64,000 bases of DNA from Acidobacteriota bacterium (GTDB lineage Bacteria > Acidobacteriota > Terriglobia > Terriglobales > Acidobacteriaceae): assembly GCA_021846275.1 (NCBI GenBank), contig JAJZBZ010000003.1, positions 124,001-188,000 on the forward strand. The letters are read 5' to 3'. Under the pieces are notes generated by a model. That model saw only the letters and a list, made by a program, of their open reading frames with translations. It did not search any database and was not told where the DNA came from. The position numbers and the translations under genes are program-made. Of this stretch, positions 1-64,000 are shown piece by piece (position 1 is the stretch's first letter; every line of letters starts with the position of its first letter).

Positions 1-1828
1 CCGATCCGGGAGCCATTGAACTGAGTGTGTCGCAGGCCGTGCCCGCGTTGCCGGACCACGGACCCTGTGAGCCGTCAAAGACGAAGGTGCCGCGCTGGTC
101 CGCCTGATAGAAATCATCCACCTGCGCCTGGCGGAACTCACCGCCGAAGTGCATCTGGTGGCGGCCCACGGTCCAGGAGAGCGATTCGTCGAGATGGCCG
201 GTGATGTCGTTGCGCCCTGAGTTGGGCGTGCCGCCAACAATGTCGAAACCATCCGACGACGAGCCGAGGCCGCTGCTGGCCGACGGCGCTTCAATCTGTA
301 TGCGCGGCGCGCCGGCCAGCGAGAGTGCGGTCGCGCCCGTATCGAGGCCCAGGCCGATCGGGTTGAAGGCTGTGCTTGAGTCGGAAAACACCTGATTGAA
401 GTAGTTCACGCCCATGAATATCTGGTTGCTCAACTGCGGCGTAATCACGGTGTTATAGGTGAGCGAGTAGTTCTGCACATGGATCGGCGCGGCCTCATAG
501 TAGGGCGTGAGCAGCGAGACCGTGGGCGCGACCTGGGTTCCCTGCCCCACGTACCACTTGAACGAGAGATTGTTGTTGCTGTTGATGGAGTAATCGAGCT
601 TCACCAGTCCGTTGTGGCTGAAGCCGAATTCATTCTCCGGATTGGTGTAGTTGAACGGCGTCGCCCCGCCGGTGAGCGCATTCGAGGGCCACAGAGCCTG
701 ATTGCTGCCGGAGCCGTGCAGCAGGTTGAACGAAGCCTGGTTGACGGGCACGTTGTAAGCATTCAGGATCGATGTCGCCCCTGCCTGATAAGCCGCCGAA
801 GGCTCGGTCGAAGGCTGGTTGACGCCGATGGTGAAACGCTGATCCTCGTAGGTGGTGAAGAAGAAAAACCGATTCTTCAGGAAGGGTCCGCCAGCCGAGT
901 AGCCAAACTGCTGATTGCGCAGCTCCGGCTTGGTGGTCGACAAGGCCGACATTGCAGCCAGCGCTTCGTTGCGGTTGTAGTAGTAGGCCGAACCGTGAAG
1001 CTGGTTGGTGCCGGACTTGATCGACAGGTTCACCGTCGCGCCGGGACTGCGGCCAATATCCGGGCCGGCCTGGGTGACGACGGAAACCTGCTGAATGGCA
1101 TCCAGCGGCAGCGTGACGCCTGCGATGCCCGAGACGCCGCCCTGGTTGGCGGCGGGAATGTTCCACCAGACATCGTTGTTGTCCGCGCCCTCGATCTGCC
1201 AGTTCACCATGTCCGGACGCGTACCGTTCACCGAACCGTAGCCGCCGCCGGAGTAACCCGCGTAGCCGGGCGTGATGGCGATCATCTGCGTGAAATCGCG
1301 GCCATTCATCGGCGTATCCTGAACGACCTGCGTGGGAATATCGGTGGTCTGCACGGTCGATGTGGTATCGAGCGCCAGCGCCTCGGCGGAGACCTGAACC
1401 GTCTCGCCCGTGGAAGCCAGGCCAAGCTTTACCGGCAGCGTGTAGACCGCGCCGGCTGAGACGGGCACGGACTCCACCGTCTCCGGCTTGAATCCCTGGC
1501 CGGTGACCGTGATGTTGTAGTTGCCGATGGGAATGTCGCGGAAGGCAAACTCACCGGCGCTTGAGGTAACCGACTTCAGCGTGACCCCGGTGGCCGCGTG
1601 CGTGGCCGTGACCGCTGCGCCGGGAATGACCGCGCCGCTGGGATCGGTGACCGTGCCGTTGATGGCTCCGCGAAAGGTCTGCGCAGCGGCGGGCAGGAGA
1701 GCCATCAAGGCGAAAAGCAGCAAAAGAAAAAGCGCACGGGAATGGACGCGAACACTGTCTGGAACCGAAGGACGCGTCGAAGGACTCCATGGGAAAAAAA
1801 GCCGACTATAACTGCGGATACCGCGCAT
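1..1828 (-). CDS. TonB-dependent receptor, Oar-like, N-terminal part (cut by window edge)
   Basis: Outer-membrane receptor for uptake of a large substrate, probably an oligosaccharide given the neighbouring glycosidases; the substrate is an inference. The first 609 residues are visible and the frame stays open to the window edge, so the C-terminal half of the barrel is missing. A basic N-terminus is followed by a hydrophobic signal (RALFLLLLFALMALLPAAAQ), then a carboxypeptidase-regulatory beta-sandwich (residues about 55-140, GTVTDPSGAVIPGAAVTAT and GEFAFRDIPIGNYNITVTG), then plug and early barrel, with stretches such as LSWTVGRHQMHFGGEFRQ typical of barrel strands. The ATG at 1828 is chosen because GGAGG lies 8 bases upstream (1837-1841). 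This architecture is very common in Acidobacteriota. It is followed upstream by a 500-base gene-free region that should carry its promoter. Confidence 0.9.
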   Translation of the reverse strand, partial: MRGIRSYSRLFFPWSPSTRPSVPDSVRVHSRALFLLLLFALMALLPAAAQTFRGAINGTVTDPSGAVIPGAAVTATHAATGVTLKSVTSSAGEFAFRDIPIGNYNITVTGQGFKPETVESVPVSAGAVYTLPVKLGLASTGETVQVSAEALALDTTSTVQTTDIPTQVVQDTPMNGRDFTQMIAITPGYAGYSGGGYGSVNGTRPDMVNWQIEGADNNDVWWNIPAANQGGVSGIAGVTLPLDAIQQVSVVTQAGPDIGRSPGATVNLSIKSGTNQLHGSAYYYNRNEALAAMSALSTTKPELRNQQFGYSAGGPFLKNRFFFFTTYEDQRFTIGVNQPSTEPSAAYQAGATSILNAYNVPVNQASFNLLHGSGSNQALWPSNALTGGATPFNYTNPENEFGFSHNGLVKLDYSINSNNNLSFKWYVGQGTQVAPTVSLLTPYYEAAPIHVQNYSLTYNTVITPQLSNQIFMGVNYFNQVFSDSSTAFNPIGLGLDTGATALSLAGAPRIQIEAPSASSGLGSSSDGFDIVGGTPNSGRNDITGHLDESLSWTVGRHQMHFGGEFRQAQVDDFYQADQRGTFVFDGSQGPWSGNAGTACDTLSSMAPGS

Positions 1829-2328
1829 GCGAACTACCTCCGAAAATGAAGTAAGTAAAGGCGTGCGCCTCAAGAACCACAGATCAAGAGACGTGGGCTG
1901 AATCGAAATTTGGAAAGACCGCCGGGAACTGCGGAGAAACTACCCCGAACCACTTGTGGACCGAATCGACTTACGCGAAAAGGAGGTGTGTCTCGGATTT
2001 CGCGTCTGCGATTCGGTGCTGGATGAGCGATCCGGAAGCCGGGGATCCGTGCATGCAAAAAGACCGACGCGCAGGCGCGACGGTCTCAGCAAAGAGAACT
2101 ATGACAGGGAATAGTGCGAATGAAACAGCTATGGTTGGCTTCCATTCTTAAACATAGTTGGAATGAAAAAAAAAATGCAAGCAAAAACTGCGAGGCTATT
2201 ACTTCTGTTTATGACGGGCATGGGAAAACGCGCGGAGTCGTGGGGGCTGGGCACGGCGGAAACAGCCGGGAGGCGACAAAAAAACCTGGGAGATTGGACA
2301 CGGCTTCAGAAACAGCGCGCCGGTTGGC
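1829..2328. other. 500-base gene-free region between TonB receptor and Crp/Fnr gene
   Basis: No convincing protein gene is visible on either strand; open frames here are short and lack codon character. It must hold the promoter of the leftward TonB receptor gene. It contains a strong hairpin terminator (2057-2086, listed separately) and an A-rich stretch at about 2163-2177. The part between the Crp/Fnr stop (2329) and the hairpin could be a long 3' untranslated region or a small leftward RNA. Confidence 0.5.
2057..2086 (-). terminator. Rho-independent terminator, leftward
   Basis: Reading the minus strand, AGACCG pairs with CGGTCT (2061-2066 with 2081-2086), then one A/A mismatch, then CGCG pairs with CGCG around a 4-base loop (2072-2075). 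Five U residues follow (2057-2061). It lies about 240 bases beyond the Crp/Fnr stop codon, unusually far, so it may end that transcript or an unannotated small RNA. Confidence 0.7.
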
Positions 2329-3045
2329 TCAGGCCGTCAGCTTGTCCAGCTCGGCCTCGTTCAGGATCGTCACCCGCGAGCCATGCACGCGAATCCACTG
2401 CTGACGGCGAAACTGGCTGAGCAGCCGCGTGATGGTCTCACGCGAAGTTCCGGCCATGTTTGCGATCTCCTCATGCGTGAGCGCCATGGTGAACTTCATC
2501 TCTGCGTCGCCGCAGCGCGCCGAGCGCGCCCACTCCAGCAGCAACTGCGCCAGCCGTCCTCCCGCCGTGGTTGAGAGTGCCAGCCGCCGCGCGTCGCGAA
2601 AGACAGTTCCGTACTCCAGCGACAACGACTGCGCGGCCTTCATGCTGGCCGGAGCGTGTGTTTCAAGCAGCTTCACAAACTGCTCCCTGCGAATGGTTTT
2701 GATGACGCACGGCTCAATGGTTTCGGCGGTGACCTCATGCGGCGTGTCGGCCAGCGCCGCATTCAGGCCAAGCAGGTCGCCGGGCACGGCGATCTTCAGG
2801 ATCATCGTGCGACCGTCACGCGAGGTGGTCGAGATCTTCACCTGTCCGCTGCACAGCACGAAAACATTCCGCACCGCATCGCCTTCGCTGAAGAGCTTTG
2901 CGCCGGGCGCGTGATTGACCAGTACTCCGATGCGGTCAAACTCTTCCAGCGCCGCATCCGGCAGGTTGCAGAACAATCGTACGTACCGGTGTTCACAGTG
3001 GAGACAATCCTCGGGCTGAGAGTGAAGCTGGGTGAACGGCGTCAT
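2329..3045 (-). CDS. Crp/Fnr-family transcriptional regulator
   Basis: DNA-binding regulator of 238 residues. Residues about 25-140 form the cyclic-nucleotide-binding-like beta roll (GAKLFSEGDAVRNVFVLCSG, PGDLLGLNAAL). Residues about 150-235 form the winged helix, with LTHEEIANMAGTSRETITRLL as helix-turn-helix; the E-T-x-x-R recognition helix resembles that of FNR. Cysteines at 14, 17 and 26 precede the sensor domain and another sits at 113, the same overall arrangement as the four [4Fe-4S] ligands of E. coli FNR (three N-terminal, one internal), though the spacing differs (CX2CX8C). An oxygen or NO sensor is therefore plausible but unproven. C65 is an extra cysteine. It is divergent from the GH3 gene across about 200 bases, which may hold a shared control region; no clear FNR box (TTGAT-N4-ATCAA) was seen there. 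Confidence 0.9.
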   Translation of the reverse strand: MTPFTQLHSQPEDCLHCEHRYVRLFCNLPDAALEEFDRIGVLVNHAPGAKLFSEGDAVRNVFVLCSGQVKISTTSRDGRTMILKIAVPGDLLGLNAALADTPHEVTAETIEPCVIKTIRREQFVKLLETHAPASMKAAQSLSLEYGTVFRDARRLALSTTAGGRLAQLLLEWARSARCGDAEMKFTMALTHEEIANMAGTSRETITRLLSQFRRQQWIRVHGSRVTILNEAELDKLTA

Positions 3046-3249
3046 AGCGTTTTGACCTCACACCTGCGGGGGAGTGACCCGGTCTCATGGGGCAGCGTTA
3101 GTATACCGCCAACTCCGGCTCGCGAAAGCGGATATTTCTGTCGTGTGAGCGGCGGCGCGCCATTCCGACCCGGGCCTGCGCGGCAACCCGTAACAATCGT
3201 TTGTTTCCCCTTGCCACAACGCGCTCCCGCCGTGTACTCTTCCCACGCT

Positions 3250-5814
3250 ATGAAAATCTTCCATTTCCGCTTCGTTTCCCTGTCCAGCCTTCGCACAGCC
3301 GCGCAGGCGCTTGCCACTCTCGGCTTTGCAATCCCACTCTGCGCCATTGCGCCTGCGGCGCAGGCACAACAGAACTGGGGGCCTGCTCCGGACTCGCCAG
3401 CCATTGAGCAGCAGGCGCACGCGATGGTGAGCAAGCTGACGCTGGAGCAGAAGATTCATCTGCTGGGCGGCGTGGACGAAATGTTCACCCACGCGATGCC
3501 GGTGATCGATCTGCCGCGCCTGAAGATGTCCGACGGCCCGCTCGGCGTGCGCTCCTGGGGACCGACGACAGCCTACGCGGGCGGCGCGGCGCTGGCCGCC
3601 ACCTGGGACCCGACCGTGGCGCGCCGAGTGGGCGAGGGACTGGGCCGCGATGCGCGGGCGCGCGGCGTCGATTTCCTGCTTGCGCCGGGCGTGAATATCG
3701 CGCGCTCGCCCGTGAATGGACGCAACTTCGAGTACCTCTCGGAAGACCCTTTTCTGAACGCGCAGATGGACGTGCAGTACATCGAGGGCGTGCAGTCGGA
3801 GGGCGTGAGCGCGACGGTGAAGCACTTTGCCGGAAACAATCAGGAGTATGACCGGCACAACGTCAGCTCCGACATTGATGAGCGGACGTTCCGGGAGCTG
3901 TATCTGCCGCCGTTTGAGGCGGCGGTGAAGACCGCGCACGTGACCGCCGTGATGGACTCCTACAACCTGATGCACGGCGTCCATTCGACGCAGAACTACG
4001 ACCTGAACACGAAGCTGCTGAAGCAGGAGTGGGGCTTCAAGGGCGTGCTGATGTCGGACTGGGACGCGACCTATGACGGCGTGGCGGCGGCCAACAGCGG
4101 ACTCGATCTGGAGATGCCTTCGGCGAAGTTCATGAACGAGCAGACGCTGCTGCCGGCCGTGCGCGCGGGCAAGGTTTCCGAGGCCACCATCGACGACAAG
4201 CTGGTGCGACTGTTTCGCGTGGCGCTGCGCTATGGCTGGATCGGCCCCAACGTGCGCCCGCAGCAGATCGACACGCTGCCGCTCTACTCCGTTCCGGATC
4301 GCGCCATCGCCCTCCAGGGCGCGCGCGAAAGCCTGACCCTGCTCAAGAATGAACAGAATTTTCTGCCGCTCTCTGCGGCGCGCGAGAAGACCATCGCGCT
4401 GATCGGCCCCGATGCCTATCCGGCCGTGCCCGGCGGCGGCGGCTCGTCGCAGGCCACGGCCTTCGATCCGGTCAGCATCCTCACCGGCCTGGCCAATCTT
4501 GCCAGCACCGAGGGCATGCACGTTCTCTACGCGCGCGGGCTGCCCAGTGAGCAGGATATCTTCCGCTCCACGCGCTTCGATGCGCCGGTTCGCGTGGAGC
4601 ACTTTGACAATCACGACTTCAGCGGCTCGCCCTCGTCCGTAACAACGCAGGCGATGGTGGACGATCTGAAGCCGGCGATGTGGGACGTGGTCGATCCGCA
4701 CAAGCGCGGACTGCGCTACACGGCCAGCTACACGGCGAAGACAACGGGCGATTATCTGCTGCTGGCCGGAGCCTCGGGCGAAGACTCCTACACCGTGAGC
4801 GTGGACGGCAAACAGGTGATCGAGCAGCCGCACCGCGAGGGCCAGTATCCGATGTCGGCGACCGTGCATCTGGCGGCGGGCACGCCGGTGACGATTGTCG
4901 CCGACTACATTCCGCGTGCGCCGGGCATCCGCATGGCGCTGGGCCTGCGCGCGATCAGCGATCTGATTCCCGCCGACGCGCTGCGGCTGGCCGCGCACGC
5001 TGACGCAGTCGTGCTTTCGGTCGGCTTCAATCACGACACCGAAAGCGAAGGCTACGACCGCAGCTTCGCACTGCCGTGGGGCCAGGATGCGCTGGTCCGC
5101 GCCGTGGCCGCTGCCAACCCGCACACGGCCGTGGTGCTGACGGCCGGCGGCGCGGTGGATACACGCGACTGGCTGGACAAGGTGCCCGCATTCATCCAGA
5201 GCTACTACGCCGGGCAGGAGGGTGGAACGGCGATTGCCGAGGCGCTGCTGGGTCGCATCAATCCCGAAGGCAAGCTGCCGGTGACCTTTGACCGCAGCTT
5301 CGAAGACGACCCGACCTTCGCGAATTACTACGCGAAAAAAGAGGCCGACGGCATCCTCCATGTGCATTACAACGAGAAGCTGATGGTTGGCTATCGCTAC
5401 TGGACGACGACGGGCAGGCATCCGCTCTATCCGTTTGGATATGGCCTCAGCTACACGAGCTTCGCGTTCTCTCATCTCCAGGTGAATCCCACATTCAGGG
5501 CGGGCGACGCCGTCGCCGTCAGCTTTGACGTGACCAACACCGGCAAGGTGGCCGGCGCGGAAGTGGCGCAGCTTTACGTCTCCGAACCGAACGCTCCCGT
5601 CACGCGACCGGAGCGCGAGCTGAAGGGGTTTGAGAAGGTTCGCCTCGCGCCGGGCGCGACACAGCACGTGACGCTCACGCTCAGCCGACGCTCGTTCTCC
5701 TGGTGGGATGTGACCACGCACAACTGGAAGATGGACGATGGAAAGTTCATTCTCCACGTCGGTGACTCGTCGGAATCGACGCCGCTGGAGGCGACCATCA
5801 CGGCGACAAACTGA
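3250..5814 (+). CDS. secreted GH3 beta-glucosidase with PA14 insert
   Basis: Glycoside hydrolase family 3 enzyme, 854 residues, probably releasing terminal beta-linked glucose or xylose from oligosaccharides in the periplasm. A signal peptide (residues 1 to about 39, ending APAAQAQ) precedes the (beta/alpha)8 domain. The nucleophile is D270 in VLMSDWD. The second alpha/beta domain is interrupted by a PA14 carbohydrate-binding insert (about 440-570). TESEGYDRSF (about 597-606) carries the probable acid/base glutamate. A fibronectin-III-like C-terminus (about 755-850, GAEVAQLYVSEP) is standard for the family. The frame is open upstream of 3250, but the ATG at 3250 directly precedes the signal peptide. 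Substrate cannot be decided from sequence. It converges with the phosphotransacylase gene; a hairpin lies between them. Confidence 0.95.
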   Translation: MKIFHFRFVSLSSLRTAAQALATLGFAIPLCAIAPAAQAQQNWGPAPDSPAIEQQAHAMVSKLTLEQKIHLLGGVDEMFTHAMPVIDLPRLKMSDGPLGVRSWGPTTAYAGGAALAATWDPTVARRVGEGLGRDARARGVDFLLAPGVNIARSPVNGRNFEYLSEDPFLNAQMDVQYIEGVQSEGVSATVKHFAGNNQEYDRHNVSSDIDERTFRELYLPPFEAAVKTAHVTAVMDSYNLMHGVHSTQNYDLNTKLLKQEWGFKGVLMSDWDATYDGVAAANSGLDLEMPSAKFMNEQTLLPAVRAGKVSEATIDDKLVRLFRVALRYGWIGPNVRPQQIDTLPLYSVPDRAIALQGARESLTLLKNEQNFLPLSAAREKTIALIGPDAYPAVPGGGGSSQATAFDPVSILTGLANLASTEGMHVLYARGLPSEQDIFRSTRFDAPVRVEHFDNHDFSGSPSSVTTQAMVDDLKPAMWDVVDPHKRGLRYTASYTAKTTGDYLLLAGASGEDSYTVSVDGKQVIEQPHREGQYPMSATVHLAAGTPVTIVADYIPRAPGIRMALGLRAISDLIPADALRLAAHADAVVLSVGFNHDTESEGYDRSFALPWGQDALVRAVAAANPHTAVVLTAGGAVDTRDWLDKVPAFIQSYYAGQEGGTAIAEALLGRINPEGKLPVTFDRSFEDDPTFANYYAKKEADGILHVHYNEKLMVGYRYWTTTGRHPLYPFGYGLSYTSFAFSHLQVNPTFRAGDAVAVSFDVTNTGKVAGAEVAQLYVSEPNAPVTRPERELKGFEKVRLAPGATQHVTLTLSRRSFSWWDVTTHNWKMDDGKFILHVGDSSESTPLEATITATN

Positions 5815-5845
5815 GCCGCGCATCGCCGGAAATAATCAGAAAGCA

Positions 5846-5890
5846 CAACGCCCGCCCGCCTGCATCTTTCTGCGAGACCGGCGGGCGTTG
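5846..5890. terminator. Candidate bidirectional hairpin terminator
   Basis: A perfect 11-bp inverted repeat (5846-5856 CAACGCCCGCC with 5880-5890 GGCGGGCGTTG) around a 23-base loop, placed between two convergent genes. It lacks a long U tract, so it could act as a weak terminator or transcript stabiliser for either side. Confidence 0.5.
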
Positions 5891-5920
5891 CCGCGTCTGC
5901 GCGCGACCGCCGCGCCTGGC

Positions 5921-6904
5921 TCAGCCCTGCGCCGTTTTCTGCGCCTCTTCGAGCAGCGCCGCCACGGCGCAGGAGGTCAGCCGCGTGGCCGCGGAGTCCG
6001 CGCGGCTGGTCAGGATGACGGGGACGCGCGCGCCGAGCACGATGCCCGCCAGTTGCGCGCCGCCCAGATACTCCAGTTGCTTGGCCAGCATGTTGCCCGA
6101 CTCCAGATCAGGCACGACGAGAATATCGGCCCGGCCCGCGACCGGCGACTTCAACCCCTTGATCTCGGCTGCCTTTTCGCTCACCGCCGTGTCAAAGGCA
6201 AGCGGCCCGTCGAGCACGCCGCCGGTGATCTGTTTGCGATCGGCCATCTTGCAGAGCGCGGCCGCGTCCAGCGTCGAGGCAATCTTCGGATTCACGGTTT
6301 CGACTGCGGACAGCAGCGCAACCTTCGGCTCCGGAATGCCCAGCGCATGCGCCAGGTCAATCGCGTTCTGCACGATGTGAATTTTGTCTTCGAGGTCCGG
6401 CTCGATGTTGATGGCCGCGTCCGTGATGAGCAGCGTGCGGTCATAGGCCGGCGTGTCCATCACGAAGACGTGACTGATGCGCTTGCCCGTGCGCAGGCCG
6501 GTGTCGCGCGCCATGGCCACGCGCATCAGCTCGTCGGTGTGCAGACTGCCCTTCATCATCGCCTGCGCTTTTCCGCTGCGGCAGAGATCAACGCTGGCCT
6601 GCGCGGCTGCGGCCTCGGTTGCGGCCTCGACCATCGGCAGCGCCTCGACGCTCACACCCATCCCTGCAGCCAGCGCGCGGATGGCTGCACCGTCGCCGAC
6701 CAGCACCGGCTCGATCAGCCCGGCTTCGGCTGCCTCCAGCGCGCCGCCCAGCGCCACATCGGAGAGCGGCCAGCAGACGGCGGTCGTCAGCGCGGGCAGC
6801 GCGCGGCAGCGATCCAGAAATTTGTGAAAGACGTGATAATCCTGCGGATGCCCAACCAGCGGATTCACAGTCACGGACTCGGCCAGCGTTGCCAGATCAC
6901 TCAT
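5921..6904 (-). CDS. phosphate acetyl/butyryltransferase family protein
   Basis: Enzyme of the PTA_PTB family, which interconverts acyl-CoA and acyl phosphate in the cytoplasm. 327 residues, the normal size for phosphate butyryltransferase-type enzymes. Recognisable stretches are MMKGSLHTDELMRVAM, VFVMDTPAYDRTLLITDAAI, GPLAFDTAVS and ADILVVPDLESGNMLAKQL. The ATG at 6904 has GGAGGGG just upstream; the frame continues further but without protein-like sequence. No acetate or butyrate kinase is next to it, so acyl preference and physiological direction stay open. Confidence 0.88.
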   Translation of the reverse strand: MSDLATLAESVTVNPLVGHPQDYHVFHKFLDRCRALPALTTAVCWPLSDVALGGALEAAEAGLIEPVLVGDGAAIRALAAGMGVSVEALPMVEAATEAAAAQASVDLCRSGKAQAMMKGSLHTDELMRVAMARDTGLRTGKRISHVFVMDTPAYDRTLLITDAAINIEPDLEDKIHIVQNAIDLAHALGIPEPKVALLSAVETVNPKIASTLDAAALCKMADRKQITGGVLDGPLAFDTAVSEKAAEIKGLKSPVAGRADILVVPDLESGNMLAKQLEYLGGAQLAGIVLGARVPVILTSRADSAATRLTSCAVAALLEEAQKTAQG

Positions 6905-7386
6905 CGAATTCCCCTCCGGATCGAATGCTCGCCCGATCCCATGCCTTCCGGCTACCGTGCCTTCCGGCCGGAGCTTCCGGACGCGCAAGCCGGATCGCCC
7001 ACAATCCGACTCTGCTTCCATCATCCAACGTTTTGCCGGTTCCGCGCCTGTGTTCGCGGTCACACCCGTCTCAAAACCAGTCCCCTGACCCACCTCTCGA
7101 ACCGGAACCGGGCAGGCCGAATCGCGAAGAACCGGAGTCTCCCGCAAAGCTCAAATCGCCGGACAACTGCGGAAAAGCGGCCTCAGTCCCTCTCATCCTG
7201 CGCATGGCGGAAAAATCGGTGCTACAGTTTCAGTGCATGAAGACTTTTTTCCGCAATCCGGGTTCTATCCGTTGCAGGACGCGTCCTATCGGATGAACGT
7301 AGGTTGCGTGCGCTGATCCATCGACAAAGACGCCAAGAAGCGGATACCCGGATCCGGCCACGCATCGCAGAAAGGAAGCAAGACCC
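6905..7386. other. 482-base gene-free region between divergent genes
   Basis: Lies between the leftward phosphotransacylase gene and the rightward VWA gene and must contain both promoters. I see no credible ORF, repeat or RNA structure in it. Confidence 0.4.
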
Positions 7387-8358
7387 ATGAAAGTTCGACT
7401 CCTCACTCTTCCCATCATTGCAGCAGTCATGGCCACCGCCGCGCTGGCCGCTGTCGGAATCCCCGCGCAGGCGCAGCAGGACACCAACAGCACCGAGGGC
7501 CGCGTGGTCATTACCGTGATGCCCAAGCATGACAAGGCTCCGACTCCGGCCATCTCCGCGTCTGACATCAAGCTGGCCGTGGACGGCAAACCAGCCCAGG
7601 TCGCGTCGCTCGTGCAGTCACAGTCGCCCAAGGCCCACATTGAGTTCGTCGTGCTCATCGACGACACGGCGCGCAGTAGCCTCGGCATTCAGTTCAACGA
7701 CATCAAGAGCTTCATCCAGGGCCTGCCGCCGAATGCGCGCGTCGCGCTTGGCTACATGGAATACGGCGGCGTGCAAATGGCCATACCGCTCACGATGGAC
7801 CGCCAAGCCGTGCTCAAAAGCCTGCGCCTGACGGCAGGGCCATCGTACTCCAACGGCAGCCCGTACTTCTGTCTTTCGGACCTCGCCAAGCACTGGCCCT
7901 CGGCGGACATGACCGCGCAGCGCGAGGTGCTCATGATCACCGACGGCATCGATGACTACGAGCGCCGATTCGACCCCGAAGACCCGTATGTGCAGACGGC
8001 CATACAGGACGCGACGCAGGCGCACATCGTCGTCTACACCCTCTACTGGCACGGTCGCGGCGACCCGGGAAGCACCTCCTATGTGGGCTACGGCGGACAG
8101 AACCTGCTGGTCGAGATCAGCAGCGCGACGGGCGGATTCTCCTACTGGGAGGGATTCGGCAATCCGGTCTCGTTTTATCCCTTCCTCGACGACCTGAACA
8201 AGCGCCTGCGCAACCAGTACGAGATGACCTTCATGACAGCCTACAGCGGCAAGGACGCAATGGCCTCGCTGCGCTTCCACCTGGACAAGAACGACGCCAA
8301 GGCGACGGCCCCGCAGCAGGTCTATGTCTTCCATCCGAACGGCGCGCCGGTGGACTGA
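7387..8358 (+). CDS. secreted VWFA-related domain protein
   Basis: A 323-residue protein with a signal peptide (1 to about 29, ending IPAQAQ) and a von Willebrand factor A-like domain (about 85-290: IEFVVLIDDTARSSLG, ALGYMEYGGVQMA, REVLMITDGIDDYE). The usual metal site DxSxS is altered here (DDTARSS), so metal binding may be changed or lost. Such short VWFA proteins are frequent in Acidobacteriota and their function is unknown; a role in protein interaction at the envelope is only inferred. GAAAGGAAG upstream of the ATG serves as ribosome-binding site, and a strong terminator follows, so it is probably a single-gene transcript. Confidence 0.8.
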   Translation: MKVRLLTLPIIAAVMATAALAAVGIPAQAQQDTNSTEGRVVITVMPKHDKAPTPAISASDIKLAVDGKPAQVASLVQSQSPKAHIEFVVLIDDTARSSLGIQFNDIKSFIQGLPPNARVALGYMEYGGVQMAIPLTMDRQAVLKSLRLTAGPSYSNGSPYFCLSDLAKHWPSADMTAQREVLMITDGIDDYERRFDPEDPYVQTAIQDATQAHIVVYTLYWHGRGDPGSTSYVGYGGQNLLVEISSATGGFSYWEGFGNPVSFYPFLDDLNKRLRNQYEMTFMTAYSGKDAMASLRFHLDKNDAKATAPQQVYVFHPNGAPVD

Positions 8359-8399
8359 GCACGGCAGCCGGTTCAGTTTCTCATCGACTCAGAAGTACG

Positions 8400-8433
8400 C
8401 GGGCAGCGCCAGCAGCGCTGCCCGGTTTTTTTT
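8400..8433 (+). terminator. Rho-independent terminator after VWFA gene
   Basis: A perfect 10-bp stem (8400-8409 CGGGCAGCGC with 8415-8424 GCGCTGCCCG), a 5-base loop and eight T residues at 8426-8433. A textbook intrinsic terminator for the rightward VWFA transcript; it isolates that gene from xylulokinase. Confidence 0.92.
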
Positions 8434-8552
8434 GCGCGGAAGCTGACACGCTTTCTGGTTTTGCCGCGCCGGGCATCGCCTGCTATCCTCACTCTGCGTC
8501 GGATTTCCTCGACAGAAAACCGATTTATATCCCGTACGCGAAGAGGTGGGCG

Positions 8553-10028
8553 ATGTGGTTTCTCGGCATGGATATCGGCACCGGCGGCACACGCGCCGTC
8601 CTCACGGATGAACTGGGCGCAATCGTCAGCTCCGCCTCCGCCGAGCATGCTCCGTTTCGCACGCCTCAGCCCGGCTGGGCCGAGCAGGATCCCGAGGACT
8701 GGTGGCGCGCAGCGGTCGAAGCGATTCGCGGCGCTCTGGCCGCAGCTCCCGCTCCACAGCAGCCCATCGGCGGCGTCGGCCTCACCGGACAGATGCACGG
8801 TGCCGTGCTGCTCGACGCCTCGGGCCGCGTGCTGCGCCCCTCGCTCATCTGGTGCGACACACGCACCCAGCCGGAGTGCGACTGGCTCCACGAGCAGATC
8901 GGCTACGAGCGCCTGATCGAGCTGACCTGCAACCCGGCTCTGCCCAACTTCACGCTGACCAAACTGCTCTGGGTAAAGAAGCACGAGCCGGAGATCTTCG
9001 CCCGCACGGCCCATATTCTCTGCCCCAAGGATTACGTCCGCTTCCGGCTGACCGGCAGCTACGCCATCGACGTGCAGGAGGCCAGCGGCACGCTGCTGCT
9101 GGACGTGACGCACCGCCGCTGGTCGGCTGAGGTCGCCGCCGCGGCAGGCATTCCCGCCGCGTGGCTGCCGGAGGTCTACGAATCGACCGACGTCTGCGCC
9201 GCCATCTCCACGGAAGCGGCCAGCGCCACCGGCCTCGCTGCCGGAACACCCGTCGTCGCCGGCGCCGGCGACCAGGGCGCGGGAGCTGTCGGCATGGGCA
9301 TCCTCACGCCCGGCTCGGTCTCGGCCACCATCGGCACCTCCGGCGTCGTCTTCGCCGCCACGGCCAGCCCGGTGCGCGAACCGCGCGGACGCCTGCACAC
9401 CTTCTGCCACGCCGTGCCCGGCCGCTGGCACGTCATGGGCGTCACGCAGTCAGCGGGACTCAGCCTGCGCTGGCTGCGCGAGACCTTCTTCCCTGGCCAG
9501 GATTACGATGCGCTCAGCGCGGCAGCGAACGTGATTGCACCGGGCAGCGACGGGCTGATGTGGGCACCCTACCTGCTCGGCGAGCGCACGCCGCACCTTG
9601 ACCCGGAGGTCCGCGCGGCCTTCGCCGGCATTCACTCCAGCCACTCGGCGGCCCATTTCACGCGCGCCGTGCTGGAGGGCGTCGCCTACTCGCTTCAGGA
9701 CACCTTCACGCTCTTCGCCGAGCTGGGCATTCCCGTCACCGCCATACGCCTCGGCGGCGGCGGAGCGCGCGGTCCGCTCTGGCGCAGAATTCAGGCCGCG
9801 GTCTACGGCCAGCCCGTCGAAACCCTCACCGCCGAAGAAGGCGGAGCCTTCGGCTGCGCGCTCATGGCCGGCGTCGGAGCCGGACACTGGGCCAATCTCG
9901 ACGAAGCCTGCCAGTCGGCCATCACCGTGGCCGAACGCATCACGCCGGACGCAGCCGAGGTCACGGCCTACAGCACCGGCTACGCAGGCTGGCGCAAACT
10001 CTATCCCGCGCTGGCCACCCTGCGCTGA
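8553..10028 (+). CDS. xylB: xylulokinase
   Basis: Phosphorylates D-xylulose to xylulose 5-phosphate with ATP, feeding the pentose phosphate pathway. 491 residues, normal for the FGGY kinase family. The N-terminal nucleotide motif is FLGMDIGTGGTRAVL, the substrate region includes VGLTGQMHGAVLLD and LIWCDTRTQ, and the probable catalytic aspartate is D240 in GAGDQGAGAVG. The C-terminal actin-like half has GGGGARGPLWRRIQA. The ATG at 8553 follows GAGGTGGG. No xylose isomerase is visible here. Ribulokinase and transaldolase elsewhere in the window fit the same pathway. Confidence 0.93.
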   Translation: MWFLGMDIGTGGTRAVLTDELGAIVSSASAEHAPFRTPQPGWAEQDPEDWWRAAVEAIRGALAAAPAPQQPIGGVGLTGQMHGAVLLDASGRVLRPSLIWCDTRTQPECDWLHEQIGYERLIELTCNPALPNFTLTKLLWVKKHEPEIFARTAHILCPKDYVRFRLTGSYAIDVQEASGTLLLDVTHRRWSAEVAAAAGIPAAWLPEVYESTDVCAAISTEAASATGLAAGTPVVAGAGDQGAGAVGMGILTPGSVSATIGTSGVVFAATASPVREPRGRLHTFCHAVPGRWHVMGVTQSAGLSLRWLRETFFPGQDYDALSAAANVIAPGSDGLMWAPYLLGERTPHLDPEVRAAFAGIHSSHSAAHFTRAVLEGVAYSLQDTFTLFAELGIPVTAIRLGGGGARGPLWRRIQAAVYGQPVETLTAEEGGAFGCALMAGVGAGHWANLDEACQSAITVAERITPDAAEVTAYSTGYAGWRKLYPALATLR

Positions 10029-10325
10029 ACAGGCACCGCTATCACAGTCCGCGCTGCATCAGGAGATCACGGTAACTCTCCACGAAACTTGCATACGCTC
10101 ACCCGCGCCCATGAACCGGGCGAATATCCCAGTGCGAAGTTGCGCCCAGGAGCTGTTGACGCGGGTGAAGTTTTCAGAGCAAAAACCAGATACTGCATCT
10201 TTGCGCGGCAAATACAGGCAGCGAATCCAGGCTGCGAAGAGCGCGGTGGCGAGTTTGTAGTACAGGTGCGGAGCGTCGGTGGTATCGTAATCGGCGGGCG
10301 GAGATTTCTGCTGGAGTGTGTGTGT

Positions 10326-11558
10326 ATGCGTTTGCTGCGTTTGTCGAGCTGGCTGCGTTTTTCGCGTCGGAGGATTTTGCTGGTTCCGGGATTGCTGCTG
10401 GTTTTGGCACTGCTGGCGGGCGCGGGTGCGCGGGCGCAGCAGCCTGGCTCGCGCGAGGCCGGTGTGAGGCTGGCTCGCGAGCATGCGCGGCATCTGCGGC
10501 GCGGGATCAATGCTTCGATGTGGTTTGCGCAGTCGCCGGGGGATTACTCCGCCGCGCGGACGAATCGCTACATGGACGACGGGGATTTTCAACTGATGGC
10601 GCGGCTGGGATTCGATCACGTCCGGCTGCCGATTGATCCCGATCCGCTGACGCGCGGACCGCTGAATGCAGACGGGCTGAATGCCGAGTTTCTGGGTCGC
10701 GTGGACCGCGCCGTGCGGCAGATGCTGGCGGCGAATCTGGCCGTGATTATCGACGTGCATCCAGAGGAGCCGTACAAGTTTCGTCTGCGGCAGGGGACGG
10801 GCAACGGTGGACCGGATGTGGATCGGTTTGAGGCGATGTGGGCCGCGCTGGCCCGCCACTTTGCCGCGCTCGATCCGGCACGCTCGCCGTCGATGATCTT
10901 CTTTGAAGTGATGAACGAGCCGGAGGTGGAGGACGATCTGCGCTGGGAGGGGATCGAGGCGCGAACGATTGCGGTGATTCGCAAGGCCGCGCCGGAGAAT
11001 ACGATTGTGGCCGTGGGCGCGCACTGGGACAGCCTGCCGGACCTGCTGCGCGTGACGCCGTTTGCCGATGGGAATGTGATTTACAACTTCCACTTCTATG
11101 ATCCGCACGAGTTTACGCATCAGGGCGCCACGTGGGGCACGGGGTGGTGGCGCTATACGCACAATGTGCCCTATCCGGCGAGCGCGGCGGACGCGGCGGC
11201 GATGGGTCGTGTGCTGGCTCAGGTTCCCGACGCGGCGGACCGTCTGGATATGGAGGATTATTTCCTGGACGACTGGAATGCGCGGCACATACGGCTGCTG
11301 ATGGACGCGGCGTCGGCGTGGGGCCGTGCGAATGGCGTGCCGCTGATCTGCGACGAGTTTGGCGTCTTTCGCGACCACTCCGACCCACAGGCACGCGCGG
11401 CGTGGCTGCGCGACGTGAGGACAGCGCTGGAGGCGGACGGGATTGGCTGGACGATGTGGGACTATCGCAGCAACTTTGGCGTGGTGACGAAAGTGGACGG
11501 GCAGGCGGCTGTGCCGGATGCGGTTACCGTGGAGGCGCTGGGGCTGAAGATGCCGTAG
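10326..11558 (+). CDS. secreted GH5-family glycoside hydrolase (cellulase-like)
   Basis: Endo-acting retaining glycosidase of the cellulase (GH5) fold, 410 residues, exported by an N-terminal signal (basic start, RRRILLVPGLLLVLALLAGAG, cleavage near ARAQQ). HVRLPIDP, IIDVHPEEP, EVMNEPEVEDD (acid/base E198) and ICDEFGVFR (nucleophile E344) are the family landmarks; NFHFYDPHEFTHQG supplies the conserved active-site histidine region. The frame is open about 240 bases further upstream, but the ATG at 10326, with GGAG about 10 bases before it, begins directly at the signal peptide. Substrate may be beta-glucan or mannan. Its last 35 bases overlap the 3' end of the opposing gene. Confidence 0.9.
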   Translation: MRLLRLSSWLRFSRRRILLVPGLLLVLALLAGAGARAQQPGSREAGVRLAREHARHLRRGINASMWFAQSPGDYSAARTNRYMDDGDFQLMARLGFDHVRLPIDPDPLTRGPLNADGLNAEFLGRVDRAVRQMLAANLAVIIDVHPEEPYKFRLRQGTGNGGPDVDRFEAMWAALARHFAALDPARSPSMIFFEVMNEPEVEDDLRWEGIEARTIAVIRKAAPENTIVAVGAHWDSLPDLLRVTPFADGNVIYNFHFYDPHEFTHQGATWGTGWWRYTHNVPYPASAADAAAMGRVLAQVPDAADRLDMEDYFLDDWNARHIRLLMDAASAWGRANGVPLICDEFGVFRDHSDPQARAAWLRDVRTALEADGIGWTMWDYRSNFGVVTKVDGQAAVPDAVTVEALGLKMP

Positions 11559-12573
11559 ATGCGGGCGCGGGCGCGGATGCGAGCGCGGCGGCGTTGCCCG
11601 GGTCTGCCGAGGTCGGAGTTTCGAGCAGGTCGATGAGGGTTTTTGCCGGGAGTTGCGCGCGGAGGACCACGCGGTCGCGGCGGGTGGAAAGCTGCGCGGA
11701 GGCGAGCAACTGTTCGAGGCCGCGATTGGCCGGAGTGGGCGCGAGGCTGGCCGTGGCGCCGCGAGCGAGCGCGAACAGCAGGCCGAGCGTGGCCATCTGG
11801 CTGGTGGCGGCCTGGTCGGACGGCGCGATCTCCTCGACCCTCAGGCGGAGCGAGCCGACCCAGCGCAGGCTGGCCAGGAAAGTGGTCTCCGGCGGGAGCG
11901 GCAGCGCGAGGCCGAAGATGTGAATCGCGCCGCTTTCGGTGAGCGGCAGGCCGATCTGGCCCATGCCCCAGGCGAAGGACAGGAGCGGAATCTCCGCCCA
12001 GTGGCGGGCGAGGAGCGTCGAGCCGACGAAGGGCAGCGCGGCGGTGCGGTGGCGGTCAAGGATGGAGTGAATCTGCTCGGGCGTGGGCGTGTTCGAGATG
12101 GCGATGGTGTCGTAGCCGATCTGGGCGATGCGGACGGTGCGTCCGTCGCTGGGCAGGCTGTAGATGATCTGGCCGACGTAGTCTTCGCGCGTGGCGGCGT
12201 GGGCCGCCAGCCAGGTGGCGATGCGGCGGCCGTCGAGCCGACCGACGAGGACCATCGAGTAAGCAACCGGCCCGTTGGGTCCGCGCGGGTCAGCCATGCG
12301 GTGGAGCGCGATGGCGGCCTGGTCAAGATCCCGCTCCCAGACGAAGCCGGTCGCGTCAAGGAACTGCTGGTAATCGGGCGCGGGCGTGACGGCGGCCATG
12401 CGCGGATGGACGAGCGCGCGCAGGGGGCGCAGGTTGACGTAGAGGATGCCGTCGGACTCCGGCAGCAGACGCGCGGCCTCGGGCGGGGACTTGAAGCGCA
12501 GGAAGACGGCGACGGCGATGAAGCCGACGACGGCTGCGATGATCCAGAGCAATCGGCGCGTGCGGCGAAGCAT
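11524..12573 (-). CDS. membrane-anchored hypothetical protein
   Basis: No family recognised. 349 residues: a basic N-terminus and one membrane segment (about 9-25, LLWIIAAVVGFIAVAVFL), then an extracytoplasmic region (LLPESDGILYVNLRPLRALV, VLVGRLDGRRIATWLA) and a low-complexity Ala/Pro tail. Regular codon use and high GC match surrounding genes, so it is probably real. It converges on the GH5 gene with a 35-base tail-to-tail overlap, so the two transcripts must be antisense at their ends. Confidence 0.7.
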   Translation of the reverse strand: MLRRTRRLLWIIAAVVGFIAVAVFLRFKSPPEAARLLPESDGILYVNLRPLRALVHPRMAAVTPAPDYQQFLDATGFVWERDLDQAAIALHRMADPRGPNGPVAYSMVLVGRLDGRRIATWLAAHAATREDYVGQIIYSLPSDGRTVRIAQIGYDTIAISNTPTPEQIHSILDRHRTAALPFVGSTLLARHWAEIPLLSFAWGMGQIGLPLTESGAIHIFGLALPLPPETTFLASLRWVGSLRLRVEEIAPSDQAATSQMATLGLLFALARGATASLAPTPANRGLEQLLASAQLSTRRDRVVLRAQLPAKTLIDLLETPTSADPGNAAALASAPAPASTASSAPAPPR

Positions 12574-12653
12574 GGTTCCGAGAATACCGTATCACCCCGG
12601 CACGAGTAGGCAAGATGAATTTTGTAATGCCTTGATCGCCCCGCTAATTTACT

Positions 12654-13748
12654 TCATGCCACTTGGAATCGAAAGTCGTGCTCGATGCCAACTTTCGACG
12701 ATCCTCGGGAAAAAACTCTCTTTTGTCCATTTTTGATATCACTCTGTTGGTGCTCACAAAGCCAAGACTTGCGGCCCGTTGAATTAAGGGAGGTAAGTAG
12801 GCCATGCTCCAGTTCATCTGCTTGGAGGCGAGTTCCTCCAATACGCACGACTACATAAGCTGAGTCCTGAAGCAACGGCATAATCCCCGCCCACGCTTCG
12901 CTCAGAAACAGCCAGTAGTGTTCGACAATACGGTGACGGTCATCTTTTCCTTGCCCGGAAATCGGCGTCATTGGGCCACCTAAGAACCAAAGCCGCAGCC
13001 ACTGATCTTCGTGATAGTCCGTGATGTCCAGATACGGCGGAGAGGTGATGACTAGCTTGACCTTCTCCTTATACGCGCGAAACATACTGCTGGCCTTCCG
13101 CGCATCGCCCTCGACTACGCGACCTTTGATCAATGGAAGAGGCGACTGATAGCGATACGCCGCCGCCGCCGTGAGAATTGAGAACACGTCACGTTTCGGC
13201 GGTAGGCAGGCATTCTTCTTCCACCAGCGCACCGAATATGCTGGCTTTGTGCTAATCGTTCTCGGCATCCGATTGCTAAAGCACGCTTCGGTGCGATGGC
13301 TTTCACCGTGTAAGCAGCCTAGGGCTAGCGCAGCTATAAAGCAATCCACGCGGGATTCCCGCCAGTCCAGTCTTTTCCTCAGAAAGAGAATTTGCTGTAG
13401 CGTTTCCTGATGGAAACAAGCCATGAAAAATTCATCCTTCACTTCGGCTGCTCTCGACGAGAATTGTGCGCTCTTCTTCCGCAGATCGCTGATGCGCGCC
13501 AAAACCGCCTTCAAAGCCGGTGGATCAGCCTTCGCCATCGAAAGACATGCTGCAACCGGGTTTGTGTCACAACCAATAGCCTTTCGGCCATTGACGAGGC
13601 TTTCGAATACTGTTGTCCCCCGACCCGAAAACGGGTCAAGCACAATGTCATTCCGCTTTGACCAAGCCAGCACGTTCCGCCGGACGAACGCTTCCGGGAA
13701 CATGGCGAAGTACGGACATATCGAGTGAAATCTGTGTCGCTCGATCAT
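12654..13748 (-). CDS. DNA amino-methyltransferase (N4-cytosine or N6-adenine)
   Basis: S-adenosylmethionine-dependent modification of an exocyclic amino group in DNA, 364 residues. The SAM-binding motif I is VLDPFSGRGTT (about 36-46) with IGCDTNPVA following; the catalytic motif IV is VITSPPYLDITDY in the second half. The order I then a long (about 180-residue) insert then IV suggests an alpha-like layout, with target recognition in the insert; SPPY is often seen in N4-cytosine enzymes but does not decide the base. It is the last gene of a minus-strand cassette: its ATG overlaps the upstream gene's stop (ATGA), so translation is probably coupled. GC is visibly lower than in neighbours, which suggests acquisition by transfer. 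Confidence 0.85.
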   Translation of the reverse strand: MIERHRFHSICPYFAMFPEAFVRRNVLAWSKRNDIVLDPFSGRGTTVFESLVNGRKAIGCDTNPVAACLSMAKADPPALKAVLARISDLRKKSAQFSSRAAEVKDEFFMACFHQETLQQILFLRKRLDWRESRVDCFIAALALGCLHGESHRTEACFSNRMPRTISTKPAYSVRWWKKNACLPPKRDVFSILTAAAAYRYQSPLPLIKGRVVEGDARKASSMFRAYKEKVKLVITSPPYLDITDYHEDQWLRLWFLGGPMTPISGQGKDDRHRIVEHYWLFLSEAWAGIMPLLQDSAYVVVRIGGTRLQADELEHGLLTSLNSTGRKSWLCEHQQSDIKNGQKRVFSRGSSKVGIEHDFRFQVA

Positions 13749-14752
13749 GCAGTCTGAAGCCTCTTGGAATAATTGTTAACCCATCGCGCGATTTTGGGGA
13801 GTTCCTTGTGACGTTCAAAGTAAGTTTCTCCCGCCTCCACCACGAGCAAGCCCAGGGAGAAATTTCTGGCTACCCGATCCCTGTAGAACACGTCCCCGAA
13901 CTTGTAGTTAAGGCTGGCAACGTAATCGGTCAGGACCTCCTGATAGGGCGTGCTATCGTCCGGCAGCTCGGGTTCAAGATTGAACGGAATGAACATGGCA
14001 TCCGTAGCCTGCGATCCCGGCGCGCGTTCAAACCAGAAGTCATGGAAATGCTTCCGGTCCGTCGTCACGCTCTTCCCCTCCCAATTCGATCCGCTAGCCA
14101 CTTGCCCGATCAGATAGTGCGTCCCCGGGAGTCTATCCGCCTGCCGCCTCCATGCGATTACGTCGATGCCATTGTCCTTGACCGCCTTCGAGGCACCGGG
14201 CCTGGGTGTCTTATGTGGTTTCCCATCACCGAATTCCTTGTAAACGGCTTTCAGCGCCGCCAAGAAATCCTTCCCGCTCGGACGTGGCCATCCGAATGAC
14301 ACGGCCGGACCACCCACATACCCGCCAGCGGCGACCGTCGAGCATGCCTGAAACAGATCGCGAACCCTGTTATCGATCTTCGGCGCGTCTGCCTTCTTGA
14401 TGATCGTGTGGTCGGCAACCTGTGTGAGATATAGGCAGAATAGATATACGATCCCCACGGGATTTAGCGGTGTCACGAAGCACAGGGCGTTGCCCTTTGG
14501 GTCGATGCGGAACGGATATCCGTCCCCAACGCTCGCTTGCCTGCGCTCGATCTCTTCTTGCGCAGCCTGCACCAACCGGTCTTCTTCTGCGTCCTGGTCT
14601 GCGATGTTGTCGTCTTGTTCGTTCTCCGTTAGCGTGGCCGCTGAAATCAGCGTTCCGAAGCCCACGCGCGCATCAGGGGATGAAATGGCCTTCAGCTCCA
14701 GCCAATCTGCAAACTTCGCCCTGTGATCTGACTCATCGGGGACTGCAAGCAC
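13745..14752 (-). CDS. putative PD-(D/E)XK-type nuclease of the ParB-methyltransferase cassette
   Basis: No family recognised with certainty. 335 residues. The segment KDNGIDVIAWRRQ followed by HYLIGQVASGSNWEGKS (about residues 190-230) looks like the D ... (E/Q)xK core of restriction-endonuclease-fold proteins, although the lysine after GQV is replaced and may come from GK further on. This reading is inference. Start GTG at 14752 lies 4 bases after the ParB-like gene; the stop overlaps the methyltransferase start. Placement between a ParB-like gene and a DNA methyltransferase supports a restriction or defence role. Low GC compared with flanking housekeeping genes. Confidence 0.6.
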   Translation of the reverse strand: MLAVPDESDHRAKFADWLELKAISSPDARVGFGTLISAATLTENEQDDNIADQDAEEDRLVQAAQEEIERRQASVGDGYPFRIDPKGNALCFVTPLNPVGIVYLFCLYLTQVADHTIIKKADAPKIDNRVRDLFQACSTVAAGGYVGGPAVSFGWPRPSGKDFLAALKAVYKEFGDGKPHKTPRPGASKAVKDNGIDVIAWRRQADRLPGTHYLIGQVASGSNWEGKSVTTDRKHFHDFWFERAPGSQATDAMFIPFNLEPELPDDSTPYQEVLTDYVASLNYKFGDVFYRDRVARNFSLGLLVVEAGETYFERHKELPKIARWVNNYSKRLQTA

Positions 14753-14756
14753 GGGC

Positions 14757-15887
14757 CTACTTCTTGCCTTTCGGTGAAGTCTTCACCATTGATTTCATGG
14801 TGGTGTATATCTGCTTGCTTGTATCCGCAAGTTCCTTCCCAATTTCGAGCAAGGTGGAATCTTCGGAATCATATCCTGTGATCTGCGACAGAGCGGTTTC
14901 AGCCTCCTGCTTCGCGTTCACGAGCGCGCTTTCGAACCGCGCGCCTTTCGATTCTATGGAGCTGTGTGCCTCAGCTAGATTGTTGCGGGCCAGCATCATC
15001 ACGCGAGCACGAGGATGCGATAGTACTGCAGCCAGATTCTTAATGTCCGGATTCTGGGATGTAATGACGGGCTTGATATCGTCGTCTTTTGAACCGTAGA
15101 GCCAGACCAGAAGGGTTCTCAGGTTCTCTAGGTACTTTTTCGGCACCGGGTTCAACTGCGGTTCGTCCACACGCCAGTCTTCAGGAAGGCCCAGAAAATT
15201 CCTATACCCAGAACGTGTCAGGGCAGTATAGAGGTGCGAGAAAGCAAACTTCCTGCCAGGATACCGGTCCGCGATTTCGAAGATGCCCTCATCCTTCGCC
15301 TGATCGAGAACGAACATGCCACTCACGAGCCGAGCGACCGTCGCGTGATTGTCGCCGAGCCGACTGGCGATTTTGTCAAGACTGACGCCCTTTTCCTTCA
15401 TGTACCAATCGGCTGCAAATCGCGCTTTTGCCAACGCGTCCCACCGATGCGGCCCGTTGATGTGCTTGAAACCAATATAGTCCCGAGCCTGTTCCTTGCT
15501 CGTTACGGCATAGACCGAAACTTCCTTCAAGGTCGCTTTGTTTGCCGCGCTTACTTCAGGAACCGTGACACCTGTACCTTTAGCAATCGCAGGATTCTGT
15601 AAAATGCGGATTGCGGCTAGACGCCGATTGCCCTCCAGCACTCGCCATTTATTGCCTACCCTCTGACCGATCAGCGGCTCGATATCAAGATAGCCATTCG
15701 CAGCAATAGACTGAACAACTTCGGATAAATCAGATGTGTCTGCCAACGCCCGTATGATTTGTTCGTCTGTTGGGTTCGCTATGCCCTCCTCAATCAAGCG
15801 CGGGTTCGCAGGATCGAATTCGAGATATTCGGTAGGGACTTTATCGACGGTTTTGGGAGCAATTTTAGGTGCGCTCATTGCTTTCAT
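14757..15887 (-). CDS. ParB/Srx-domain protein heading the methyltransferase cassette
   Basis: ParB/RepB/Spo0J-type N-terminal domain: YLEFDPANPR (NPR box) and PLIGQRVGNKWRVLEGNRRLAAI, where GNRR corresponds to the GERR nucleotide-binding motif of ParB CTPases. A helix-turn-helix follows (LDKIASRLGDNHATVARLV), then a less conserved C-terminal half with a helical tail. No ParA gene adjoins it, so chromosome partitioning is unlikely; a DNA-bound switch or sensor for the two downstream enzymes is an inference. The ATG at 15887 (MKAMSAPK) is chosen; a TTG at 15938 and an ATG at 15878 are alternatives, and none has a good ribosome-binding site. Low GC. Confidence 0.75.
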   Translation of the reverse strand: MKAMSAPKIAPKTVDKVPTEYLEFDPANPRLIEEGIANPTDEQIIRALADTSDLSEVVQSIAANGYLDIEPLIGQRVGNKWRVLEGNRRLAAIRILQNPAIAKGTGVTVPEVSAANKATLKEVSVYAVTSKEQARDYIGFKHINGPHRWDALAKARFAADWYMKEKGVSLDKIASRLGDNHATVARLVSGMFVLDQAKDEGIFEIADRYPGRKFAFSHLYTALTRSGYRNFLGLPEDWRVDEPQLNPVPKKYLENLRTLLVWLYGSKDDDIKPVITSQNPDIKNLAAVLSHPRARVMMLARNNLAEAHSSIESKGARFESALVNAKQEAETALSQITGYDSEDSTLLEIGKELADTSKQIYTTMKSMVKTSPKGKK

Positions 15888-15981
15888 GGTTGACGCACGG
15901 GTTGGGTGCAACAGGTGCCAATCATGCGACAGCTTCAACTAACGATTACCCACATTAACACGCTGAACCAGCATTTCGCAT

Positions 15982-16878
15982 CTAGCCGTTGTGATGCTTC
16001 TTCACGAGGTCGCCCCAGTCGAAGTAGCGGCCGAGGATGCCTTTGACGATGAGGTGGTCGGTCGAGGCCGTTGCGCCCCAGCCGGCGCCGATGTTGATCT
16101 CCCACTTCGGCGAGACGAAGAGATTGACGACGGGGAAGAACTGCTGCTGCTGGTTGTGGAGTGAGACGAAGTTGCCGAATTCGCCGAAGTAGCCGTAGTA
16201 CTCGATGCCGAAGTTGTAATACTTGTTGGGCTGGTAGGTGAGCGTGGCGGCAGGGTTGAACGTGACGCCCTGAGGCGAGACATCGCGATAGTAATAGTTG
16301 ATCTGCTGCTGGGTCTGGCCGGGCGGCAGGGTGGTGGGGTGTATGCCCCAGATGAGCGTGGTGTTGACGGACCAGTACCACTTGCCGATGGTCTGGTCGA
16401 CGATGGGCATGATCTGCCAGGACCAGGAGGGATTGGCGTAGGCGGCGCGGGCGTAGCCGATCTCATTGGAGACGCTGACGCCGACGGGCCAGTGCCAGCT
16501 CTCCGGCACGCGCACGCGCGGGCGGATGTGGTCGCCAACCCACTGGACGCCGGTGCCGTTTTCTTCTTCGGTGAAGATGTAGAAGCCAAGCTCGGACCAG
16601 TCGTTGAGGCCCTCGGTCAGCTCAATGGTCTCGTGCTCCTGGCCCTGTGTGGGCAACTGTCCGTACTGCGTGGTGGTGGTGCCTTCGACGGTGTAGTTGC
16701 TGTGCAGTTCGGTGAGCAGCGTCTTCGGTGCCATCGTCTCCGACGGATAGACCTGGATCTCGTAGTTATCCTGCGCGCGCGCCGAGACGCAGGTTGCCAG
16801 TGCGCCGAGCGCCATCATGGTCAACACCAGCCCGCGTATGCGCCTCATGCGACGCGGCACTCCTCTGCTTCCGCTCAT
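15982..16878 (-). CDS. hypothetical outer-membrane beta-barrel-like protein
   Basis: 298 residues with a signal peptide (RIRGLVLTMMALGALATCVSARA) and repeated short amphipathic aromatic strands (YYNFGIEYYGYFGEF, WEINIGAGWGATAST, WSWQIMPIVDQT), the pattern of small outer-membrane barrels. No named family recognised. The ATG at 16878 has GAGGG six bases upstream. It lies just beyond the ParB cassette but shares the high GC of the chromosome, so it is not part of that cassette. Confidence 0.7.
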   Translation of the reverse strand: MSGSRGVPRRMRRIRGLVLTMMALGALATCVSARAQDNYEIQVYPSETMAPKTLLTELHSNYTVEGTTTTQYGQLPTQGQEHETIELTEGLNDWSELGFYIFTEEENGTGVQWVGDHIRPRVRVPESWHWPVGVSVSNEIGYARAAYANPSWSWQIMPIVDQTIGKWYWSVNTTLIWGIHPTTLPPGQTQQQINYYYRDVSPQGVTFNPAATLTYQPNKYYNFGIEYYGYFGEFGNFVSLHNQQQQFFPVVNLFVSPKWEINIGAGWGATASTDHLIVKGILGRYFDWGDLVKKHHNG

Positions 16879-17220
16879 CGGACCCTCATCCCCCTCAACT
16901 GTCTGCGTGCCTGTGCGCGGCTGTCTTCATGCGCTCACTCTTACAGCATACGCGGAGCGGTTGTGCCCGAGCAGCCCGCAGAGACGCACGGCATCCCGCG
17001 CGATAAATTCGCTCTGGCTTACACTACGGATTGGATGCGCGGCGTTTGGCGGCGGAAGGGATGACGAAAACTTCATTCGCTGCGCGTGGGATCGCATCCC
17101 GCTGGCGATGGCGGGATCACAGCCACAGTGGCTGAGCGGAGTCAATCCAGATGCTGCCGTTCCTCGAAGAACGCCAGCCTGTGCAATGGTGAGTCCCGGT
17201 ACACCGACTGTGATTCTGCT
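16879..17220. other. 342-base gene-free region
   Basis: Between two leftward genes. It carries the promoter of the 298-residue barrel protein at its left end; I see nothing else that can be supported. Confidence 0.35.
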
Positions 17221-19038
17221 CTAGCTGCTGCCGATGAGGCGACTGAGCGCGGAGAGGTCAAAGCTGAGGCCGAACTGGCCGCGCACATCGCTGGAGTTGA
17301 GCAGTTCGGTGCGGTTGGACCACTTGATGGCGAGCGGCAGATCGAGTCCCTGGCGGAGGTGCAGCGTTAGCTTTCCCTGGGCCACGCCGAGCCATCCTGC
17401 GGCTCCGGCCAGCACCTGTCCGCTGACGGGAATCGCCGTGCCCGGCGCGACGTTGGACGCGCTGACGTTGAGCACCGACGGCGAGTACTGGTACTGGCCG
17501 TAACCGGCCAGGCTGACGGTTGCGCGGGGATTCGCCACTGTTCCAGCTCCCGTGGTTCCGGCTTTCGTGGTTCCGGCTTTCACGATTTCAGCTTCCACTG
17601 TTTCACCTTTCACGGTCCCGCCGAGGGGGTAATCCAGTTCGGCGGCCAGTTGCACGTCGCGCAGACGTCCGTAGCTGGCGGCGCGGGGAAGGCTTGCGTA
17701 CATCTCCGCAGTGAAGTTTCCGGTGATCTGCGCACCCTGCGGAAAGACCTCGGCCAGGCTGAGCGTGGCGCTGTGCGTGGCCGGCGCACTGGTCGGGGTG
17801 GTGTAAAGATAGCTCGCCGTGGCCAGCGGTTTGCCGCGCGCCTGGTTCAGCACGGTCCAGGTGGCCTCCTGCTCGACTTCGAGCGCCAGATTGAGCTGGT
17901 TGACGGCCTCAGCGCCGGATTCGGATTCGTTTTTGGCTCCGGTCGCGGCCTCTGGCGCATTGCTGGTCTTTGCTGCGGTCTTTCCGCCACTCTGCGAACT
18001 GGCCGCCGTTGCGGGTTTTGCATCGTCGCTGCTGAGCACCAAATCTTCCACTGCGTCGCGATATCGCTCGTAGGCGGCGGCGAATGCGACGAAGTCTCCG
18101 CTGCGCTCGGCCGCCGCGCCGTCGCTCGCCCACTGCTGCTGCGCGGCCTGGAGCGTCGCCAGTCCCTTGCCGCTGGTCACACGGCTGAGCATCGCGTTGA
18201 CGGCGCTCGCGATGGCGCTGCCGGCCTTTGCCAGCGTGGTCTGATTGGCCAGCAGAGCGGCCTTCCACGCGGCGGCAAACTTCTTGTCCTGCGGGCTGTA
18301 GCGCCGATAGAGCGCGTAGTTCGCGCCGACCGAGTTCAGCGTCGCATTCGTGGCCGGGAGCAGCACGGAGGCAATCGACGACCCTGGCGATACGCTGGAC
18401 GAGGCCGACGTTGCGCTGGTCGGCACGAAAGTCGCTGCGGCCTGAGCGAGATTGACCGTCACGGTGACGGTGAGTGGCTGGAGCCAGTCGGCGGCGCGCG
18501 AGTTGATGCGCGCGAAGACCGGCTCGTTGCGCAGATACTTGGTCATGCCGAGCGCGTTGGCCTGAAGGGTGACGGCGCTACCGTTCTGGGTCTGAGTGAA
18601 GCCGCCGGTGGCTTCGGCGATGGAGAGAAAGTCCGTTGTTGTGGGCTTGGCGGCGAGATCGGTGGACCCGCTGGTGGACGCGGTGCCGGTGGTCTGGTTC
18701 ACGGCGCCGGCTACGCTGATGGCTTGCAGGGCGCGCTGGCCTGCCTGCTCGGCCTGCGTCTTCAGAGCGGACTTCGCCGCAGACTCAAGCGTCATCCGCA
18801 GCGCGCGCGGGGCCATGTCCGCGCCCAGCGCGCGGGGGTCGCTCAGGGGCTGCACAATCAGGACGCGGCGGGAAAAATCCAAAGCCAGTGGCCCACACCA
18901 GCGCTGGACGTGGTGCGCGGCGCAGGCAGCCTGCTCGGTGCGAGTCACGGTCTGCGCCTTCGAGTAGAGAGGGATTGTGAGCAGTAGCCCGACGCTCAGG
19001 ATGGCTCGGCGGAAGGCTCGGTCTGCGACACCGCGCAC
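17221..19038 (-). CDS. large secreted hypothetical protein with pentapeptide repeat
   Basis: About 605 residues, exported (AILSVGLLLTIPLYSKAQ near the N-terminus). Rich in Ala, Thr and Ser with many amphipathic segments; the C-terminal part (LTLHLRQGLDLPLAIKWSNR, GQFGLSFDLSALSRLI) looks like barrel strands, so an outer-membrane location is likely. No family recognised. A five-residue repeat (VKGET-VEAEI-VKAGT-TKAGT-TGAGT) is encoded by five 15-base units at 17540-17614. The chosen GTG at 19038 follows the stop of the preceding gene by one base; a TTG at 19053 would overlap it. The two genes are therefore probably co-transcribed. Confidence 0.7.
   Translation of the reverse strand: MRGVADRAFRRAILSVGLLLTIPLYSKAQTVTRTEQAACAAHHVQRWCGPLALDFSRRVLIVQPLSDPRALGADMAPRALRMTLESAAKSALKTQAEQAGQRALQAISVAGAVNQTTGTASTSGSTDLAAKPTTTDFLSIAEATGGFTQTQNGSAVTLQANALGMTKYLRNEPVFARINSRAADWLQPLTVTVTVNLAQAAATFVPTSATSASSSVSPGSSIASVLLPATNATLNSVGANYALYRRYSPQDKKFAAAWKAALLANQTTLAKAGSAIASAVNAMLSRVTSGKGLATLQAAQQQWASDGAAAERSGDFVAFAAAYERYRDAVEDLVLSSDDAKPATAASSQSGGKTAAKTSNAPEAATGAKNESESGAEAVNQLNLALEVEQEATWTVLNQARGKPLATASYLYTTPTSAPATHSATLSLAEVFPQGAQITGNFTAEMYASLPRAASYGRLRDVQLAAELDYPLGGTVKGETVEAEIVKAGTTKAGTTGAGTVANPRATVSLAGYGQYQYSPSVLNVSASNVAPGTAIPVSGQVLAGAAGWLGVAQGKLTLHLRQGLDLPLAIKWSNRTELLNSSDVRGQFGLSFDLSALSRLIGSS
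17540..17614. repeat. Five tandem 15-bp units within a coding region
   Basis: Degenerate in-frame units (GTTCCGGCTTTCGTG-like) at 17540, 17555, 17570, 17585 and 17600 encode pentapeptides ending mostly in Gly/Glu-Thr. The length is a multiple of three, so expansion or contraction would keep the frame. Confidence 0.8.
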
Positions 19039-19039
19039 G

Positions 19040-19411
19040 CTAGACGCCCTCAATCAGCAGCGTGCCCGTGCCGTTGCGTTGGAGAACGGTCGTCTCCGCC
19101 AGTACGGTTCCGTCTTGCGTCAGTTGCACAGTGACCTCTTCGTCGCTGGGCGAGATAAGACTATAGGTCAGCGGATTCACGGCTTGCAGGGTCGTCAGTG
19201 TGATCGATTGGCCGCCTGGATTGACCGGGACTGGGAGCGGATTATGCTCCGAGTCCTCGCCATAGAAGGCGCTTTCAATCTGCACCGTCGGGGCCGCATT
19301 GCCGCTCGCGCTGCCATCTTCGTCAGCCACCGCCTGCACGACGCTCAGCGTCAGCGTCTCGCTTTCGCCCGTCGTATCGGTCGCCCACACGCCCTTTTTC
19401 ACCAGTGCCAT
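19040..19411 (-). CDS. small hypothetical protein upstream of secreted protein
   Basis: 123 residues from ATG 19411 (MALVKKGVWATDTTGES), with GGAGG only 4 bases upstream. A longer frame reaches 19588, but the added part is Arg/Ala-rich and looks non-coding. Contains beta-rich segments (ITLTTLQAVNPLTYSLISP, EVTVQLTQDGTVLAETTVL). No signal peptide and no family recognised. Its TAG stop lies one base before the GTG of the next gene, so the pair is likely an operon. Confidence 0.55.
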   Translation of the reverse strand: MALVKKGVWATDTTGESETLTLSVVQAVADEDGSASGNAAPTVQIESAFYGEDSEHNPLPVPVNPGGQSITLTTLQAVNPLTYSLISPSDEEVTVQLTQDGTVLAETTVLQRNGTGTLLIEGV

Positions 19412-19616
19412 CACGCCTCCCCGCGCGCCTGCCACTTTCGCGTTTTCACCGGACGCATCGCCCGCTGCTCGCCATTCCGCAGCTTGCTGCCGGGCCACTT
19501 TTCCGAGCTTGATTTTCCCTGGGTATCGATTGCCGCCATTCTCCCACGCGGCGCGCGCGGACGCAATGGATTTCTTCCGCCCGCGCAATCGGCGGAAGCA
19601 GCGAATCGCCGCAGTG

Positions 19617-19652
19617 TCGCGGCTGGAACGGACCTCGCGGCTGGAACGGACT
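19617..19652. repeat. 18-bp tandem duplication
   Basis: TCGCGGCTGGAACGGACC at 19617-19634 is repeated with one change at 19635-19652, in the gap between ribulokinase and the small hypothetical gene. No function is apparent. Confidence 0.75.
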
Positions 19653-19677
19653 TCCAGGCTTCGGCTTCGAAGCTGGC

Positions 19678-21270
19678 TCAGGCGCGGGCGCGGGCGGCGA
19701 TCTGGCGCAGTGCGGGCAGAATCGCGCCCAGCGAGCCGGACGCGTGTGATGCTGCTGCGCTCTGCGCGCTGCCGAGCGCGAAGTATGCGGCGCGGTAGTG
19801 CTGGAACAGTTCCCTGTAGACGGCGACTGCGGCGGGGTCGGGATGGACCTCGCGCAGGGGCAGGCAGACGGCGGCCTGCGCGGCCTCAATCGTGGGATAG
19901 ACCCCGGCGGCGAGCAGCGCGAAGATGCCCGAGCCAAGGCTTGTCGGCACGCCCGCAGGCACCAGCACCGGCTTGCCCAGAACATTCGCGTAGACCTGGT
20001 TGAGGACTTCGTTTTTCTGCGGAATGCCGCCGGCGTTGATGACGCGCGTGACCGGGACGCCGTGCTCGGCCATGCGGTCGAGAATGATGCGCGTGTGCAT
20101 GGCCGTGCCTTCGATGGCGGCGAAGAGTTCGTCCTGCGCGGTGTGCAGGAGATTCCAGCCCAGCGTGACGCCGCCCAGCTCCGGGTTAACGAGCACCGTC
20201 CGGTCGCCGTTGTCCCAGCTCAGGCGCAGCAACCCGGTCTGCCCGGCGCGATAGCCTTCCAGGCCAGCCGAGAGCGCGGCCACGGTCGAGCCGGCGCGGC
20301 GCGCGATGGCCTCAAAAATATCTCCCGTTGCCGAAAGACCGGCCTCGATGCCGGTGTAGTCGGGGTGAACGCTGCCGGGAACGACGCCGCAGACGCCGGG
20401 AACCAGACGCGGTTCGCGCGCCATGGCGATGATGCAGGTCGAGGTGCCGACGACGTTGACGACATCGCCCTCGCGGATGTGCGAGCCGACAGCGTCCCAG
20501 TGCGCGTCGAAGGCTCCGACAGGAATCGGGATCCCGGCGCGCAGGCCGAGTTCGGCGGCCCACTGCGGGCTGAGATGGCCGGCCAGATGGTTTGACGTGA
20601 GCACGGGGCTGGCGAGCTTGCTGCGGACGCCGGTGAGCAGCGGATCAACGGCGACGAGGAACTCCTCCGGCGGAAACCCTCCCCAGCGCGGATTCCAGAG
20701 CCATTTGTGGCCGATGGCGCAGACGCTGCGGCGGGCCTCATTCGGATTGCTGACGCCGCAGAGCGTGGCCGCAACCATGTCGCAGTGCTCGAAGGCGCTC
20801 GAGAAGCGGTCGCGCTTGTCCGGGTTGTGGCGCAGCCAGTGCAGGAGCTTGGCGAATCCCCACTCGTGCGAATAGACGCCGCCGCACCAGTCGATGGCTT
20901 CGAGGCCGGTTGCGTGCGCCTTCGCGGTGATCTCGGCAGCCTCGGCGTGGGCGCGATGGTCGCACCAGAGGTAGTAGTCGTCGAGCGGCTGCATCTGGCC
21001 GTCGACGACGACCACGCTTGACCCGGTTGTGTCCAGCGCGAGCGCGACAACGCCCTCGCCGGCGATGCCGGTCTGGTCGAGGACGGCGCGCATGGCGCGT
21101 GTGAGCGCGCGCATCTGGTCGTGGTGCGATTGCGTGGCGAAGTCGGGGTCTTCGCGGCGGCGGTGGAGCGGGTATTCGGCGGAGGCGGTGCCGATCGGTC
21201 CGCGCTCGCTGTGAACGAGGGTGACGCGGACGCTGAGGGTTCCGAAATCGACTCCGGCGACAATGGGCAT
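19678..21270 (-). CDS. araB: L-ribulokinase
   Basis: FGGY-family kinase, 530 residues, close to the usual size of AraB; phosphorylates L-ribulose (and often ribitol or D-ribulose) in L-arabinose breakdown. Motifs: VAGVDFGTLSVRVTL (phosphate 1), ALDTTGSSVVVVD, YYLWCDHRAHAEAAEI, IPVGAFDAHWDAVGSHI (catalytic aspartate region), VVGTSTCIIAM and VINAGGIPQKNEVLNQVYA (adenine-binding region). The ATG at 21270 has GAGG about 9 bases upstream; upstream frame sequence is not protein-like. No araA or araD nearby. It is divergent from rlmH. Confidence 0.9.
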   Translation of the reverse strand: MPIVAGVDFGTLSVRVTLVHSERGPIGTASAEYPLHRRREDPDFATQSHHDQMRALTRAMRAVLDQTGIAGEGVVALALDTTGSSVVVVDGQMQPLDDYYLWCDHRAHAEAAEITAKAHATGLEAIDWCGGVYSHEWGFAKLLHWLRHNPDKRDRFSSAFEHCDMVAATLCGVSNPNEARRSVCAIGHKWLWNPRWGGFPPEEFLVAVDPLLTGVRSKLASPVLTSNHLAGHLSPQWAAELGLRAGIPIPVGAFDAHWDAVGSHIREGDVVNVVGTSTCIIAMAREPRLVPGVCGVVPGSVHPDYTGIEAGLSATGDIFEAIARRAGSTVAALSAGLEGYRAGQTGLLRLSWDNGDRTVLVNPELGGVTLGWNLLHTAQDELFAAIEGTAMHTRIILDRMAEHGVPVTRVINAGGIPQKNEVLNQVYANVLGKPVLVPAGVPTSLGSGIFALLAAGVYPTIEAAQAAVCLPLREVHPDPAAVAVYRELFQHYRAAYFALGSAQSAAASHASGSLGAILPALRQIAARARA

Positions 21271-21451
21271 GGCGGAAGACCTCGCGGCGCGGCGTGAGCC
21301 TGAAAACGCTTCTGCGCCGACGCCGTGCATGGAATTGACCGCAGTGTATCGAATCGCCGCGGCTTCTGTCCTCGACGGCATGGTCGGGCTGACTTCGGCA
21401 ACCTCCGGATTCCACGCGACGGCTTACACTCGGCAGCTTACACTGAATGCG

Positions 21452-21925
21452 ATGCGGATGACGCTGGCACAGATCGGCACGCGCGGGCAGCGCACCGGCG
21501 CGAAAAGCGGCAACGCTAAGGCCGGATACGAGGCGCTGACGGCCATGTATGTCGAGCGCGTGCAGCCGTATCAGGCGATGCGCTGCGAGCCGTTCGCCAG
21601 CGAAGCCGAGATGCTCGCCTGGCTCGCGCGACAGAGCGGACGCACGCGGGCAACGCTGGTGCTGGCCGATGCGCGCGGGCGGCAGATGACCTCCGAAGAG
21701 TTTGCCGCGTGGCTCGGTGCGCGGCGCGACTCCGGCGCGCAACAGGTGGTCATCGCCATCGGCCCGGCAGACGGCTGGACCGACGCAGCACGCAGCGAGG
21801 CCGAGCTGCTGCTTTCCTTCGGAAAGATGACGCTGGCGCACGAGCTGGCGCGGCTCGTGGCCGCCGAGCAGATCTATCGCGCATGCACGATTCTGGCGGG
21901 ACACCCGTACCATGCCGGCCACTAG
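21452..21925 (+). CDS. rlmH: 23S rRNA pseudouridine-1915 N3-methyltransferase RlmH
   Basis: SPOUT-class methyltransferase that modifies helix 69 of 23S rRNA using SAM. The C-terminal signature ELLLSFGKMTLAHELARLVAAEQIYRACTIL with GHPYH is diagnostic; VIAIGPADGW forms the SAM knot. The open frame starts far upstream at 21221, but the ATG at 21452 (MRMTLAQIG) gives 157 residues, the size of the family, and aligns with the usual N-terminus. Its TAG is followed after three bases by the dispersed repeat. Confidence 0.9.
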   Translation: MRMTLAQIGTRGQRTGAKSGNAKAGYEALTAMYVERVQPYQAMRCEPFASEAEMLAWLARQSGRTRATLVLADARGRQMTSEEFAAWLGARRDSGAQQVVIAIGPADGWTDAARSEAELLLSFGKMTLAHELARLVAAEQIYRACTILAGHPYHAGH

Positions 21926-21928
21926 GCA

Positions 21929-22056
21929 GCATTGCATGCAGCGGACGCGCGCTTCGCACGCCACGCACAATAGTGGCGCTCCCGCTGGTCGGCATTGCAT
22001 GCAGCAGTCGCGCGTTCGCGCAGTTGCGCACAATGGTGGCGCTCCCGCTGGTCGCG
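21929..22056 (-). repeat. Dispersed intergenic repeat, two tandem copies
   Basis: Copies at 21929-21991 and 21992-22056. On the minus strand each reads GACCAGCGGGAGCGCCAC, then a GC palindrome-like core, and ends in TGCATGCAATGC. The same element occurs near 25615, 41616 and 54561. Here it starts three bases after the rlmH stop codon. Confidence 0.85.
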
Positions 22057-22107
22057 AGTGAGAATAGCTGAGGGTGGCGGAATAGGCTGGAATGAGGAGA
22101 TGGACGA

Positions 22108-22644
22108 ATGAGTGAGTCGCGACAGGGATTGGTGCTCATCCATACCGGGCCGGGCAAGGGCAAGACGACGGCGGCGCTCGGCGTGGGGCTGCGCGCGGTG
22201 GGCGCGGGGATGCGCGTGCTGATGTTGCAGTTTCTGAAAGGCTCGTGGCACTACGGCGAGCTGGACGCGGTGAAGGCTTTTGGCGAGGATTTTGTCCTGC
22301 GGCAGATGGGGCGCGGGTTCGTAAAGATTGGCGGCGCGGAGACCGATCCGGAGGATGTGAGGATGGTGGAAGAAGCGTGGGCCGAGGCGCGCGCCGCGAT
22401 TCTGTCGGGCGAGTGGGACGTGGTGATTCTGGACGAGATCAACTACGCGATCAGCTACGGAATGCTGGACCCGGCTCCGGTGGCCGACACGCTGCGGCAG
22501 CGCCCCGAGATGGTGCATGTGATCCTGACGGGGCGGAATGCGCATCCGTCGCTGGTCGAAATTGCCGACACGGTGACCGAGATGCGCGAGGTGAAGCATG
22601 CGTATCAGAAGGGCATTCTGGCGCAGCGCGGGATCGAGTACTGA
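22108..22644 (+). CDS. cobO: cob(I)yrinic acid a,c-diamide adenosyltransferase
   Basis: Transfers the adenosyl group from ATP to the cobalt of corrinoids, giving adenosylcobalamin. 178 residues, typical for CobO/CobA/BtuR. Walker A is HTGPGKGKTTAALG (about 12-25), with LMLQFLKGSWHYGEL and VVILDEINYAISYG (Walker B-like) in family order. AGGAG lies about 9 bases before the ATG. No other cobalamin biosynthesis gene adjoins it, so it may serve salvage; the cobalamin-dependent ribonucleotide reductase in this window is a likely customer. The cupin gene 28 bases downstream is probably co-transcribed. Confidence 0.93.
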   Translation: MSESRQGLVLIHTGPGKGKTTAALGVGLRAVGAGMRVLMLQFLKGSWHYGELDAVKAFGEDFVLRQMGRGFVKIGGAETDPEDVRMVEEAWAEARAAILSGEWDVVILDEINYAISYGMLDPAPVADTLRQRPEMVHVILTGRNAHPSLVEIADTVTEMREVKHAYQKGILAQRGIEY

Positions 22645-22672
22645 AGCTGGTTACGAAAGCAGGAGGAACATG

Positions 22673-23029
22673 ATGGACGAGGCAAAACACTACCGATGGA
22701 GTGAGATGCCGCTGGAGCCGATGAAGGCGGGAATCGAGCGGCAGTTTGTGGTGGGAACGGCGACGATGGTGGCGCGGATTCTGCTGAAAAAGGGCGCGCA
22801 CGTTCCGCTGCACAGCCACGCCAACGAGCAACTGAGCTGCATCCTGACCGGCGCGCTGCGGTTTGTCTTCGGCGACCGCGAGGTAGTGGTGCGTCCGGGC
22901 GAGGTGCTGTGCATTCCGCCGCATCTGCCACACGAAGCCTTTGCGCTGGAGGATACGGAGAATCTCGACATCTTTCAGCCGCCGCGCGAGGACTGGATCA
23001 ACGGGACGGATGCGTATCTGCGCGGATGA
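22673..23029 (+). CDS. small cupin-domain protein
   Basis: 118-residue single-domain cupin. Motif 1 is HVPLHSHANEQLSCILTG (two His and Glu as metal ligands) and motif 2 is PGEVLCIPPHLPHEAFAL (third His). Function unknown; such proteins bind metal or small ligands. Two ATGs adjoin (22670 and 22673); AGGAGGA at 22661-22667 gives a better spacing for the second. Confidence 0.8.
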   Translation: MDEAKHYRWSEMPLEPMKAGIERQFVVGTATMVARILLKKGAHVPLHSHANEQLSCILTGALRFVFGDREVVVRPGEVLCIPPHLPHEAFALEDTENLDIFQPPREDWINGTDAYLRG

Positions 23030-23199
23030 ACCGGGACGATGCGAAAAACATTCACGCGGAGGATGGTCCGTCGGCACACGCTGCTCCAACGAAATCATGA
23101 CCGAGCATCCCGTCCTGAACACGCTCATCTCCCGCGTACAGGTGAGACGCATGTTGAACTGCATTTTGCGGGATGCGGATTGGCCGCAAGCCTGCCAGA

Positions 23200-24279
23200 T
23201 TATCGCCCGGCGTAGTTCGTTTCCATCCACTGGCGATATGCGCCGCTGGTCACTTCCTCGACCCAGTCCTGGTTGTCCAGATACCAGCGCACCGTTTTGC
23301 GCAGGCCGGTCTCGAAGGTTTCCCTGGGTCGCCAGCCCAGTTCGCGCTCGGCTTTTGTTGCGTTGATGGCGTAGCGGCGGTCGTGGCCTGGTCGGTCGGC
23401 GACTGAGGTCATCAGCCGCGCGTGTGGCCGGTGCGGCGAGTCGGGCAGCATCTCGTCCAGCAGCGCGCAGAGCATCGTGACCGTGTGCAGATTCGCCTGC
23501 TCGTTCCATCCGCCGATGTTGTAGGTCTCGCCCGGCTTGCCGCGTTCGAGCGCGACGCGCAGCGCCGCCGCATGGTCGCCGACGTAAAGCCAGTCGCGCA
23601 CCTGCATCCCGTCGCCATAAATCGGCAGCGGCTGACCGTGGATGGCGCGGTCGAGCACCAGCGGCAGGAGCTTTTCCGGAAACTGCATCGGCCCGTAGTT
23701 GTTCGAGCAGTTCGTCACCACCGTTGGCAGGCCGTAGCTCTTGTGCCAGGCGCGCACCAGCATGTCGCTGGCCGCCTTGGACGCGGCATACGGACTGTTC
23801 GGTCGAAACGCAAACGTCTCCTCAAACGGCGCATCGCCCGGCTTCAGCGAGCCGTAGACCTCATCGGTCGAAACATGGAGAAAGCGAAATTGCTCGCGAT
23901 CCTCGGCAGGCATCTCCTGCCAGTAGCCGCGCGCCGCCTCCAGCAGCACGAACGTCCCATGCACGTTCGTATCCAGAAACTCACCCGGCCCGACCAGCGA
24001 GCGATCGACGTGGCTCTCCGCCGCCAGATGCACAATCGCGCGCGGACGGTGCTGGCGCAGCAGGCTGTCGACGAGAGCGCGGTCGCGAATGTCGCCGCGC
24101 ACAAATGTATAGCCCGCGCGCCCGGCCAGCGGCTCCAGATTGCGCAGGTTGCCGGCATAGGTCAGCTTGTCCAGATTCACCAGCGGCGTATCCACGGCGG
24201 CAAACCAGTCGAGCACAAAATGCGAGCCGATGAATCCGGCGCCGCCCGTCACAAGCAGGGGACTTTGTTGGTTAAGCAT
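23200..24279 (-). CDS. rfbB: dTDP-glucose 4,6-dehydratase
   Basis: Converts dTDP-glucose to dTDP-4-keto-6-deoxyglucose, second step of dTDP-L-rhamnose synthesis for surface polysaccharide. 359 residues. NAD-binding [15 protein letters not shown], substrate loop [12 protein letters not shown], catalytic STDEVYGSL and [11 protein letters not shown], and [12 protein letters not shown] are the standard blocks; the C-terminus has [17 protein letters not shown]. The ATG at 24279 fits the expected N-terminus. It stands alone here, without rfbACD. Confidence 0.93.
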
Positions 24280-24324
24280 CGTTTCCAGTCTACCGATTTT
24301 CCGTCGACCACAAAATGCCGCAGA

Positions 24325-24355
24325 CAAAAATCGGCCCCTGGAGCGTCCAGGGGCC
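24325..24355 (-). terminator. Rho-independent terminator, leftward
   Basis: Perfect 10-bp stem (GGCCCCTGGA at 24333-24342 paired with 24346-24355 on the same strand), 3-base loop, and a U-rich tail on the minus strand from the A run at 24326-24330. It ends the leftward OmpA-like transcript before rfbB. Confidence 0.85.
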
Positions 24356-24483
24356 AGGTTGCCTTGGTTCTCTCGTCGTGCGAGAGCTTGTTTGGCGGCC
24401 TACGGCCATTGCCGGAGTTGCGCGAGTTCACAGCCTCGGGGGGAGCTGTCTTGCTTGATCTCAACGCAGCTCACTGAGCAGGG

Positions 24484-25311
24484 TTACCGGGGAGTTGCCC
24501 CACCCATGGCCGCCAAAGTGTTTTCCATCAGCCGCACTTTCACCGTGCGTGTCACCGGCCCTGCATCGGAACCCTCCGTTGCATTGCCCAGCGCCACCGC
24601 GTGCATGCGATAGATGGGAAGATTGTGCGCCGTGACGAGATACCGTTCGACCATCTCGTTCAACTGCTGCGAATTGCGAATTCCGTAGCTGCCCTTGCCC
24701 GGAGCCTCGGCCGACATCTCGACCAGATAACCCTCCTGGCCCTGGATCGCCTGCGCAATCTGGTCCAGTTGCTGCTTCTGCGCCGAGGTCAGCGTCTGCT
24801 GCCCGGGCCGGAAGTCCAGCGTCACCGACTGCTTCGCCGCGTACTGGTCGAGGCCGTTCACAGTCGTCTGCAACTGGCCCACCTGGCTCGTCGCCTGCCC
24901 GGCCAGCGTATTCGCCTGCTGCGCCTGCTGTCCGGCGGCATTGGCCGTCTGCGCTGCCGCGTCCGCCGCGCCCTGAGCCTTACTGATCCCGGCCTGCGCG
25001 CGCTGGTCCACGTCCTTGATGTCGCCCGCGTTCTTCGCAGTTGCCTCGTTCAGCTCATCCACCTGACCCTGAATCGGCTGCAACTGATGCCGCACCCACT
25101 TCTTGCGCGCAAAAGGATTGATCCGTCCCCAGAAACCCTCTTTCGGCGTCTGCACGGCCTGCACATTGCTCGCTGCCTGCGTTCCGTTATCCATCGATGT
25201 GGCGCTTGAAGTGTTCTGCGCCTGCGCCGCCGCCATGCTCAGGCCAGCCGCCAGCGCGACCAGCGCCGTCTTCTTCGCGAGATTTCCGAATCCGTTCCCC
25301 GTGGTTTTCAT
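24484..25311 (-). CDS. OmpA-like envelope protein with helical linker
   Basis: 275 residues: signal peptide (ALVALAAGLSMAAAQA), a Lys/Arg patch (RINPFARKKW), a long Ala/Gln-rich coiled-coil-like region (about 75-155, like an outer-membrane stalk), and a C-terminal OmpA/MotB-like domain (about 160-275: VTLDFRPGQQTLTSAQKQQL, NSQQLNEMVERYLV). The NxxL...LxxA peptidoglycan-binding pattern is only partly kept, so peptidoglycan binding is likely but uncertain. AGGAG lies 7 bases before the ATG at 25311. A terminator follows. Confidence 0.75.
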   Translation of the reverse strand: MKTTGNGFGNLAKKTALVALAAGLSMAAAQAQNTSSATSMDNGTQAASNVQAVQTPKEGFWGRINPFARKKWVRHQLQPIQGQVDELNEATAKNAGDIKDVDQRAQAGISKAQGAADAAAQTANAAGQQAQQANTLAGQATSQVGQLQTTVNGLDQYAAKQSVTLDFRPGQQTLTSAQKQQLDQIAQAIQGQEGYLVEMSAEAPGKGSYGIRNSQQLNEMVERYLVTAHNLPIYRMHAVALGNATEGSDAGPVTRTVKVRLMENTLAAMGGATPR

Positions 25312-25718
25312 AATCATCTCCTTGTATGTCAGTCGCCGTCGGTGGCGACACCCGGTAACTACGCTTCTGCCCAATACAGAGCAAGCCCCGTGCCAAACCG
25401 CGCAAGCCCGGCGGCCAAAACGGATTGGATTGATTCGCATGGAGTTAGCTGAAGATTCGCGCAGCGGGTTGATGCCAGCCCCTGCTTGCGCGAGGCTCGG
25501 AAGATGTAATTTTTACGCTGTCCGGTATTTCTTACGTGTGTAACTTTGCTCCAACCACAGCCTTGCGCGAAGGATACCGGCGGTTCCCGTCGGAGAGAGC
25601 CGTCCCGCGTCCAAACGCGAGCGCGACAACAACCCAGCCGTCGCGAACCGGCGCGCAAAGCGCGCGGCTGCCGCATGCGCGCGGCTGCTCCATGCCATGG
25701 TTGGATAGAATGGAGCCT
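25312..25718. other. 407-base intergenic region upstream of dUTPase
   Basis: Lies between the leftward OmpA-like gene and rightward dut, so both promoters are here. It includes a degenerate copy of the dispersed repeat (25615-25700). No protein or RNA gene can be supported. Confidence 0.4.
25615..25700 (+). repeat. Degenerate copy of the dispersed repeat
   Basis: Contains GCGCGCAAAGCGCGCGGCTG and ends GGCTGCTCCATGCCATGG, matching the core and end of the copies near 41.6 and 54.6 kb; the GCGCGCGGCTG part is partly duplicated. It lies 10-20 bases before the dut start, unlike the other copies, which adjoin gene ends. Confidence 0.65.
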
Positions 25719-26153
25719 ATGCTGAAAGTGGTTTTGCTGGATGCGGCGGCGCGGCTGCCGGTGGTTGCTCACGCGGGCGAGGATCTGGGCTATGACGTTT
25801 TCGCGCTCGAGGCGGCGACGCTCCCGGCGCGTGGCTGGGCGCGTGTGCGAACCGGCATTTCCGTGGAAGCGCGGCATCCGCGCACCGGCGAGCCGCTCGG
25901 CCTGCTCGTGCGCGACCGCTCGTCGATGGCCGCGCGTGGCATTACGACAACGGGCGGAGTGATCGACGCCGGCTATCGCGGCGAGATCCAGATTCTGCTG
26001 GCCAATCTCTCTGCCGATCCGGTCCCGATCGCGGCAGGCGACAAGATCGCGCAGATGATTCCCGTCCCCGTCCTCACGGGCGAAGTGGTTTGCGCCGAAT
26101 CTCTGGGCGAGTCCACGCGCGCGGAAAAAGGCTTCGGCAGCTCCGGCCGCTAG
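25719..26153 (+). CDS. dut: dUTP diphosphatase
   Basis: Hydrolyses dUTP to dUMP, keeping uracil out of DNA and supplying dTMP synthesis. 144 residues, trimeric-type size. All five motifs are present: DLGYDVFAL, RDRSSMAARG, GGVIDAGYRGEIQI, GDKIAQMIPVPV and STRAEKGFGSSG. An ATG at 25710 is an alternative start; sequence further upstream is repeat DNA. The rnpB gene runs toward it from the right. Confidence 0.92.
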   Translation: MLKVVLLDAAARLPVVAHAGEDLGYDVFALEAATLPARGWARVRTGISVEARHPRTGEPLGLLVRDRSSMAARGITTTGGVIDAGYRGEIQILLANLSADPVPIAAGDKIAQMIPVPVLTGEVVCAESLGESTRAEKGFGSSGR

Positions 26154-26177
26154 AGCATTGCGGGCTGAGTTTTTCCT

Positions 26178-26666
26178 GTGCAGGCGGACCGATAAGCCGA
26201 ATTCTGTCGTGTGCGATCATTCCTCTTGGCGCCGCATTGCTGCGAACGCTCATCAGCGACCTACCCGGAGGTTTCGGCACGAGCTTGAGCCGCCTGTCGC
26301 GCACCGGACCGGTACGCCGCGCCGCCCGGCTCTACGGGCACCTGGCGCGTCCCTCCCTATTTGGTCTTGCTCCGTGTGGGGTTTACCCTGCCTCCGGCTT
26401 CACAGTCGGAGCGGTGCGCTCTTACCGCACCATTTCACCCTTACCGAAACGCGGCGGGAATCCCTTCCCATCCGGCCAGCGGCGCGTCCAACGGACGCAT
26501 CCGCCCGCCTCGGCGGTATCTTTTCTGTGGCACTTGCCGTCTACGCGCCTTCCAGCGCGCATCCCGGACGTTATCCGGCACACTGTCCTGTGGAGTTCGG
26601 ACTTTCCTCTGCCGACCACGCGGCAAGCCGCGCAGCCGACAGCGACCGCATAGTCCGCCTGCACCT
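26178..26666 (-). ncRNA. rnpB: RNase P RNA, bacterial class A
   Basis: Catalytic RNA that trims tRNA 5' ends. Minus-strand hallmarks are GAGGAAAGTCC (revcomp of 26599-26609), GGTAAGGGTGAAA, GGTAAGAGCGCACC, GGAGCAAGACCAAATAGGG and ACAGAATTCGGCTTAT (revcomp of 26192-26207). The ends form a 12-bp P1 helix: GTGCAGGCGGAC (26664-26653) with GTCCGCCTGCAC (26189-26178). The exact ends are estimated from P1. At about 490 nt it is longer than many class A RNAs (350-410 nt), pointing to extended GC-rich peripheral helices. No protein gene overlaps it. Confidence 0.95.
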
Positions 26667-26669
26667 TTG

Positions 26670-26675
26670 ATTGTA
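26670..26675 (-). promoter_or_regulatory. -10 element of rnpB
   Basis: TACAAT on the minus strand, 4-6 bases before the predicted RNA 5' end. The -35 region at the right distance (about 26693-26698) is poor. Confidence 0.5.
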
Positions 26676-26771
26676 CACGCGATGTGAAAGGATGAGAGCA
26701 GCCGCGCGCCGTCGATTGTCTCTCGCATTCCAGCCGCGAAACAGAACCCGATAGCCCCAAAACGAAACCCA

Positions 26772-28280
26772 ATGCCGCAATCCTCCGCCAGCTTCGCCAT
26801 CGAAAACTTCGGCTGCCGCGCCGCGCGCGCCGATGGCGAAGCCGCCGCCGCCGATCTCCGCGCGCGCGGCCTGCGCGAAGAGCCGCTCGACCAGGCCTCG
26901 GTCGTCGTCGTGAACACCTGCACCGTCACCGCGGAGGCCGACCGCGATGCCCGCGCCTTTGTCCGCCGCATCCGCCGCCGCAATCCCGACGCGCGCATCG
27001 TCGTCACCGGCTGCTATGCCCAGCGCGCGCCGGAAGAAGTGGCCGCGCTCGCGGGCGTCTCCGCCGTCGTCGGCAACAGCCACAAATCGCTGGTCGGCGA
27101 GGTCGCCGCGCGGCTCGCCAGGGACCATGCGGCGCGCAATTCAGAACTCAATCCGGAACTCCATTCAGAACCGAATCCGAAACTCAATCCCGACCCCGGA
27201 TTCCTGCCCGCCGCGCGCCTGCTCGGCTCGGCCGCACGCATCGATGGCTCGGTCGCCATCTGGGCCGACGACAGCTTCGCCCACACCGGCATCGATTCCG
27301 CAGCAACGCCGACGCTCGCTCACTGGTCGCCGGCCAGCGCGCAGACGCGCCCCAGCCTGAAGATTCAGGAGGGCTGCAACAACCGCTGTTCCTTCTGCGT
27401 CATCCCGTTCACGCGCGGCTCCTCGCGCAGCATGACCGCAGAGCGCGTCCTCGCCGAGGTTCGCGCCTTCGTCGCCGCCGGTGGTCAGGAACTCGTGCTC
27501 TCCGGCATCAACCTCGGCCGCTGGGGTCGCGATCTCCGCAGCGCAGATGCGTCCTCCGAGCGCACCGCCAGCCTCCACTGCCTGATCGCGCGCATCCTCG
27601 CCGAAACCAATCTCCCACGCCTGCGCCTCAGCTCCATTGAGCCAATGGACTGGACGCCGGAGTTGATCGCTGCCCTGGCCGAAAGCGCAGCAGGCGACCA
27701 TCGCCTCGCACCCCACGCACACCTGCCGCTCCAGTCCGGCTCGGATGCCGTGCTGCGCCGCATGCACCGCCGCTACCGTCCGTGGCATTACGCGGCAAAA
27801 GTCGAAGCCATCGCCGCCGCCTGCGGAGACGCGCTCGCCCTCGGTGCCGACGTGATGGTCGGCTTTCCCGGCGAAACCGACGCCGAATTCGACGAAACCC
27901 TGCGCCTCGTCGAATCGCTGTCGTTCACCTATCTTCATCTCTTCCCGTTTTCTCCGCGTCCTGGCACGTCCGGCTTCGCGCTCCACGCGGCTCATCCCGT
28001 TCCAGCCGCTGTCATTCGCGCGCGCATGGATCGCCTGCGCCAGCTTGCCGAAGAGAAATCAGCCACGTTTCGCGAGCGGATGCTCCGCCGCCGGCTGCGC
28101 GCGCTCACGCTCCACCCCCCCGCAGCTACGCGCGCCCGCAGCCGCACACTCGCGCTCACCGAAAACTTCCTCGAATACGAACTGGACGCCGCGCTCGACT
28201 CCAATCTCCCGGTCCTGCTTCGTCCCGTCTCCGCCACCACTGCCGCATTGGTAAAATCGCAGGGAAACCCTGCCCGATGA
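26772..28280 (+). CDS. mtaB: tRNA threonylcarbamoyladenosine methylthiotransferase
   Basis: Radical-SAM enzyme that adds a methylthio group to t6A37 of tRNA. 502 residues. The N-terminal UPF0004 domain has three iron-sulfur cysteines in FGCR, VNTCTV and TGCYAQ; the radical-SAM cluster is CNNRCSFC (C202, C206, C209), followed by ELVLSGINLG, LRLSSIEP and HLPLQSGSDAVLRRMHRRY. The MtaB/YqeV subgroup is chosen over MiaB from GCNNRCSFCVIPFTRG and lack of a clear TRAM domain. A low-complexity stretch (Asn/Pro/Glu/Leu, about 122-141) separates the first two domains. Its stop overlaps the murJ start. Confidence 0.9.
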   Translation: MPQSSASFAIENFGCRAARADGEAAAADLRARGLREEPLDQASVVVVNTCTVTAEADRDARAFVRRIRRRNPDARIVVTGCYAQRAPEEVAALAGVSAVVGNSHKSLVGEVAARLARDHAARNSELNPELHSEPNPKLNPDPGFLPAARLLGSAARIDGSVAIWADDSFAHTGIDSAATPTLAHWSPASAQTRPSLKIQEGCNNRCSFCVIPFTRGSSRSMTAERVLAEVRAFVAAGGQELVLSGINLGRWGRDLRSADASSERTASLHCLIARILAETNLPRLRLSSIEPMDWTPELIAALAESAAGDHRLAPHAHLPLQSGSDAVLRRMHRRYRPWHYAAKVEAIAAACGDALALGADVMVGFPGETDAEFDETLRLVESLSFTYLHLFPFSPRPGTSGFALHAAHPVPAAVIRARMDRLRQLAEEKSATFRERMLRRRLRALTLHPPAATRARSRTLALTENFLEYELDAALDSNLPVLLRPVSATTAALVKSQGNPAR

Positions 28281-29956
28281 CCGCACACGGCCACCAATCC
28301 GAGCTTTTTCCTGATCGTGACCCCGCTTCGCCATCGGGCCAGCCCGCCGCCGCGCCGCTGCCGCGCTGGCGTCGCGCCCTGCAACTGCTGCGACCCTCGC
28401 ATCGCCACACCGCTTTTTCCGCGACCGTCATCCTCATGGCCGCCGCCATTCTCTCGCGGCTCATCGGCCTCGTCCGCGTCAAGTACATCGCGCTCGTCTT
28501 TGGCCGTGGCATGCAGGCCGACGCCTTCATCGCAGCCTTTCAACTGCCCGACATGATCGCCTACTTCCTCGTCGGCGGCGCGGCGTCGATCACCTTCGTC
28601 ACCATCCTCACGCAGTACCGCGACGCCAACCGCGAAGCCGACGGCATGCGCTCGCTCAACGTCATCCTCACCACGATGGCTCTTGTCCTCGGCGCGGCCA
28701 TCCTGCTGGCGGAGTGGACCGCGCCAGCCTGCATCCACTGGCTCTTTCCCGGCTTCGACGCGGAAAAATCCGCGCTCTGCGTCCGCCTCACGCGCATCGT
28801 TCTTCCGGCGCAGCTCTGCTTCTTCGCCGGAGGTGTCTACGCCGCCGTCCTTCTGGTTCGCCGCCAGTTCGCCATACAGGCCGTCGCGCCGCTGCTTTAC
28901 AGCCTGGGCACCATCGTCGGCGGCCTGCTGCTGGCTTCGCGCTTCGGGGTCCAGTCGCTTGCCTGGGGAACGCTCGTCGGAGCCATCCTCGGACCCTTTC
29001 TGCTGAACGCCGCCGCAGCCTGGCGACACGGCGCGCGCTTCCGGCCCATTCTCGACCTGCATGACGAAGGCTTCCGCGAGTGGGTCCGGCTCTCCGTCCC
29101 GCTCATGGTCGGCGTCTCGCTGGTTACGGCCGACAACTGGATCATCAGCCACTACGCCTCTCACAGCGCCGGAGCCGTCTCGCTGATGAGCTATGCCAAA
29201 CAGCTTTTCACCGCGCCGATGGCGGTCATTGCCCAGGCCGCCGGTGCCGCGTCCATGCCCTTCTTCGCGCGGCTCTGGTCCACGGGCAAGCGCTTCGAGT
29301 TCGCCGTCGAAGTCGCCGACTCGGTCTCGCGCGTCGCCGCTCTCGGTCTGCTCGCAGCCTCGGCCATGATCGCGCTCGCGCCCGCGCTCGTCGAACTCAT
29401 CCTCGTCGGCGGCCGTCTCCACACCGACGCGGCAGCAGACGCCGCTCGCTACTTCGCCGTCTTCTCGATCTCGCTGTTTCTCTGGTCGGCTCAGGCCATC
29501 TACGCGCGCGCCTTTTACGCCGCAGGGAACACGCTCGCGCCCATGGTCGCCGGAACCATCGTCACGCTCGCCTCGCTGCCCGTCTACGCCACGCTCTTCC
29601 GGCTCTGGGGGGCGATGGGACTCGCCGTCGCCTCCGACCTCGGCATCGCCGTACAGACGCTCGCGCTCGCCATCCTGCTCCATCGCCGACGCATGGTTTC
29701 GCTCGCCAGCCTGGACCACCGCGAACTGCTCCGCTGCGCAACCGCGGGAGTGGTTTCAGGTTTTGCCGCCTGGGTCGCCGCGCGCGCCATTCTCATCGCC
29801 GCAGTCCACCTTGGCCTCCACGCCGCACGACTGCTGGACGCAGCAACGATCCTCCTCGGCGGAATCCTCTGGCTCGTAGTCGCCTCCGCCACGCTCACGC
29901 GCCTCGGCTCCGCACTGCCCACCATCGCCCGCCGCCGCCTCGGCCTTGCGGCCTGA
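28277..29956 (+). CDS. murJ: lipid II flippase MurJ
   Basis: Inner-membrane MATE-like (MviN) protein that moves lipid II across the membrane for peptidoglycan synthesis. 559 residues with about 14 hydrophobic segments; family blocks include SRLIGLVRVKYIALVFG, MQADAFIAAFQLPDM, LLVGGAASITF-type start, MSYAKQLFTAPMAVIAQA and AIYARAFYAAGNTLAPM. The ATG at 28277 overlaps the mtaB stop (ATGA), indicating coupled translation, although the frame is open far upstream. Confidence 0.92.
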   Translation: MTAHGHQSELFPDRDPASPSGQPAAAPLPRWRRALQLLRPSHRHTAFSATVILMAAAILSRLIGLVRVKYIALVFGRGMQADAFIAAFQLPDMIAYFLVGGAASITFVTILTQYRDANREADGMRSLNVILTTMALVLGAAILLAEWTAPACIHWLFPGFDAEKSALCVRLTRIVLPAQLCFFAGGVYAAVLLVRRQFAIQAVAPLLYSLGTIVGGLLLASRFGVQSLAWGTLVGAILGPFLLNAAAAWRHGARFRPILDLHDEGFREWVRLSVPLMVGVSLVTADNWIISHYASHSAGAVSLMSYAKQLFTAPMAVIAQAAGAASMPFFARLWSTGKRFEFAVEVADSVSRVAALGLLAASAMIALAPALVELILVGGRLHTDAAADAARYFAVFSISLFLWSAQAIYARAFYAAGNTLAPMVAGTIVTLASLPVYATLFRLWGAMGLAVASDLGIAVQTLALAILLHRRRMVSLASLDHRELLRCATAGVVSGFAAWVAARAILIAAVHLGLHAARLLDAATILLGGILWLVVASATLTRLGSALPTIARRRLGLAA

Positions 29957-29995
29957 GCCAATGCGGCTCTGCTCAATGGCCGGGACAAACCCTTT

Positions 29996-30607
29996 TCAGG
30001 GAGCAATTCCGACAAGAACCAGCGGAACTGCTGGAACGCCGCGTCCTTCCCGGATGAGGTTATACAGCTCGCCCTCGTAATAGGCGACGCCGGACGACAT
30101 GTTTTCCTGAAGCTCTTTCATGGGCAGAATTTCAATGCCCACATCGATCACGTCGCCGACAAAGAAGGCCATGTGTTTGACGAAAAGATCGTAGGCGACA
30201 AAGGAGTATTTGCCGAACTGGACCTCGACGGCCACGCGCTCTTTCACAAAGTCCGTCTGGTTGTACGAGTAGATGGGCCGCAGCCCCGCAGCTTCAATCG
30301 CGCTCTTCTGCTGTTCAGCGGAAAGGTGCATCGTACGGCGGATCAGTTGCGCGTCCGAGGTCACCCAATATGCCGTGCGCTGTTCGTTCCATCTGTGCTC
30401 GCGAAAACGCTGGCTGAAGCTGCTGTTCATCGCGATGGGAGAAAAAAGCTGCTTGCCTTTCGTGCGAATCTCCTTTGAGATTTTCGTTCGACAGGATGCC
30501 GCGTCAATGTCGGCAATGACCTGTTGAATCTGCGTCCAGAGCGCAGGCTTGTGAACAAGCAGATACTCAAGTCCGTTCAGATGGGAGTACTTCTCGACAA
30601 TCCTCAC
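29996..30607 (-). CDS. type II restriction endonuclease, BstYI/BglII family
   Basis: 203 residues, the same length as BstYI, with near-identical blocks known to me from that enzyme: SHLNGLEYLLVH, SYNQTDFVKERVAVEVQFGK, YSFVAYDLFVKHMAFFVGD, YYEGELYNLIREGRGVPA. Expected to cut double-stranded DNA at a GATC-centred site, most likely R^GATCY. The core is the D ... EVQ active-site variant of this family (V-E-V-Q). Start is GTG at 30607, overlapping the methyltransferase stop as GTGA, so expression is coupled and follows the methylase. The pair sits between murJ and a hypothetical gene; its GC is lower than theirs. Confidence 0.93.
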   Translation of the reverse strand: MRIVEKYSHLNGLEYLLVHKPALWTQIQQVIADIDAASCRTKISKEIRTKGKQLFSPIAMNSSFSQRFREHRWNEQRTAYWVTSDAQLIRRTMHLSAEQQKSAIEAAGLRPIYSYNQTDFVKERVAVEVQFGKYSFVAYDLFVKHMAFFVGDVIDVGIEILPMKELQENMSSGVAYYEGELYNLIREGRGVPAVPLVLVGIAP

Positions 30608-31470
30608 GCGTGTCCGCCCTTGGGCAGCGAGGGGTCATACACGGGCTTGTGCATCGGTCGCGTCCGCAGCGAGCCATCCCGCAGAGCCGCGACGCGTTCC
30701 TGAGCCGTCTGAACGTACTCCGGGACAATGTCGCAGCCATAACCGACGCGATCATGCATCAGGGCCGCAACAATGCTTGATCCAACGCCCATGTATGGAT
30801 CGAGCACGGCATCACCGCGATTTGTGAGGGCAAGCACCAGTCGCTCGACAAGCTCCACAGGAAACTGGCAGGGATGCACGGTTTTTTCGACGTGATTGTT
30901 TTTGACGTTGGGGAATATCCATACATCACCGGGATTTTTGCCCAGCGGATTACCCGAAAGCTGCCCGATCTTCGGCCCTTTGAAGTATTTTTTGCCGGGA
31001 TACTTCGCGGGAACGCGGATGGGATCAAGATGAAAGACGTAGTCCTCAGATTTGGTAAACCAGAGAATGGTTTCGTAGCGTCCGGACAGTCTTTTGGAGC
31101 AGTGAAGACCATGCTCAAAATGCCAGACGATGCGATTGCGAAGGCGCAGCCCATGCTCGCGGAAAAGCGGATAGAGGACCAGGTCGAGCGGAAAAATCTC
31201 GCCATCCTGCACATGGTTGCCCACCTGCCAGCAGAGCGAACCGGAGGGACGAAGCAACCGGACACACTCGGAGATGACCTGCGCCTGCTGCGCGACATAG
31301 CTCTCCAGCGGCTTTCGGCTTTCGTAGGATTTGCCGATGTTATACGGCGGAGACGTGACGATCAGCTGCATGGACCCTGTGGCCAGCGGACGCATGAAGT
31401 CGAGATTGTCCTGACACCGCATGTGAGCCTGCGACTCACGATGAAACTGAAACAGGGCGGCGGTTGTCAT
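30604..31470 (-). CDS. site-specific DNA methyltransferase, partner of BstYI-like nuclease
   Basis: Protects host sites from the adjacent nuclease. 288 residues from ATG 31470. Catalytic motif IV (IVTSPPYNIGKSY) comes first, a target-recognition region follows, and SAM motif I (VLDPYMGVGSSIVAAL) is near the C-terminus: the beta-class order. SPPY and the partner enzyme suggest N4-cytosine methylation within RGATCY, as in the BglII group; this is inference. ATG at 31485 is an alternative start and the ribosome-binding site is weak for both. No controller (C) protein gene is visible. Confidence 0.9.
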   Translation of the reverse strand: MTTAALFQFHRESQAHMRCQDNLDFMRPLATGSMQLIVTSPPYNIGKSYESRKPLESYVAQQAQVISECVRLLRPSGSLCWQVGNHVQDGEIFPLDLVLYPLFREHGLRLRNRIVWHFEHGLHCSKRLSGRYETILWFTKSEDYVFHLDPIRVPAKYPGKKYFKGPKIGQLSGNPLGKNPGDVWIFPNVKNNHVEKTVHPCQFPVELVERLVLALTNRGDAVLDPYMGVGSSIVAALMHDRVGYGCDIVPEYVQTAQERVAALRDGSLRTRPMHKPVYDPSLPKGGHA

Positions 31471-31544
31471 GGCCGTATTGTACATAGAATCGCAAACCGT
31501 CGGAGAGCCGTTACGCGCACGCTGGCAACAGCGACCGGCATCCA

Positions 31545-32471
31545 CTACATATTCGCCTGGCCGGAGCGCATGGCTTCGTTGAAGCTGGGTTTGGTGATGG
31601 CCAGTGCGCGGTTGAGCCTTTCGCGGAACTCGTCGGCGCGGGCCATCAGCGCTGGCGTGGCGCTGGCGTACTCGCCTTCAAGCGCGAGCAGGCCCTCGGC
31701 GGCTTCATGAGCGGCCATGCGCAACATATCCGCCTCCGTCGTGTTCAGGTACTGGGCATCGCGCGGGTCGGCGATCCAGACGGGCTGATTCCCGCCGAGC
31801 ACGCCGGAGAGCCAGAAGCATTTCAGCAGCAGATACTGGAGGCGCGCCGCGTCGTCGGTGTCCGTGAAGAAGAACCTGCGCTCCCAGCGGCTGTAGTAGC
31901 GCGTCGTGATCGGCACCGGCTGACGGTTGCCGCTCCTCACCAGTTCCAGTTGTCCCTGGTCCAGCGTCTTGCGCACGGCGTTGTAAAGAAACGCTTCGGC
32001 GTAGGGCTGCTCCGGCGCTGGCACGATGTCGGCAAAGGTGACCGTCATGGCCGCCGCCACGCGGGCGTGGAGCGGCGATCCGGTTCCATCTTCGAGATGA
32101 ATTTCGCCGTGAACGATGTAGCTGTCCGCGCCCGACGTGGAGCGATGAAACGGCCAGCGAAAGCCGCGAAACGAGATCGGCAGCCCTTCCAGCGTGACCC
32201 CCGCGTTCGGCACCGGATTGCGCAGCCGCATGGCCTCCTCGGCCAGGTGCGCCGTCATGGCGGGCAACAGCTCCGGCTTGTCGAAATCAAACTGTTCGCT
32301 CAACTCCAGCCGGAGGGTGCGACCGGAGCCATCACCACTGCGGGCCAGTTCAAAGATCGTCGTGGGATGGCCGTTGAAGTCCGTTCCCTGCGTGGTGGTG
32401 ACGAGCGTGAGGCCGACGCGCTGCGCGGCCTGAGCCATGGATTCGGTGAGCGAGGTCTTCAGAGTGGTCAT
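31545..32471 (-). CDS. hypothetical cytoplasmic protein
   Basis: 308 residues, no signal peptide or membrane segment, no family recognised. Mixed alpha/beta character with segments such as AVRKTLDQGQLELVRSGNRQPVPI and RYYSRWERRFFFTDTDD. GGAAG precedes the ATG at 32471 by about 8 bases. High GC like the core chromosome, so it marks the boundary of the restriction-modification insert. Confidence 0.65.
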   Translation of the reverse strand: MTTLKTSLTESMAQAAQRVGLTLVTTTQGTDFNGHPTTIFELARSGDGSGRTLRLELSEQFDFDKPELLPAMTAHLAEEAMRLRNPVPNAGVTLEGLPISFRGFRWPFHRSTSGADSYIVHGEIHLEDGTGSPLHARVAAAMTVTFADIVPAPEQPYAEAFLYNAVRKTLDQGQLELVRSGNRQPVPITTRYYSRWERRFFFTDTDDAARLQYLLLKCFWLSGVLGGNQPVWIADPRDAQYLNTTEADMLRMAAHEAAEGLLALEGEYASATPALMARADEFRERLNRALAITKPSFNEAMRSGQANM

Positions 32472-32664
32472 TCAGGGTCTTCCGTGCAGCGCAGCGGCGC
32501 TGATCCTGTTTCCATTTTATGGCCAGTTCATGGCATTGCACGCCGCCGCCGCGCCACTGCGTGGGCAGGCGAGCGATTTGCGCGCCACGACCGATGGCTG
32601 CCGCTCCACCTGCTCGCGGCAGGGGTCTGGCTGCGGTCGAAAAGCAGCAGCGGTGCAAGCCGAA

Positions 32665-33711
32665 TCAGTGCGTGAGCTGGGCCTCGGCCCGACCCGCATC
32701 GTTGCGTCCGGCCTCGTTCCGCGAGGCCGGATCGTCGCAGCGACCGAAGATCATCTTCCCGCTCGCGGTCTGCAGCACGCTGGTGACGGTGATCTCGACC
32801 GAGCGGCCAATGGCTCGGCGCGCGTGATCGACAACCACCATGGTGCCGTCATCCAGATAGCCGACTCCCTGATCGTATTCCTTGCCTTCCTTCAGGATGT
32901 GTATCTGCATCTTTTCGCCGGGCAGGAAGACCGGGCGCAGGGCGTTGGCAAGATCATTCACATTGAGCACGCGAACATGCTGAAGCTGCGCGAGTTTGTT
33001 CAGGTTGAAGTCGTTGGTGACGATATGGGCGTTCCACTTGCGAGCAAGTTCCAGCAGCTTGAGATCAACCTCGCGAATGGTGGGAAAATCGTCGGAAGTG
33101 ATCTGGAGATCAAGGCCAGGGATCGACTGCATCTGCTGAAGAATGTCCAGGCCGCGGCGACCGCGCTGCCGACGCGAGGCGTCAGTGGAGTCAGCGACGG
33201 ATTGCAGCTCGTGGAGAACGAACTCGGGCACGATGAGCGGGCCGGTGAGGAAGCCGGTTCCGACCACGTCGGCGATGCGGCCGTCGATGATGACCGAGGT
33301 GTCGAGAATGCAGGCGGCCGCCTCCTGGGGTTTTTCGCCGGTGAAGAGGTGAGCGAGCGCGGCCGGGTTCAGCAGTTCGCCTTTGCTTGCGCCCACGAGC
33401 AACCCGAGATAGGCGAAGAGCAGCAGGACGAAGATCTGGAGCGCCGACGAGGTCGGCGCGTCGGCGAGCGCGGAGTGAAGCACAAAGGCCGAGAGCGCGG
33501 CGGCAACCAGGCCGAGCAAGGCTCCAGCGACGGCTCCGAGCAGACGGCGGAGCGGGAGCGAGCGCAGTCGATGCTCAGTCCAGAGAACGAGAGCGGCGGC
33601 GATGGCTCCAAGCAAGGCGACGGGTAGCGCGGGAACTGCGAAGGGCTGGAGGGAGTAACAGACAGTGGCGACAAGCAAAACGAAGAGAATGCGTAACAGA
33701 ATGCGATTCAT
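32665..33711 (-). CDS. membrane PIN-TRAM domain protein (YacL-like)
   Basis: 348 residues. Four N-terminal membrane segments (about 5-115) are followed by a PIN nuclease-fold domain (about 135-255) with acidic residues in ILDTSVIIDGRIADV, ELQSVADSTD and HIVTNDFNLNKLA, then a TRAM RNA-binding domain (about 265-330, GEKMQIHILKEGKEYDQGVGYL). This is the YacL architecture found in many bacteria; RNA cleavage at the membrane is inferred. The ATG at 33711 starts directly at the first membrane helix. Confidence 0.85.
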   Translation of the reverse strand: MNRILLRILFVLLVATVCYSLQPFAVPALPVALLGAIAAALVLWTEHRLRSLPLRRLLGAVAGALLGLVAAALSAFVLHSALADAPTSSALQIFVLLLFAYLGLLVGASKGELLNPAALAHLFTGEKPQEAAACILDTSVIIDGRIADVVGTGFLTGPLIVPEFVLHELQSVADSTDASRRQRGRRGLDILQQMQSIPGLDLQITSDDFPTIREVDLKLLELARKWNAHIVTNDFNLNKLAQLQHVRVLNVNDLANALRPVFLPGEKMQIHILKEGKEYDQGVGYLDDGTMVVVDHARRAIGRSVEITVTSVLQTASGKMIFGRCDDPASRNEAGRNDAGRAEAQLTH

Positions 33712-33939
33712 GGGTACCGCTGCTCCGGCGGAGACTGAGAAACTGCGCACCGCCAATCCAATGCCGGAGTATGCACACTTGCGGATACGGTCGTCAAGGC
33801 GAAATGGAAGAAAAAACAGGAATTGTGCGCCGACTGGAACGGGATGCGAGGGGACTCCGCGCGGGCGAAGCAGAATTTTTTCGCGCGTCCGCATCCGCAG
33901 CGGGTCAGAAACGCGGTATGAGAAGACAGAGGGCACAGA

Positions 33940-34611
33940 ATGAAGACGCCGCTGGGGTTGCCAGGCGTGGCGACCAACGAAGAGCGGATTTGGCGGCGAA
34001 CTGAGCCTGTCCAGCCAGAGATGGCGGCAGGGATGATCGAGGAGTCGCGGACGGGTGAGGCGTATCGGGTTGAGACAATCGCCGATCCGACCCCGGGCGA
34101 GTGGCGGCTGGAGGTCTGGGTCAGGCGGTATACGTCGATGGTCTATTCGCTGGCGCTGCGTATGACCGGCGACGCGGGATGGGCCGAGGAGTTGACACAG
34201 GATGTTTTTCTGGAGCTGGATCGGAACCGCGCGCGGATGCAGGGCGAAGAGCATATCCGACGCTGGCTGCGGCAGGTTGTGATGCACCGGGCGGTGGACG
34301 CGATGCGGCGGCGGAACAGTCGCGAGCCGGGATGGCGCGAGGGCCGCTGGATGGGCCTGGAAGATTGGCGGGAAGCGGCGCCTGAGTACGCGGGGCAGAG
34401 TGCGCGGCAGGGTGCGAGAGTGGAGCGGTGGCTGATGAAGCTGCCGGAGCGGCAGCGAGAGGCCGTGCTGCTGCGGTATCAGGAGGCGATGACGCCCGAG
34501 GAGATGGCAGCGGCGCTGCGCGCGCCGGTGGCAACGGTCAAAAGCCATTTGCAGCGCGGGTTGAGGGCGCTGCGCGGGTTGGCGGAAAAGGAGATGAGCG
34601 ATGCGCAGTGA
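33940..34611 (+). CDS. ECF-type RNA polymerase sigma factor
   Basis: 223 residues. Sigma-70 region 2 is WVRRYTSMVYSLALRMTGD with AEELTQDVFLEL (about 60-100); region 4 is LPERQREAVLLRYQEAMTPEEMAAAL followed by PVATVKSHLQRGLRALR (about 165-215). An N-terminal extension of about 50 residues has no clear domain, and an ATG at 34021 could be the real start. It heads a four-gene run with overlapping or close starts; the second gene is probably its membrane partner. Confidence 0.88.
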   Translation: MKTPLGLPGVATNEERIWRRTEPVQPEMAAGMIEESRTGEAYRVETIADPTPGEWRLEVWVRRYTSMVYSLALRMTGDAGWAEELTQDVFLELDRNRARMQGEEHIRRWLRQVVMHRAVDAMRRRNSREPGWREGRWMGLEDWREAAPEYAGQSARQGARVERWLMKLPERQREAVLLRYQEAMTPEEMAAALRAPVATVKSHLQRGLRALRGLAEKEMSDAQ

Positions 34612-35101
34612 CGAAAGCGAGCGCGGTGGAAATGAACCCGGTGGGCGACAACGGACGAATGAAGCGCAGCCGATGGAGCGGCTCGAAATGGAGCGACTGG
34701 AGGCGGCGCTGCGCAATGGCTTGCAGCGGCGCGCGGCTCCGGAGGGACTGGAAGAGCGGATTCTGGCGCGGGCAATGGCCGGACGCGGCAGCGGTGCGAC
34801 GACGCGAGCAAGGGCGCTGCGACCATCCGGTCGAATGGCGGGCTTGCTGCGGTTTCCCATTGGCGCGCGGGCTTTGACCGGACGCGGATGGGCAATCCAG
34901 CGGATTGCTGCCAGCGTGGCGCTGGGCGCGGTGGTGGCCGGAGCGGCCGCGTATTACCAGACCGAGCAGCGGCGCAGGAGCGAAGCGGCGCAGGCCGAGC
35001 AGACGCGGGCGCTGGTGGCGCGCGATCAGGTGATGGAGGCGCTGCGGATTACCAGCCGCACGCTGAACCGTGTGCAGGATCGCTTGAACGACGAGCAGTG
35101 A
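34601..35101 (+). CDS. putative anti-sigma factor, single-pass membrane protein
   Basis: 166 residues. The soluble N-terminal half (MERLEMERLEAALRNGLQRRA) is followed by one membrane segment (about 100-118, IAASVALGAVVAGAAAYY) and a charged outer part predicted helical (RRRSEAAQAEQTRALVARDQ). Its ATG overlaps the sigma gene by 11 bases. No zinc HxxxCxxC motif is seen, so the anti-sigma role rests on topology and position only. Confidence 0.6.
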   Translation: MRSDESERGGNEPGGRQRTNEAQPMERLEMERLEAALRNGLQRRAAPEGLEERILARAMAGRGSGATTRARALRPSGRMAGLLRFPIGARALTGRGWAIQRIAASVALGAVVAGAAAYYQTEQRRRSEAAQAEQTRALVARDQVMEALRITSRTLNRVQDRLNDEQ

Positions 35102-35127
35102 AGGCAGTGCAGCCGAAGGCGGAACGA

Positions 35128-35748
35128 ATGGAGACGAGGACGCGCATGAGCAGAGCGGCAAAGAACAGGGCGGTTAGAAGCAGAGCGGGAATGCGGGCGG
35201 CGGGAATGCGGGCAGGAGTGATTGCGTTGGCGCTGAGCTGTGGCGCGGCGTGGGCGCAGTTGCCGACGCCTTCGCCGGTGGAGCAGCGGCTGGCGGCGCA
35301 GGCAAAGCATGTGACCGAGGTGACGCTGAACCAGAGCATGTTGCAGTTTGCCTCGAAGTTCATGAGCGGCAAGGACAGCGACAAGGACAGGGACGTGTCG
35401 AAACTGATCCAGGGCTTGCAGGGCATCTACGTCCGCGAGTACGACTTCGACAAGGATCACGCCTATACGCAGGCGGATCTCGACGATCTGCGTAAGTATA
35501 TGCAGGGCGAGGCGTGGTCGCCGATGGTGCGGGAGCGCACGCGCGGCGTCTCGCAGGGGACCGATGTCTTTGTGAAGCTGATCAATGGGCAGATGCAGGG
35601 ACTCTATGTGCTCGACGCCGAGGATCGGGAGATTGATCTGGTGCTGATTCTGGGCCCGATTGACGTGAATAGCCTGAGCGAGCTGGGCGGAACGTTCGGG
35701 ATTCCCAAGGACGTGGTAAAGAAGGCGCAGAAGAAGGTGACGCAATGA
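35128..35748 (+). CDS. secreted DUF4252-like protein
   Basis: 206 residues from ATG 35128 (AAGGCGGA upstream); ATG 35146 is an alternative. A signal peptide (AGVIALALSCGAAWAQ) precedes a domain resembling DUF4252 (LIQGLQGIYVREYDFDKDHAYT, DVFVKLINGQMQGLYVLDAEDREIDLVLILGPID). Function unknown. Third gene of the sigma-factor run; its stop overlaps the next start (ATGA). Confidence 0.7.
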   Translation: METRTRMSRAAKNRAVRSRAGMRAAGMRAGVIALALSCGAAWAQLPTPSPVEQRLAAQAKHVTEVTLNQSMLQFASKFMSGKDSDKDRDVSKLIQGLQGIYVREYDFDKDHAYTQADLDDLRKYMQGEAWSPMVRERTRGVSQGTDVFVKLINGQMQGLYVLDAEDREIDLVLILGPIDVNSLSELGGTFGIPKDVVKKAQKKVTQ

Positions 35749-36287
35749 ACGAGCGGGCGGTGCGATGGGTGGCGGCGTGCGGCGCGGCTCTGATGGCGGT
35801 GGCCGTGGTCATTGCGGCCACGCCGCAGGGCAGCGTGAAGGCGGCCAGCGAGGATGATCGCAGCTTTCACCAGATGGAGGCAGCCGTTCAGGCTCGCTGG
35901 CACGGGCGCGAGCAGCACATTCCAATGCAGTGGCTCATCAGCGGCGTGGCGGGCGTCTACACTCACGGCGGCGTGAGCCACATGCGCGTGGCCGAGATCG
36001 ACGGACTGCCGCGCCAGATCGACGGCAGCGAACTGGAGGCTATGGCGGCGCGCGAGATGGACGGCGGATGGACACGCATCGTGCGCGAGACCAGCAGCGA
36101 AGGCAACGACCACAGCCTGATCTACGTGAAGCCGGAGGGCAAGCGCCTGGCGATGATCGTGGTCAGCTTCGACCACGGCGAAATGGACATGGTCGAGATG
36201 GCGATCCACCCGGAAGAACTGTCACGGCAGATTCACCACTGGGAACACGACCGCGATCACGACGACCGCGCCGGCCACGGCGAATGA
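35745..36287 (+). CDS. secreted hypothetical protein of the sigma operon
   Basis: 180 residues with an N-terminal export signal or anchor (WVAACGAALMAVAVVIAAT) and a C-terminal His/Asp-rich tail (HHWEHDRDHDDRAGHG) that could bind metal. The central part (GVSHMRVAEIDGLPRQI, LIYVKPEGKRLAMIVVSFD) has a fold reminiscent of the DUF4252 gene before it, but this is only an impression. Overlaps the preceding gene by 4 bases. Confidence 0.6.
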   Translation: MNERAVRWVAACGAALMAVAVVIAATPQGSVKAASEDDRSFHQMEAAVQARWHGREQHIPMQWLISGVAGVYTHGGVSHMRVAEIDGLPRQIDGSELEAMAAREMDGGWTRIVRETSSEGNDHSLIYVKPEGKRLAMIVVSFDHGEMDMVEMAIHPEELSRQIHHWEHDRDHDDRAGHGE

Positions 36288-36311
36288 GCATTGCACGGAA
36301 GGGTTTCGGGT

Positions 36312-36340
36312 GAAAACAGAGCCGCCCGTCTCCGAGCGGC
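36312..36340 (-). terminator. Probable terminator after transaldolase
   Basis: On the minus strand GCCGCTC (36340-36334) pairs with GGGCGGC (36327-36321), including one G-U pair, around a 6-base loop, followed by TCTGTTTTC. It lies just beyond the transaldolase stop. Confidence 0.5.
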
Positions 36341-36363
36341 CCGCGTTGCCGATTGTTGCCGCC

Positions 36364-37359
36364 TCAGCCGGCGGCGACCGCTTCCAGTTCCGCCAGCCGC
36401 TTCGCCAGCAGGGTTTCCAGCTTCTCCAGCGCCGCGCTGAAGCCTTCGATTCCCTCTTTCAGCTTGTCGGTCGCCATCCGGTCCGCCGCGTGCATCCGAT
36501 CAAACGTCGCGCGGTCCATCGCAATCTTCTCAATGGTCAGCCCGTGCGCCGTCTCCGGATTCAGCTTGCGCGGCAGATCGCCCGTCGTCGCTTCCAGCTC
36601 CGCCAGCAGTTGCGGAGAAATCGTCAGCAGGTCGCAGCCGGCCAGCTCACAGATTTCGCCGATATTGCGGAAGCTCGCGCCCATCACCTGCGTCTTGTGG
36701 CCAAACTTCTTGTAGTAGTTGTAAACCGTCGTCACCGAATGCACGCCGGGGTCGTCCGCGCCCTGGTAATCCCTGCCCGTGTCCTTCTTGTACCAGTCCA
36801 GAATCCGCCCCACGAACGGCGAAATCAGCGTGACCTTCGCCTCCGCGCAGGCAACTGCCTGATGCAGCCCGAAGAGCAGCGTCAGGTTGCAGTGAATGCC
36901 CTCTTTTTCCAGCACCTCCGCCGCGCGAATGCCTTCCCACGTCGAGGCAATCTTCACCAGCACGCGCTCGCGGCCAATCCCCGCCGCGTCATACTGCGCA
37001 ATGATCTCGCGCGCCTGCGCAATCGTCGCCTCGGTGTTGAACGAGAGGCGCGCGTCCACCTCGGTCGAAACCCGCCCCGGCACGATGGCCAGAATTTTTT
37101 TGCCAAAGGCAATCGCCAGTCGGCGAAACGCGAGGTTGGCAATCCGCGCGTCCTCGGCGCCTTCGCCCAGTTCCCTGCGAGCCTCCAGCAGCACGCCGTC
37201 CACAATCGACTGATACTGCGGCAACTGCGCCGCCGCCGTAATCAGCGACGGATTCGTCGTCGCGTCCTGCGGGCGAAACTTTTCCATCGCCTCAATGTCG
37301 CCCGTATCGGCCACCACCACCGTCATCGTCCGCAACTGTTCCAAAAGATTCTTTGCCAC
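36364..37359 (-). CDS. tal: transaldolase
   Basis: Transfers a dihydroxyacetone unit between sugar phosphates in the non-oxidative pentose phosphate pathway. 331 residues, classic TalB-like size. [10 protein letters not shown], the Schiff-base lysine K136 in [43 protein letters not shown] and [12 protein letters not shown] are canonical. The start is taken as GTG at 37359 because AAGGAGG lies 6 bases upstream; the longer frame with ATG at 37380 would place this ribosome-binding site inside the gene. Confidence 0.93.
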
Positions 37360-37585
37360 TCTCGCCTCCTTGGTTCTCATCCTGCTTCGGACCCTGATCT
37401 GGATGCTCTCGCCGCCCGCTGCCGGACTGCGGAGAGAATCGAAGCCTTACCGATCAAAGTCTACTCCCTGTTGGATGCAGAAACTTCGCAGCAAGGCAAA
37501 AAAGCACCGCTTCCGTTCTCATTTCCCGTTCGTGCTGCAAATCTCGGTTTGGTTATGAAACTGATTCCGGGGCAAATGCAACGGA

Positions 37586-38377
37586 TTACTCTTCCTCGGC
37601 GGCAAACCGATTCCGCAGCGAACCGACCCCGGCCACCGTCACTTCCACCTCGTCGCCCGCCGCCACCGGACCCACTCCCGCCGGAGTCCCCGTCAGCAAC
37701 AGGTCGCCCGGCTCCAGCGTAATTGCCGCCGTGATGTAAACCAGCAGCTCGCGCAGCGAAAAAATGAAATCCGCCGTCGAGCCATGCTGGCGCAGCTCGC
37801 CATTCTGCCGCGTCTCCACCACCAGCCCGGCGTCAATCGCCGCCGCCGTCACCTCGGTCGAAACCACCGGACCCACCGGACAGAATCCATCAAACCCCTT
37901 GGCCCTCGTCCACTGACCGTCCTTCTTCTGCAGGTCGCGCGCCGTCACGTCGTTGGCCACCGTCACCCCGTGCAGATACGGCTGCACATCCTCATCCGCC
38001 TTCAGCCTGTGGATGCGCCGGCCGACGACCACCGCCAATTCGCCCTCGTAGTCCACGCGCTCGGCCACGCGCGGCATCCTGACCACGCCGCCCGCTCCCA
38101 GCAGCGACGATGGCGGCTTCAGAAACAGCAGCGGCTCCTTCGGAACCTCATTGCCCAGTTCCTTCGCGTGGTCGCGATAGTTCCTGCCCACGCAGACAAT
38201 CTTCGTCGGCGCGACCGGCGCCAGCAGCCGCGCCTCGCCCACCGGCACACCCAGAACCGTCGTCGGCTCCATCCGCCACGGCGAAGCCAGCAGCGCCGTG
38301 ATCCACTCTTTGCCCGCGCGCTCCTCCACCAGTCCCCACTCCGCGCGCCCATCCAGTTCCAAACGGCAATACTTCAT
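37586..38377 (-). CDS. fumarylacetoacetate hydrolase family protein
   Basis: 263 residues. KIVCVGRNYRDHAKELG and VDYEGELAVVVGRR (metal-binding glutamates), GVTVANDVTARDLQ, and LTGTPAGVGPV form the FAH catalytic fold, which acts on acylpyruvates or similar dicarbonyl acids with Mg2+. The precise substrate cannot be read from the sequence; acylpyruvase or oxaloacetate decarboxylase-like activity is possible. GAGGAGA precedes the ATG at 38377. Confidence 0.85.
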   Translation of the reverse strand: MKYCRLELDGRAEWGLVEERAGKEWITALLASPWRMEPTTVLGVPVGEARLLAPVAPTKIVCVGRNYRDHAKELGNEVPKEPLLFLKPPSSLLGAGGVVRMPRVAERVDYEGELAVVVGRRIHRLKADEDVQPYLHGVTVANDVTARDLQKKDGQWTRAKGFDGFCPVGPVVSTEVTAAAIDAGLVVETRQNGELRQHGSTADFIFSLRELLVYITAAITLEPGDLLLTGTPAGVGPVAAGDEVEVTVAGVGSLRNRFAAEEE

Positions 38378-38423
38378 CGCTCTCCTCGTTTTCCGGTTAC
38401 TGAAAAAATCATTTCCATCCGGC

Positions 38424-39665
38424 CTACTGCTGCGTGCTCACCGTCACCGCCTGCGAGCGCCCGCTCTCGTTGCCATGCTCATCCACCGCGCTCACAGCAT
38501 ACCGATAGACGCGCCCCGCCTGCGCCTCGGCGTCGGAGTACGCCGGAAACTCGACCGGCTCAGCGGACGAAACCCGCGTCCAACTCCCCTGACCGCCATC
38601 ACCACAATCCTCGCAGCGATAGACAAAATACCCGGCCAGATCCGGCTCCGTGTCCGGCGTCCAGGAGAGATCGACGCTGTGCGTCGCCGCCGTGTACGTC
38701 GCCACCACGTCCTGCGGCACCGCGGGCGGGAAGACATCCGTCGTCGCCACCGTGACCGCCGCGCTCGGCGTGCTGTCGATCTCAATCGTCTCCGGCGTGG
38801 CCGTCTCCGTATGCTGCGCGCCGCGTCGCACCGGCGCGTGATGCGCCTTCCCGCGCGGCATCGCCGCTCCGGTCTGCGATGCCGCGGCCGTTTGCGCCAG
38901 CGCGGTGCGCTCCACGCTCATCACCCGCTCAGCCGCATAGCTGTACACCTCGTCAAAACGCGCCTCGCGATCCACCGCTCCCGCCTGTCCCGCCGTAGCT
39001 GGCGCATCCACCATCAAATCCTCATCGACGGCCTCGGCGGGCGCGGACGATGATCCGGAACTCTTCCGCTTCGCCGCGCCGCGCACCAGGTGCCGATGGA
39101 GCCGCACCGGCGTCGCCGTGCCGTCCGCCTGCCAGCGCAGGACGACGCCAGCGGCGCTCGCCGTCGCCGTCAGCCCGGCCACGGCCTTGGGAGCCTGTCC
39201 CGCCGCGCTCAGGGCCACATTCGACACGCCCGCCGTACGCCCACGCTCGTTGCGCAGCACCACCCAGTACCGCAGCGCGCGCGGCTTGCCCGCAGCCAGC
39301 TCCGTCGGCAGCATGTCCGTCGCTGTCGTCGCGCCGCCCGGCTTCACGGTCATCTTTCTCACCGGCGCGCAATCGGCGGCAATCGAAACCGTCTCGCCCT
39401 CGGCGCGACAGAGATCCGCCTCCATCTCCGCCTGAAACGACGCAATCTCCGCGCCATCGGTCGTCTTCTTCGGATTCGTCCAGGTGAGCGTCACGGCGTT
39501 CCCCGCGCGCGCCGCTGCCAGATCCGCCACCGGCTCGGCCAGCCGCAGCGACGGCGGCTGTGGCGCGCCCGGCGTTCCGCAGCCGGATAGCAGCAGCATC
39601 GCGACTCCGCCCACGCAGAGCCACGGCATCGCCCATCCCGATCCTGCGCGCACTCTTGCCCCCAT
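38424..39665 (-). CDS. lipoprotein with fibronectin type III domain
   Basis: 413 residues. The signal ends in the lipobox AMLLLSGC, so the protein is a lipid-anchored envelope protein. It has an Fn3-like first half (NAVTLTWTNPKKTTDGAEI), a low-complexity Ala/Thr/Ser linker (about 195-300) and a C-terminal Fn3 domain (about 310-410, HSVDLSWTPDTEPDLAGYFVYR, RYAVSAVDEHGNES). No catalytic motif. The role may be in protein or carbohydrate contacts. Confidence 0.75.
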   Translation of the reverse strand: MGARVRAGSGWAMPWLCVGGVAMLLLSGCGTPGAPQPPSLRLAEPVADLAAARAGNAVTLTWTNPKKTTDGAEIASFQAEMEADLCRAEGETVSIAADCAPVRKMTVKPGGATTATDMLPTELAAGKPRALRYWVVLRNERGRTAGVSNVALSAAGQAPKAVAGLTATASAAGVVLRWQADGTATPVRLHRHLVRGAAKRKSSGSSSAPAEAVDEDLMVDAPATAGQAGAVDREARFDEVYSYAAERVMSVERTALAQTAAASQTGAAMPRGKAHHAPVRRGAQHTETATPETIEIDSTPSAAVTVATTDVFPPAVPQDVVATYTAATHSVDLSWTPDTEPDLAGYFVYRCEDCGDGGQGSWTRVSSAEPVEFPAYSDAEAQAGRVYRYAVSAVDEHGNESGRSQAVTVSTQQ

Positions 39666-39715
39666 GCGCTTTCAGTCTACTGAACCGCGCTCCAGCGGTT
39701 GCGCGCGCAAAGCAC

Positions 39716-40660
39716 TCAGTCCGCGATGACCGCGCGCAGAGCATCCGCCAGCCTCGCATGCTCAAACCGAAACCCCGCCTGTAGCAATCGCGCGGGCACG
39801 ATGCGCGCACTCGCCAGCAGCGCAGCCTCCGCCATCTCGCCCAGGGCCAGCCGCAGCGCCAGCGCCGGAGCCGGCAGCAGCGCGGGCCGATGCGCCGCGC
39901 GCCCCAGCGCCGCCGTAAACTCCCGATTCGTCACCGGCTCCGGAGCCACCACATTCACCGCGCCGCGCAGTGCGCCGTTCTCCATCGCAAACCGAAACGC
40001 GCGCACCGCGTCCGCCTCCGCGATCCAGCTCATCCACTGCCGTCCGCTGCCCAGCCGACCGCCCAGCCCGGCGCGAAACAGCGGCAGCATCCGCCCCAGC
40101 GCGCCTTCGCCGCGGCTGAGCACAACTCCCAGCCGAAGATGCACCACGCGAATCCCGGCCTCGCCAGCCGCGCGCGAGGCACCCTCCCACGCCGCGCACA
40201 GCTCCGGGAAAAACCCCTCGCCGCGCGCCGAATCCTCGTCCAGAACCGCCTCGCCACGGTCGCCATAGAAGCCAATCGCCGAGGCGCAGACCAGCACCAC
40301 CGGAGGCCGCCGCAGCCGCGCCAGCGCCTCACACAGCACGCGCGTCGACTCCACCCGGCTCTGCCACATCTCGCGCTTCCAGGCCGCCGTCCAGCGCCGC
40401 GCCGCTATATTCGCACCCGACAGATGCACCGCCGCCGCCAGTCCCTCCAGCCGCTCGATCTGCTCAATGCCGCCGCCCGGCGTCGGACGCCAGCGCAGCT
40501 CGTCCGCAGCGGCGGGCGCGCGCCGAACCAGCCGCAGCACCGGCACGCCGTCCGTCGCCAGCGCAGCCGTCAGCCGCCGTCCCATCAGCCCGGAAGCTCC
40601 GCTGACCAATACCGCCCTCGACACGGTATTTGCTCCGCCCATCTGCCCCGCCTCAGCCAT
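39716..40660 (-). CDS. TIGR01777-family NAD-dependent epimerase-like protein
   Basis: 314 residues of the extended short-chain dehydrogenase fold (YfcH-like). The nucleotide loop is VLVSGASGLMGRRL; VHLSGANIAARRW, CASAIGFYGDRGEAVLDE and VVHLRLGVVLSRGEGALGRML are typical of the subgroup, as is the C-terminal domain with ARIVPARLLQAGFRF. Substrate unknown. GGGAG lies 3 bases before ATG 40660. Confidence 0.85.
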   Translation of the reverse strand: MAEAGQMGGANTVSRAVLVSGASGLMGRRLTAALATDGVPVLRLVRRAPAAADELRWRPTPGGGIEQIERLEGLAAAVHLSGANIAARRWTAAWKREMWQSRVESTRVLCEALARLRRPPVVLVCASAIGFYGDRGEAVLDEDSARGEGFFPELCAAWEGASRAAGEAGIRVVHLRLGVVLSRGEGALGRMLPLFRAGLGGRLGSGRQWMSWIAEADAVRAFRFAMENGALRGAVNVVAPEPVTNREFTAALGRAAHRPALLPAPALALRLALGEMAEAALLASARIVPARLLQAGFRFEHARLADALRAVIAD

Positions 40661-40749
40661 TCGCTCCCGCCCGCGCGGAGGGATTTCCCCGCTCCCATCC
40701 TCACTGTCTCAGGTTTTTCCTCAAATTCGCTTGTATTCAGCAAAAATAA

Positions 40750-40768
40750 TTGTTGATTTCAGCAACAA
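40750..40768. promoter_or_regulatory. Inverted repeat, possible operator of the XRE-cupin gene
   Basis: TTGTTG (40750-40755) and CAACAA (40763-40768) form a 6-bp palindrome with a 7-base spacer in an AT-rich patch that stands out from the GC-rich surroundings, about 45 bases before the regulator start. Autoregulation is inferred. Confidence 0.45.
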
Positions 40769-40812
40769 ATCGCCTTCGACACGCATCTGTATCGTGGAGG
40801 CAGAGTTTCGCC

Positions 40813-41559
40813 ATGAGCAAAGCCAAAGCAAGCCCGACCGAAGAAATCCTTCCCACCGAGATCGATTCGCAGACAGCGGAGAACTTCATCTCCGAAAAGC
40901 ACATCGGCGATCGCATCAAACGCCTCCGCCTGAAGAAATCCATGGGCCTGGTCGAACTGGGCAAACACACCGGCCTTTCAGCCAGTTTTCTGTCCCAGCT
41001 TGAGACCGGGCGCGTCGTGCCCACGCTGCGCAACCTGGCTCGCATCGCCATGGTCTTTTCCAAGGATCTTTCCTATTTTTTTGAAACCGAGCCGCACTCG
41101 CTCTTCCGCATCCACCGCCAGAAGGAGCGTGTCCGCCTGCCCCAGAGCGGCACCGACGATCCCACCTATTTCTTTGAGAGCCTCGGCTACATGGTCCCGG
41201 ATCGCCACATGGACCCCTACTACGCTGAATTTATTCCCGTCAAAAAAGGCCAGGATGTCCGCCCGCATGTGCATGCCGGTTTTGAATTTCTCTACATCCT
41301 GAAGGGCGAGCTGGAGATTCGCCACGGCGACCAGATTTCCGTTCTGGAGCCGGGCGACGCCGTCTACTTCGACGCCAGCACGCCGCACGCCTATCTGTGC
41401 AATGGCAAGGCTCCCGCCGTCGCACTGATCGTTACCATGCACCAGCCACCTGCGGCGCAGCCATCCATGGGCCTGCGACCGATGGGAGCCATCCATCGCC
41501 CGCTCGGCGGCTCACCCGTGCGTCCCGCTGGCTCGGCCGCCCCCGTGCGCGCCAACTGA
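40813..41559 (+). CDS. XRE-family regulator with cupin sensor domain
   Basis: 248 residues. An N-terminal HTH (about 33-90: IGDRIKRLRLKKSMGLVELG, SASFLSQLETGRVVPTL) is fused to a cupin domain (about 150-215: RPHVHAGFEFLYILKGEL, LEPGDAVYFDASTPHAYL), the layout of PuuR-type ligand-responsive repressors. A Pro/Ala-rich tail follows. The frame is open from 40750 but ATG 40813 fits the domain start; GGAGG lies somewhat far (12 bases). The inverted repeat upstream may be its own operator. Confidence 0.88.
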   Translation: MSKAKASPTEEILPTEIDSQTAENFISEKHIGDRIKRLRLKKSMGLVELGKHTGLSASFLSQLETGRVVPTLRNLARIAMVFSKDLSYFFETEPHSLFRIHRQKERVRLPQSGTDDPTYFFESLGYMVPDRHMDPYYAEFIPVKKGQDVRPHVHAGFEFLYILKGELEIRHGDQISVLEPGDAVYFDASTPHAYLCNGKAPAVALIVTMHQPPAAQPSMGLRPMGAIHRPLGGSPVRPAGSAAPVRAN

Positions 41560-41615
41560 CCGCGCATCGCCGCCAGCCATCGCCGCATTTCGTCCCGGTC
41601 ACTCCTTTTCGCGAA

Positions 41616-42013
41616 CGTCCTCAGCCGCAGCCCACCGCGACCAACGCGAGCGCCACCACTGTCCGTGGCGCGCAGAGCGCGCGGCTGCCCCATGCAATGG
41701 CTACCCCATCCGAGCTTCCAGTCGGGTGGGAAAACAGATACCAGCTTTGTCGTTGTATTTGCTTTCCAGTCGTCCTCAGCCGCAGCCCACCCGCGACCAA
41801 CGGGAGCGCCACCACTGTCCGTGGCGCGCAGAGCGCGCGGCTGCCCCATGCAATGGCTACCCCATCCGAGCTTCCAGTCGGGTGGGAAAACAGATACCAG
41901 CTTCGTCGTTGTATTTGCTTTCCAGTCGTCCTCAGCCGTGGCCCACCCGCGACCAACGGGAGCGTCACCACTGTCCGTGGCGCGCAGAGCGCGCGGCTGC
42001 CCCATGCAATGGC
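41616..42013 (+). repeat. Dispersed repeat: tandem array of three cores with two long linkers
   Basis: Units begin at 41616, 41771 and 41927 (period about 156 bases). Each has a core of about 65 bases (GCGACCAACGGGAGCG ... GTGGCGCGCAGAGCGCGCGG ... CCATGCAATGGC). The linkers between copies, which include GTCGGGTGGGAAAACAGATA, are almost identical, so the array arose by recent tandem duplication. The last copy ends exactly at the stop codon of the opposing gene. It fills the 453-base gap between two convergent genes. Confidence 0.92.
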
Positions 42014-43269
42014 TAGGCGCCGAGATGTCCCAGCCACAGTCCGATGCCGTAGGTCACAGCGCCCTCGACTGCTCCCACCACGGTCATCTCCAGACCGCTC
42101 GACCACCAGGACCGCACTGTAATCAGGCTCTTTGCCGCGCCCACGGCGAAGTGCGCCACCAGCGAGATCGCGGCGGCGGCAATCACCGCCGGAACGCCGC
42201 TCATGAAGAAGAACGGCACAATCGGAATCGTCGCGCCCACAGCCGTTGACAGCATCCCGGAGACGGCCGAGACCCACGGCACTTTCAGCCCGTCTTCGCC
42301 CGTCTCCAGCCGTTCGGCGGCCAGCCCCTTCAGCAACTGTTCCGGGTCGCGCGCCAGATGATCCACCACGCGCTCGGCATCCTCCTGCGGCAGTCCCTTC
42401 ACCTGGTAGTAGAGCGACAGCAGCTCGCGCGCCTCGCTCGGATTCATGGCAATCGCCTCGCGCTCCCGGTGCAGTTCGGCCTCATAAATCTCGCGCTCGC
42501 TCTTCGCCGCCAGATATGCGCCCGATCCCATCGAGAGCGCGCTTGCAATCATTCCCGCCAGCCCCGCCAGCAGCACGTAATGCCCATTGCCGGCCGTCGC
42601 GCCGGAGACGCCCGAGACGATGCCAAAGATCGCACCCAGCCCGTCATTCACGCCATAGACCGCATCGCCAATCCAGCTTCCCGCCTGCGTCCGGCCCTCA
42701 TTGCGCCGCGCCAGCATCTCGTCCAGCAGTCCCTGCGCGTTCACAATCGGCCTGCCGCTCGCCGTGCTGTGCGGCGCATGCCCGCGCAGCAGCCCGCCCA
42801 GCTCGCGATAGTGCTCTTTTTCGTCCTCGATCACATGCTTCAGAATGGCGATCGAGCCTTCGTCGCCCAGCTCCTTGAGCTGGCCTCCGTAGCGTGCAAT
42901 ATCGCGGCTCTCGTCAATCTCCAGACGCCGCAGCGCCACCATCGGGCCGCCCGCGCGATTGGCCAGCGAATCCGCCTCGCCCATCGGACCGCCCGCGTAC
43001 ACCGGCTCGGCCGCGCCCAGCTCCCTCAGTCGACCGGCCCACAGCGCCGCATGCTCCAGCTCGGCCTGCGCCAAGTGCCGCAGCACCTGCGCGCGCATCG
43101 CGTCCGGCTCGCGATCCGCCAGCGCCAGATAGGTGTGATAGCCGGTCATCTCCGCCTGCCAGTTGCCAGCAAGGCTCGCGATCACCTTCTTCATCCGCGC
43201 ATTTTTCCAGGGGTCCAGTTTCCGAGGGTCCAGTTTCCGAGGGTCCAGCTTTCGAGTGCCCAGCGCCAC
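42013..43269 (-). CDS. rubrerythrin-VIT1 fusion, iron/manganese transporter-like membrane protein
   Basis: A ferritin-like di-iron domain (about residues 35-155: QAELEHAALW, EIDESRDIARYGGQLKEL, VIEDEKEHYREL supply Glu/His ligands) fused to a CCC1/VIT1 membrane transporter (about 190-418: VYGVNDGLGAIFGIVSGVSGA, ALSMGSGAYLAAKSEREIYEAE, and late membrane helices). Related proteins export iron or manganese. GTG 43269 has GGAAGGAAG upstream and would include an N-terminal RKLDP repeat; ATG 43194 (MKKVIASLAG) gives the standard start, 393 residues. Its TAG lies at the edge of the dispersed repeat. Confidence 0.82.
   Translation of the reverse strand: MALGTRKLDPRKLDPRKLDPWKNARMKKVIASLAGNWQAEMTGYHTYLALADREPDAMRAQVLRHLAQAELEHAALWAGRLRELGAAEPVYAGGPMGEADSLANRAGGPMVALRRLEIDESRDIARYGGQLKELGDEGSIAILKHVIEDEKEHYRELGGLLRGHAPHSTASGRPIVNAQGLLDEMLARRNEGRTQAGSWIGDAVYGVNDGLGAIFGIVSGVSGATAGNGHYVLLAGLAGMIASALSMGSGAYLAAKSEREIYEAELHREREAIAMNPSEARELLSLYYQVKGLPQEDAERVVDHLARDPEQLLKGLAAERLETGEDGLKVPWVSAVSGMLSTAVGATIPIVPFFFMSGVPAVIAAAAISLVAHFAVGAAKSLITVRSWWSSGLEMTVVGAVEGAVTYGIGLWLGHLGA
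43211..43255. repeat. Three tandem 15-bp repeats
   Basis: GGGTCCAGTTTCCGA at 43211, 43226 and 43241 (the last with small changes). If the GTG start is used these encode a repeated RKLDP pentapeptide; otherwise they lie in the leader of the transporter gene. Confidence 0.9.
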
Positions 43270-43391
43270 GTGCTTCCTTCCCTTTCTTCTTCTGCCCGAT
43301 TCTGCTCGACTTCAGCATAGCCCAGTGAGTATCGCAGCACCACCCCATCCTTGCTGTTTGAAATTTATCCAGAGTTTGAAAATTTGAGTTC

Positions 43392-43489
43392 TATAATGAA
43401 ACACACATTAGCTTACGGGAAGAGTCCTTCGGAAATTCTCATCCGGCACCCGAACTCCGTGTCTGTCCTGTCATTCCATGAAGACAGGA
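43392..43489 (+). promoter_or_regulatory. -10 box and leader hairpin before the giant protein gene
   Basis: TATAAT at 43392-43397 in an AT-rich patch is a good -10, though no matching -35 was found at normal spacing. A 7-bp hairpin (TCCTGTC 43466-43472 with GACAGGA 43483-43489) has the ATG at 43478 in its loop. Confidence 0.45.
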
Positions 43490-46400
43490 TGGATCACGCG
43501 GCTTCGAGGTACACAGACCGGTTTTTCGGAGGGCGGCGAACCATCTGAGTTCGCCTGCGCGCGGTCTCTGCAATGGGACGCCGCGTCAGGCAGATGCAGG
43601 CCGCAGACGCTCTTCATGGAAACACCGGATGCACTTCCACCCCAGGCTGCGACCGTTTTCCGGCGGAGACAGCGGCAGATGCGGAGGCAAACCTCGCCAG
43701 GGGGTCGGGAACGAGTGCGCGGGCAACGCCCGGCGGCGCTTCGCCAAATCGTGCTCCGCCCGGTGGTGCTCCGCATAGCCGTGCAGCTTCTGCTTTCCTT
43801 GCTGATCGCGCCGCTCACCCTGGCCCAATCCTCACTCGCGCCATCCGCCGCGCCGTCGGCTTCCGCATCCCTTCCGGCTTCGCGTTCCCTGCCGCCGCTT
43901 CAGCGCGCGGAGCAGTTTTTTCTTGCCAGCCGCGGCTGGCGGCCCGGCCACGCGCCGCCCGCTCACCCCCATCCCGCTCCCTCGCTGCTGCCGCGCGCAA
44001 ATGGAGGCTCCACCAGCGCCGCATGGACGTCCGTAGGCCCGCAGGCGGTTCAGACCTCGACCTACGGCCTGGTCTCCGGCCGGGTCACCGCTCTGGCCTT
44101 CGATCCCGCTGACGCGACCGGCAACCATCTGCTCGTCGGCACCACCGGCGGCGGACTCTGGGAGACAACCCTGTCTCAGGCCACCACCACCGTTCCCTTC
44201 ACTCCGATTACGGATAACATCGCCGCGCTGGCCAATGCCGCCGACGCAAGCCTCAGCGTCGGCGCCATCAGCTTCCAGCCCGGAGCCACCGGAGTCGTGC
44301 TGGCCGGTCTCGGCGACCCCAACGACGCCATGGACAGCTACTATGGCGCGGGCCTGCTGCTCTCCACCAACGACGGCGGCGCGTGGTCGCTCATCACCCA
44401 GACCAGCGACTTTGAATCCGGCCTCGCCAACCAGGATGTCTCCTTTGTCGGCGAGGGTTTCGCCGGTTTTGCCTGGAGCGGCTCCAATCCTCTGCTGGTC
44501 GTCGCCGCCGTCAGCCATGCCTATGAGAGCGGCCTCGTCAACGGCCTTCAGAACAACCCCGCCAGCTACACCGGACTGTTCTACTCCGAGGACAGCGGAA
44601 CCACCTGGCACATGGCCACCGTCACCGATCCCAACGGCCAGGTGATCCAGGCTCCGGGCAGCGCGCTCAGCTCGCCCGACGGCAATCCCGCCACGGCCAT
44701 CGTGTGGAACCAGCAGCGCCAGCTTTTTCTCGCCGCCATTCAATACCACGGCTACTACCAGTCGAGCGACGGCATTCACTGGACCCGGATCGCCAACCAG
44801 CCCGGCGCCGGACTGACCACCGTCAACTGCCCAACGCAATCCGGCAGTCCCGGAGCCACCGGCTGCCCCATCTTTCGCGGAGCCATCGCCGTCAATCCCC
44901 AGACCGGCGACACCTTCACCTGGACCGTCGATGTCAATCTTCAGGATCAGGGCATCTGGCAAGACCCCTGCACGCTGAGCGGCGGCATCTGCTCCACGCA
45001 GCCCTTCACATTTCCCACGCAGATCAACACGGCGGCCCTCGAAACCTCCTCGACCGGCGGCAGCGCCACCATCCTCAGCGGCGATTACAACCTGACCCTG
45101 GCCGCCGTTCCGTCCAACCAGGACACGCTCATCTTCGCCGGCGGCGTCGATCTCTTCCGCTGCTCGCTGGCCAACAGTTGCCAGTGGCGCAACACAACCA
45201 ACGCCACCACCTGCGCCACCGCCCAGGTGGGAGCCTATCAGCACGCCTTCGTCTGGAACACCGCCAATCCGCTGCTCGTCTTCCTCGGCAATGACAGCGG
45301 CCTCTGGCGCTCCATCGACGACGTGGCCGAGACGGGCACCGTCTGCAACTCCACCGACTCCACCCACTTCGCCAATCTCAACGCCGCGCTCGGTCCGCTG
45401 GCCGAGGTGAGCAACGTGGCCCAGAACGCGGCCACGCCGCTCACCCTGCTCAGCGGCATCGCAGGCACCGGCTCGGTCGGCGTCATCGACGCCACCACCC
45501 CGCCCACCGACTGGTCGCAGTTACTCAGCGGCGAAGGCGGCCCGGTCGTCATCAATCCCACTTCCAGCCTCAACAACTGGTACGCCAACGTCGCCGCCGG
45601 TGTGGCCATTTATGAATGCGACTCTGCCGCGCTCTGCTCCGGCACCGACTGGGGCGTCAGCCCCACCATCGGCGAGACCCAGGTGAACAACGACGGACTG
45701 GCGATGAGCTACCCGGCCGCCTTCGTCGAGGATGCGCTCGATCCCACCCAACTGCTCGTCGCCACCTGCCGCATCTGGCGCGGCGAGGGCAGCGGCAGCA
45801 ACTGGTCGTCAGCCAGCGCGCTCAGCGGCCCGCTCGACGGCCTGCCAGACTCGGCCTGCGTCAGCAACGCGCTCATCCGCTCGCTGGCCGCCCACGCCAA
45901 TGCCAACGGCACCGAAACCCTCTACGTCGGCATGGCGGGCAAGGGGGACGGCGGCGGCTCCGTGCCCGGCCATCTCTTCACCACCGTCTTCAATCCGACC
46001 ACGGGGGTCATCTCCGGCTGGACCGATCTCGCGCTCAGCCCGGTCACCAATTCCCCCTACGGCTTCAATCCCTACGGCTACGATGTGGCCGGCGTCACCA
46101 TCGACCCGCACGATACCACCGGCCAGACCGTCTATGCCGCCATCGAAGGCTTCTCCGCCGGTCCGCAGGGCACGCCGCAGCTTTATCTCTCAACCAACGG
46201 CGGCCAGAGCTGGAATGCCATCGCCTCCAATCTGCCGCTGGCTCCGGCCAGCGCCGTCGTCGTCGATCCCCAGGACGCGAATACGATCTACGTCGGCATG
46301 GACACCGGCGTCTACCTCACGCATCAGGTCACCAACTGCGCCACCGGCTCCTGCTTCTCCGTCTACGGCTCCGGGCTGCCGCTTGCGCCCATCACTCAAC

Positions 46401-49400
46401 TGCTGGCCACGCCGCTCGGCTCCACCACGCCCACCCTCACGGCGGCCAGTTACGGTCGCGGCCTCTGGCAGATTCCGCTCTCGGTCACCGCCAGCTCCGT
46501 CGCCACGGCCTCGCTTTCGCCCGCTTCGCTCACCTTCGCGTCCACCAGCGTCGGCTCCACCAGTCCCACCCAGCTCATCACGGTCTCGAACACCGGCACG
46601 GTTTCCCTCACCATCTCGTCGCTCTCCATCACCGGCACTGACTTCGGCGACTACACCGAGGTTGACTCCTGCGCCGGACAAACCATCCCCGCGGGTTCCA
46701 CCTGCGCCATACACGTCGCCTTCGCGCCCAGCGCGCAGGGCACGCGCACCGCCACGCTCAATGTCTTCGCCAACGTCTCCGGCGGCCAGCTCCAGGCCTC
46801 GCTCACCGGCAACGCCGTCGCTCCCGCCGCCATCACCCTCCAGCCTTCGGCGCTCAGCTTCTCGCAGCAGCAGACTGGCACAACCTCATCCCCGCAATCC
46901 ATCTCCGTCGAAAACACCGGCGGCAACTCGCTCACCATCACCTCCGCCTCGATCAGCGGACCGTTCCAGATCGTCTCCAATGGCTGCGCCGGTTCGCTCG
47001 CCGCGGACTCGGCCTGCGCCATCACCCTTGATTTCGCCCCCACAGCCACCGGCCCCGCCAGCGGAACGCTCACGCTCGTTGACAGCGCCGGAACCCAGAC
47101 CGCGCCGCTGACCGGCTCCGGCATCGCCGCGCCCACTGACGCGCTTTCCACGCTGAGCCTCAGTTTTCCCGGCACCGTCCTCCAGCAGACCTCGGCTCCG
47201 CTGACGGTGACCATGACCAACTCCGGCGGCCTGCCGCTCACCTCCATCGGAACCTCCGTCGCCGGACCGTTTGCCGTCACCAGCACCTGCGGCAGCTCGC
47301 TCGCCGCCGGCTCCACTTGCGTCTTCAGCGTGACCTTTTCGCCCACCCTCGCCGGCGCGGCGCACGGCTCGCTCACCGTCAGTGACGCTCTGCGCTCCCA
47401 AACCGTCGCGCTCGCCGGAACCGGCCTCACGCCGCCGGTCATCACCCTCGGCACCAGCTCGTTCAACTTCGGCAATCATCAGATCAACACCACATCCACG
47501 CCCGTCCGCTTCAACCTCAGCAACACCGGCGGCTCGCCTCTGCTCAACCTCACGCCGACATTCTCCGGCAGCGGCGCATCCAGCTTTCAGGTCTCGTCCT
47601 CCTCGTGCGGCACGTCGGTCGCGGCAGGCGCAAGCTGTTACCTCATGGTCACCTTCGATCCCCAATCGACCGGCGCGCAGAATGCCACGCTCACTCTTGC
47701 CTCGCCCGCGCCCGGCGTCACGCCAGCCAACATCGCGCTCACCGGCACCGGCCTTTCGCCGCCGTCCATGCTGCCCAGCCCCGCTGCCATCAACTTCGGC
47801 CAGATCAAGCAAACCTTCACCAGCGGCCCGTACACCGTCGTCGTCACCAACTCCGGCCAGGAGCCGCTCAATCACCCCACCTTTGCCATCAGCGGCCCCA
47901 ACGCCGCCGATTTCGCCTTCGCCCAATCCACCTGTTCTCTCAACAGCAGCAACCAGGTCGTTCCCGGCCAGACCTGCACCTTTCAGGGAACCTTCAGTCC
48001 CACCATCGTTGGCCTCGAATCCGCCACGCTCACCTTCACCAGCTCGAACGCCATCCCGGCCACAGCCTCCGTCAGCCTCATCGGCACCGGAGCCTCGCTC
48101 ATCGACTTCACCACCGCGCCCACCAGCGTCAGCTTCCCGGCCACCTTCGTCGGCACTCCGTCCTCGCCCATCACCGTCACCCTCAGCGAACTCACCAAGC
48201 AGCCGCTCAATCAGTTCACCCTCTCGCTCAGCGGTCCATTCCAGCTCATTCCCGCCAGCACCACCTGCGGCGCGACGCTCGCCGGCTCCTCCAGTTGCAA
48301 CGCGGCCCTCATTTACACTCCCACAGCCGTCGGCGCTCAGACCGGCTCGCTCACCATCTCCAGCATCACGCCCGGCTTCACGCCCGTCACCATTCCCCTC
48401 GGCGGCACGGGCCTCGCCATCGGCCAGCTCACCCTCAGCGCCCCCGCGCTCGGCTTTGGCAGCGTCGTCCTCGGCACCACCTCCGGCGCGCAGCAGCTCA
48501 CCATCACCAACTCCGGTGCCGCCGCGCTGGACGGACTCGCCGTCGCCGCCTCGGCGCCCTTCTCGCTCACCGGCAACGGCTGCGGCTCAACTCTCGCGCC
48601 CGGCTCACTCTGCACCGTCACCGTCGCCTACGCGCCCACCACGGCCGGCAACTCCACCGGCTCGCTCTCCGTCACCTCAACCAGCGTCGGCGTCAGCCCC
48701 ATGCAGGTCGCGCTCACCGGCAACGGCCTCGCGCCCGGCGCGCTTGAGGTTTCGCCCAGCTTCCTCGTCTTCGGCTCGGAAACCATTGGCCAGCCCTCGC
48801 TCACGCAGCCCGTCACCGTCTTCAACACCGGACCCACCGCGCTCACGCTCCAGCCCGTCTCCGTCACCGGCGATTTCTCACTCGCCACCAGCACCTGCGG
48901 CTCCCAGGTCGCCGCCGGAGGCAACTGCACGTTCTACATCCTCTTTTCGCCCACGGAGCCTGGCAGCCGCCAGGGCACAGCCACGCTCACCGCCATCGAA
49001 AACAACATCCCCGTCACCATCGCCCTCGGCGGCACCGGCCTCGCCGCCGCATCGCTGGCCGCCAACACCGCCGCCATCGCCTTCACCTCGGTCGGCATCG
49101 GCTCCACCTCGGCTCCGCTGCCGCTCGTGCTCTCGAACTCCGGCACCGCCGCCGTCACCGGCCTCACGCTCGCCGCCGCGCCGCCCTTCAGCGTCCAGCC
49201 CGGCACCTGCTCGCTCCAGCTCGCCGCCGGAGCCAGTTGCACCGCGCAGGTCTACTTCTCGCCCACTTCCACCGGCTCGCTCACCGGCTCGCTCACCGTC
49301 AGTTCGTCCACCGTCGGCGTCTCGGCGCTCACCATCATGCTCTCCGGCACCGGCCTGCCCGGAGCCGCGCTCGCCATCAACCCCAACCCCATCAACTTTC

Positions 49401-50935
49401 CCTCGACCACCCTCGGAGCCACCAGCGCGCCCATCACCGCCGTCGTCTCCAACCCCGGTGCCAGCCCCATCAACGGACTCGTCCTCGCCGCCACCGGCGA
49501 CTTCGCCATCACCCAGACCAGTTGCGCCACGCAGATCATCGCCCAGGGCAGTTGCACCGTCCAGCTCACCTTCAAGCCCACCGTCATCGGCGGACGCCAG
49601 GGTTCGCTCACAGCTTCGTCCACCACCGCTGGCGTACCCCAGGCCACATCGCTGCTCCTCGGCACCGCGCTCGCGCCCGCTCAGCTTTCCGTCACGCCCG
49701 CCTCGCTCAGCTTCCCGGCCACCTATCTCCACCAGAGCAGCCCGACGCAGGCGGTCACCATCTCGAACACCGGCCAATCGGCCATTTCCGACCTCGCGCT
49801 CACCGTCGCCGGACCCTTCCAGATCGCCTCCACCACCTGCACCGCCGCGCTCGCCTCCGGTGCCAGTTGTAACGCGTCCATCCTCTTCGCGCCGACGACG
49901 GGCAGCTCAGGAGCCACCGTCACCGGCTCGTTTGCCGCCAGCGCTCCCGCAGAATCCGCCTACGGAACCACTCCGGTCACGGCAGCCCTCAGCGGAACCG
50001 TCGATCTGCCGCCCACGCTTGCCGCCTCGCCTCAGCTTGTCGTCTCGTTCCCGGTCACCTCCGTCGGCCTTGCCGCGCTCCAGCAGACCATCACCGTCTC
50101 GAACGCCGGCACAGCCGGCCAGCTCACCGGCATCTATCCCACTCTGCCGCAAGCGGCTCAGGCCATGGGTTACTTCATCGCTTCGACCACCTGCGGCACC
50201 TCGACCGCGCCCGTCTCGCTTGCCCCCGGAGCCACCTGCGCAATTCAGGTCGGCTTCACGCCAACCGCCGCCGGAGTGCTCAACGGCTCGCTCACGCTCT
50301 CCAGCGCCAACGGCCCGCTCAACCTCACCCTCACCGGAACCGGCTTTGACTTCACGCTCTCCGGCCAGACCACCACCGCCAGCGTCGTACAGGGCCAAAC
50401 CGCCAACTTCACGCTCACGCTTCAGGCGCTCGGAGCCACCTCCGGAGCCTTCACGCTCACCTGTCCCAACGCGCCCGCCGGCCTGCTTTGCCTCTTCAAT
50501 CCCTCCGCGCCAACAGCCATCCCCGTCGGCACGCAGATTCAGTTCGCGCTCGCGCTCTCGACGGCCGCGCCCACTCCCGTCTCCTCCGTCGCACCGGCCC
50601 ACGGAGCATCCTCTGGCAGCGGAGCCAGCACAGGTGCCACCTCAGCCACCAGCCAGGCGGCTCGCCTCATCTCCGCTTCCCTCCTGCTTCTGCTGCCCTT
50701 CGCCGGCCTGCGCCGCGCACGCCGTCGCCTGCGCCGCTTCGTGCCAGTCGTATGCCTCGCGCTCACCGGCCTCGCCTTCACAGGCCTGGCCCTGAGCGGC
50801 TGCGCCGGAGCCAGCGGCTCGTCCGGACAGATCCAGACCTCCGGCAACGCCCCGCAAGGCACCTACACGGTTCAGGTCACCGCCGCAACGCAGGGCATCT
50901 CCCACACCGTCGATGTCACGCTCATCATCAACTGA
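43478..50935 (+). CDS. giant secreted protein: beta-propeller plus 12 HYDIN/choice-of-anchor-D repeats
   Basis: 2,485 residues from ATG 43478; the true start may be ATG 43616 or 43679, since a signal segment (RIAVQLLLSLLIAPLTLAQS) begins only near residue 95. Residues about 180-1005 resemble a sortilin/VPS10-type propeller with repeated WxxVGP, GRVTALAFDP and LYLSTNGGQSWNAIA blocks. About 1010-2285 holds 12 Ig-like HYDIN/ASH repeats of roughly 100 residues (LTFASTSVGSTS, LGFGSVVLGTTSGA, INFPSTTLGATSAP and others, each with one conserved C-G-S/T element). A final Ig-like domain (about 2290-2380), two membrane segments around a basic loop (LLLLLPFAGLRRARRRLRR then VCLALTGLAFTGLALSGC), and a short outer tail end the protein. 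Function unknown; an adhesive or structural surface role is inferred. Confidence 0.88.
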   Translation: MKTGWITRLRGTQTGFSEGGEPSEFACARSLQWDAASGRCRPQTLFMETPDALPPQAATVFRRRQRQMRRQTSPGGRERVRGQRPAALRQIVLRPVVLRIAVQLLLSLLIAPLTLAQSSLAPSAAPSASASLPASRSLPPLQRAEQFFLASRGWRPGHAPPAHPHPAPSLLPRANGGSTSAAWTSVGPQAVQTSTYGLVSGRVTALAFDPADATGNHLLVGTTGGGLWETTLSQATTTVPFTPITDNIAALANAADASLSVGAISFQPGATGVVLAGLGDPNDAMDSYYGAGLLLSTNDGGAWSLITQTSDFESGLANQDVSFVGEGFAGFAWSGSNPLLVVAAVSHAYESGLVNGLQNNPASYTGLFYSEDSGTTWHMATVTDPNGQVIQAPGSALSSPDGNPATAIVWNQQRQLFLAAIQYHGYYQSSDGIHWTRIANQPGAGLTTVNCPTQSGSPGATGCPIFRGAIAVNPQTGDTFTWTVDVNLQDQGIWQDPCTLSGGICSTQPFTFPTQINTAALETSSTGGSATILSGDYNLTLAAVPSNQDTLIFAGGVDLFRCSLANSCQWRNTTNATTCATAQVGAYQHAFVWNTANPLLVFLGNDSGLWRSIDDVAETGTVCNSTDSTHFANLNAALGPLAEVSNVAQNAATPLTLLSGIAGTGSVGVIDATTPPTDWSQLLSGEGGPVVINPTSSLNNWYANVAAGVAIYECDSAALCSGTDWGVSPTIGETQVNNDGLAMSYPAAFVEDALDPTQLLVATCRIWRGEGSGSNWSSASALSGPLDGLPDSACVSNALIRSLAAHANANGTETLYVGMAGKGDGGGSVPGHLFTTVFNPTTGVISGWTDLALSPVTNSPYGFNPYGYDVAGVTIDPHDTTGQTVYAAIEGFSAGPQGTPQLYLSTNGGQSWNAIASNLPLAPASAVVVDPQDANTIYVGMDTGVYLTHQVTNCATGSCFSVYGSGLPLAPITQLLATPLGSTTPTLTAASYGRGLWQIPLSVTASSVATASLSPASLTFASTSVGSTSPTQLITVSNTGTVSLTISSLSITGTDFGDYTEVDSCAGQTIPAGSTCAIHVAFAPSAQGTRTATLNVFANVSGGQLQASLTGNAVAPAAITLQPSALSFSQQQTGTTSSPQSISVENTGGNSLTITSASISGPFQIVSNGCAGSLAADSACAITLDFAPTATGPASGTLTLVDSAGTQTAPLTGSGIAAPTDALSTLSLSFPGTVLQQTSAPLTVTMTNSGGLPLTSIGTSVAGPFAVTSTCGSSLAAGSTCVFSVTFSPTLAGAAHGSLTVSDALRSQTVALAGTGLTPPVITLGTSSFNFGNHQINTTSTPVRFNLSNTGGSPLLNLTPTFSGSGASSFQVSSSSCGTSVAAGASCYLMVTFDPQSTGAQNATLTLASPAPGVTPANIALTGTGLSPPSMLPSPAAINFGQIKQTFTSGPYTVVVTNSGQEPLNHPTFAISGPNAADFAFAQSTCSLNSSNQVVPGQTCTFQGTFSPTIVGLESATLTFTSSNAIPATASVSLIGTGASLIDFTTAPTSVSFPATFVGTPSSPITVTLSELTKQPLNQFTLSLSGPFQLIPASTTCGATLAGSSSCNAALIYTPTAVGAQTGSLTISSITPGFTPVTIPLGGTGLAIGQLTLSAPALGFGSVVLGTTSGAQQLTITNSGAAALDGLAVAASAPFSLTGNGCGSTLAPGSLCTVTVAYAPTTAGNSTGSLSVTSTSVGVSPMQVALTGNGLAPGALEVSPSFLVFGSETIGQPSLTQPVTVFNTGPTALTLQPVSVTGDFSLATSTCGSQVAAGGNCTFYILFSPTEPGSRQGTATLTAIENNIPVTIALGGTGLAAASLAANTAAIAFTSVGIGSTSAPLPLVLSNSGTAAVTGLTLAAAPPFSVQPGTCSLQLAAGASCTAQVYFSPTSTGSLTGSLTVSSSTVGVSALTIMLSGTGLPGAALAINPNPINFPSTTLGATSAPITAVVSNPGASPINGLVLAATGDFAITQTSCATQIIAQGSCTVQLTFKPTVIGGRQGSLTASSTTAGVPQATSLLLGTALAPAQLSVTPASLSFPATYLHQSSPTQAVTISNTGQSAISDLALTVAGPFQIASTTCTAALASGASCNASILFAPTTGSSGATVTGSFAASAPAESAYGTTPVTAALSGTVDLPPTLAASPQLVVSFPVTSVGLAALQQTITVSNAGTAGQLTGIYPTLPQAAQAMGYFIASTTCGTSTAPVSLAPGATCAIQVGFTPTAAGVLNGSLTLSSANGPLNLTLTGTGFDFTLSGQTTTASVVQGQTANFTLTLQALGATSGAFTLTCPNAPAGLLCLFNPSAPTAIPVGTQIQFALALSTAAPTPVSSVAPAHGASSGSGASTGATSATSQAARLISASLLLLLPFAGLRRARRRLRRFVPVVCLALTGLAFTGLALSGCAGASGSSGQIQTSGNAPQGTYTVQVTAATQGISHTVDVTLIIN

Positions 50936-50961
50936 GGGCGGACGCAGCCCCTCACGGCGAT

Positions 50962-51053
50962 CAGCGATTCAGCCCAAAATCCAACCATCCCCGGCAGAAA
51001 GCCATCCAATCTTTGCACAGATGCCCCACCATTCCCCCAAACGGAGGCACTTT
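50962..51053 (+). repeat. Duplicated leader of outer-membrane paralog 1
   Basis: Shares CAGCGATTC, AAATCCAACCATCCCC, GCACAGAT and AACGGAGGCAC, in order and spacing, with 52266-52355 upstream of paralog 2. The pair looks like a duplicated promoter or leader including the ribosome-binding site. Confidence 0.8.
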
Positions 51054-51746
51054 ATGCTCAGCAATCCGCTCAGGCGACCCCGTTACTCTGCGTTCTGCCT
51101 CACCCTGCTGGCCGCGTTTCTTGCGGCCACGCCCGCCCGCGCCTCGCAGACCGACGCCGCCCTCAGCCTCTACGGAGCCTTCAGCGGCACCACCAGCGAC
51201 AGCAACGTCAATCAAAGCCCGGCCAACGCCGCCGGAGGCATGATCGAACTGCGCCACCTCGTCCATCCCTGGCTCGGCTACGAGGGCACTTACTCTTTCA
51301 ATCGCGCCAACCAGAATTACGCCGAGCCTTCGTTTGCCTGTCCCGGACTTCCGTCCGATTGTCCCGCGTCCATCTCTTCTTCCATCTCCGCCAACGCCAA
51401 TGAATTTACCGGCGACTGGGTCTTCTCACTGAAGCTGCTCAACCTGCGTCCATTCGCCGTCGTCGGAGCCGGTGTCCTGCTCGATGTCCCCGTTGCCGGA
51501 ACCTACACGAGTTGCAGCAACACCAGCCCATCCTGCTCCAGCGGCACCGCTCCCACCAGCACAGCGACCAAGCCCGTCTTCGTCTACGGCGCGGGCTTTG
51601 ACTGGGGCCTGCTGCCTCACCTCGGACTGCGCTTCCAGTATCGCGGCAACCTCTACAAGGCCGCCGCGCTCACCAGCGTCATCCAGTCCACCAACGCCTT
51701 CACGCAGACCGCCGAGCCGATGATCGGAGCCTATTTCCGTTTCTGA
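51054..51746 (+). CDS. outer-membrane beta-barrel protein, paralog 1 of 3
   Basis: 230 residues: signal peptide (FCLTLLAAFLAATPARA) and an OmpA-type small barrel with alternating strands (AALSLYGAFSGT, HPWLGYEGTYSFNRANQNY, LNLRPFAVVGAGVLLD, LPHLGLRFQYRGNLYKA) ending in aromatic YFRF, the usual Bam-recognised C-terminus. Four cysteines in two surface-loop clusters may form disulfides. The ATG at 51054 has GGAGG 7 bases upstream. Strongly similar to the next two rightward genes. Confidence 0.82.
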   Translation: MLSNPLRRPRYSAFCLTLLAAFLAATPARASQTDAALSLYGAFSGTTSDSNVNQSPANAAGGMIELRHLVHPWLGYEGTYSFNRANQNYAEPSFACPGLPSDCPASISSSISANANEFTGDWVFSLKLLNLRPFAVVGAGVLLDVPVAGTYTSCSNTSPSCSSGTAPTSTATKPVFVYGAGFDWGLLPHLGLRFQYRGNLYKAAALTSVIQSTNAFTQTAEPMIGAYFRF

Positions 51747-51842
51747 CAGCGTCCGCAGGGTGCAAGCGTCGGAGAGGCGTCTGCCGCAGCGCTCGGCATC
51801 ACCCGCGCCGTCCATGCCACGCTCATCGGATGCCGTCCTCGT

Positions 51843-52232
51843 TTACGGCTTTTGCAGAATGAGAAACAGTCCCGCGTCGAAGAGATAGCCCAGCAGAATG
51901 GACTGGATCACAGCGCGCGGCAGCCGTCCCCACAGGCCCATATCGCAGGCCGAACTCGTCCACGGGGAAGCATATCCGGCCAGCGAAAGTCCCTCCGCGC
52001 CCAACTCTTCGCTCACTGCGCAACTCTCCGGCGCAGCCCGAATCTCACGCCAGCGAGGGGGAACCAGGGTCAGCGCCAGACCCACCACGAACGCATCCTT
52101 GGCGATGACGACCCAGATCATCATCCAGTCCCCCTGCCGCTCCAGCAGACGCAGGCAGAGCATATCCCAAATAATCGCGTTCAGCGCATGCACCAGTCCG
52201 CCATACTCCCGATTGAATTCGCGCCAGCGCAT
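51843..52232 (-). CDS. small membrane protein, hypothetical
   Basis: 129 residues with three hydrophobic stretches (MMIWVVIAKDAFVVGLALTL, AVIQSILLGYLFDAGLFLIL and a shorter one). GGAGGG lies 6 bases before the ATG at 52232; the much longer open frame upstream is not coding. No family recognised. It sits on the opposite strand between two barrel paralogs. Confidence 0.65.
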   Translation of the reverse strand: MRWREFNREYGGLVHALNAIIWDMLCLRLLERQGDWMMIWVVIAKDAFVVGLALTLVPPRWREIRAAPESCAVSEELGAEGLSLAGYASPWTSSACDMGLWGRLPRAVIQSILLGYLFDAGLFLILQKP

Positions 52233-52265
52233 CGCAACCCTCCGCAGTGATTTCGGAGCAACTGC

Positions 52266-52355
52266 CAGCGATTCTACCCCGAAATCCAACCATCCCCAAC
52301 GGTGAACCATCCAACCCGCACAGATACACCGCAATACCACGAACGGAGGCACCCC
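52266..52355 (+). repeat. Duplicated leader of outer-membrane paralog 2
   Basis: Counterpart of 50962-51053; conserved blocks include AAATCCAACCATCCCC and AACGGAGGCAC. It also lies upstream of the opposing 129-residue gene. Confidence 0.8.
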
Positions 52356-53090
52356 ATGCTCAGGAATCCGCTCATGCAATCTCGTTTCACTGTGCTCGGC
52401 CTCGCCGTAGCCCTGCTGGCCACGCTTGCCACGCCCGCCCGCGCCGCGCAAAAGAAAGCAGCCGCGCACGCCGAAACCGACGCCGCCCTCAGCCTCTACG
52501 GCAGCTTCAATCAGATCCTCAGCGGTGCCGTCAGTGACGGACAGACCCAGAGCCTGTCCAACGCCGCCGGTGGCATGATCGAACTGCGCCACATCGTCCA
52601 CCCCTGGCTCGGCTACGAGGCCACCTATTCGCTCAACCGCGCCAACCAGGCCTCGACCAGCCTGACGACGATCGGCGGCTGTCCCTTCAGCCCTTGTCCG
52701 TACTACCCCGCCACCACGGTCTCCGCCTTTGCGAATCAACTGTCCGGCGATTGGGTCTTTTCCGCCAAACTCGCCAACCTGCGCCCATTTGCCGTCGTCG
52801 GCGTCGGCATTCTTCTCGACGTTCCCGTCGGCAGCGCCAATAACACCGAGTTCAATTGCACACCGAATCCCATCTCCTGCCAATATGGCACCGTGCCCAC
52901 CCAGGCTGCGAGAGCGCCCGTCTTCGTCTACGGCGCGGGACTCGACTGGGGGCTGCTGCCACACCTCGGCCTGCGTGCGCAGTTCCGCGGCAATCTCTAC
53001 CACGCGGCGGAACTGACCAGGGAGTTTCAGGCACCGGCCTCCCTGGCTCAGACTCTGGAGCCAATGCTCGGAGCCTATTTCCGTTTCTAG
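52356..53090 (+). CDS. outer-membrane beta-barrel protein, paralog 2 of 3
   Basis: 244 residues, closest to paralog 1: same SNAAGGMIELRH and VHPWLGYE(A/G)TYS blocks, LANLRPFAVVGVGILLDVPVG, PHLGLRAQFRGNLYHA and the same C-terminal YFRF. The signal peptide ends near TPARAAQ and is followed by a Lys/Ala stretch. Cysteine-containing loops differ in length from paralog 1. ATG 52356 with GGAGG upstream. Confidence 0.82.
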   Translation: MLRNPLMQSRFTVLGLAVALLATLATPARAAQKKAAAHAETDAALSLYGSFNQILSGAVSDGQTQSLSNAAGGMIELRHIVHPWLGYEATYSLNRANQASTSLTTIGGCPFSPCPYYPATTVSAFANQLSGDWVFSAKLANLRPFAVVGVGILLDVPVGSANNTEFNCTPNPISCQYGTVPTQAARAPVFVYGAGLDWGLLPHLGLRAQFRGNLYHAAELTREFQAPASLAQTLEPMLGAYFRF

Positions 53091-53217
53091 CCGCTGCTCA
53101 CTCCAGCCTGCCGCGCCCGTGCTGCCCTCACCGCGGCAATCTCGTCCAATCCCTGTACCGACGCGCCCACGCAAAATCCGACCCGCGCAAAGTACAATGA
53201 GAGACGACGGAGAACCG

Positions 53218-53937
53218 ATGTCTGTGAAATCGACCGCAAGACTGCTCATTGCAGCCCTTTGCCTTGCCTTCCTGCCGATGCCCGCGCACGCCGCGACGAA
53301 GACGAAAAAGGCCGCCACGCACCAGCCCACCGGACCGGAGACCGACATCGCTCTCAGCGGCTACGCATGGCTGAACACCACCTCCAACGTCAGCAGCGGA
53401 CTCACCCAGATTCCCGCCAACTCCGTCGGCGGCATGATCGAGGCGCGCCACATCTCCAGCCCGCTCATCGGCTACGAGATCAGCTACGGCTACAACCGCG
53501 CCAATCAGGAGTACAGCAACCCGATCTCCTGCCCCGGCGCAAGCTGCCCGCTCGCTCCCTACGCCGCCAGCGTCTCGGCCAACGCCAGTCAGATTTTCGG
53601 CAACTGGGTCATGACCTTCCGGCTCAAGGGCATTCACTTCTTCGCGCTCGGCGGTGGCGGCATGGTCCTCTTCCAGCCCAGCAAGGGCACGCTCTACTCC
53701 TACTCGCTCCAGGACAACCCGGCTTTTCAGAGCGCCCCCATGCCCACCAGCGGCACCAGTGCTCCGGCCTTTGACTACGGCGTTGGAGTTGACTGGGCGC
53801 TCTGGCATCACCTCGGCGCTCGCTTCCAGTACCGCGGCGTCATGTACAAATCGCCGACTCTGACCTCGTCCTTCAGCTCCACCAACGTCTTCACCCAGAG
53901 CTACGAACCAGTGGTCGGCGTCACCTATCGCTTCTGA
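53218..53937 (+). CDS. outer-membrane beta-barrel protein, paralog 3 of 3
   Basis: 239 residues and more diverged: signal peptide LLIAALCLAFLPMPAHA, then TDIALSGYAWLNTTSN, SVGGMIEARHISSPLIGYEISYGYNRANQEY, WHHLGARFQYRGVMYKS and C-terminal VTYRF. ATG 53218 has GGAG 7 bases upstream; an in-frame ATG at 53197 is an alternative. It lacks the duplicated leader of the other two. Confidence 0.82.
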   Translation: MSVKSTARLLIAALCLAFLPMPAHAATKTKKAATHQPTGPETDIALSGYAWLNTTSNVSSGLTQIPANSVGGMIEARHISSPLIGYEISYGYNRANQEYSNPISCPGASCPLAPYAASVSANASQIFGNWVMTFRLKGIHFFALGGGGMVLFQPSKGTLYSYSLQDNPAFQSAPMPTSGTSAPAFDYGVGVDWALWHHLGARFQYRGVMYKSPTLTSSFSSTNVFTQSYEPVVGVTYRF

Positions 53938-53995
53938 TCGCTCGATTTCCCCGGCGTTTTCGCATCCCCACATCGAAGAGCGCAAAATAAAAACC

Positions 53996-54442
53996 ATGAG
54001 TCACGAAGGCATACAGTTCCTCAGCCGCGAAGAGCAGCAGCAGCGAGAGCGCGACGAAGCCCGCGCCAGCCAGCTCAGCCGCCAGGCGCTCACTCCGGCG
54101 AAAGTCCGCGTCCTCGTCACCGAAGGCACCGGCATGGAGATCGACTGGCAGGACGGCCATCGCAGTCAATGGAGCTTCGCCTGGCTGCGCCACGCCTGCC
54201 CCTGCGCCACCTGCGTCGAAGAGCGCAAAAACGACGGACGCCAGCCCGGCCAGCCCAAAGCCAAACCCTCCCAGCTTCTGCCGCTCTACGAACCGCCCGC
54301 GCGCCCATCCAGCGCCCATCCCACCGGACGCTACGCCATCCAGTTCCAGTGGCAGGACGGCCACACCGCTGGAATCTACTCCTGGGACTTCCTGCGCCGC
54401 AACTGCCAGTGCGAAACCTGCCGCGCAGAGAGTCGTCAGTAG
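53996..54442 (+). CDS. DUF971 (GBBH-like N-terminal domain) protein
   Basis: 148 residues. WQDGHRSQWSFAWLRHACPCATCVEE and WQDGHTAGIYSWDFLRRNCQCETC are two halves of a DUF971 domain with CxC..C-type cysteines that could bind metal. Members often accompany iron-sulfur or Mrp proteins; none is adjacent here. The last four codons and stop (ESRQ-TAG) merge into the GTCAG repeat that follows, so the natural C-terminus may have been altered by the repeat. Confidence 0.85.
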   Translation: MSHEGIQFLSREEQQQRERDEARASQLSRQALTPAKVRVLVTEGTGMEIDWQDGHRSQWSFAWLRHACPCATCVEERKNDGRQPGQPKAKPSQLLPLYEPPARPSSAHPTGRYAIQFQWQDGHTAGIYSWDFLRRNCQCETCRAESRQ

Positions 54443-54475
54443 TCAGTCGTCAGTCGTCAGTGGTCAGCCGTCAGC
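54432..54475 (+). repeat. GTCAGT-type short tandem repeat
   Basis: GTCGTCAGTAGTCAGTCGTCAG-like units with a 7-10 base rhythm, starting inside the last codons of the DUF971 gene. A related repeat in the opposite sense lies at 56218-56290, on the other side of the FG-GAP gene. Confidence 0.8.
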
Positions 54476-54560
54476 CATACCGCTGCCGTTGCCTTTCTTG
54501 TTGTCATTCCCGAAGGGAATCTGCTTTTGCTTTTTGCTTCAGCCTCAGCCACAGCAAGCC

Positions 54561-54757
54561 CGCGACCAGCGGAAGCGGTAACAAAAGTCCGTGGCGCGCG
54601 AAGCACGCGGCTGCTCCATGCAATGGCTGCATGCAATGCTCATTCCCGCAAGGAATCTGCTGTTCCCGTCAGCCTCAGCCTTCGCCCACCCGCGACCAAC
54701 GGGAGCGGCCACAAATGGTGGTGGCGCGCAGAGCGCGCGGCTGCTCCATGCAATGGC
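54561..54757 (+). repeat. Dispersed repeat: two cores, period 130 bp
   Basis: Cores at 54561-54627 and 54691-54757 (GCGACCAACGGGAGCGG ... GTGGCGCGCAGAGCGCGCGG ... CCATGCAATGGC). A linker element, CATTCCCG(A/C)A(G)GGAATCTGCT, precedes each. The second core ends on the stop codon of the opposing FG-GAP gene. Together with the GTCAG repeat it fills the gap 54443-54756. Confidence 0.9.
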
Positions 54758-56172
54758 TATTCCAGCGGCGGGCCGTCTTCCTGCTGCACGCGCACGCCTT
54801 CGCCCACATACGGCCAGTTCGGATCGAGCAGCAGCTCTTTTTCCCGCGTCGCCGCCGGAACCTTGTCGATGGTCAGGTTCTCGAAGAAGTGGACGCCGGT
54901 CTTGCCCGCCGTCGCCAGGTCGATGTCGCCATCCTTGTCCAGATCGAGCGCCAGAATCTGCGTGCCCACGCCCGCCGTTCCGTTCACGCTGATCGCGTGC
55001 CGCGTAAACGTCGCGTGTTTGCGGTCAATCGTGTAGTAGTAGACCACCAGCGGATCGTACGATCCCGGATCATGCCCGCTGTGTCCGCGATAGCGCTTGC
55101 CCGCAATCAGTTCCGGCACGCCGTCGCCGTTGATGTCGGCCAGCTTCAGCGCGTGAATCTGCGAATACGATTCGTCAATCACATGCCGCACCCAGTGCCG
55201 CGAACTGCCCGTTCCGCGCTGCTCCAGCCAGTAGAGGCCATAGCTGTGTCCCTGGCCATAAATGATGTCCATCTTCCCATCGTTGTTCACGTCGTAGCCC
55301 AGAATCGGAAACCCCGCATCGCCCAGATTCCAGTCCGGATGCCACTCCCATTTGTCGTGGTCGGCGTCGATATTGCGAAACCAGCCGTACGGCGTCAGAA
55401 TATCCGGCTTGCCATCGCCGTCAATATCGGCCACGCCAATCCCGTGCCCGTCCTGCTCGCGCTTGCCCACATGATGCACCTTCGGCACCGGCCCGGAGAA
55501 ATCCACCCACAGAATCCCCGAATGGTTATAGTGCGCCAGCGCGATGTCCGGCTTGCCGTCGCCATTGATGTCGGCCATCACGCCGCCCTCGGTGTCGTAG
55601 CTGTCGGTGATCTTGTGCTCGACCCACAAGCCGCCAGCCTTGCCCGGATTCTCAAACCACCACAGCCCGTTCAGCATCCATCCCGTGGTCACCACATCCG
55701 GCCGTCCGTCGTGGTTCACGTCCACGGCCCACTCGCCGCTGTCGGAGACAAACTCGTTCAGGATGCCCACCTGCCGATACTGGTGCCGCTTCCACTCGCC
55801 GCCCAGCGGTCCGGGATTTTCATACCAGTAAGCCCCGCTCAGCAGGTCCGGCCAGCCGTCGCCATTCACGTCCATCGTGCAAATCCCCTCGGCATGGTCC
55901 ATCCCCAGCCGATGCACCAGAAACGTCGTCTGCGGCACACCGCCCGGACCGTTGCCGGGATGAATCAGTCGCGGCTGCACGGGCTTCTGCGGCACGGCCT
56001 GCGTGCCCGCCTGTGCCCACGCCGCCACACCAGCCATTGCCACGCCGGCCATTGCCACGCCAGCCAGCGCCACTCCCGCCAGCAGACCGCCAGCCGTCGC
56101 CACAGTCGGCCAGCCGCGCCACGCAGCCCGCAGCCCATCTGACCATCCGTTCATTTCTATCCATCCGTTCAT
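54757..56172 (-). CDS. secreted FG-GAP/VCBS repeat protein
   Basis: 471 residues. After an export signal made of repeated Ala/Gly/Val (ATAGGLLAGVALAGVAMAG) come about seven beta-propeller repeats with calcium-binding loops DVNGDGWPD, DVNHDGRPD, DINGDGKPD, DIDGDGKPD, DVNNDGKMD, DINGDGVPE and DLDKDGDID. A carbohydrate- or protein-binding extracellular role is likely. The ATG at 56172 has GGGAGG upstream; the frame continues upstream only through repeat DNA. The stop TAG overlaps the end of the dispersed repeat. Confidence 0.87.
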   Translation of the reverse strand: MNGWIEMNGWSDGLRAAWRGWPTVATAGGLLAGVALAGVAMAGVAMAGVAAWAQAGTQAVPQKPVQPRLIHPGNGPGGVPQTTFLVHRLGMDHAEGICTMDVNGDGWPDLLSGAYWYENPGPLGGEWKRHQYRQVGILNEFVSDSGEWAVDVNHDGRPDVVTTGWMLNGLWWFENPGKAGGLWVEHKITDSYDTEGGVMADINGDGKPDIALAHYNHSGILWVDFSGPVPKVHHVGKREQDGHGIGVADIDGDGKPDILTPYGWFRNIDADHDKWEWHPDWNLGDAGFPILGYDVNNDGKMDIIYGQGHSYGLYWLEQRGTGSSRHWVRHVIDESYSQIHALKLADINGDGVPELIAGKRYRGHSGHDPGSYDPLVVYYYTIDRKHATFTRHAISVNGTAGVGTQILALDLDKDGDIDLATAGKTGVHFFENLTIDKVPAATREKELLLDPNWPYVGEGVRVQQEDGPPLE

Positions 56173-56217
56173 CCGGCAACCTCCCTGTCCGCTTCGACGC
56201 GCGCGTGTGTCGGCGGC

Positions 56218-56290
56218 TGACCGCCAAAAAACTGACCCCCGACAACTGGCCCCTGACGACTGACCCCTGACCACTGGCCCCTGTCCGCTA
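56218..56290 (-). repeat. GTCAG-type repeat, inverted relative to 54432-54475
   Basis: On the minus strand CAGGGGCCAGTGGTCAGGGG followed by GTCAGTCGTCAGGGG-like units. It lies in the 288-base gap upstream of the FG-GAP gene; no other feature is seen there. Confidence 0.7.
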
Positions 56291-56460
56291 CCACGCGCGC
56301 GCGTATCGGCAGCGCGACAGGCATCCAGTATCGTCGTCGCGCACCGGGAACGCAACCCGGTTCCAATTCGGCGTTCCGCTCTGCAAAATTATCAAATCCG
56401 TAACAAACCACTGCGGATACCGCCTGCCGGAAATGGTTTCCTTTTGACCTCAGCCGATAG

Positions 56461-57027
56461 ATGGACGTATCTTGGTTGTGGAAAACTCTTGCGGGAAGGT
56501 TGGGCGCTTCTTCGATGAGTATCGGTTCCTTTGGCGACGATCTGCGCATGGAGCGGCTGAGCCGCGGCATTGCGCTGGAGCAGATTACGGAGATCACCAA
56601 GGTCAGCTCCCGCCACCTCATGGCGCTTGAGTCCAACCAGTTTCGCGCCCTGCCCGGCGGCATCCTGAACAAAGGCATCGTTCGCGCCTACGTCAACGTC
56701 GTCGGCCTCGACGAGAGCGACTGGATGACCCGCTTCCAGCGCGCCTGCACGGCCAGCGGAGAGTCCATCGAAGACCAGAGCTGGGTCGAGTTCGCTGCCA
56801 ACGTCGGTCGCGCCCGCATGCGCAGCCACGAACTGCGCCTGCTGCGGCTGAAGTGGATGGGAGCCGCGGCCCTGCTGCTGGTCGTCGCGCTGGCCTCGTT
56901 CGTTGCCATCCGCTATTACGGCTTCCGCGCCGGCTGGTGGCCTTCGGTTCTGCCGCTCCACGTCTGGCTCAGCCACATCTCCGCGCAGCTTGCCTCGTTC
57001 ATCCAGAACCACCCCGCGCAGGGCTAG
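56461..57027 (+). CDS. RodZ-like HTH membrane protein
   Basis: 188 residues: an HTH_25-type cytoplasmic domain (about 22-95: GDDLRMERLSRGIALEQI, SSRHLMALESNQFRALPGG, GIVRAYVNVVGLD) and one membrane segment (about 138-156, GAAALLLVVALASFVAI), then a short outer tail. This matches the first half of RodZ, a cell-shape protein, but the long periplasmic domain is absent. ATG 56516 (MSIGSFGDDLR) is an alternative start; neither has a strong ribosome-binding site. Confidence 0.8.
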   Translation: MDVSWLWKTLAGRLGASSMSIGSFGDDLRMERLSRGIALEQITEITKVSSRHLMALESNQFRALPGGILNKGIVRAYVNVVGLDESDWMTRFQRACTASGESIEDQSWVEFAANVGRARMRSHELRLLRLKWMGAAALLLVVALASFVAIRYYGFRAGWWPSVLPLHVWLSHISAQLASFIQNHPAQG

Positions 57028-57280
57028 CCCGCCGCGCCAATCCTGCCGCGCCGTCCAGCCGTCCGCCATTCACCCAGCGCCGTTCACCCCGCGATGCCGC
57101 CCTCTGAGCGCGCCGTGCCACCCGTTGAGCCATCCCGTTTTTGCCCTCACCGCCGCAAACCGATACCATAAAAGGAAAGCCATCCGGCCTCCGGCGCATG
57201 CTCCGTTTGCAGCGCTTCGCGTCGCCGGACCCCACCGCGACAGTCCTGCGCTCCGGCGCTGCGGCTGAAGGAGTATCGAT

Positions 57281-58444
<1,164 letters not shown>

Positions 58445-58473
58445 GCGCAGTCGCGATCCGCATCAACTCACAG

Positions 58474-58503
58474 AAACCGAGGGCCATCCAGCCCTCGGTT
58501 TTC
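58474..58503 (+). terminator. Rho-independent terminator after metK
   Basis: Perfect 11-bp stem (AAACCGAGGGC 58474-58484 with GCCCTCGGTTT 58491-58501), 6-base loop, and a short T run at 58499-58502. Confidence 0.85.
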
Positions 58504-58597
58504 ATCTTCGATCCAATCTTTTCTTGCGCCCGCTTTGATGCCAACTGCCCCGAATCCCGTCTCAATGCTTAGAATCATTAGGGAGATGGTTACCGGC

Positions 58598-59392
58598 ATG
58601 AACAGATGGTTGGCACTGGCAGCACTGGCGCTCTGTTTCGCAGCGCCCGTCGCGCAGGCAAAGAAAAAGCAGGCCGCAGCGCAGACCGCAGGCGCAGCGC
58701 AAACCCAGACCCAAACCCAAACCTGGACCTACGACGGCCCCTACGGCGCGCTGCGCTGGGACAAGCTCAACCCCGACTGGCGCGTCTGCGCCACGGGCAA
58801 GCAGCAGTCACCCATCAACATCCACAAGGTCCGCCTGAACAAATCCCTGCCGCCGCTTGAGTTCCACTACATGAGCGGCCCCATGAAGCTCGTCAACGAC
58901 GGCCACACCGTTCGCGTCACCCCGCCCGACGGCAGCTATCTCACTGTCGGCGGCACGCGCTACGATCTCGTCGAGTTCCACTTCCACCATCCCGGCGAAG
59001 AGGTCATCGGCGGCCAGCTTTCGGATATGAGCGTCCAGTTCGTCCACCGCAGCGCCCAGGGCAAAACGCTCATCGTCGCCGTCGAGATGAACGAGGGTGA
59101 CGCCAACACGATCCTCGCCGGCCTCTGGGAGCAGTTGCCCAAAACCACCGGAGCCAGCGGTGCCACCAAGCTGATGCTCAACCCCGACGGCCTGCTGCCC
59201 ACCGATCGCGGCTACTGGACCTACGCCGGCTCGCTCACCGAGCCGCCCTGCACCGAGGGCGTCCAGTGGTACGTCCTGCAACAGCCGATCACGCTCTCCC
59301 GCTGGCAACTGAATGCCTTCGCCGCGCTCTTCCAGCGCAACGACCGCCCGGACCAGCCCGCGCACAGCCGCCGCGTCTACGCCAGCGAATAA
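58598..59392 (+). CDS. periplasmic alpha-carbonic anhydrase
   Basis: Hydrates CO2 to bicarbonate at a zinc centre. 264 residues with signal peptide (LALAALALCFAAPVAQA), a Gln/Thr dipeptide run (QTQTQTQT), then the alpha-CA domain: QQSPINIH, the zinc histidines H128 and H130 in VEFHFHHPGEE and H150 in QFVHRS, and YWTYAGSLTEPPCTEGVQWYV near the end. The 20-residue gap between second and third His fits bacterial members. ATG 58598 begins the signal peptide; ATG 58586 is an alternative. Confidence 0.92.
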   Translation: MNRWLALAALALCFAAPVAQAKKKQAAAQTAGAAQTQTQTQTWTYDGPYGALRWDKLNPDWRVCATGKQQSPINIHKVRLNKSLPPLEFHYMSGPMKLVNDGHTVRVTPPDGSYLTVGGTRYDLVEFHFHHPGEEVIGGQLSDMSVQFVHRSAQGKTLIVAVEMNEGDANTILAGLWEQLPKTTGASGATKLMLNPDGLLPTDRGYWTYAGSLTEPPCTEGVQWYVLQQPITLSRWQLNAFAALFQRNDRPDQPAHSRRVYASE

Positions 59393-59749
59393 CTCCGCCC
59401 CGACGCGAGCTTCCAGCGCAGCCCGATCCGCGCATCCGTCCGGCAATCGCCGTGCAAACCTCACCCAACGCCGCCCACAAAATCCGCTTCACCTGCGGCG
59501 TTTCCCGTTTTGCACAGCCATTGGCGCGGGGTTGTCGCTCGTGGTTCCGCTCAACCACCACAAAATACAATCTGTAGTGGTTTTCGCTTGACGAGCACAA
59601 GCTACAGCGTTATTTTTGCAACTACGGCTGCAAACCCCGCAGGCCTGCCAGAGGCGATTCACCCCTCCGCACAGGTGCCCGTCCGGAGTTCACCGCCCGT
59701 CACAATCCGGCACGGCTTTCCGCTACCGCCATCTCTTTCAGGAGCCTCC
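59393..59749. other. 357-base upstream region of nrdJ
   Basis: Contains the predicted nrdJ promoter and inverted repeat (separate entry). I looked for a cobalamin riboswitch and did not find its conserved B12 box. No ORF is supportable. Confidence 0.4.
59553..59616 (+). promoter_or_regulatory. Predicted nrdJ promoter with upstream palindrome
   Basis: TTGACG (59588-59593) and TATTTT (59611-59616) have an ideal 17-base spacer. Just upstream AACCAC (59553-59558) and GTGGTT (59577-59582) form an inverted repeat, and CACAAnnTACA occurs twice (59559-59569 and 59596-59606), the second between -35 and -10. A repressor such as NrdR could bind, but the match to the NrdR box is weak. Confidence 0.55.
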
Positions 59750-62700
59750 ATGTACGAGAACTATTCCGCCTCCACGCCAGCGTCCGCCAGCGCAGGATCT
59801 TCGCCAGCATCCACACCCGCGCGAGGCGGCCTCACCTTCACGCGCCGCTTCTCGCGCGTCGGCGTCTCGCCCTATGACGAGGTCCAGTGGGAGACGCGCG
59901 ACGCGCTCATCACCGACGCCAAGGGCCGCACCATCTTCGAGCAAAAGGCCGTCGAAGTCCCCGTTGACTGGTCGATGACCGCGACCAACATTGTCGCTTC
60001 CAAATACCTCCACGGCCAGATGGACACGCCCGAGCGCGAGACCGGCGTCCGCCAGCTCGTCGCCCGCGTCGCCGAAACCATTCGCGACTGGGGCCTGCGC
60101 GGCGGCTACTTCGCCAGCGCCCAGGACGCGGCCATCTTCCACGATGAGCTGGTCGCCATGCTCGTCAGCCAGCGTGTCGCCTTCAACTCTCCCGTCTGGT
60201 TCAACGTCGGCTGCGACCGCCTCGAACCCAACTCCGACGCGCAGAACTGGCACTGGGATCCCCAGTCTCAGAGCGTCCGCTTCTCCACCACCGGCTACAG
60301 CACGCCCCAGTGCTCGGCCTGCTTCATCAACTCCGTCGAAGACTCGCTCGACTCCATCCTGACCCTGGCCAAAACCGAGGGCATGCTCTTCAAGTGGGGT
60401 TCCGGCACCGGCACCAATCTCTCCAGCATTCGCGGCTCCATGGAGCTGCTCTCCGGCGGCGGCACTGCCTCCGGCCCCTTGAGCTTCATGCGCGGCTTTG
60501 ACGCCTTCGCCGGCGTCATCAAATCCGGCGGCAAAACCCGTCGCGCCGCCAAGATGGTCATCCTCAACGTCGATCACCCCGACATCGTCGATTTCATCGA
60601 GTGCAAAAGCAAGGAAGAGGCCAAGGCTTTCACCCTCATCCGCGCCGGTTACGACGGCTCCGGTCCCGACTCCGAGGCCTACTCGTCCATCTTCTTCCAG
60701 AACGCCAACAACTCCGTCCGCGTCAGCGACGAGTTCATGCTCGCCTGCGAGCGCGACTCCGAGTTCTCGACGCTCACCGTCAAGGACCGCCAGCCTGCCG
60801 CAACCTACAAGGCCCGCGAGATCCTGCACAAAATCGCCGAGGCCACCTGGCAGTGCGGCGACCCCGGCATGCAGTTCGACTCCACCATCAACCGCTGGCA
60901 CACCAGCAAAAACTCCGGCCGCATCAACGCCTCGAACCCCTGCTCGGAGTACATGTTCCTCGACAACTCCGCCTGCAACCTCGCCAGCTTCAACCTGCTC
61001 AAATTCGTCAACTCCGCCGGAGCCTTTGACATCGCCGCCTATCGCCACGCCATCTCCGTCGTCATCACCGCCATGGAGATCCTCGTCGACAACTCCGGCT
61101 ACCCCACCGAGGCCATCGCAAAAAACTCCCACGACTACCGCCCCCTCGGCCTCGGATACGCCAATCTCGGCGCGCTCCTCATGGCCTGCGGACTTCCCTA
61201 CCACTCCGACGCCGGACGCGACTACGCCGCCTGCCTCACGGCCATCCTCTGCGGCCAGGCTTATCTGCAATCGTCCATCATCGCCGCCACCTGCCCGCCG
61301 CTCGGCTCCGCCACCCCGCTCACCGCACAGGTTGATCACCTCGGCGGTGCCTGCCCCGGCTTTTACGTCAATCGCGAACCATTCCTCGACGTCATCCGCA
61401 TGCACCGCGCCGAGGTCAACAAGATCGGCAAATCCCGCCTCAGCGCCGAGCCATTCACGACTCCCCAGCTCGACGCCCTGCTCGAAGCCAGCCGCGAATG
61501 CTGGGACATGGCCCTCATCTACGGCGAACGCTACGGCTATCGCAACTCCCAGACCACCGTCCTCGCCCCCACCGGCACCATCGGCTTCATGATGGACTGC
61601 GACACCACCGGCATCGAGCCGGACCTCGCCCTCGTCAAGTACAAAAAGCTCGTCGGCGGCGGCATGATCAAAATCGTCAACCAGACCGTCCCCTCCGCGC
61701 TCTTCAAACTCGGCTACTCCGACGATGAAGTCAACGCCATCGTCAGCTACATCGACGCCACCGGCACCATCGAAGGCGCGCCCGGCATCCGCCCCGAACA
61801 TCTCGCCGTCTTCGACTGCTCCTTCCGTCCCGCCAAAGGCACGCGCTCCATCCACTACATGGGCCACATCCAAATGATGGCCGCCACCCAGCCATTCCTC
61901 TCTGGAGCCATCTCCAAAACCGTCAACCTGCCCAACGAGGCCACCGTTCAGGAGATCGCCGAGGCCTACACCGAAAGCTGGCGACAGGGACTCAAAGCCG
62001 TCGCCATCTACCGCGACGGCTCCAAAGGCGTCCAGCCGCTCAACGTCTCGGCGGAGACAAAGTCTGCGCCCGCTGACTCCGCGCTCACTCAGGCCGCCAC
62101 ACGCGCTCTCAGCGCCCTCGCCAGCGGCTCACCCGCCGCCACCGCAGACCTCGCCGCGCTCAGCGAAACATCCACCGAGCGCGTCGAACTCGATGCAAAA
62201 TCCATCCCCGCCGCAGCCCGCGCCTTCGAGGCAGCTCTCTCGCGCCTCACCGCGGCGACAATCGCAGCAGCACCAGCGCCCGCAGCGCCAGCAATCGCCG
62301 CGCTCGCCAGCCCAAATCCCGCTCCCAACCTCAGCCAGGACCAGAACGCCCCACCCCGCGCCGTCCGCCATCGCCTGCCCGAGGAGCGAGCCTCCATCAC
62401 CCACAAATTCTCCATCGGCGGCCATGAGGGCTACATCACCGTCGGCCTCTATCCCAGCGGACAGCCCGGCGAAATCTTCATCCGCATGGCCAAGGAAGGC
62501 TCCACCGTCTCCGGCCTCATGGACGCCTTCGCCACCGCCATCTCCCTCGCGCTCCAGCACGGCGTCCCGCTCAAAATCCTCTGCGAAAAATTCGCACACA
62601 CCCGCTTCGAACCCTCCGGCTGGACCGGCAACGAACAGATCGGCTACGCCAAGAGCCTCATGGACTACATCTTCCGCTGGCTCCAGCTTCGATTCCTCTC

Positions 62701-63220
62701 CGGCACCCAGCTCTCGCTCTTCGCCAGCGCCGGTTCTGGCGTCGGCACAGCCACGGCGCAGCTCGCCGCGCCCGACCCGGAAGCAGAGATGGAAGCCGCC
62801 GCCCAGCCCTCGCCCTACGCCGCGCCTGCTCCGGCAGCAGCAGCAGACCCGGAGTACTCCAATCCAGTCGCGCAGATTCCCGACGCGCCAACTCAGGCCA
62901 CGCAGAATCAGGCCGCTCGTCAGTCCATGGCCCGCATGGTCGCCGACCTCGCCCGCCGACTCGACAGCGTCAGCACGGCCTCACCCGCCAGCCAGCCTCC
63001 GGCGGCACCGCAACCTCAAGCGGCCACGCAACCCCCAGCCGCACCGGAAGCCGAGATGCCCAGACTCCACGACCGCGGCCTCTACCACGCCGCCGACGCC
63101 ATGCGCTCCATGTACGAGATGGGCGACGCCCCCAGTTGCAGCACCTGCGGAGCCATCATGGTCCGCAACGGCAGTTGCTACCGCTGCATGAGCTGCGGCT
63201 CCACCAGCGGCTGCAGCTAA
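59750..63220 (+). CDS. nrdJ: adenosylcobalamin-dependent ribonucleotide reductase (class II)
   Basis: Reduces ribonucleotides to deoxyribonucleotides with adenosylcobalamin. 1,156 residues. VAFNSPVWFNVGC, CSACFINSVEDSLDSI, GTGTNLSSIRGS, NPCSEYMFLDNSACNLAS, PTGTIGFMMDCDTTGIEPD and LVKYKKLVGGGMIKIVNQ form the catalytic barrel. A second half carries HKFSIGGHEGYITVGLYP, and the C-terminal CSTCGAIMVRNGSCYRCMSCG is the usual cysteine-rich thiol-relay or zinc tail. Two Ala/Pro/Gln-rich low-complexity linkers (about 770-870 and 1010-1110) are longer than normal. The ATG at 59750 has AGGAG 6 bases upstream. CobO in the same window would supply the cofactor. Confidence 0.95.
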   Translation: MYENYSASTPASASAGSSPASTPARGGLTFTRRFSRVGVSPYDEVQWETRDALITDAKGRTIFEQKAVEVPVDWSMTATNIVASKYLHGQMDTPERETGVRQLVARVAETIRDWGLRGGYFASAQDAAIFHDELVAMLVSQRVAFNSPVWFNVGCDRLEPNSDAQNWHWDPQSQSVRFSTTGYSTPQCSACFINSVEDSLDSILTLAKTEGMLFKWGSGTGTNLSSIRGSMELLSGGGTASGPLSFMRGFDAFAGVIKSGGKTRRAAKMVILNVDHPDIVDFIECKSKEEAKAFTLIRAGYDGSGPDSEAYSSIFFQNANNSVRVSDEFMLACERDSEFSTLTVKDRQPAATYKAREILHKIAEATWQCGDPGMQFDSTINRWHTSKNSGRINASNPCSEYMFLDNSACNLASFNLLKFVNSAGAFDIAAYRHAISVVITAMEILVDNSGYPTEAIAKNSHDYRPLGLGYANLGALLMACGLPYHSDAGRDYAACLTAILCGQAYLQSSIIAATCPPLGSATPLTAQVDHLGGACPGFYVNREPFLDVIRMHRAEVNKIGKSRLSAEPFTTPQLDALLEASRECWDMALIYGERYGYRNSQTTVLAPTGTIGFMMDCDTTGIEPDLALVKYKKLVGGGMIKIVNQTVPSALFKLGYSDDEVNAIVSYIDATGTIEGAPGIRPEHLAVFDCSFRPAKGTRSIHYMGHIQMMAATQPFLSGAISKTVNLPNEATVQEIAEAYTESWRQGLKAVAIYRDGSKGVQPLNVSAETKSAPADSALTQAATRALSALASGSPAATADLAALSETSTERVELDAKSIPAAARAFEAALSRLTAATIAAAPAPAAPAIAALASPNPAPNLSQDQNAPPRAVRHRLPEERASITHKFSIGGHEGYITVGLYPSGQPGEIFIRMAKEGSTVSGLMDAFATAISLALQHGVPLKILCEKFAHTRFEPSGWTGNEQIGYAKSLMDYIFRWLQLRFLSGTQLSLFASAGSGVGTATAQLAAPDPEAEMEAAAQPSPYAAPAPAAAADPEYSNPVAQIPDAPTQATQNQAARQSMARMVADLARRLDSVSTASPASQPPAAPQPQAATQPPAAPEAEMPRLHDRGLYHAADAMRSMYEMGDAPSCSTCGAIMVRNGSCYRCMSCGSTSGCS

Positions 63221-63354
63221 CCGGCCGCCCTCCATCGCCCGCACACGACCGACAGTGGAGGCGGCTCTGTTCGTGCGCCCGAAACTCCGCCCGGATGCGC
63301 AGTCGGCGTATCATTCGTTTCGAGGACATAGTTGCGGCGGAGACGATTTACACG

Positions 63355-64000
63355 ATGAGCATTTACGACTACAGGGACAGATCAGCATATGGAGGGTTCA
63401 GCGCAGATTCAAGATATTGCGAGAATCCACATATCCTGAAATGGTGGACAGATGCGCATGATCAGTTGATTGCTAATCAGATAGAAGCGGAGCAATGGGC
63501 TTGGCCCTGGGGCGTAACAGACAGAATTGTTGAGATTTCTTCACCGGAAGCCGTCAAGACATGGAAAGCTGAAGACCCAATCTGTTCAAGATACGCTTGG
63601 TACAACGTTCTCATGTACTTTGCCATTTCTCGCGCCAACAAGATGGGACTGGCAAAGTCTATCAGGGCACCAAAACGGAGGCAGTGTCCTCTTTGTTGCG
63701 AGACCTTTGTCGAGGATTCCCTCCCTATCCCGCTGATTAAAAGGCTTGGGATTAATCAGTTGGACTTCTGTGCTCCCTGCCTAAGAGACACAGTTCTACA
63801 GAACTCAGGAAACGACAAAGCCTCAGAAGCAGAGATAAAAAGCCATCTCAGAAAGCTTGCTGATCTCCTGAAGCGCATTCCTCCGCAGGATTTTGGGGCG
63901 GGGGTGCACGACCTGCGGGAGATGAGTACGGATGAAAGGTTGTGCGTGCTCCTGGAGTTGAAGAACAAGCCCACTCAGCACCGCGTAAAGGAACTTTTTG
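63355..64000 (+). CDS. hypothetical protein with paired CxxC motifs (cut by window edge)
   Basis: At least 215 residues from ATG 63355, open to the window edge. CPLCCETF and, about 25 residues later, FCAPCL suggest a four-cysteine zinc ribbon in the middle. The N-terminal part is rich in Trp, Tyr and acidic residues (HILKWWTDAHDQL, WAWPWGVTD). No family recognised. Base and codon use are clearly more AT-rich than in nrdJ just upstream, pointing to transferred DNA. A GGAG lies about 12 bases before the ATG. Confidence 0.65.
   Translation, partial: MSIYDYRDRSAYGGFSADSRYCENPHILKWWTDAHDQLIANQIEAEQWAWPWGVTDRIVEISSPEAVKTWKAEDPICSRYAWYNVLMYFAISRANKMGLAKSIRAPKRRQCPLCCETFVEDSLPIPLIKRLGINQLDFCAPCLRDTVLQNSGNDKASEAEIKSHLRKLADLLKRIPPQDFGAGVHDLREMSTDERLCVLLELKNKPTQHRVKELF

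What the first reader, a model, noticed from the sequence alone, without database searches (positions are those of the whole stretch)
12654..15887. ParB-like protein, putative nuclease and DNA methyltransferase in a tight low-GC operon
Three minus-strand genes with a 4-base gap and a 4-base ATGA overlap: a ParB-domain protein (NPR and GNRR boxes), a 335-residue protein with a D...GQV...GK segment like a PD-(D/E)XK core, and an amino-methyltransferase (DPFSGRGTT, TSPPY). No ParA, no classical specificity subunit and no known restriction family member is present. The lower GC and placement between ordinary chromosomal genes suggest a mobile defence or epigenetic cassette whose switch may be a ParB-type CTPase. 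I do not know a described system with this gene order.
Basis: partly seen in the sequence, partly recalled or inferred. Interest (0 to 1): 0.82.

Follow-up and report, generated by a model that had tools for sequence, protein, structure and literature searches.

The report
ParB-nuclease restriction-modification gene cassette
Three neighbouring genes form a small, mobile set that recurs in many bacteria and phages and looks like an undescribed kind of DNA self/non-self system: an enzyme that marks the cell's own DNA, a ParB-like DNA-binding protein, and a nuclease that probably cuts unmarked foreign DNA.

Summary
Window 12654-15887 (minus strand) holds a tight three-gene operon at 52-57% GC in a 64% GC window. 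The nuclease guess holds up: the middle protein models confidently (pLDDT 91.9) as a winged helix plus a PD-(D/E)XK-like fold, nearest MspJI, though fold scores are modest. D197 is invariant in 135 of 135 sequences, Q217 in 134, K227 in 132; of three sequences with the textbook Q-x-K lysine, two lack K227. The first protein has a ParB/KorB CTPase fold with a DNA-binding domain.

The pair is a real unit: adjacent or fused in 153 of 160 fetched loci, with a DNA methyltransferase within 3.5 kb of 140 of those 153. The methyltransferase class is exchangeable (C5, D12, N6/N4). A P2-like E. coli phage carries it between portal and gpA genes, a known defence hotspot.

The closest named system, PD-lambda-5, shares the ParB module and sometimes the methyltransferase, not the middle protein; six of 80 genome loci hold both effectors beside one methyltransferase found. 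Most likely this is restriction-modification with a ParB-type loader and separate nuclease. Function is inferred, not shown. New variant of a known kind.

The parts
14757..15887 (-). Gene 1: ParB-like protein, 376 aa. ParB/Srx NTPase-fold domain (about 13-147; NPR 28-30, EGNRR 85-89), KorB/Spo0J-like DNA-binding domain (about 133-295), helical C-terminus
   Evidence: PHROG_3694 1.7e-81; AlphaFold2 pLDDT 91.9; Foldseek M. xanthus ParB 5.1e-6; VIA KorB Z 11.0 and ParB-CTPgammaS Z 9.9; D25 N28 P29 R30 E85 G86 N87 R88 R89 H142 W149 invariant in 49 of 49
13745..14752 (-). Gene 2: predicted nuclease, 335 aa, GTG start. Winged helix (about 6-120) plus PD-(D/E)XK-like fold (about 95-330); candidate active site D197, Q217, K227
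   Evidence: PHROG_14650 8.3e-37 and PHROG_3984 7.3e-7, both of unknown function; AlphaFold2 pLDDT 91.9, pTM 0.92; MspJI best in Foldseek (E 0.026) and VIA (Z 5.9) and in profile search (E 0.013); conservation
12654..13748 (-). Gene 3: amino-methyltransferase (N6-adenine or N4-cytosine), 364 aa, motif order I (DPFSGRGTT) then IV (TSPPY)
   Evidence: Pfam N6_N4_Mtase 1.5e-19; permuted match to 2zie; 43-52% identity to the methyltransferases of L008, L009, L011
14753..14756 (-). 4-base gap between genes 1 and 2; genes 2 and 3 overlap by ATGA at 13745-13748: one transcriptional unit likely
   Evidence: in relatives the ParB and middle genes overlap in 107 of 152 adjacent pairs (48 of 73 genome, 59 of 79 viral)

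Best explanation
A mobile restriction-modification system. The methyltransferase marks the host's own DNA. The ParB-like protein loads on DNA through its HTH region under nucleotide control (probably CTP, possibly another NTP) and acts as sensor and loader; the winged-helix/PD-(D/E)XK protein is the DNA-cutting effector it brings in or licenses. Methylation at the target site would block loading or cutting, so unmarked phage or plasmid DNA is destroyed. Supported by sequence or model: the gene set, its recurrence, the folds, the conserved residues, exchangeable methyltransferases, carriage at a phage defence hotspot. Inferred: DNA cleavage, blocking by methylation, NTP use, physical complex, defence.
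For: Nuclease fold and residues; one of 61 relatives has a weak Pfam Mrr_cat match (0.019). Lysine exchange: of three rows with canonical Q-x-K, two lack K227 and one has both; 131 of the other 132 keep K227. ParB fold and DNA-binding domain. Linkage: pair adjacent or fused in 153 of 160 loci, methyltransferase within 3.5 kb of 140 of 153; a 707-aa ParB-middle fusion in L176 followed by a D12 methyltransferase. Methyltransferase class changes at least 8 times on the middle-protein tree and 5 on the ParB tree. One methyltransferase found beside two effectors, ParB-middle and a PD-lambda-5_A-like gene, in 6 of 80 genome loci. Wphi and 12474III methyltransferases are 97.8% identical while ParB is 33% and middle 27%. 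Position between portal and gpA genes in a P2-like phage, a hotspot with tested defence systems (PMC9122126, passages). PD-lambda-5, which shares the ParB module and has a methyltransferase, defends E. coli against phages (PMC9519451, section 7).
Against: No experiment. The nuclease fold matches are modest: Foldseek best E 0.026 with no hit at 1e-3, VIA Z 5.9, under the Z 8 below which the tool says a match may be only a common arrangement; MspJI profile match E 0.013. The textbook Q-x-K lysine is Ala in the window protein, and the K227 role is inferred from few sequences at alignment-sensitive positions. The P-motif Glu of canonical ParB is N87 here (GNRR for GERR), so nucleotide hydrolysis may be altered or lost. 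Methyltransferase exchange is hard to square with an effector that reads a fixed site, unless specificity co-evolves. 13 of 153 pairs have no methyltransferase found; seven of these end within about 550 bases of a contig end, six do not. L018, L021 and the second pair of L017 also have none of the three classes within 3 kb. MspJI is modification-dependent (recalled), the opposite logic.
Confidence: 0.66

Rival explanations
1. Abortive-infection variant: the ParB-nuclease pair is a suicide effector held off by methylation or by the methyltransferase itself and released when infection disturbs that mark, killing the cell.
For: PD-lambda-5, the nearest named system, is described as a compacted 'RM+Abi' system (PMC9519451, passage). 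Six of 80 genome loci hold both kinds of effector beside one methyltransferase found.
Against: A PD-(D/E)XK nuclease beside a methyltransferase needs no extra trigger to explain; nothing here shows sensing of infection.
Confidence: 0.15
2. Prophage or plasmid maintenance: the ParB-like protein partitions or stabilises a mobile element and the methyltransferase protects it from host restriction; the middle protein is an accessory DNA-binding partner.
For: ParB fold with DNA-binding domain; carriers include phages and plasmids. P2-like phages are said to carry a 'putative plasmid partitioning system' at the same hotspot (PMC9122126, passage).
Against: No match of the ParA-type family tested on the window's contig, and no ParA annotated inside the three phage cassettes with annotation; the cassette is also found in contigs of bacterial genomes; nuclease-type residues of the middle protein are conserved.
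Confidence: 0.08
3. Modification-dependent (Type IV-like) attack: the pair cuts DNA bearing foreign modification, as MspJI and GmrSD do, and the methyltransferase is an unrelated companion.
For: Best fold and profile matches are to MspJI; GmrSD combines a ParB/Srx-fold NTPase with a nuclease (PMC4619093, passages).
Against: A methyltransferase of one of three classes lies within 3.5 kb of 140 of 153 pairs, unlike stand-alone Type IV enzymes; Pfam recognised no modified-base reader domain in the 61 middle proteins scanned (E up to 0.1).
Confidence: 0.08
4. Epigenetic regulator: methylation and ParB-like binding switch host genes and the nuclease fold is catalytically dead.
For: Canonical Q-x-K lysine is Ala in the window protein.
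Against: D197, Q217 and K227 are conserved in 135, 134 and 132 of 135; relatives lie in many unrelated hosts.
Confidence: 0.03

Closest known systems
PD-lambda-5 (Vassallo 2022; PADLOC PD-Lambda-5_A/_B)
   Same: ParB-like N-terminal module (P0001 to PD-Lambda-5_A 8.1e-17 over residues 15-160) and a DNA methyltransferase partner; a methyltransferase beside one relative of the window pair scores as PD-Lambda-5_B (L010 3.6e-75); phage carriage.
   Different: PD-Lambda-5_A models are mostly 428-613 aa and the C-terminal part of members shows no similarity to the window's middle protein (hhalign 0.1%; few sequences). PD-Lambda-5_B-like L010 is D12 class, the window's is N6_N4. The window has a separate winged-helix/PD-(D/E)XK gene with no PADLOC match.
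Phage Wphi gp98-gp96-Mth and P2-like relatives (not named as a system in the sources seen)
   Same: Same gene set: ParB-like PHROG_3694, middle PHROG_3984, methyltransferase.
   Different: Methyltransferase is C5-cytosine and convergent; the window's is amino-class and in one operon.
GmrSD Type IV restriction enzymes
   Same: ParB/Srx-fold NTPase joined to a nuclease (PMC4619093, passages).
   Different: GmrS is DUF262 with DGQQR, the nuclease is HNH (same passages); here EGNRR, PD-(D/E)XK-like fold, and a methyltransferase partner.
MspJI family restriction enzymes
   Same: Nearest solved nuclease fold and D...Q core.
   Different: MspJI carries its own modified-base reader (recalled); here a winged helix precedes the nuclease fold, a ParB-like partner and a methyltransferase lie beside it, and the lysine appears moved.
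ParB/KorB/Noc CTPase clamps
   Same: NTPase fold and DNA-binding domain order.
   Different: No match of the ParA-type family tested on the contig; NPR/EGNRR motifs, Asn in place of the GERR Glu.

Membership tests
PD-lambda-5 | ParB-like module in protein A | tested here: met
   P0001 matches PD-Lambda-5_A models over residues 15-160, best 8.1e-17
PD-lambda-5 | Protein A full length with the PD-lambda-5_A C-terminal part | tested here: not met
   In all PD-Lambda-5_A rows shown the best stretch ends by residue 202 of P0001, whereas the second ParB genes of L145 and L124 match end to end; none of 7 middle proteins scanned has a PADLOC match
PD-lambda-5 | Partner methyltransferase of PD-Lambda-5_B type | tested here: inconclusive
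   PD-Lambda-5_B is not among the 25 families shown of 62 matched by P0003; P0003 is N6_N4_Mtase, PD-Lambda-5_B-like L010 is MethyltransfD12
Type II-like restriction-modification | DNA methyltransferase beside the nuclease | tested here: met
Type II-like restriction-modification | Restriction endonuclease fold with conserved active site | tested here: inconclusive
   PD-(D/E)XK enzymes lead the list but at Z 5.9 and below, Foldseek E 0.026; residues conserved
Type II-like restriction-modification | Cleavage blocked by the partner's methylation at a shared site | not testable with these tools
   needs biochemistry
GmrSD Type IV | DUF262 domain and HNH/DUF1524 nuclease | tested here: not met
   neither appears in the Pfam scan of the three proteins at E up to 1
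ParABS partition | ParA partner gene | tested here: not met
   no PF01656 match on the window's contig among 8 in the genome (other ParA families not searched); of six flanking genes, three have other Pfam domains and three none
ParB/Srx NTPase fold | Fold | tested here: met
   Foldseek 5.1e-6; 29 hits at or below 1e-3, all ParB, Noc, Spo0J or KorB; VIA Z 11.0 and 9.9 for the first two rows
ParB/Srx NTPase fold | CTP binding and hydrolysis | not testable with these tools
   P-motif arginines R88, R89 invariant in 49 of 49; GERR Glu is Asn

The most novel reading that the evidence does not exclude
An unrecognised, widespread class of restriction-modification in which a ParB-type NTP clamp is the DNA loader: a constant ParB-plus-nuclease arm is paired with interchangeable methyltransferases of three chemistries, and the ParB module itself takes interchangeable effectors (separate PD-(D/E)XK nuclease here, the PD-lambda-5_A C-terminal domain elsewhere), sometimes two effectors under one mark. 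As far as I recall it would be the first restriction-modification system loaded by a CTP-type clamp, and part of what is annotated as ParB 'partition' genes in P2-like prophages would be defence.
Probability: 0.4. Interest if true: 0.85.

Novelty: new variant of a known kind. Interest (0 to 1): 0.72.

Why it matters
It joins two live topics: ParB-fold NTP switches outside chromosome segregation, and modular phage defence. The set can be studied in laboratory E. coli: Wphi is a phage of E. coli W ATCC 9637 (record host) and its three genes occur at 99% identity or more in 103 of 5426 complete E. coli genomes. Near-identical methyltransferases with very different ParB-nuclease pairs give a natural experiment on how a restriction arm keeps its match to a mark while diverging. 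In the RefSeq rows shown the genes are annotated 'ParB N-terminal domain-containing protein', 'hypothetical protein' and 'DNA cytosine methyltransferase', and none of 7 middle proteins scanned matches PADLOC 2.0.0, so a catalogue based on it would overlook the nuclease.

Tried and rejected
Fusion idea: that PD-lambda-5_A is simply the ParB and middle proteins joined. Rejected: its C-terminal part does not resemble the middle protein (hhalign probability 0.1%; a weak test, since few sequences stand on the PD-lambda-5 side). By eye that part looks helical and HEPN-like; Pfam did not confirm it. PDC-M38A (715 aa in PADLOC) might have been a ParB-middle fusion; it matches only the ParB part even of the real fusion L176, so not.

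Led nowhere: tblastn of the middle protein in phages (none); the search for related loci with the single middle protein in viral and genome collections (none); Pfam, NCBIfam and PDB sequence searches of the single middle protein (nothing above chance); viral-structure library (best E 0.047, an Mrr-like protein); more PD-lambda-5_A relatives in viral contigs (one and none); promoter and terminator scan (no more than shuffles); direct repeats at the edges (none) and tRNA in the window (none), so no insertion mechanism was found. No simple empty site: flanks are found in congeners but apart (82 kb in G303, about 5 kb and on opposite strands in G299). LCMV endonuclease and other non-restriction nucleases also appear among the VIA rows.

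Literature: ten paper searches were made; one search concerned MspJI, the other nine bore on this set. Judged by titles and abstract starts, none listed a paper on this three-gene set, but the library holds open-licence papers only, and no REBASE or HHpred was available.

Counting limits: the 160 loci are the best 80 of 156 viral and best 80 of 384 genome relatives of the ParB-like protein, so the rates hold for the near family. The viral profile was built with phage records (Wphi, 12474III, D14A, AS1, ValB1MD-2 among others), and some viral loci repeat these or each other; over the viral loci and the earlier ones together there were 82 distinct middle sequences, of which 77 had a methyltransferase within 3 kb. 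One search (1 kb, E 1e-10) gave lower methyltransferase counts than (3.5 kb, E 1e-8): 16 of 73 adjacent genome pairs without one. Genome loci are mostly MAG contigs, so hosts may be misbinned. The tree is 'quick', with weak forks and five long branches; no shuffled control for the class changes was printed. One PD-lambda-5_A-like seed (L133) contains a masked stretch.
Full report
What is there. The window (G000:C11:124001-188000 of a 3.3 Mb genome) holds three minus-strand genes at 15887-12654 with a 4-base gap and a 4-base ATGA overlap. GC is 0.52, 0.569 and 0.53 against 0.644 for the window. Six flanking genes scanned are two FGGY kinases, a cellulase and three without a Pfam match.

A mobile unit. 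The closest relative found, L113 from an Acidobacteriales MAG, matches at DNA level (69%) over window 15887-12656, the coding unit, with no match outside. Between window and L113 the proteins are 79%, 65% and 81% identical; synonymous sites are saturated (pS 0.78-0.85) while nonsynonymous ones are not (pN 0.13-0.23), so all three genes are under purifying selection. In 61 genomes searched by DNA with window 12000-16800 (the own one and 60 relatives), 35 including the own one match; every listed match in a relative lies in the flanks (up to about 12600 or from about 15975) and none in the insert; where both flanks lie on one contig of a relative (G303, G299), they are not adjacent. In a phylum sample, 5 of 297 genomes including the own one have the middle gene.

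First protein. Pfam ParB_N is sub-threshold, but PHROG_3694 covers residues 9-368 at 1.7e-81, and the AlphaFold2 model (pLDDT 91.9, pTM 0.85) matches ParB-nucleotide structures at Foldseek E 5.1e-6. VIA-align gives KorB Z 11.0 over 197 residues (4.9 A) and M. xanthus ParB with CTPgammaS Z 9.9 over 95 residues at 2.2 A and 28% identity; KorB's DNA-binding domain alone aligns to residues 133-291 at Z 5.3. N28 P29 R30 and E85 G86 N87 R88 R89 are invariant in 49 of 49 sequences. The Glu of GERR in M. xanthus ParB is Asn here (alignment). A survey of this fold found binders of CTP, ATP and GTP and found that mutating the P-motif Arg abolishes binding (PMC12704722, abstract and passages). So nucleotide use is plausible and its kind is open.

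Middle protein. Single-sequence family searches give only PHROGs of unknown function. A 61-sequence alignment gives a confident model (pLDDT 91.9, pTM 0.92). The profile's best PDB sequence match is MspJI (E 0.013), aligned over GDGGVDF...GQAK. Foldseek's best is also MspJI (E 0.026, none at 1e-3). VIA-align lists MspJI (5.9), FokI (5.7), Nt.BspD6I (5.7), NgoMIV (5.3), BsmI (5.2), EcoT38I (5.0), AspBHI (4.9) on ranges that start at 62-128 and end at 298-330, and winged helices (FOXN1 5.0, CapW 4.7) over about 6-120. Each score alone is middling; the agreement of three methods on MspJI and on the PD-(D/E)XK fold is the argument. Across 135 sequences D193 and D197 are invariant, Q217 holds in 134 and K227 in 132. 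The textbook Q-x-K lysine position is A in 91, G in 40, K in 3 and I in 1. Of the three with K there, L026 and L058 have lost K227 and L029 has both; of the other 132, L040 alone lacks K227 (L040 and the divergent L031 may be misaligned there). This pattern (Fisher p about 0.001, not corrected for relatedness) suggests that the catalytic lysine moved.

Third protein. An amino-methyltransferase (Pfam N6_N4_Mtase 1.5e-19) with motif I before motif IV, permuted relative to 2zie.

Recurrence. In the first six loci found with the middle protein, the ParB-like gene is next to it in 6 of 6. ParB-profile scans of viral contigs (best 80 of 156 relatives) and of bacterial genomes (best 80 of 384) gave 160 loci. 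The middle gene is adjacent in 79 of 80 viral loci, and adjacent in 73 or fused in 1 of 80 genome loci. Without it are L078 and L114, both at contig ends, and L118, L148, L161, L170, L172. L176 is a single 707-aa protein with ParB at 14-358 and middle at 393-704. Methyltransferases within 3.5 kb: viral 66 C5, 7 D12, 4 N6/N4, 2 none (both at contig ends); genome 34 D12, 29 N6/N4, 11 none, five of these near contig ends. Record titles name Acidobacteria, Actinobacteria, Chloroflexi, Cyanobacteria, several classes of Proteobacteria and others, mostly MAGs.

Modularity. On a tree of 80 middle proteins (75 labelled) the methyltransferase class changes at least 8 times, on the ParB tree at least 5; for instance L009 (N6/N4) and L010 (D12) are sisters with starred support 98. 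In P2-like phages Wphi and 12474III the methyltransferases are 97.8% identical but the ParB proteins 33% and the middle proteins 27%; in E. coli the two types match 103 and 36 of 5426 genomes over at least 80% of the query, and a third type 48 (overlaps and genomic positions not examined). Conversely, in 6 of 80 genome loci a PD-lambda-5_A-like gene lies near the pair; in L124, L133 and L145 the order is ParB, middle, PD-lambda-5_A-like, D12 methyltransferase in one direction, in L178 the last two are convergent with the pair, L184 and L177 are looser. L145's genes score as full-length PD-Lambda-5_A (4.2e-156) and PD-Lambda-5_B (8.1e-120). Thus one mark may serve two ParB-based effectors.

Setting. 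In phage 12474III the set lies between portal and replication gene A, and in Wphi near the genome end, two small genes away from gpA. The interval between gpA and the portal gene is the P2 hotspot in which several tested systems defend (PMC9122126, passages; PMC9519451, passages). [quoted passage not shown]

How it most likely works. The methyltransferase marks self. The ParB-like protein, a nucleotide-gated DNA-binding clamp by homology, loads on unmarked sites; the winged-helix nuclease is its partner and cuts. Fusion and tight overlap argue for a complex; a methyltransferase beside nine in ten pairs argues that the pair is dangerous without the mark. None of these functional steps is shown here. 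Rival readings are abortive infection, prophage maintenance, modification-dependent attack and gene regulation, ranked in the fields above.

Verdict. It is not PD-lambda-5 (the C-terminal part of its protein A is missing), not GmrSD, not ParABS as far as tested; it works most like a restriction-modification system with a ParB-type loader, and is best filed as a new variant next to PD-lambda-5. I found no paper on this set in the searches listed under Tried and rejected.

Noticed in passing
L017 (MT835579.1) 754-9633: A human faecal phage contig carries two ParB-middle pairs, convergent, beside a gene that looks Vsr-like by eye, a C5 methyltransferase and a Z1-domain gene.
   Followed up: partly
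L021 (NZ_CP147997.1) 1-7803: Neorhizobium plasmid: DUF262, Z1, DUF4420 PD-(D/E)XK, ParB-like, middle and an HNH-like gene in a row, with none of the three methyltransferase classes found: perhaps a larger defence cluster.
   Followed up: partly
L012 4871-9086: A distant relative has a Wphi-like C5 methyltransferase convergent with the middle gene plus a second C5 methyltransferase and a Vsr gene.
   Followed up: partly
P2-like hotspot between gpA and gpQ (literature): Rousset 2022 mentions a 'putative plasmid partitioning system' in about a fourth of P2-like phages (passage); part of it might be this set read as partition genes because of the ParB domain. Untested.
   Followed up: no
L118, L148, L161, L170, L172: ParB-like genes of this family without a recognisable middle gene in genome contigs; the downstream genes look unrelated.
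   Followed up: partly
window 12000-12600 and 15975-16784: The two flanks of the cassette are not neighbours in congeners where both are placed on one contig (82 kb apart in G303, about 5 kb in G299), so the cassette seems to mark a rearrangement junction.
   Followed up: partly
window 30001-31000 and 63001-64000: Two further GC dips (0.557 each) outside the cassette, in a window that is otherwise about 60-71% GC; not examined.
   Followed up: no
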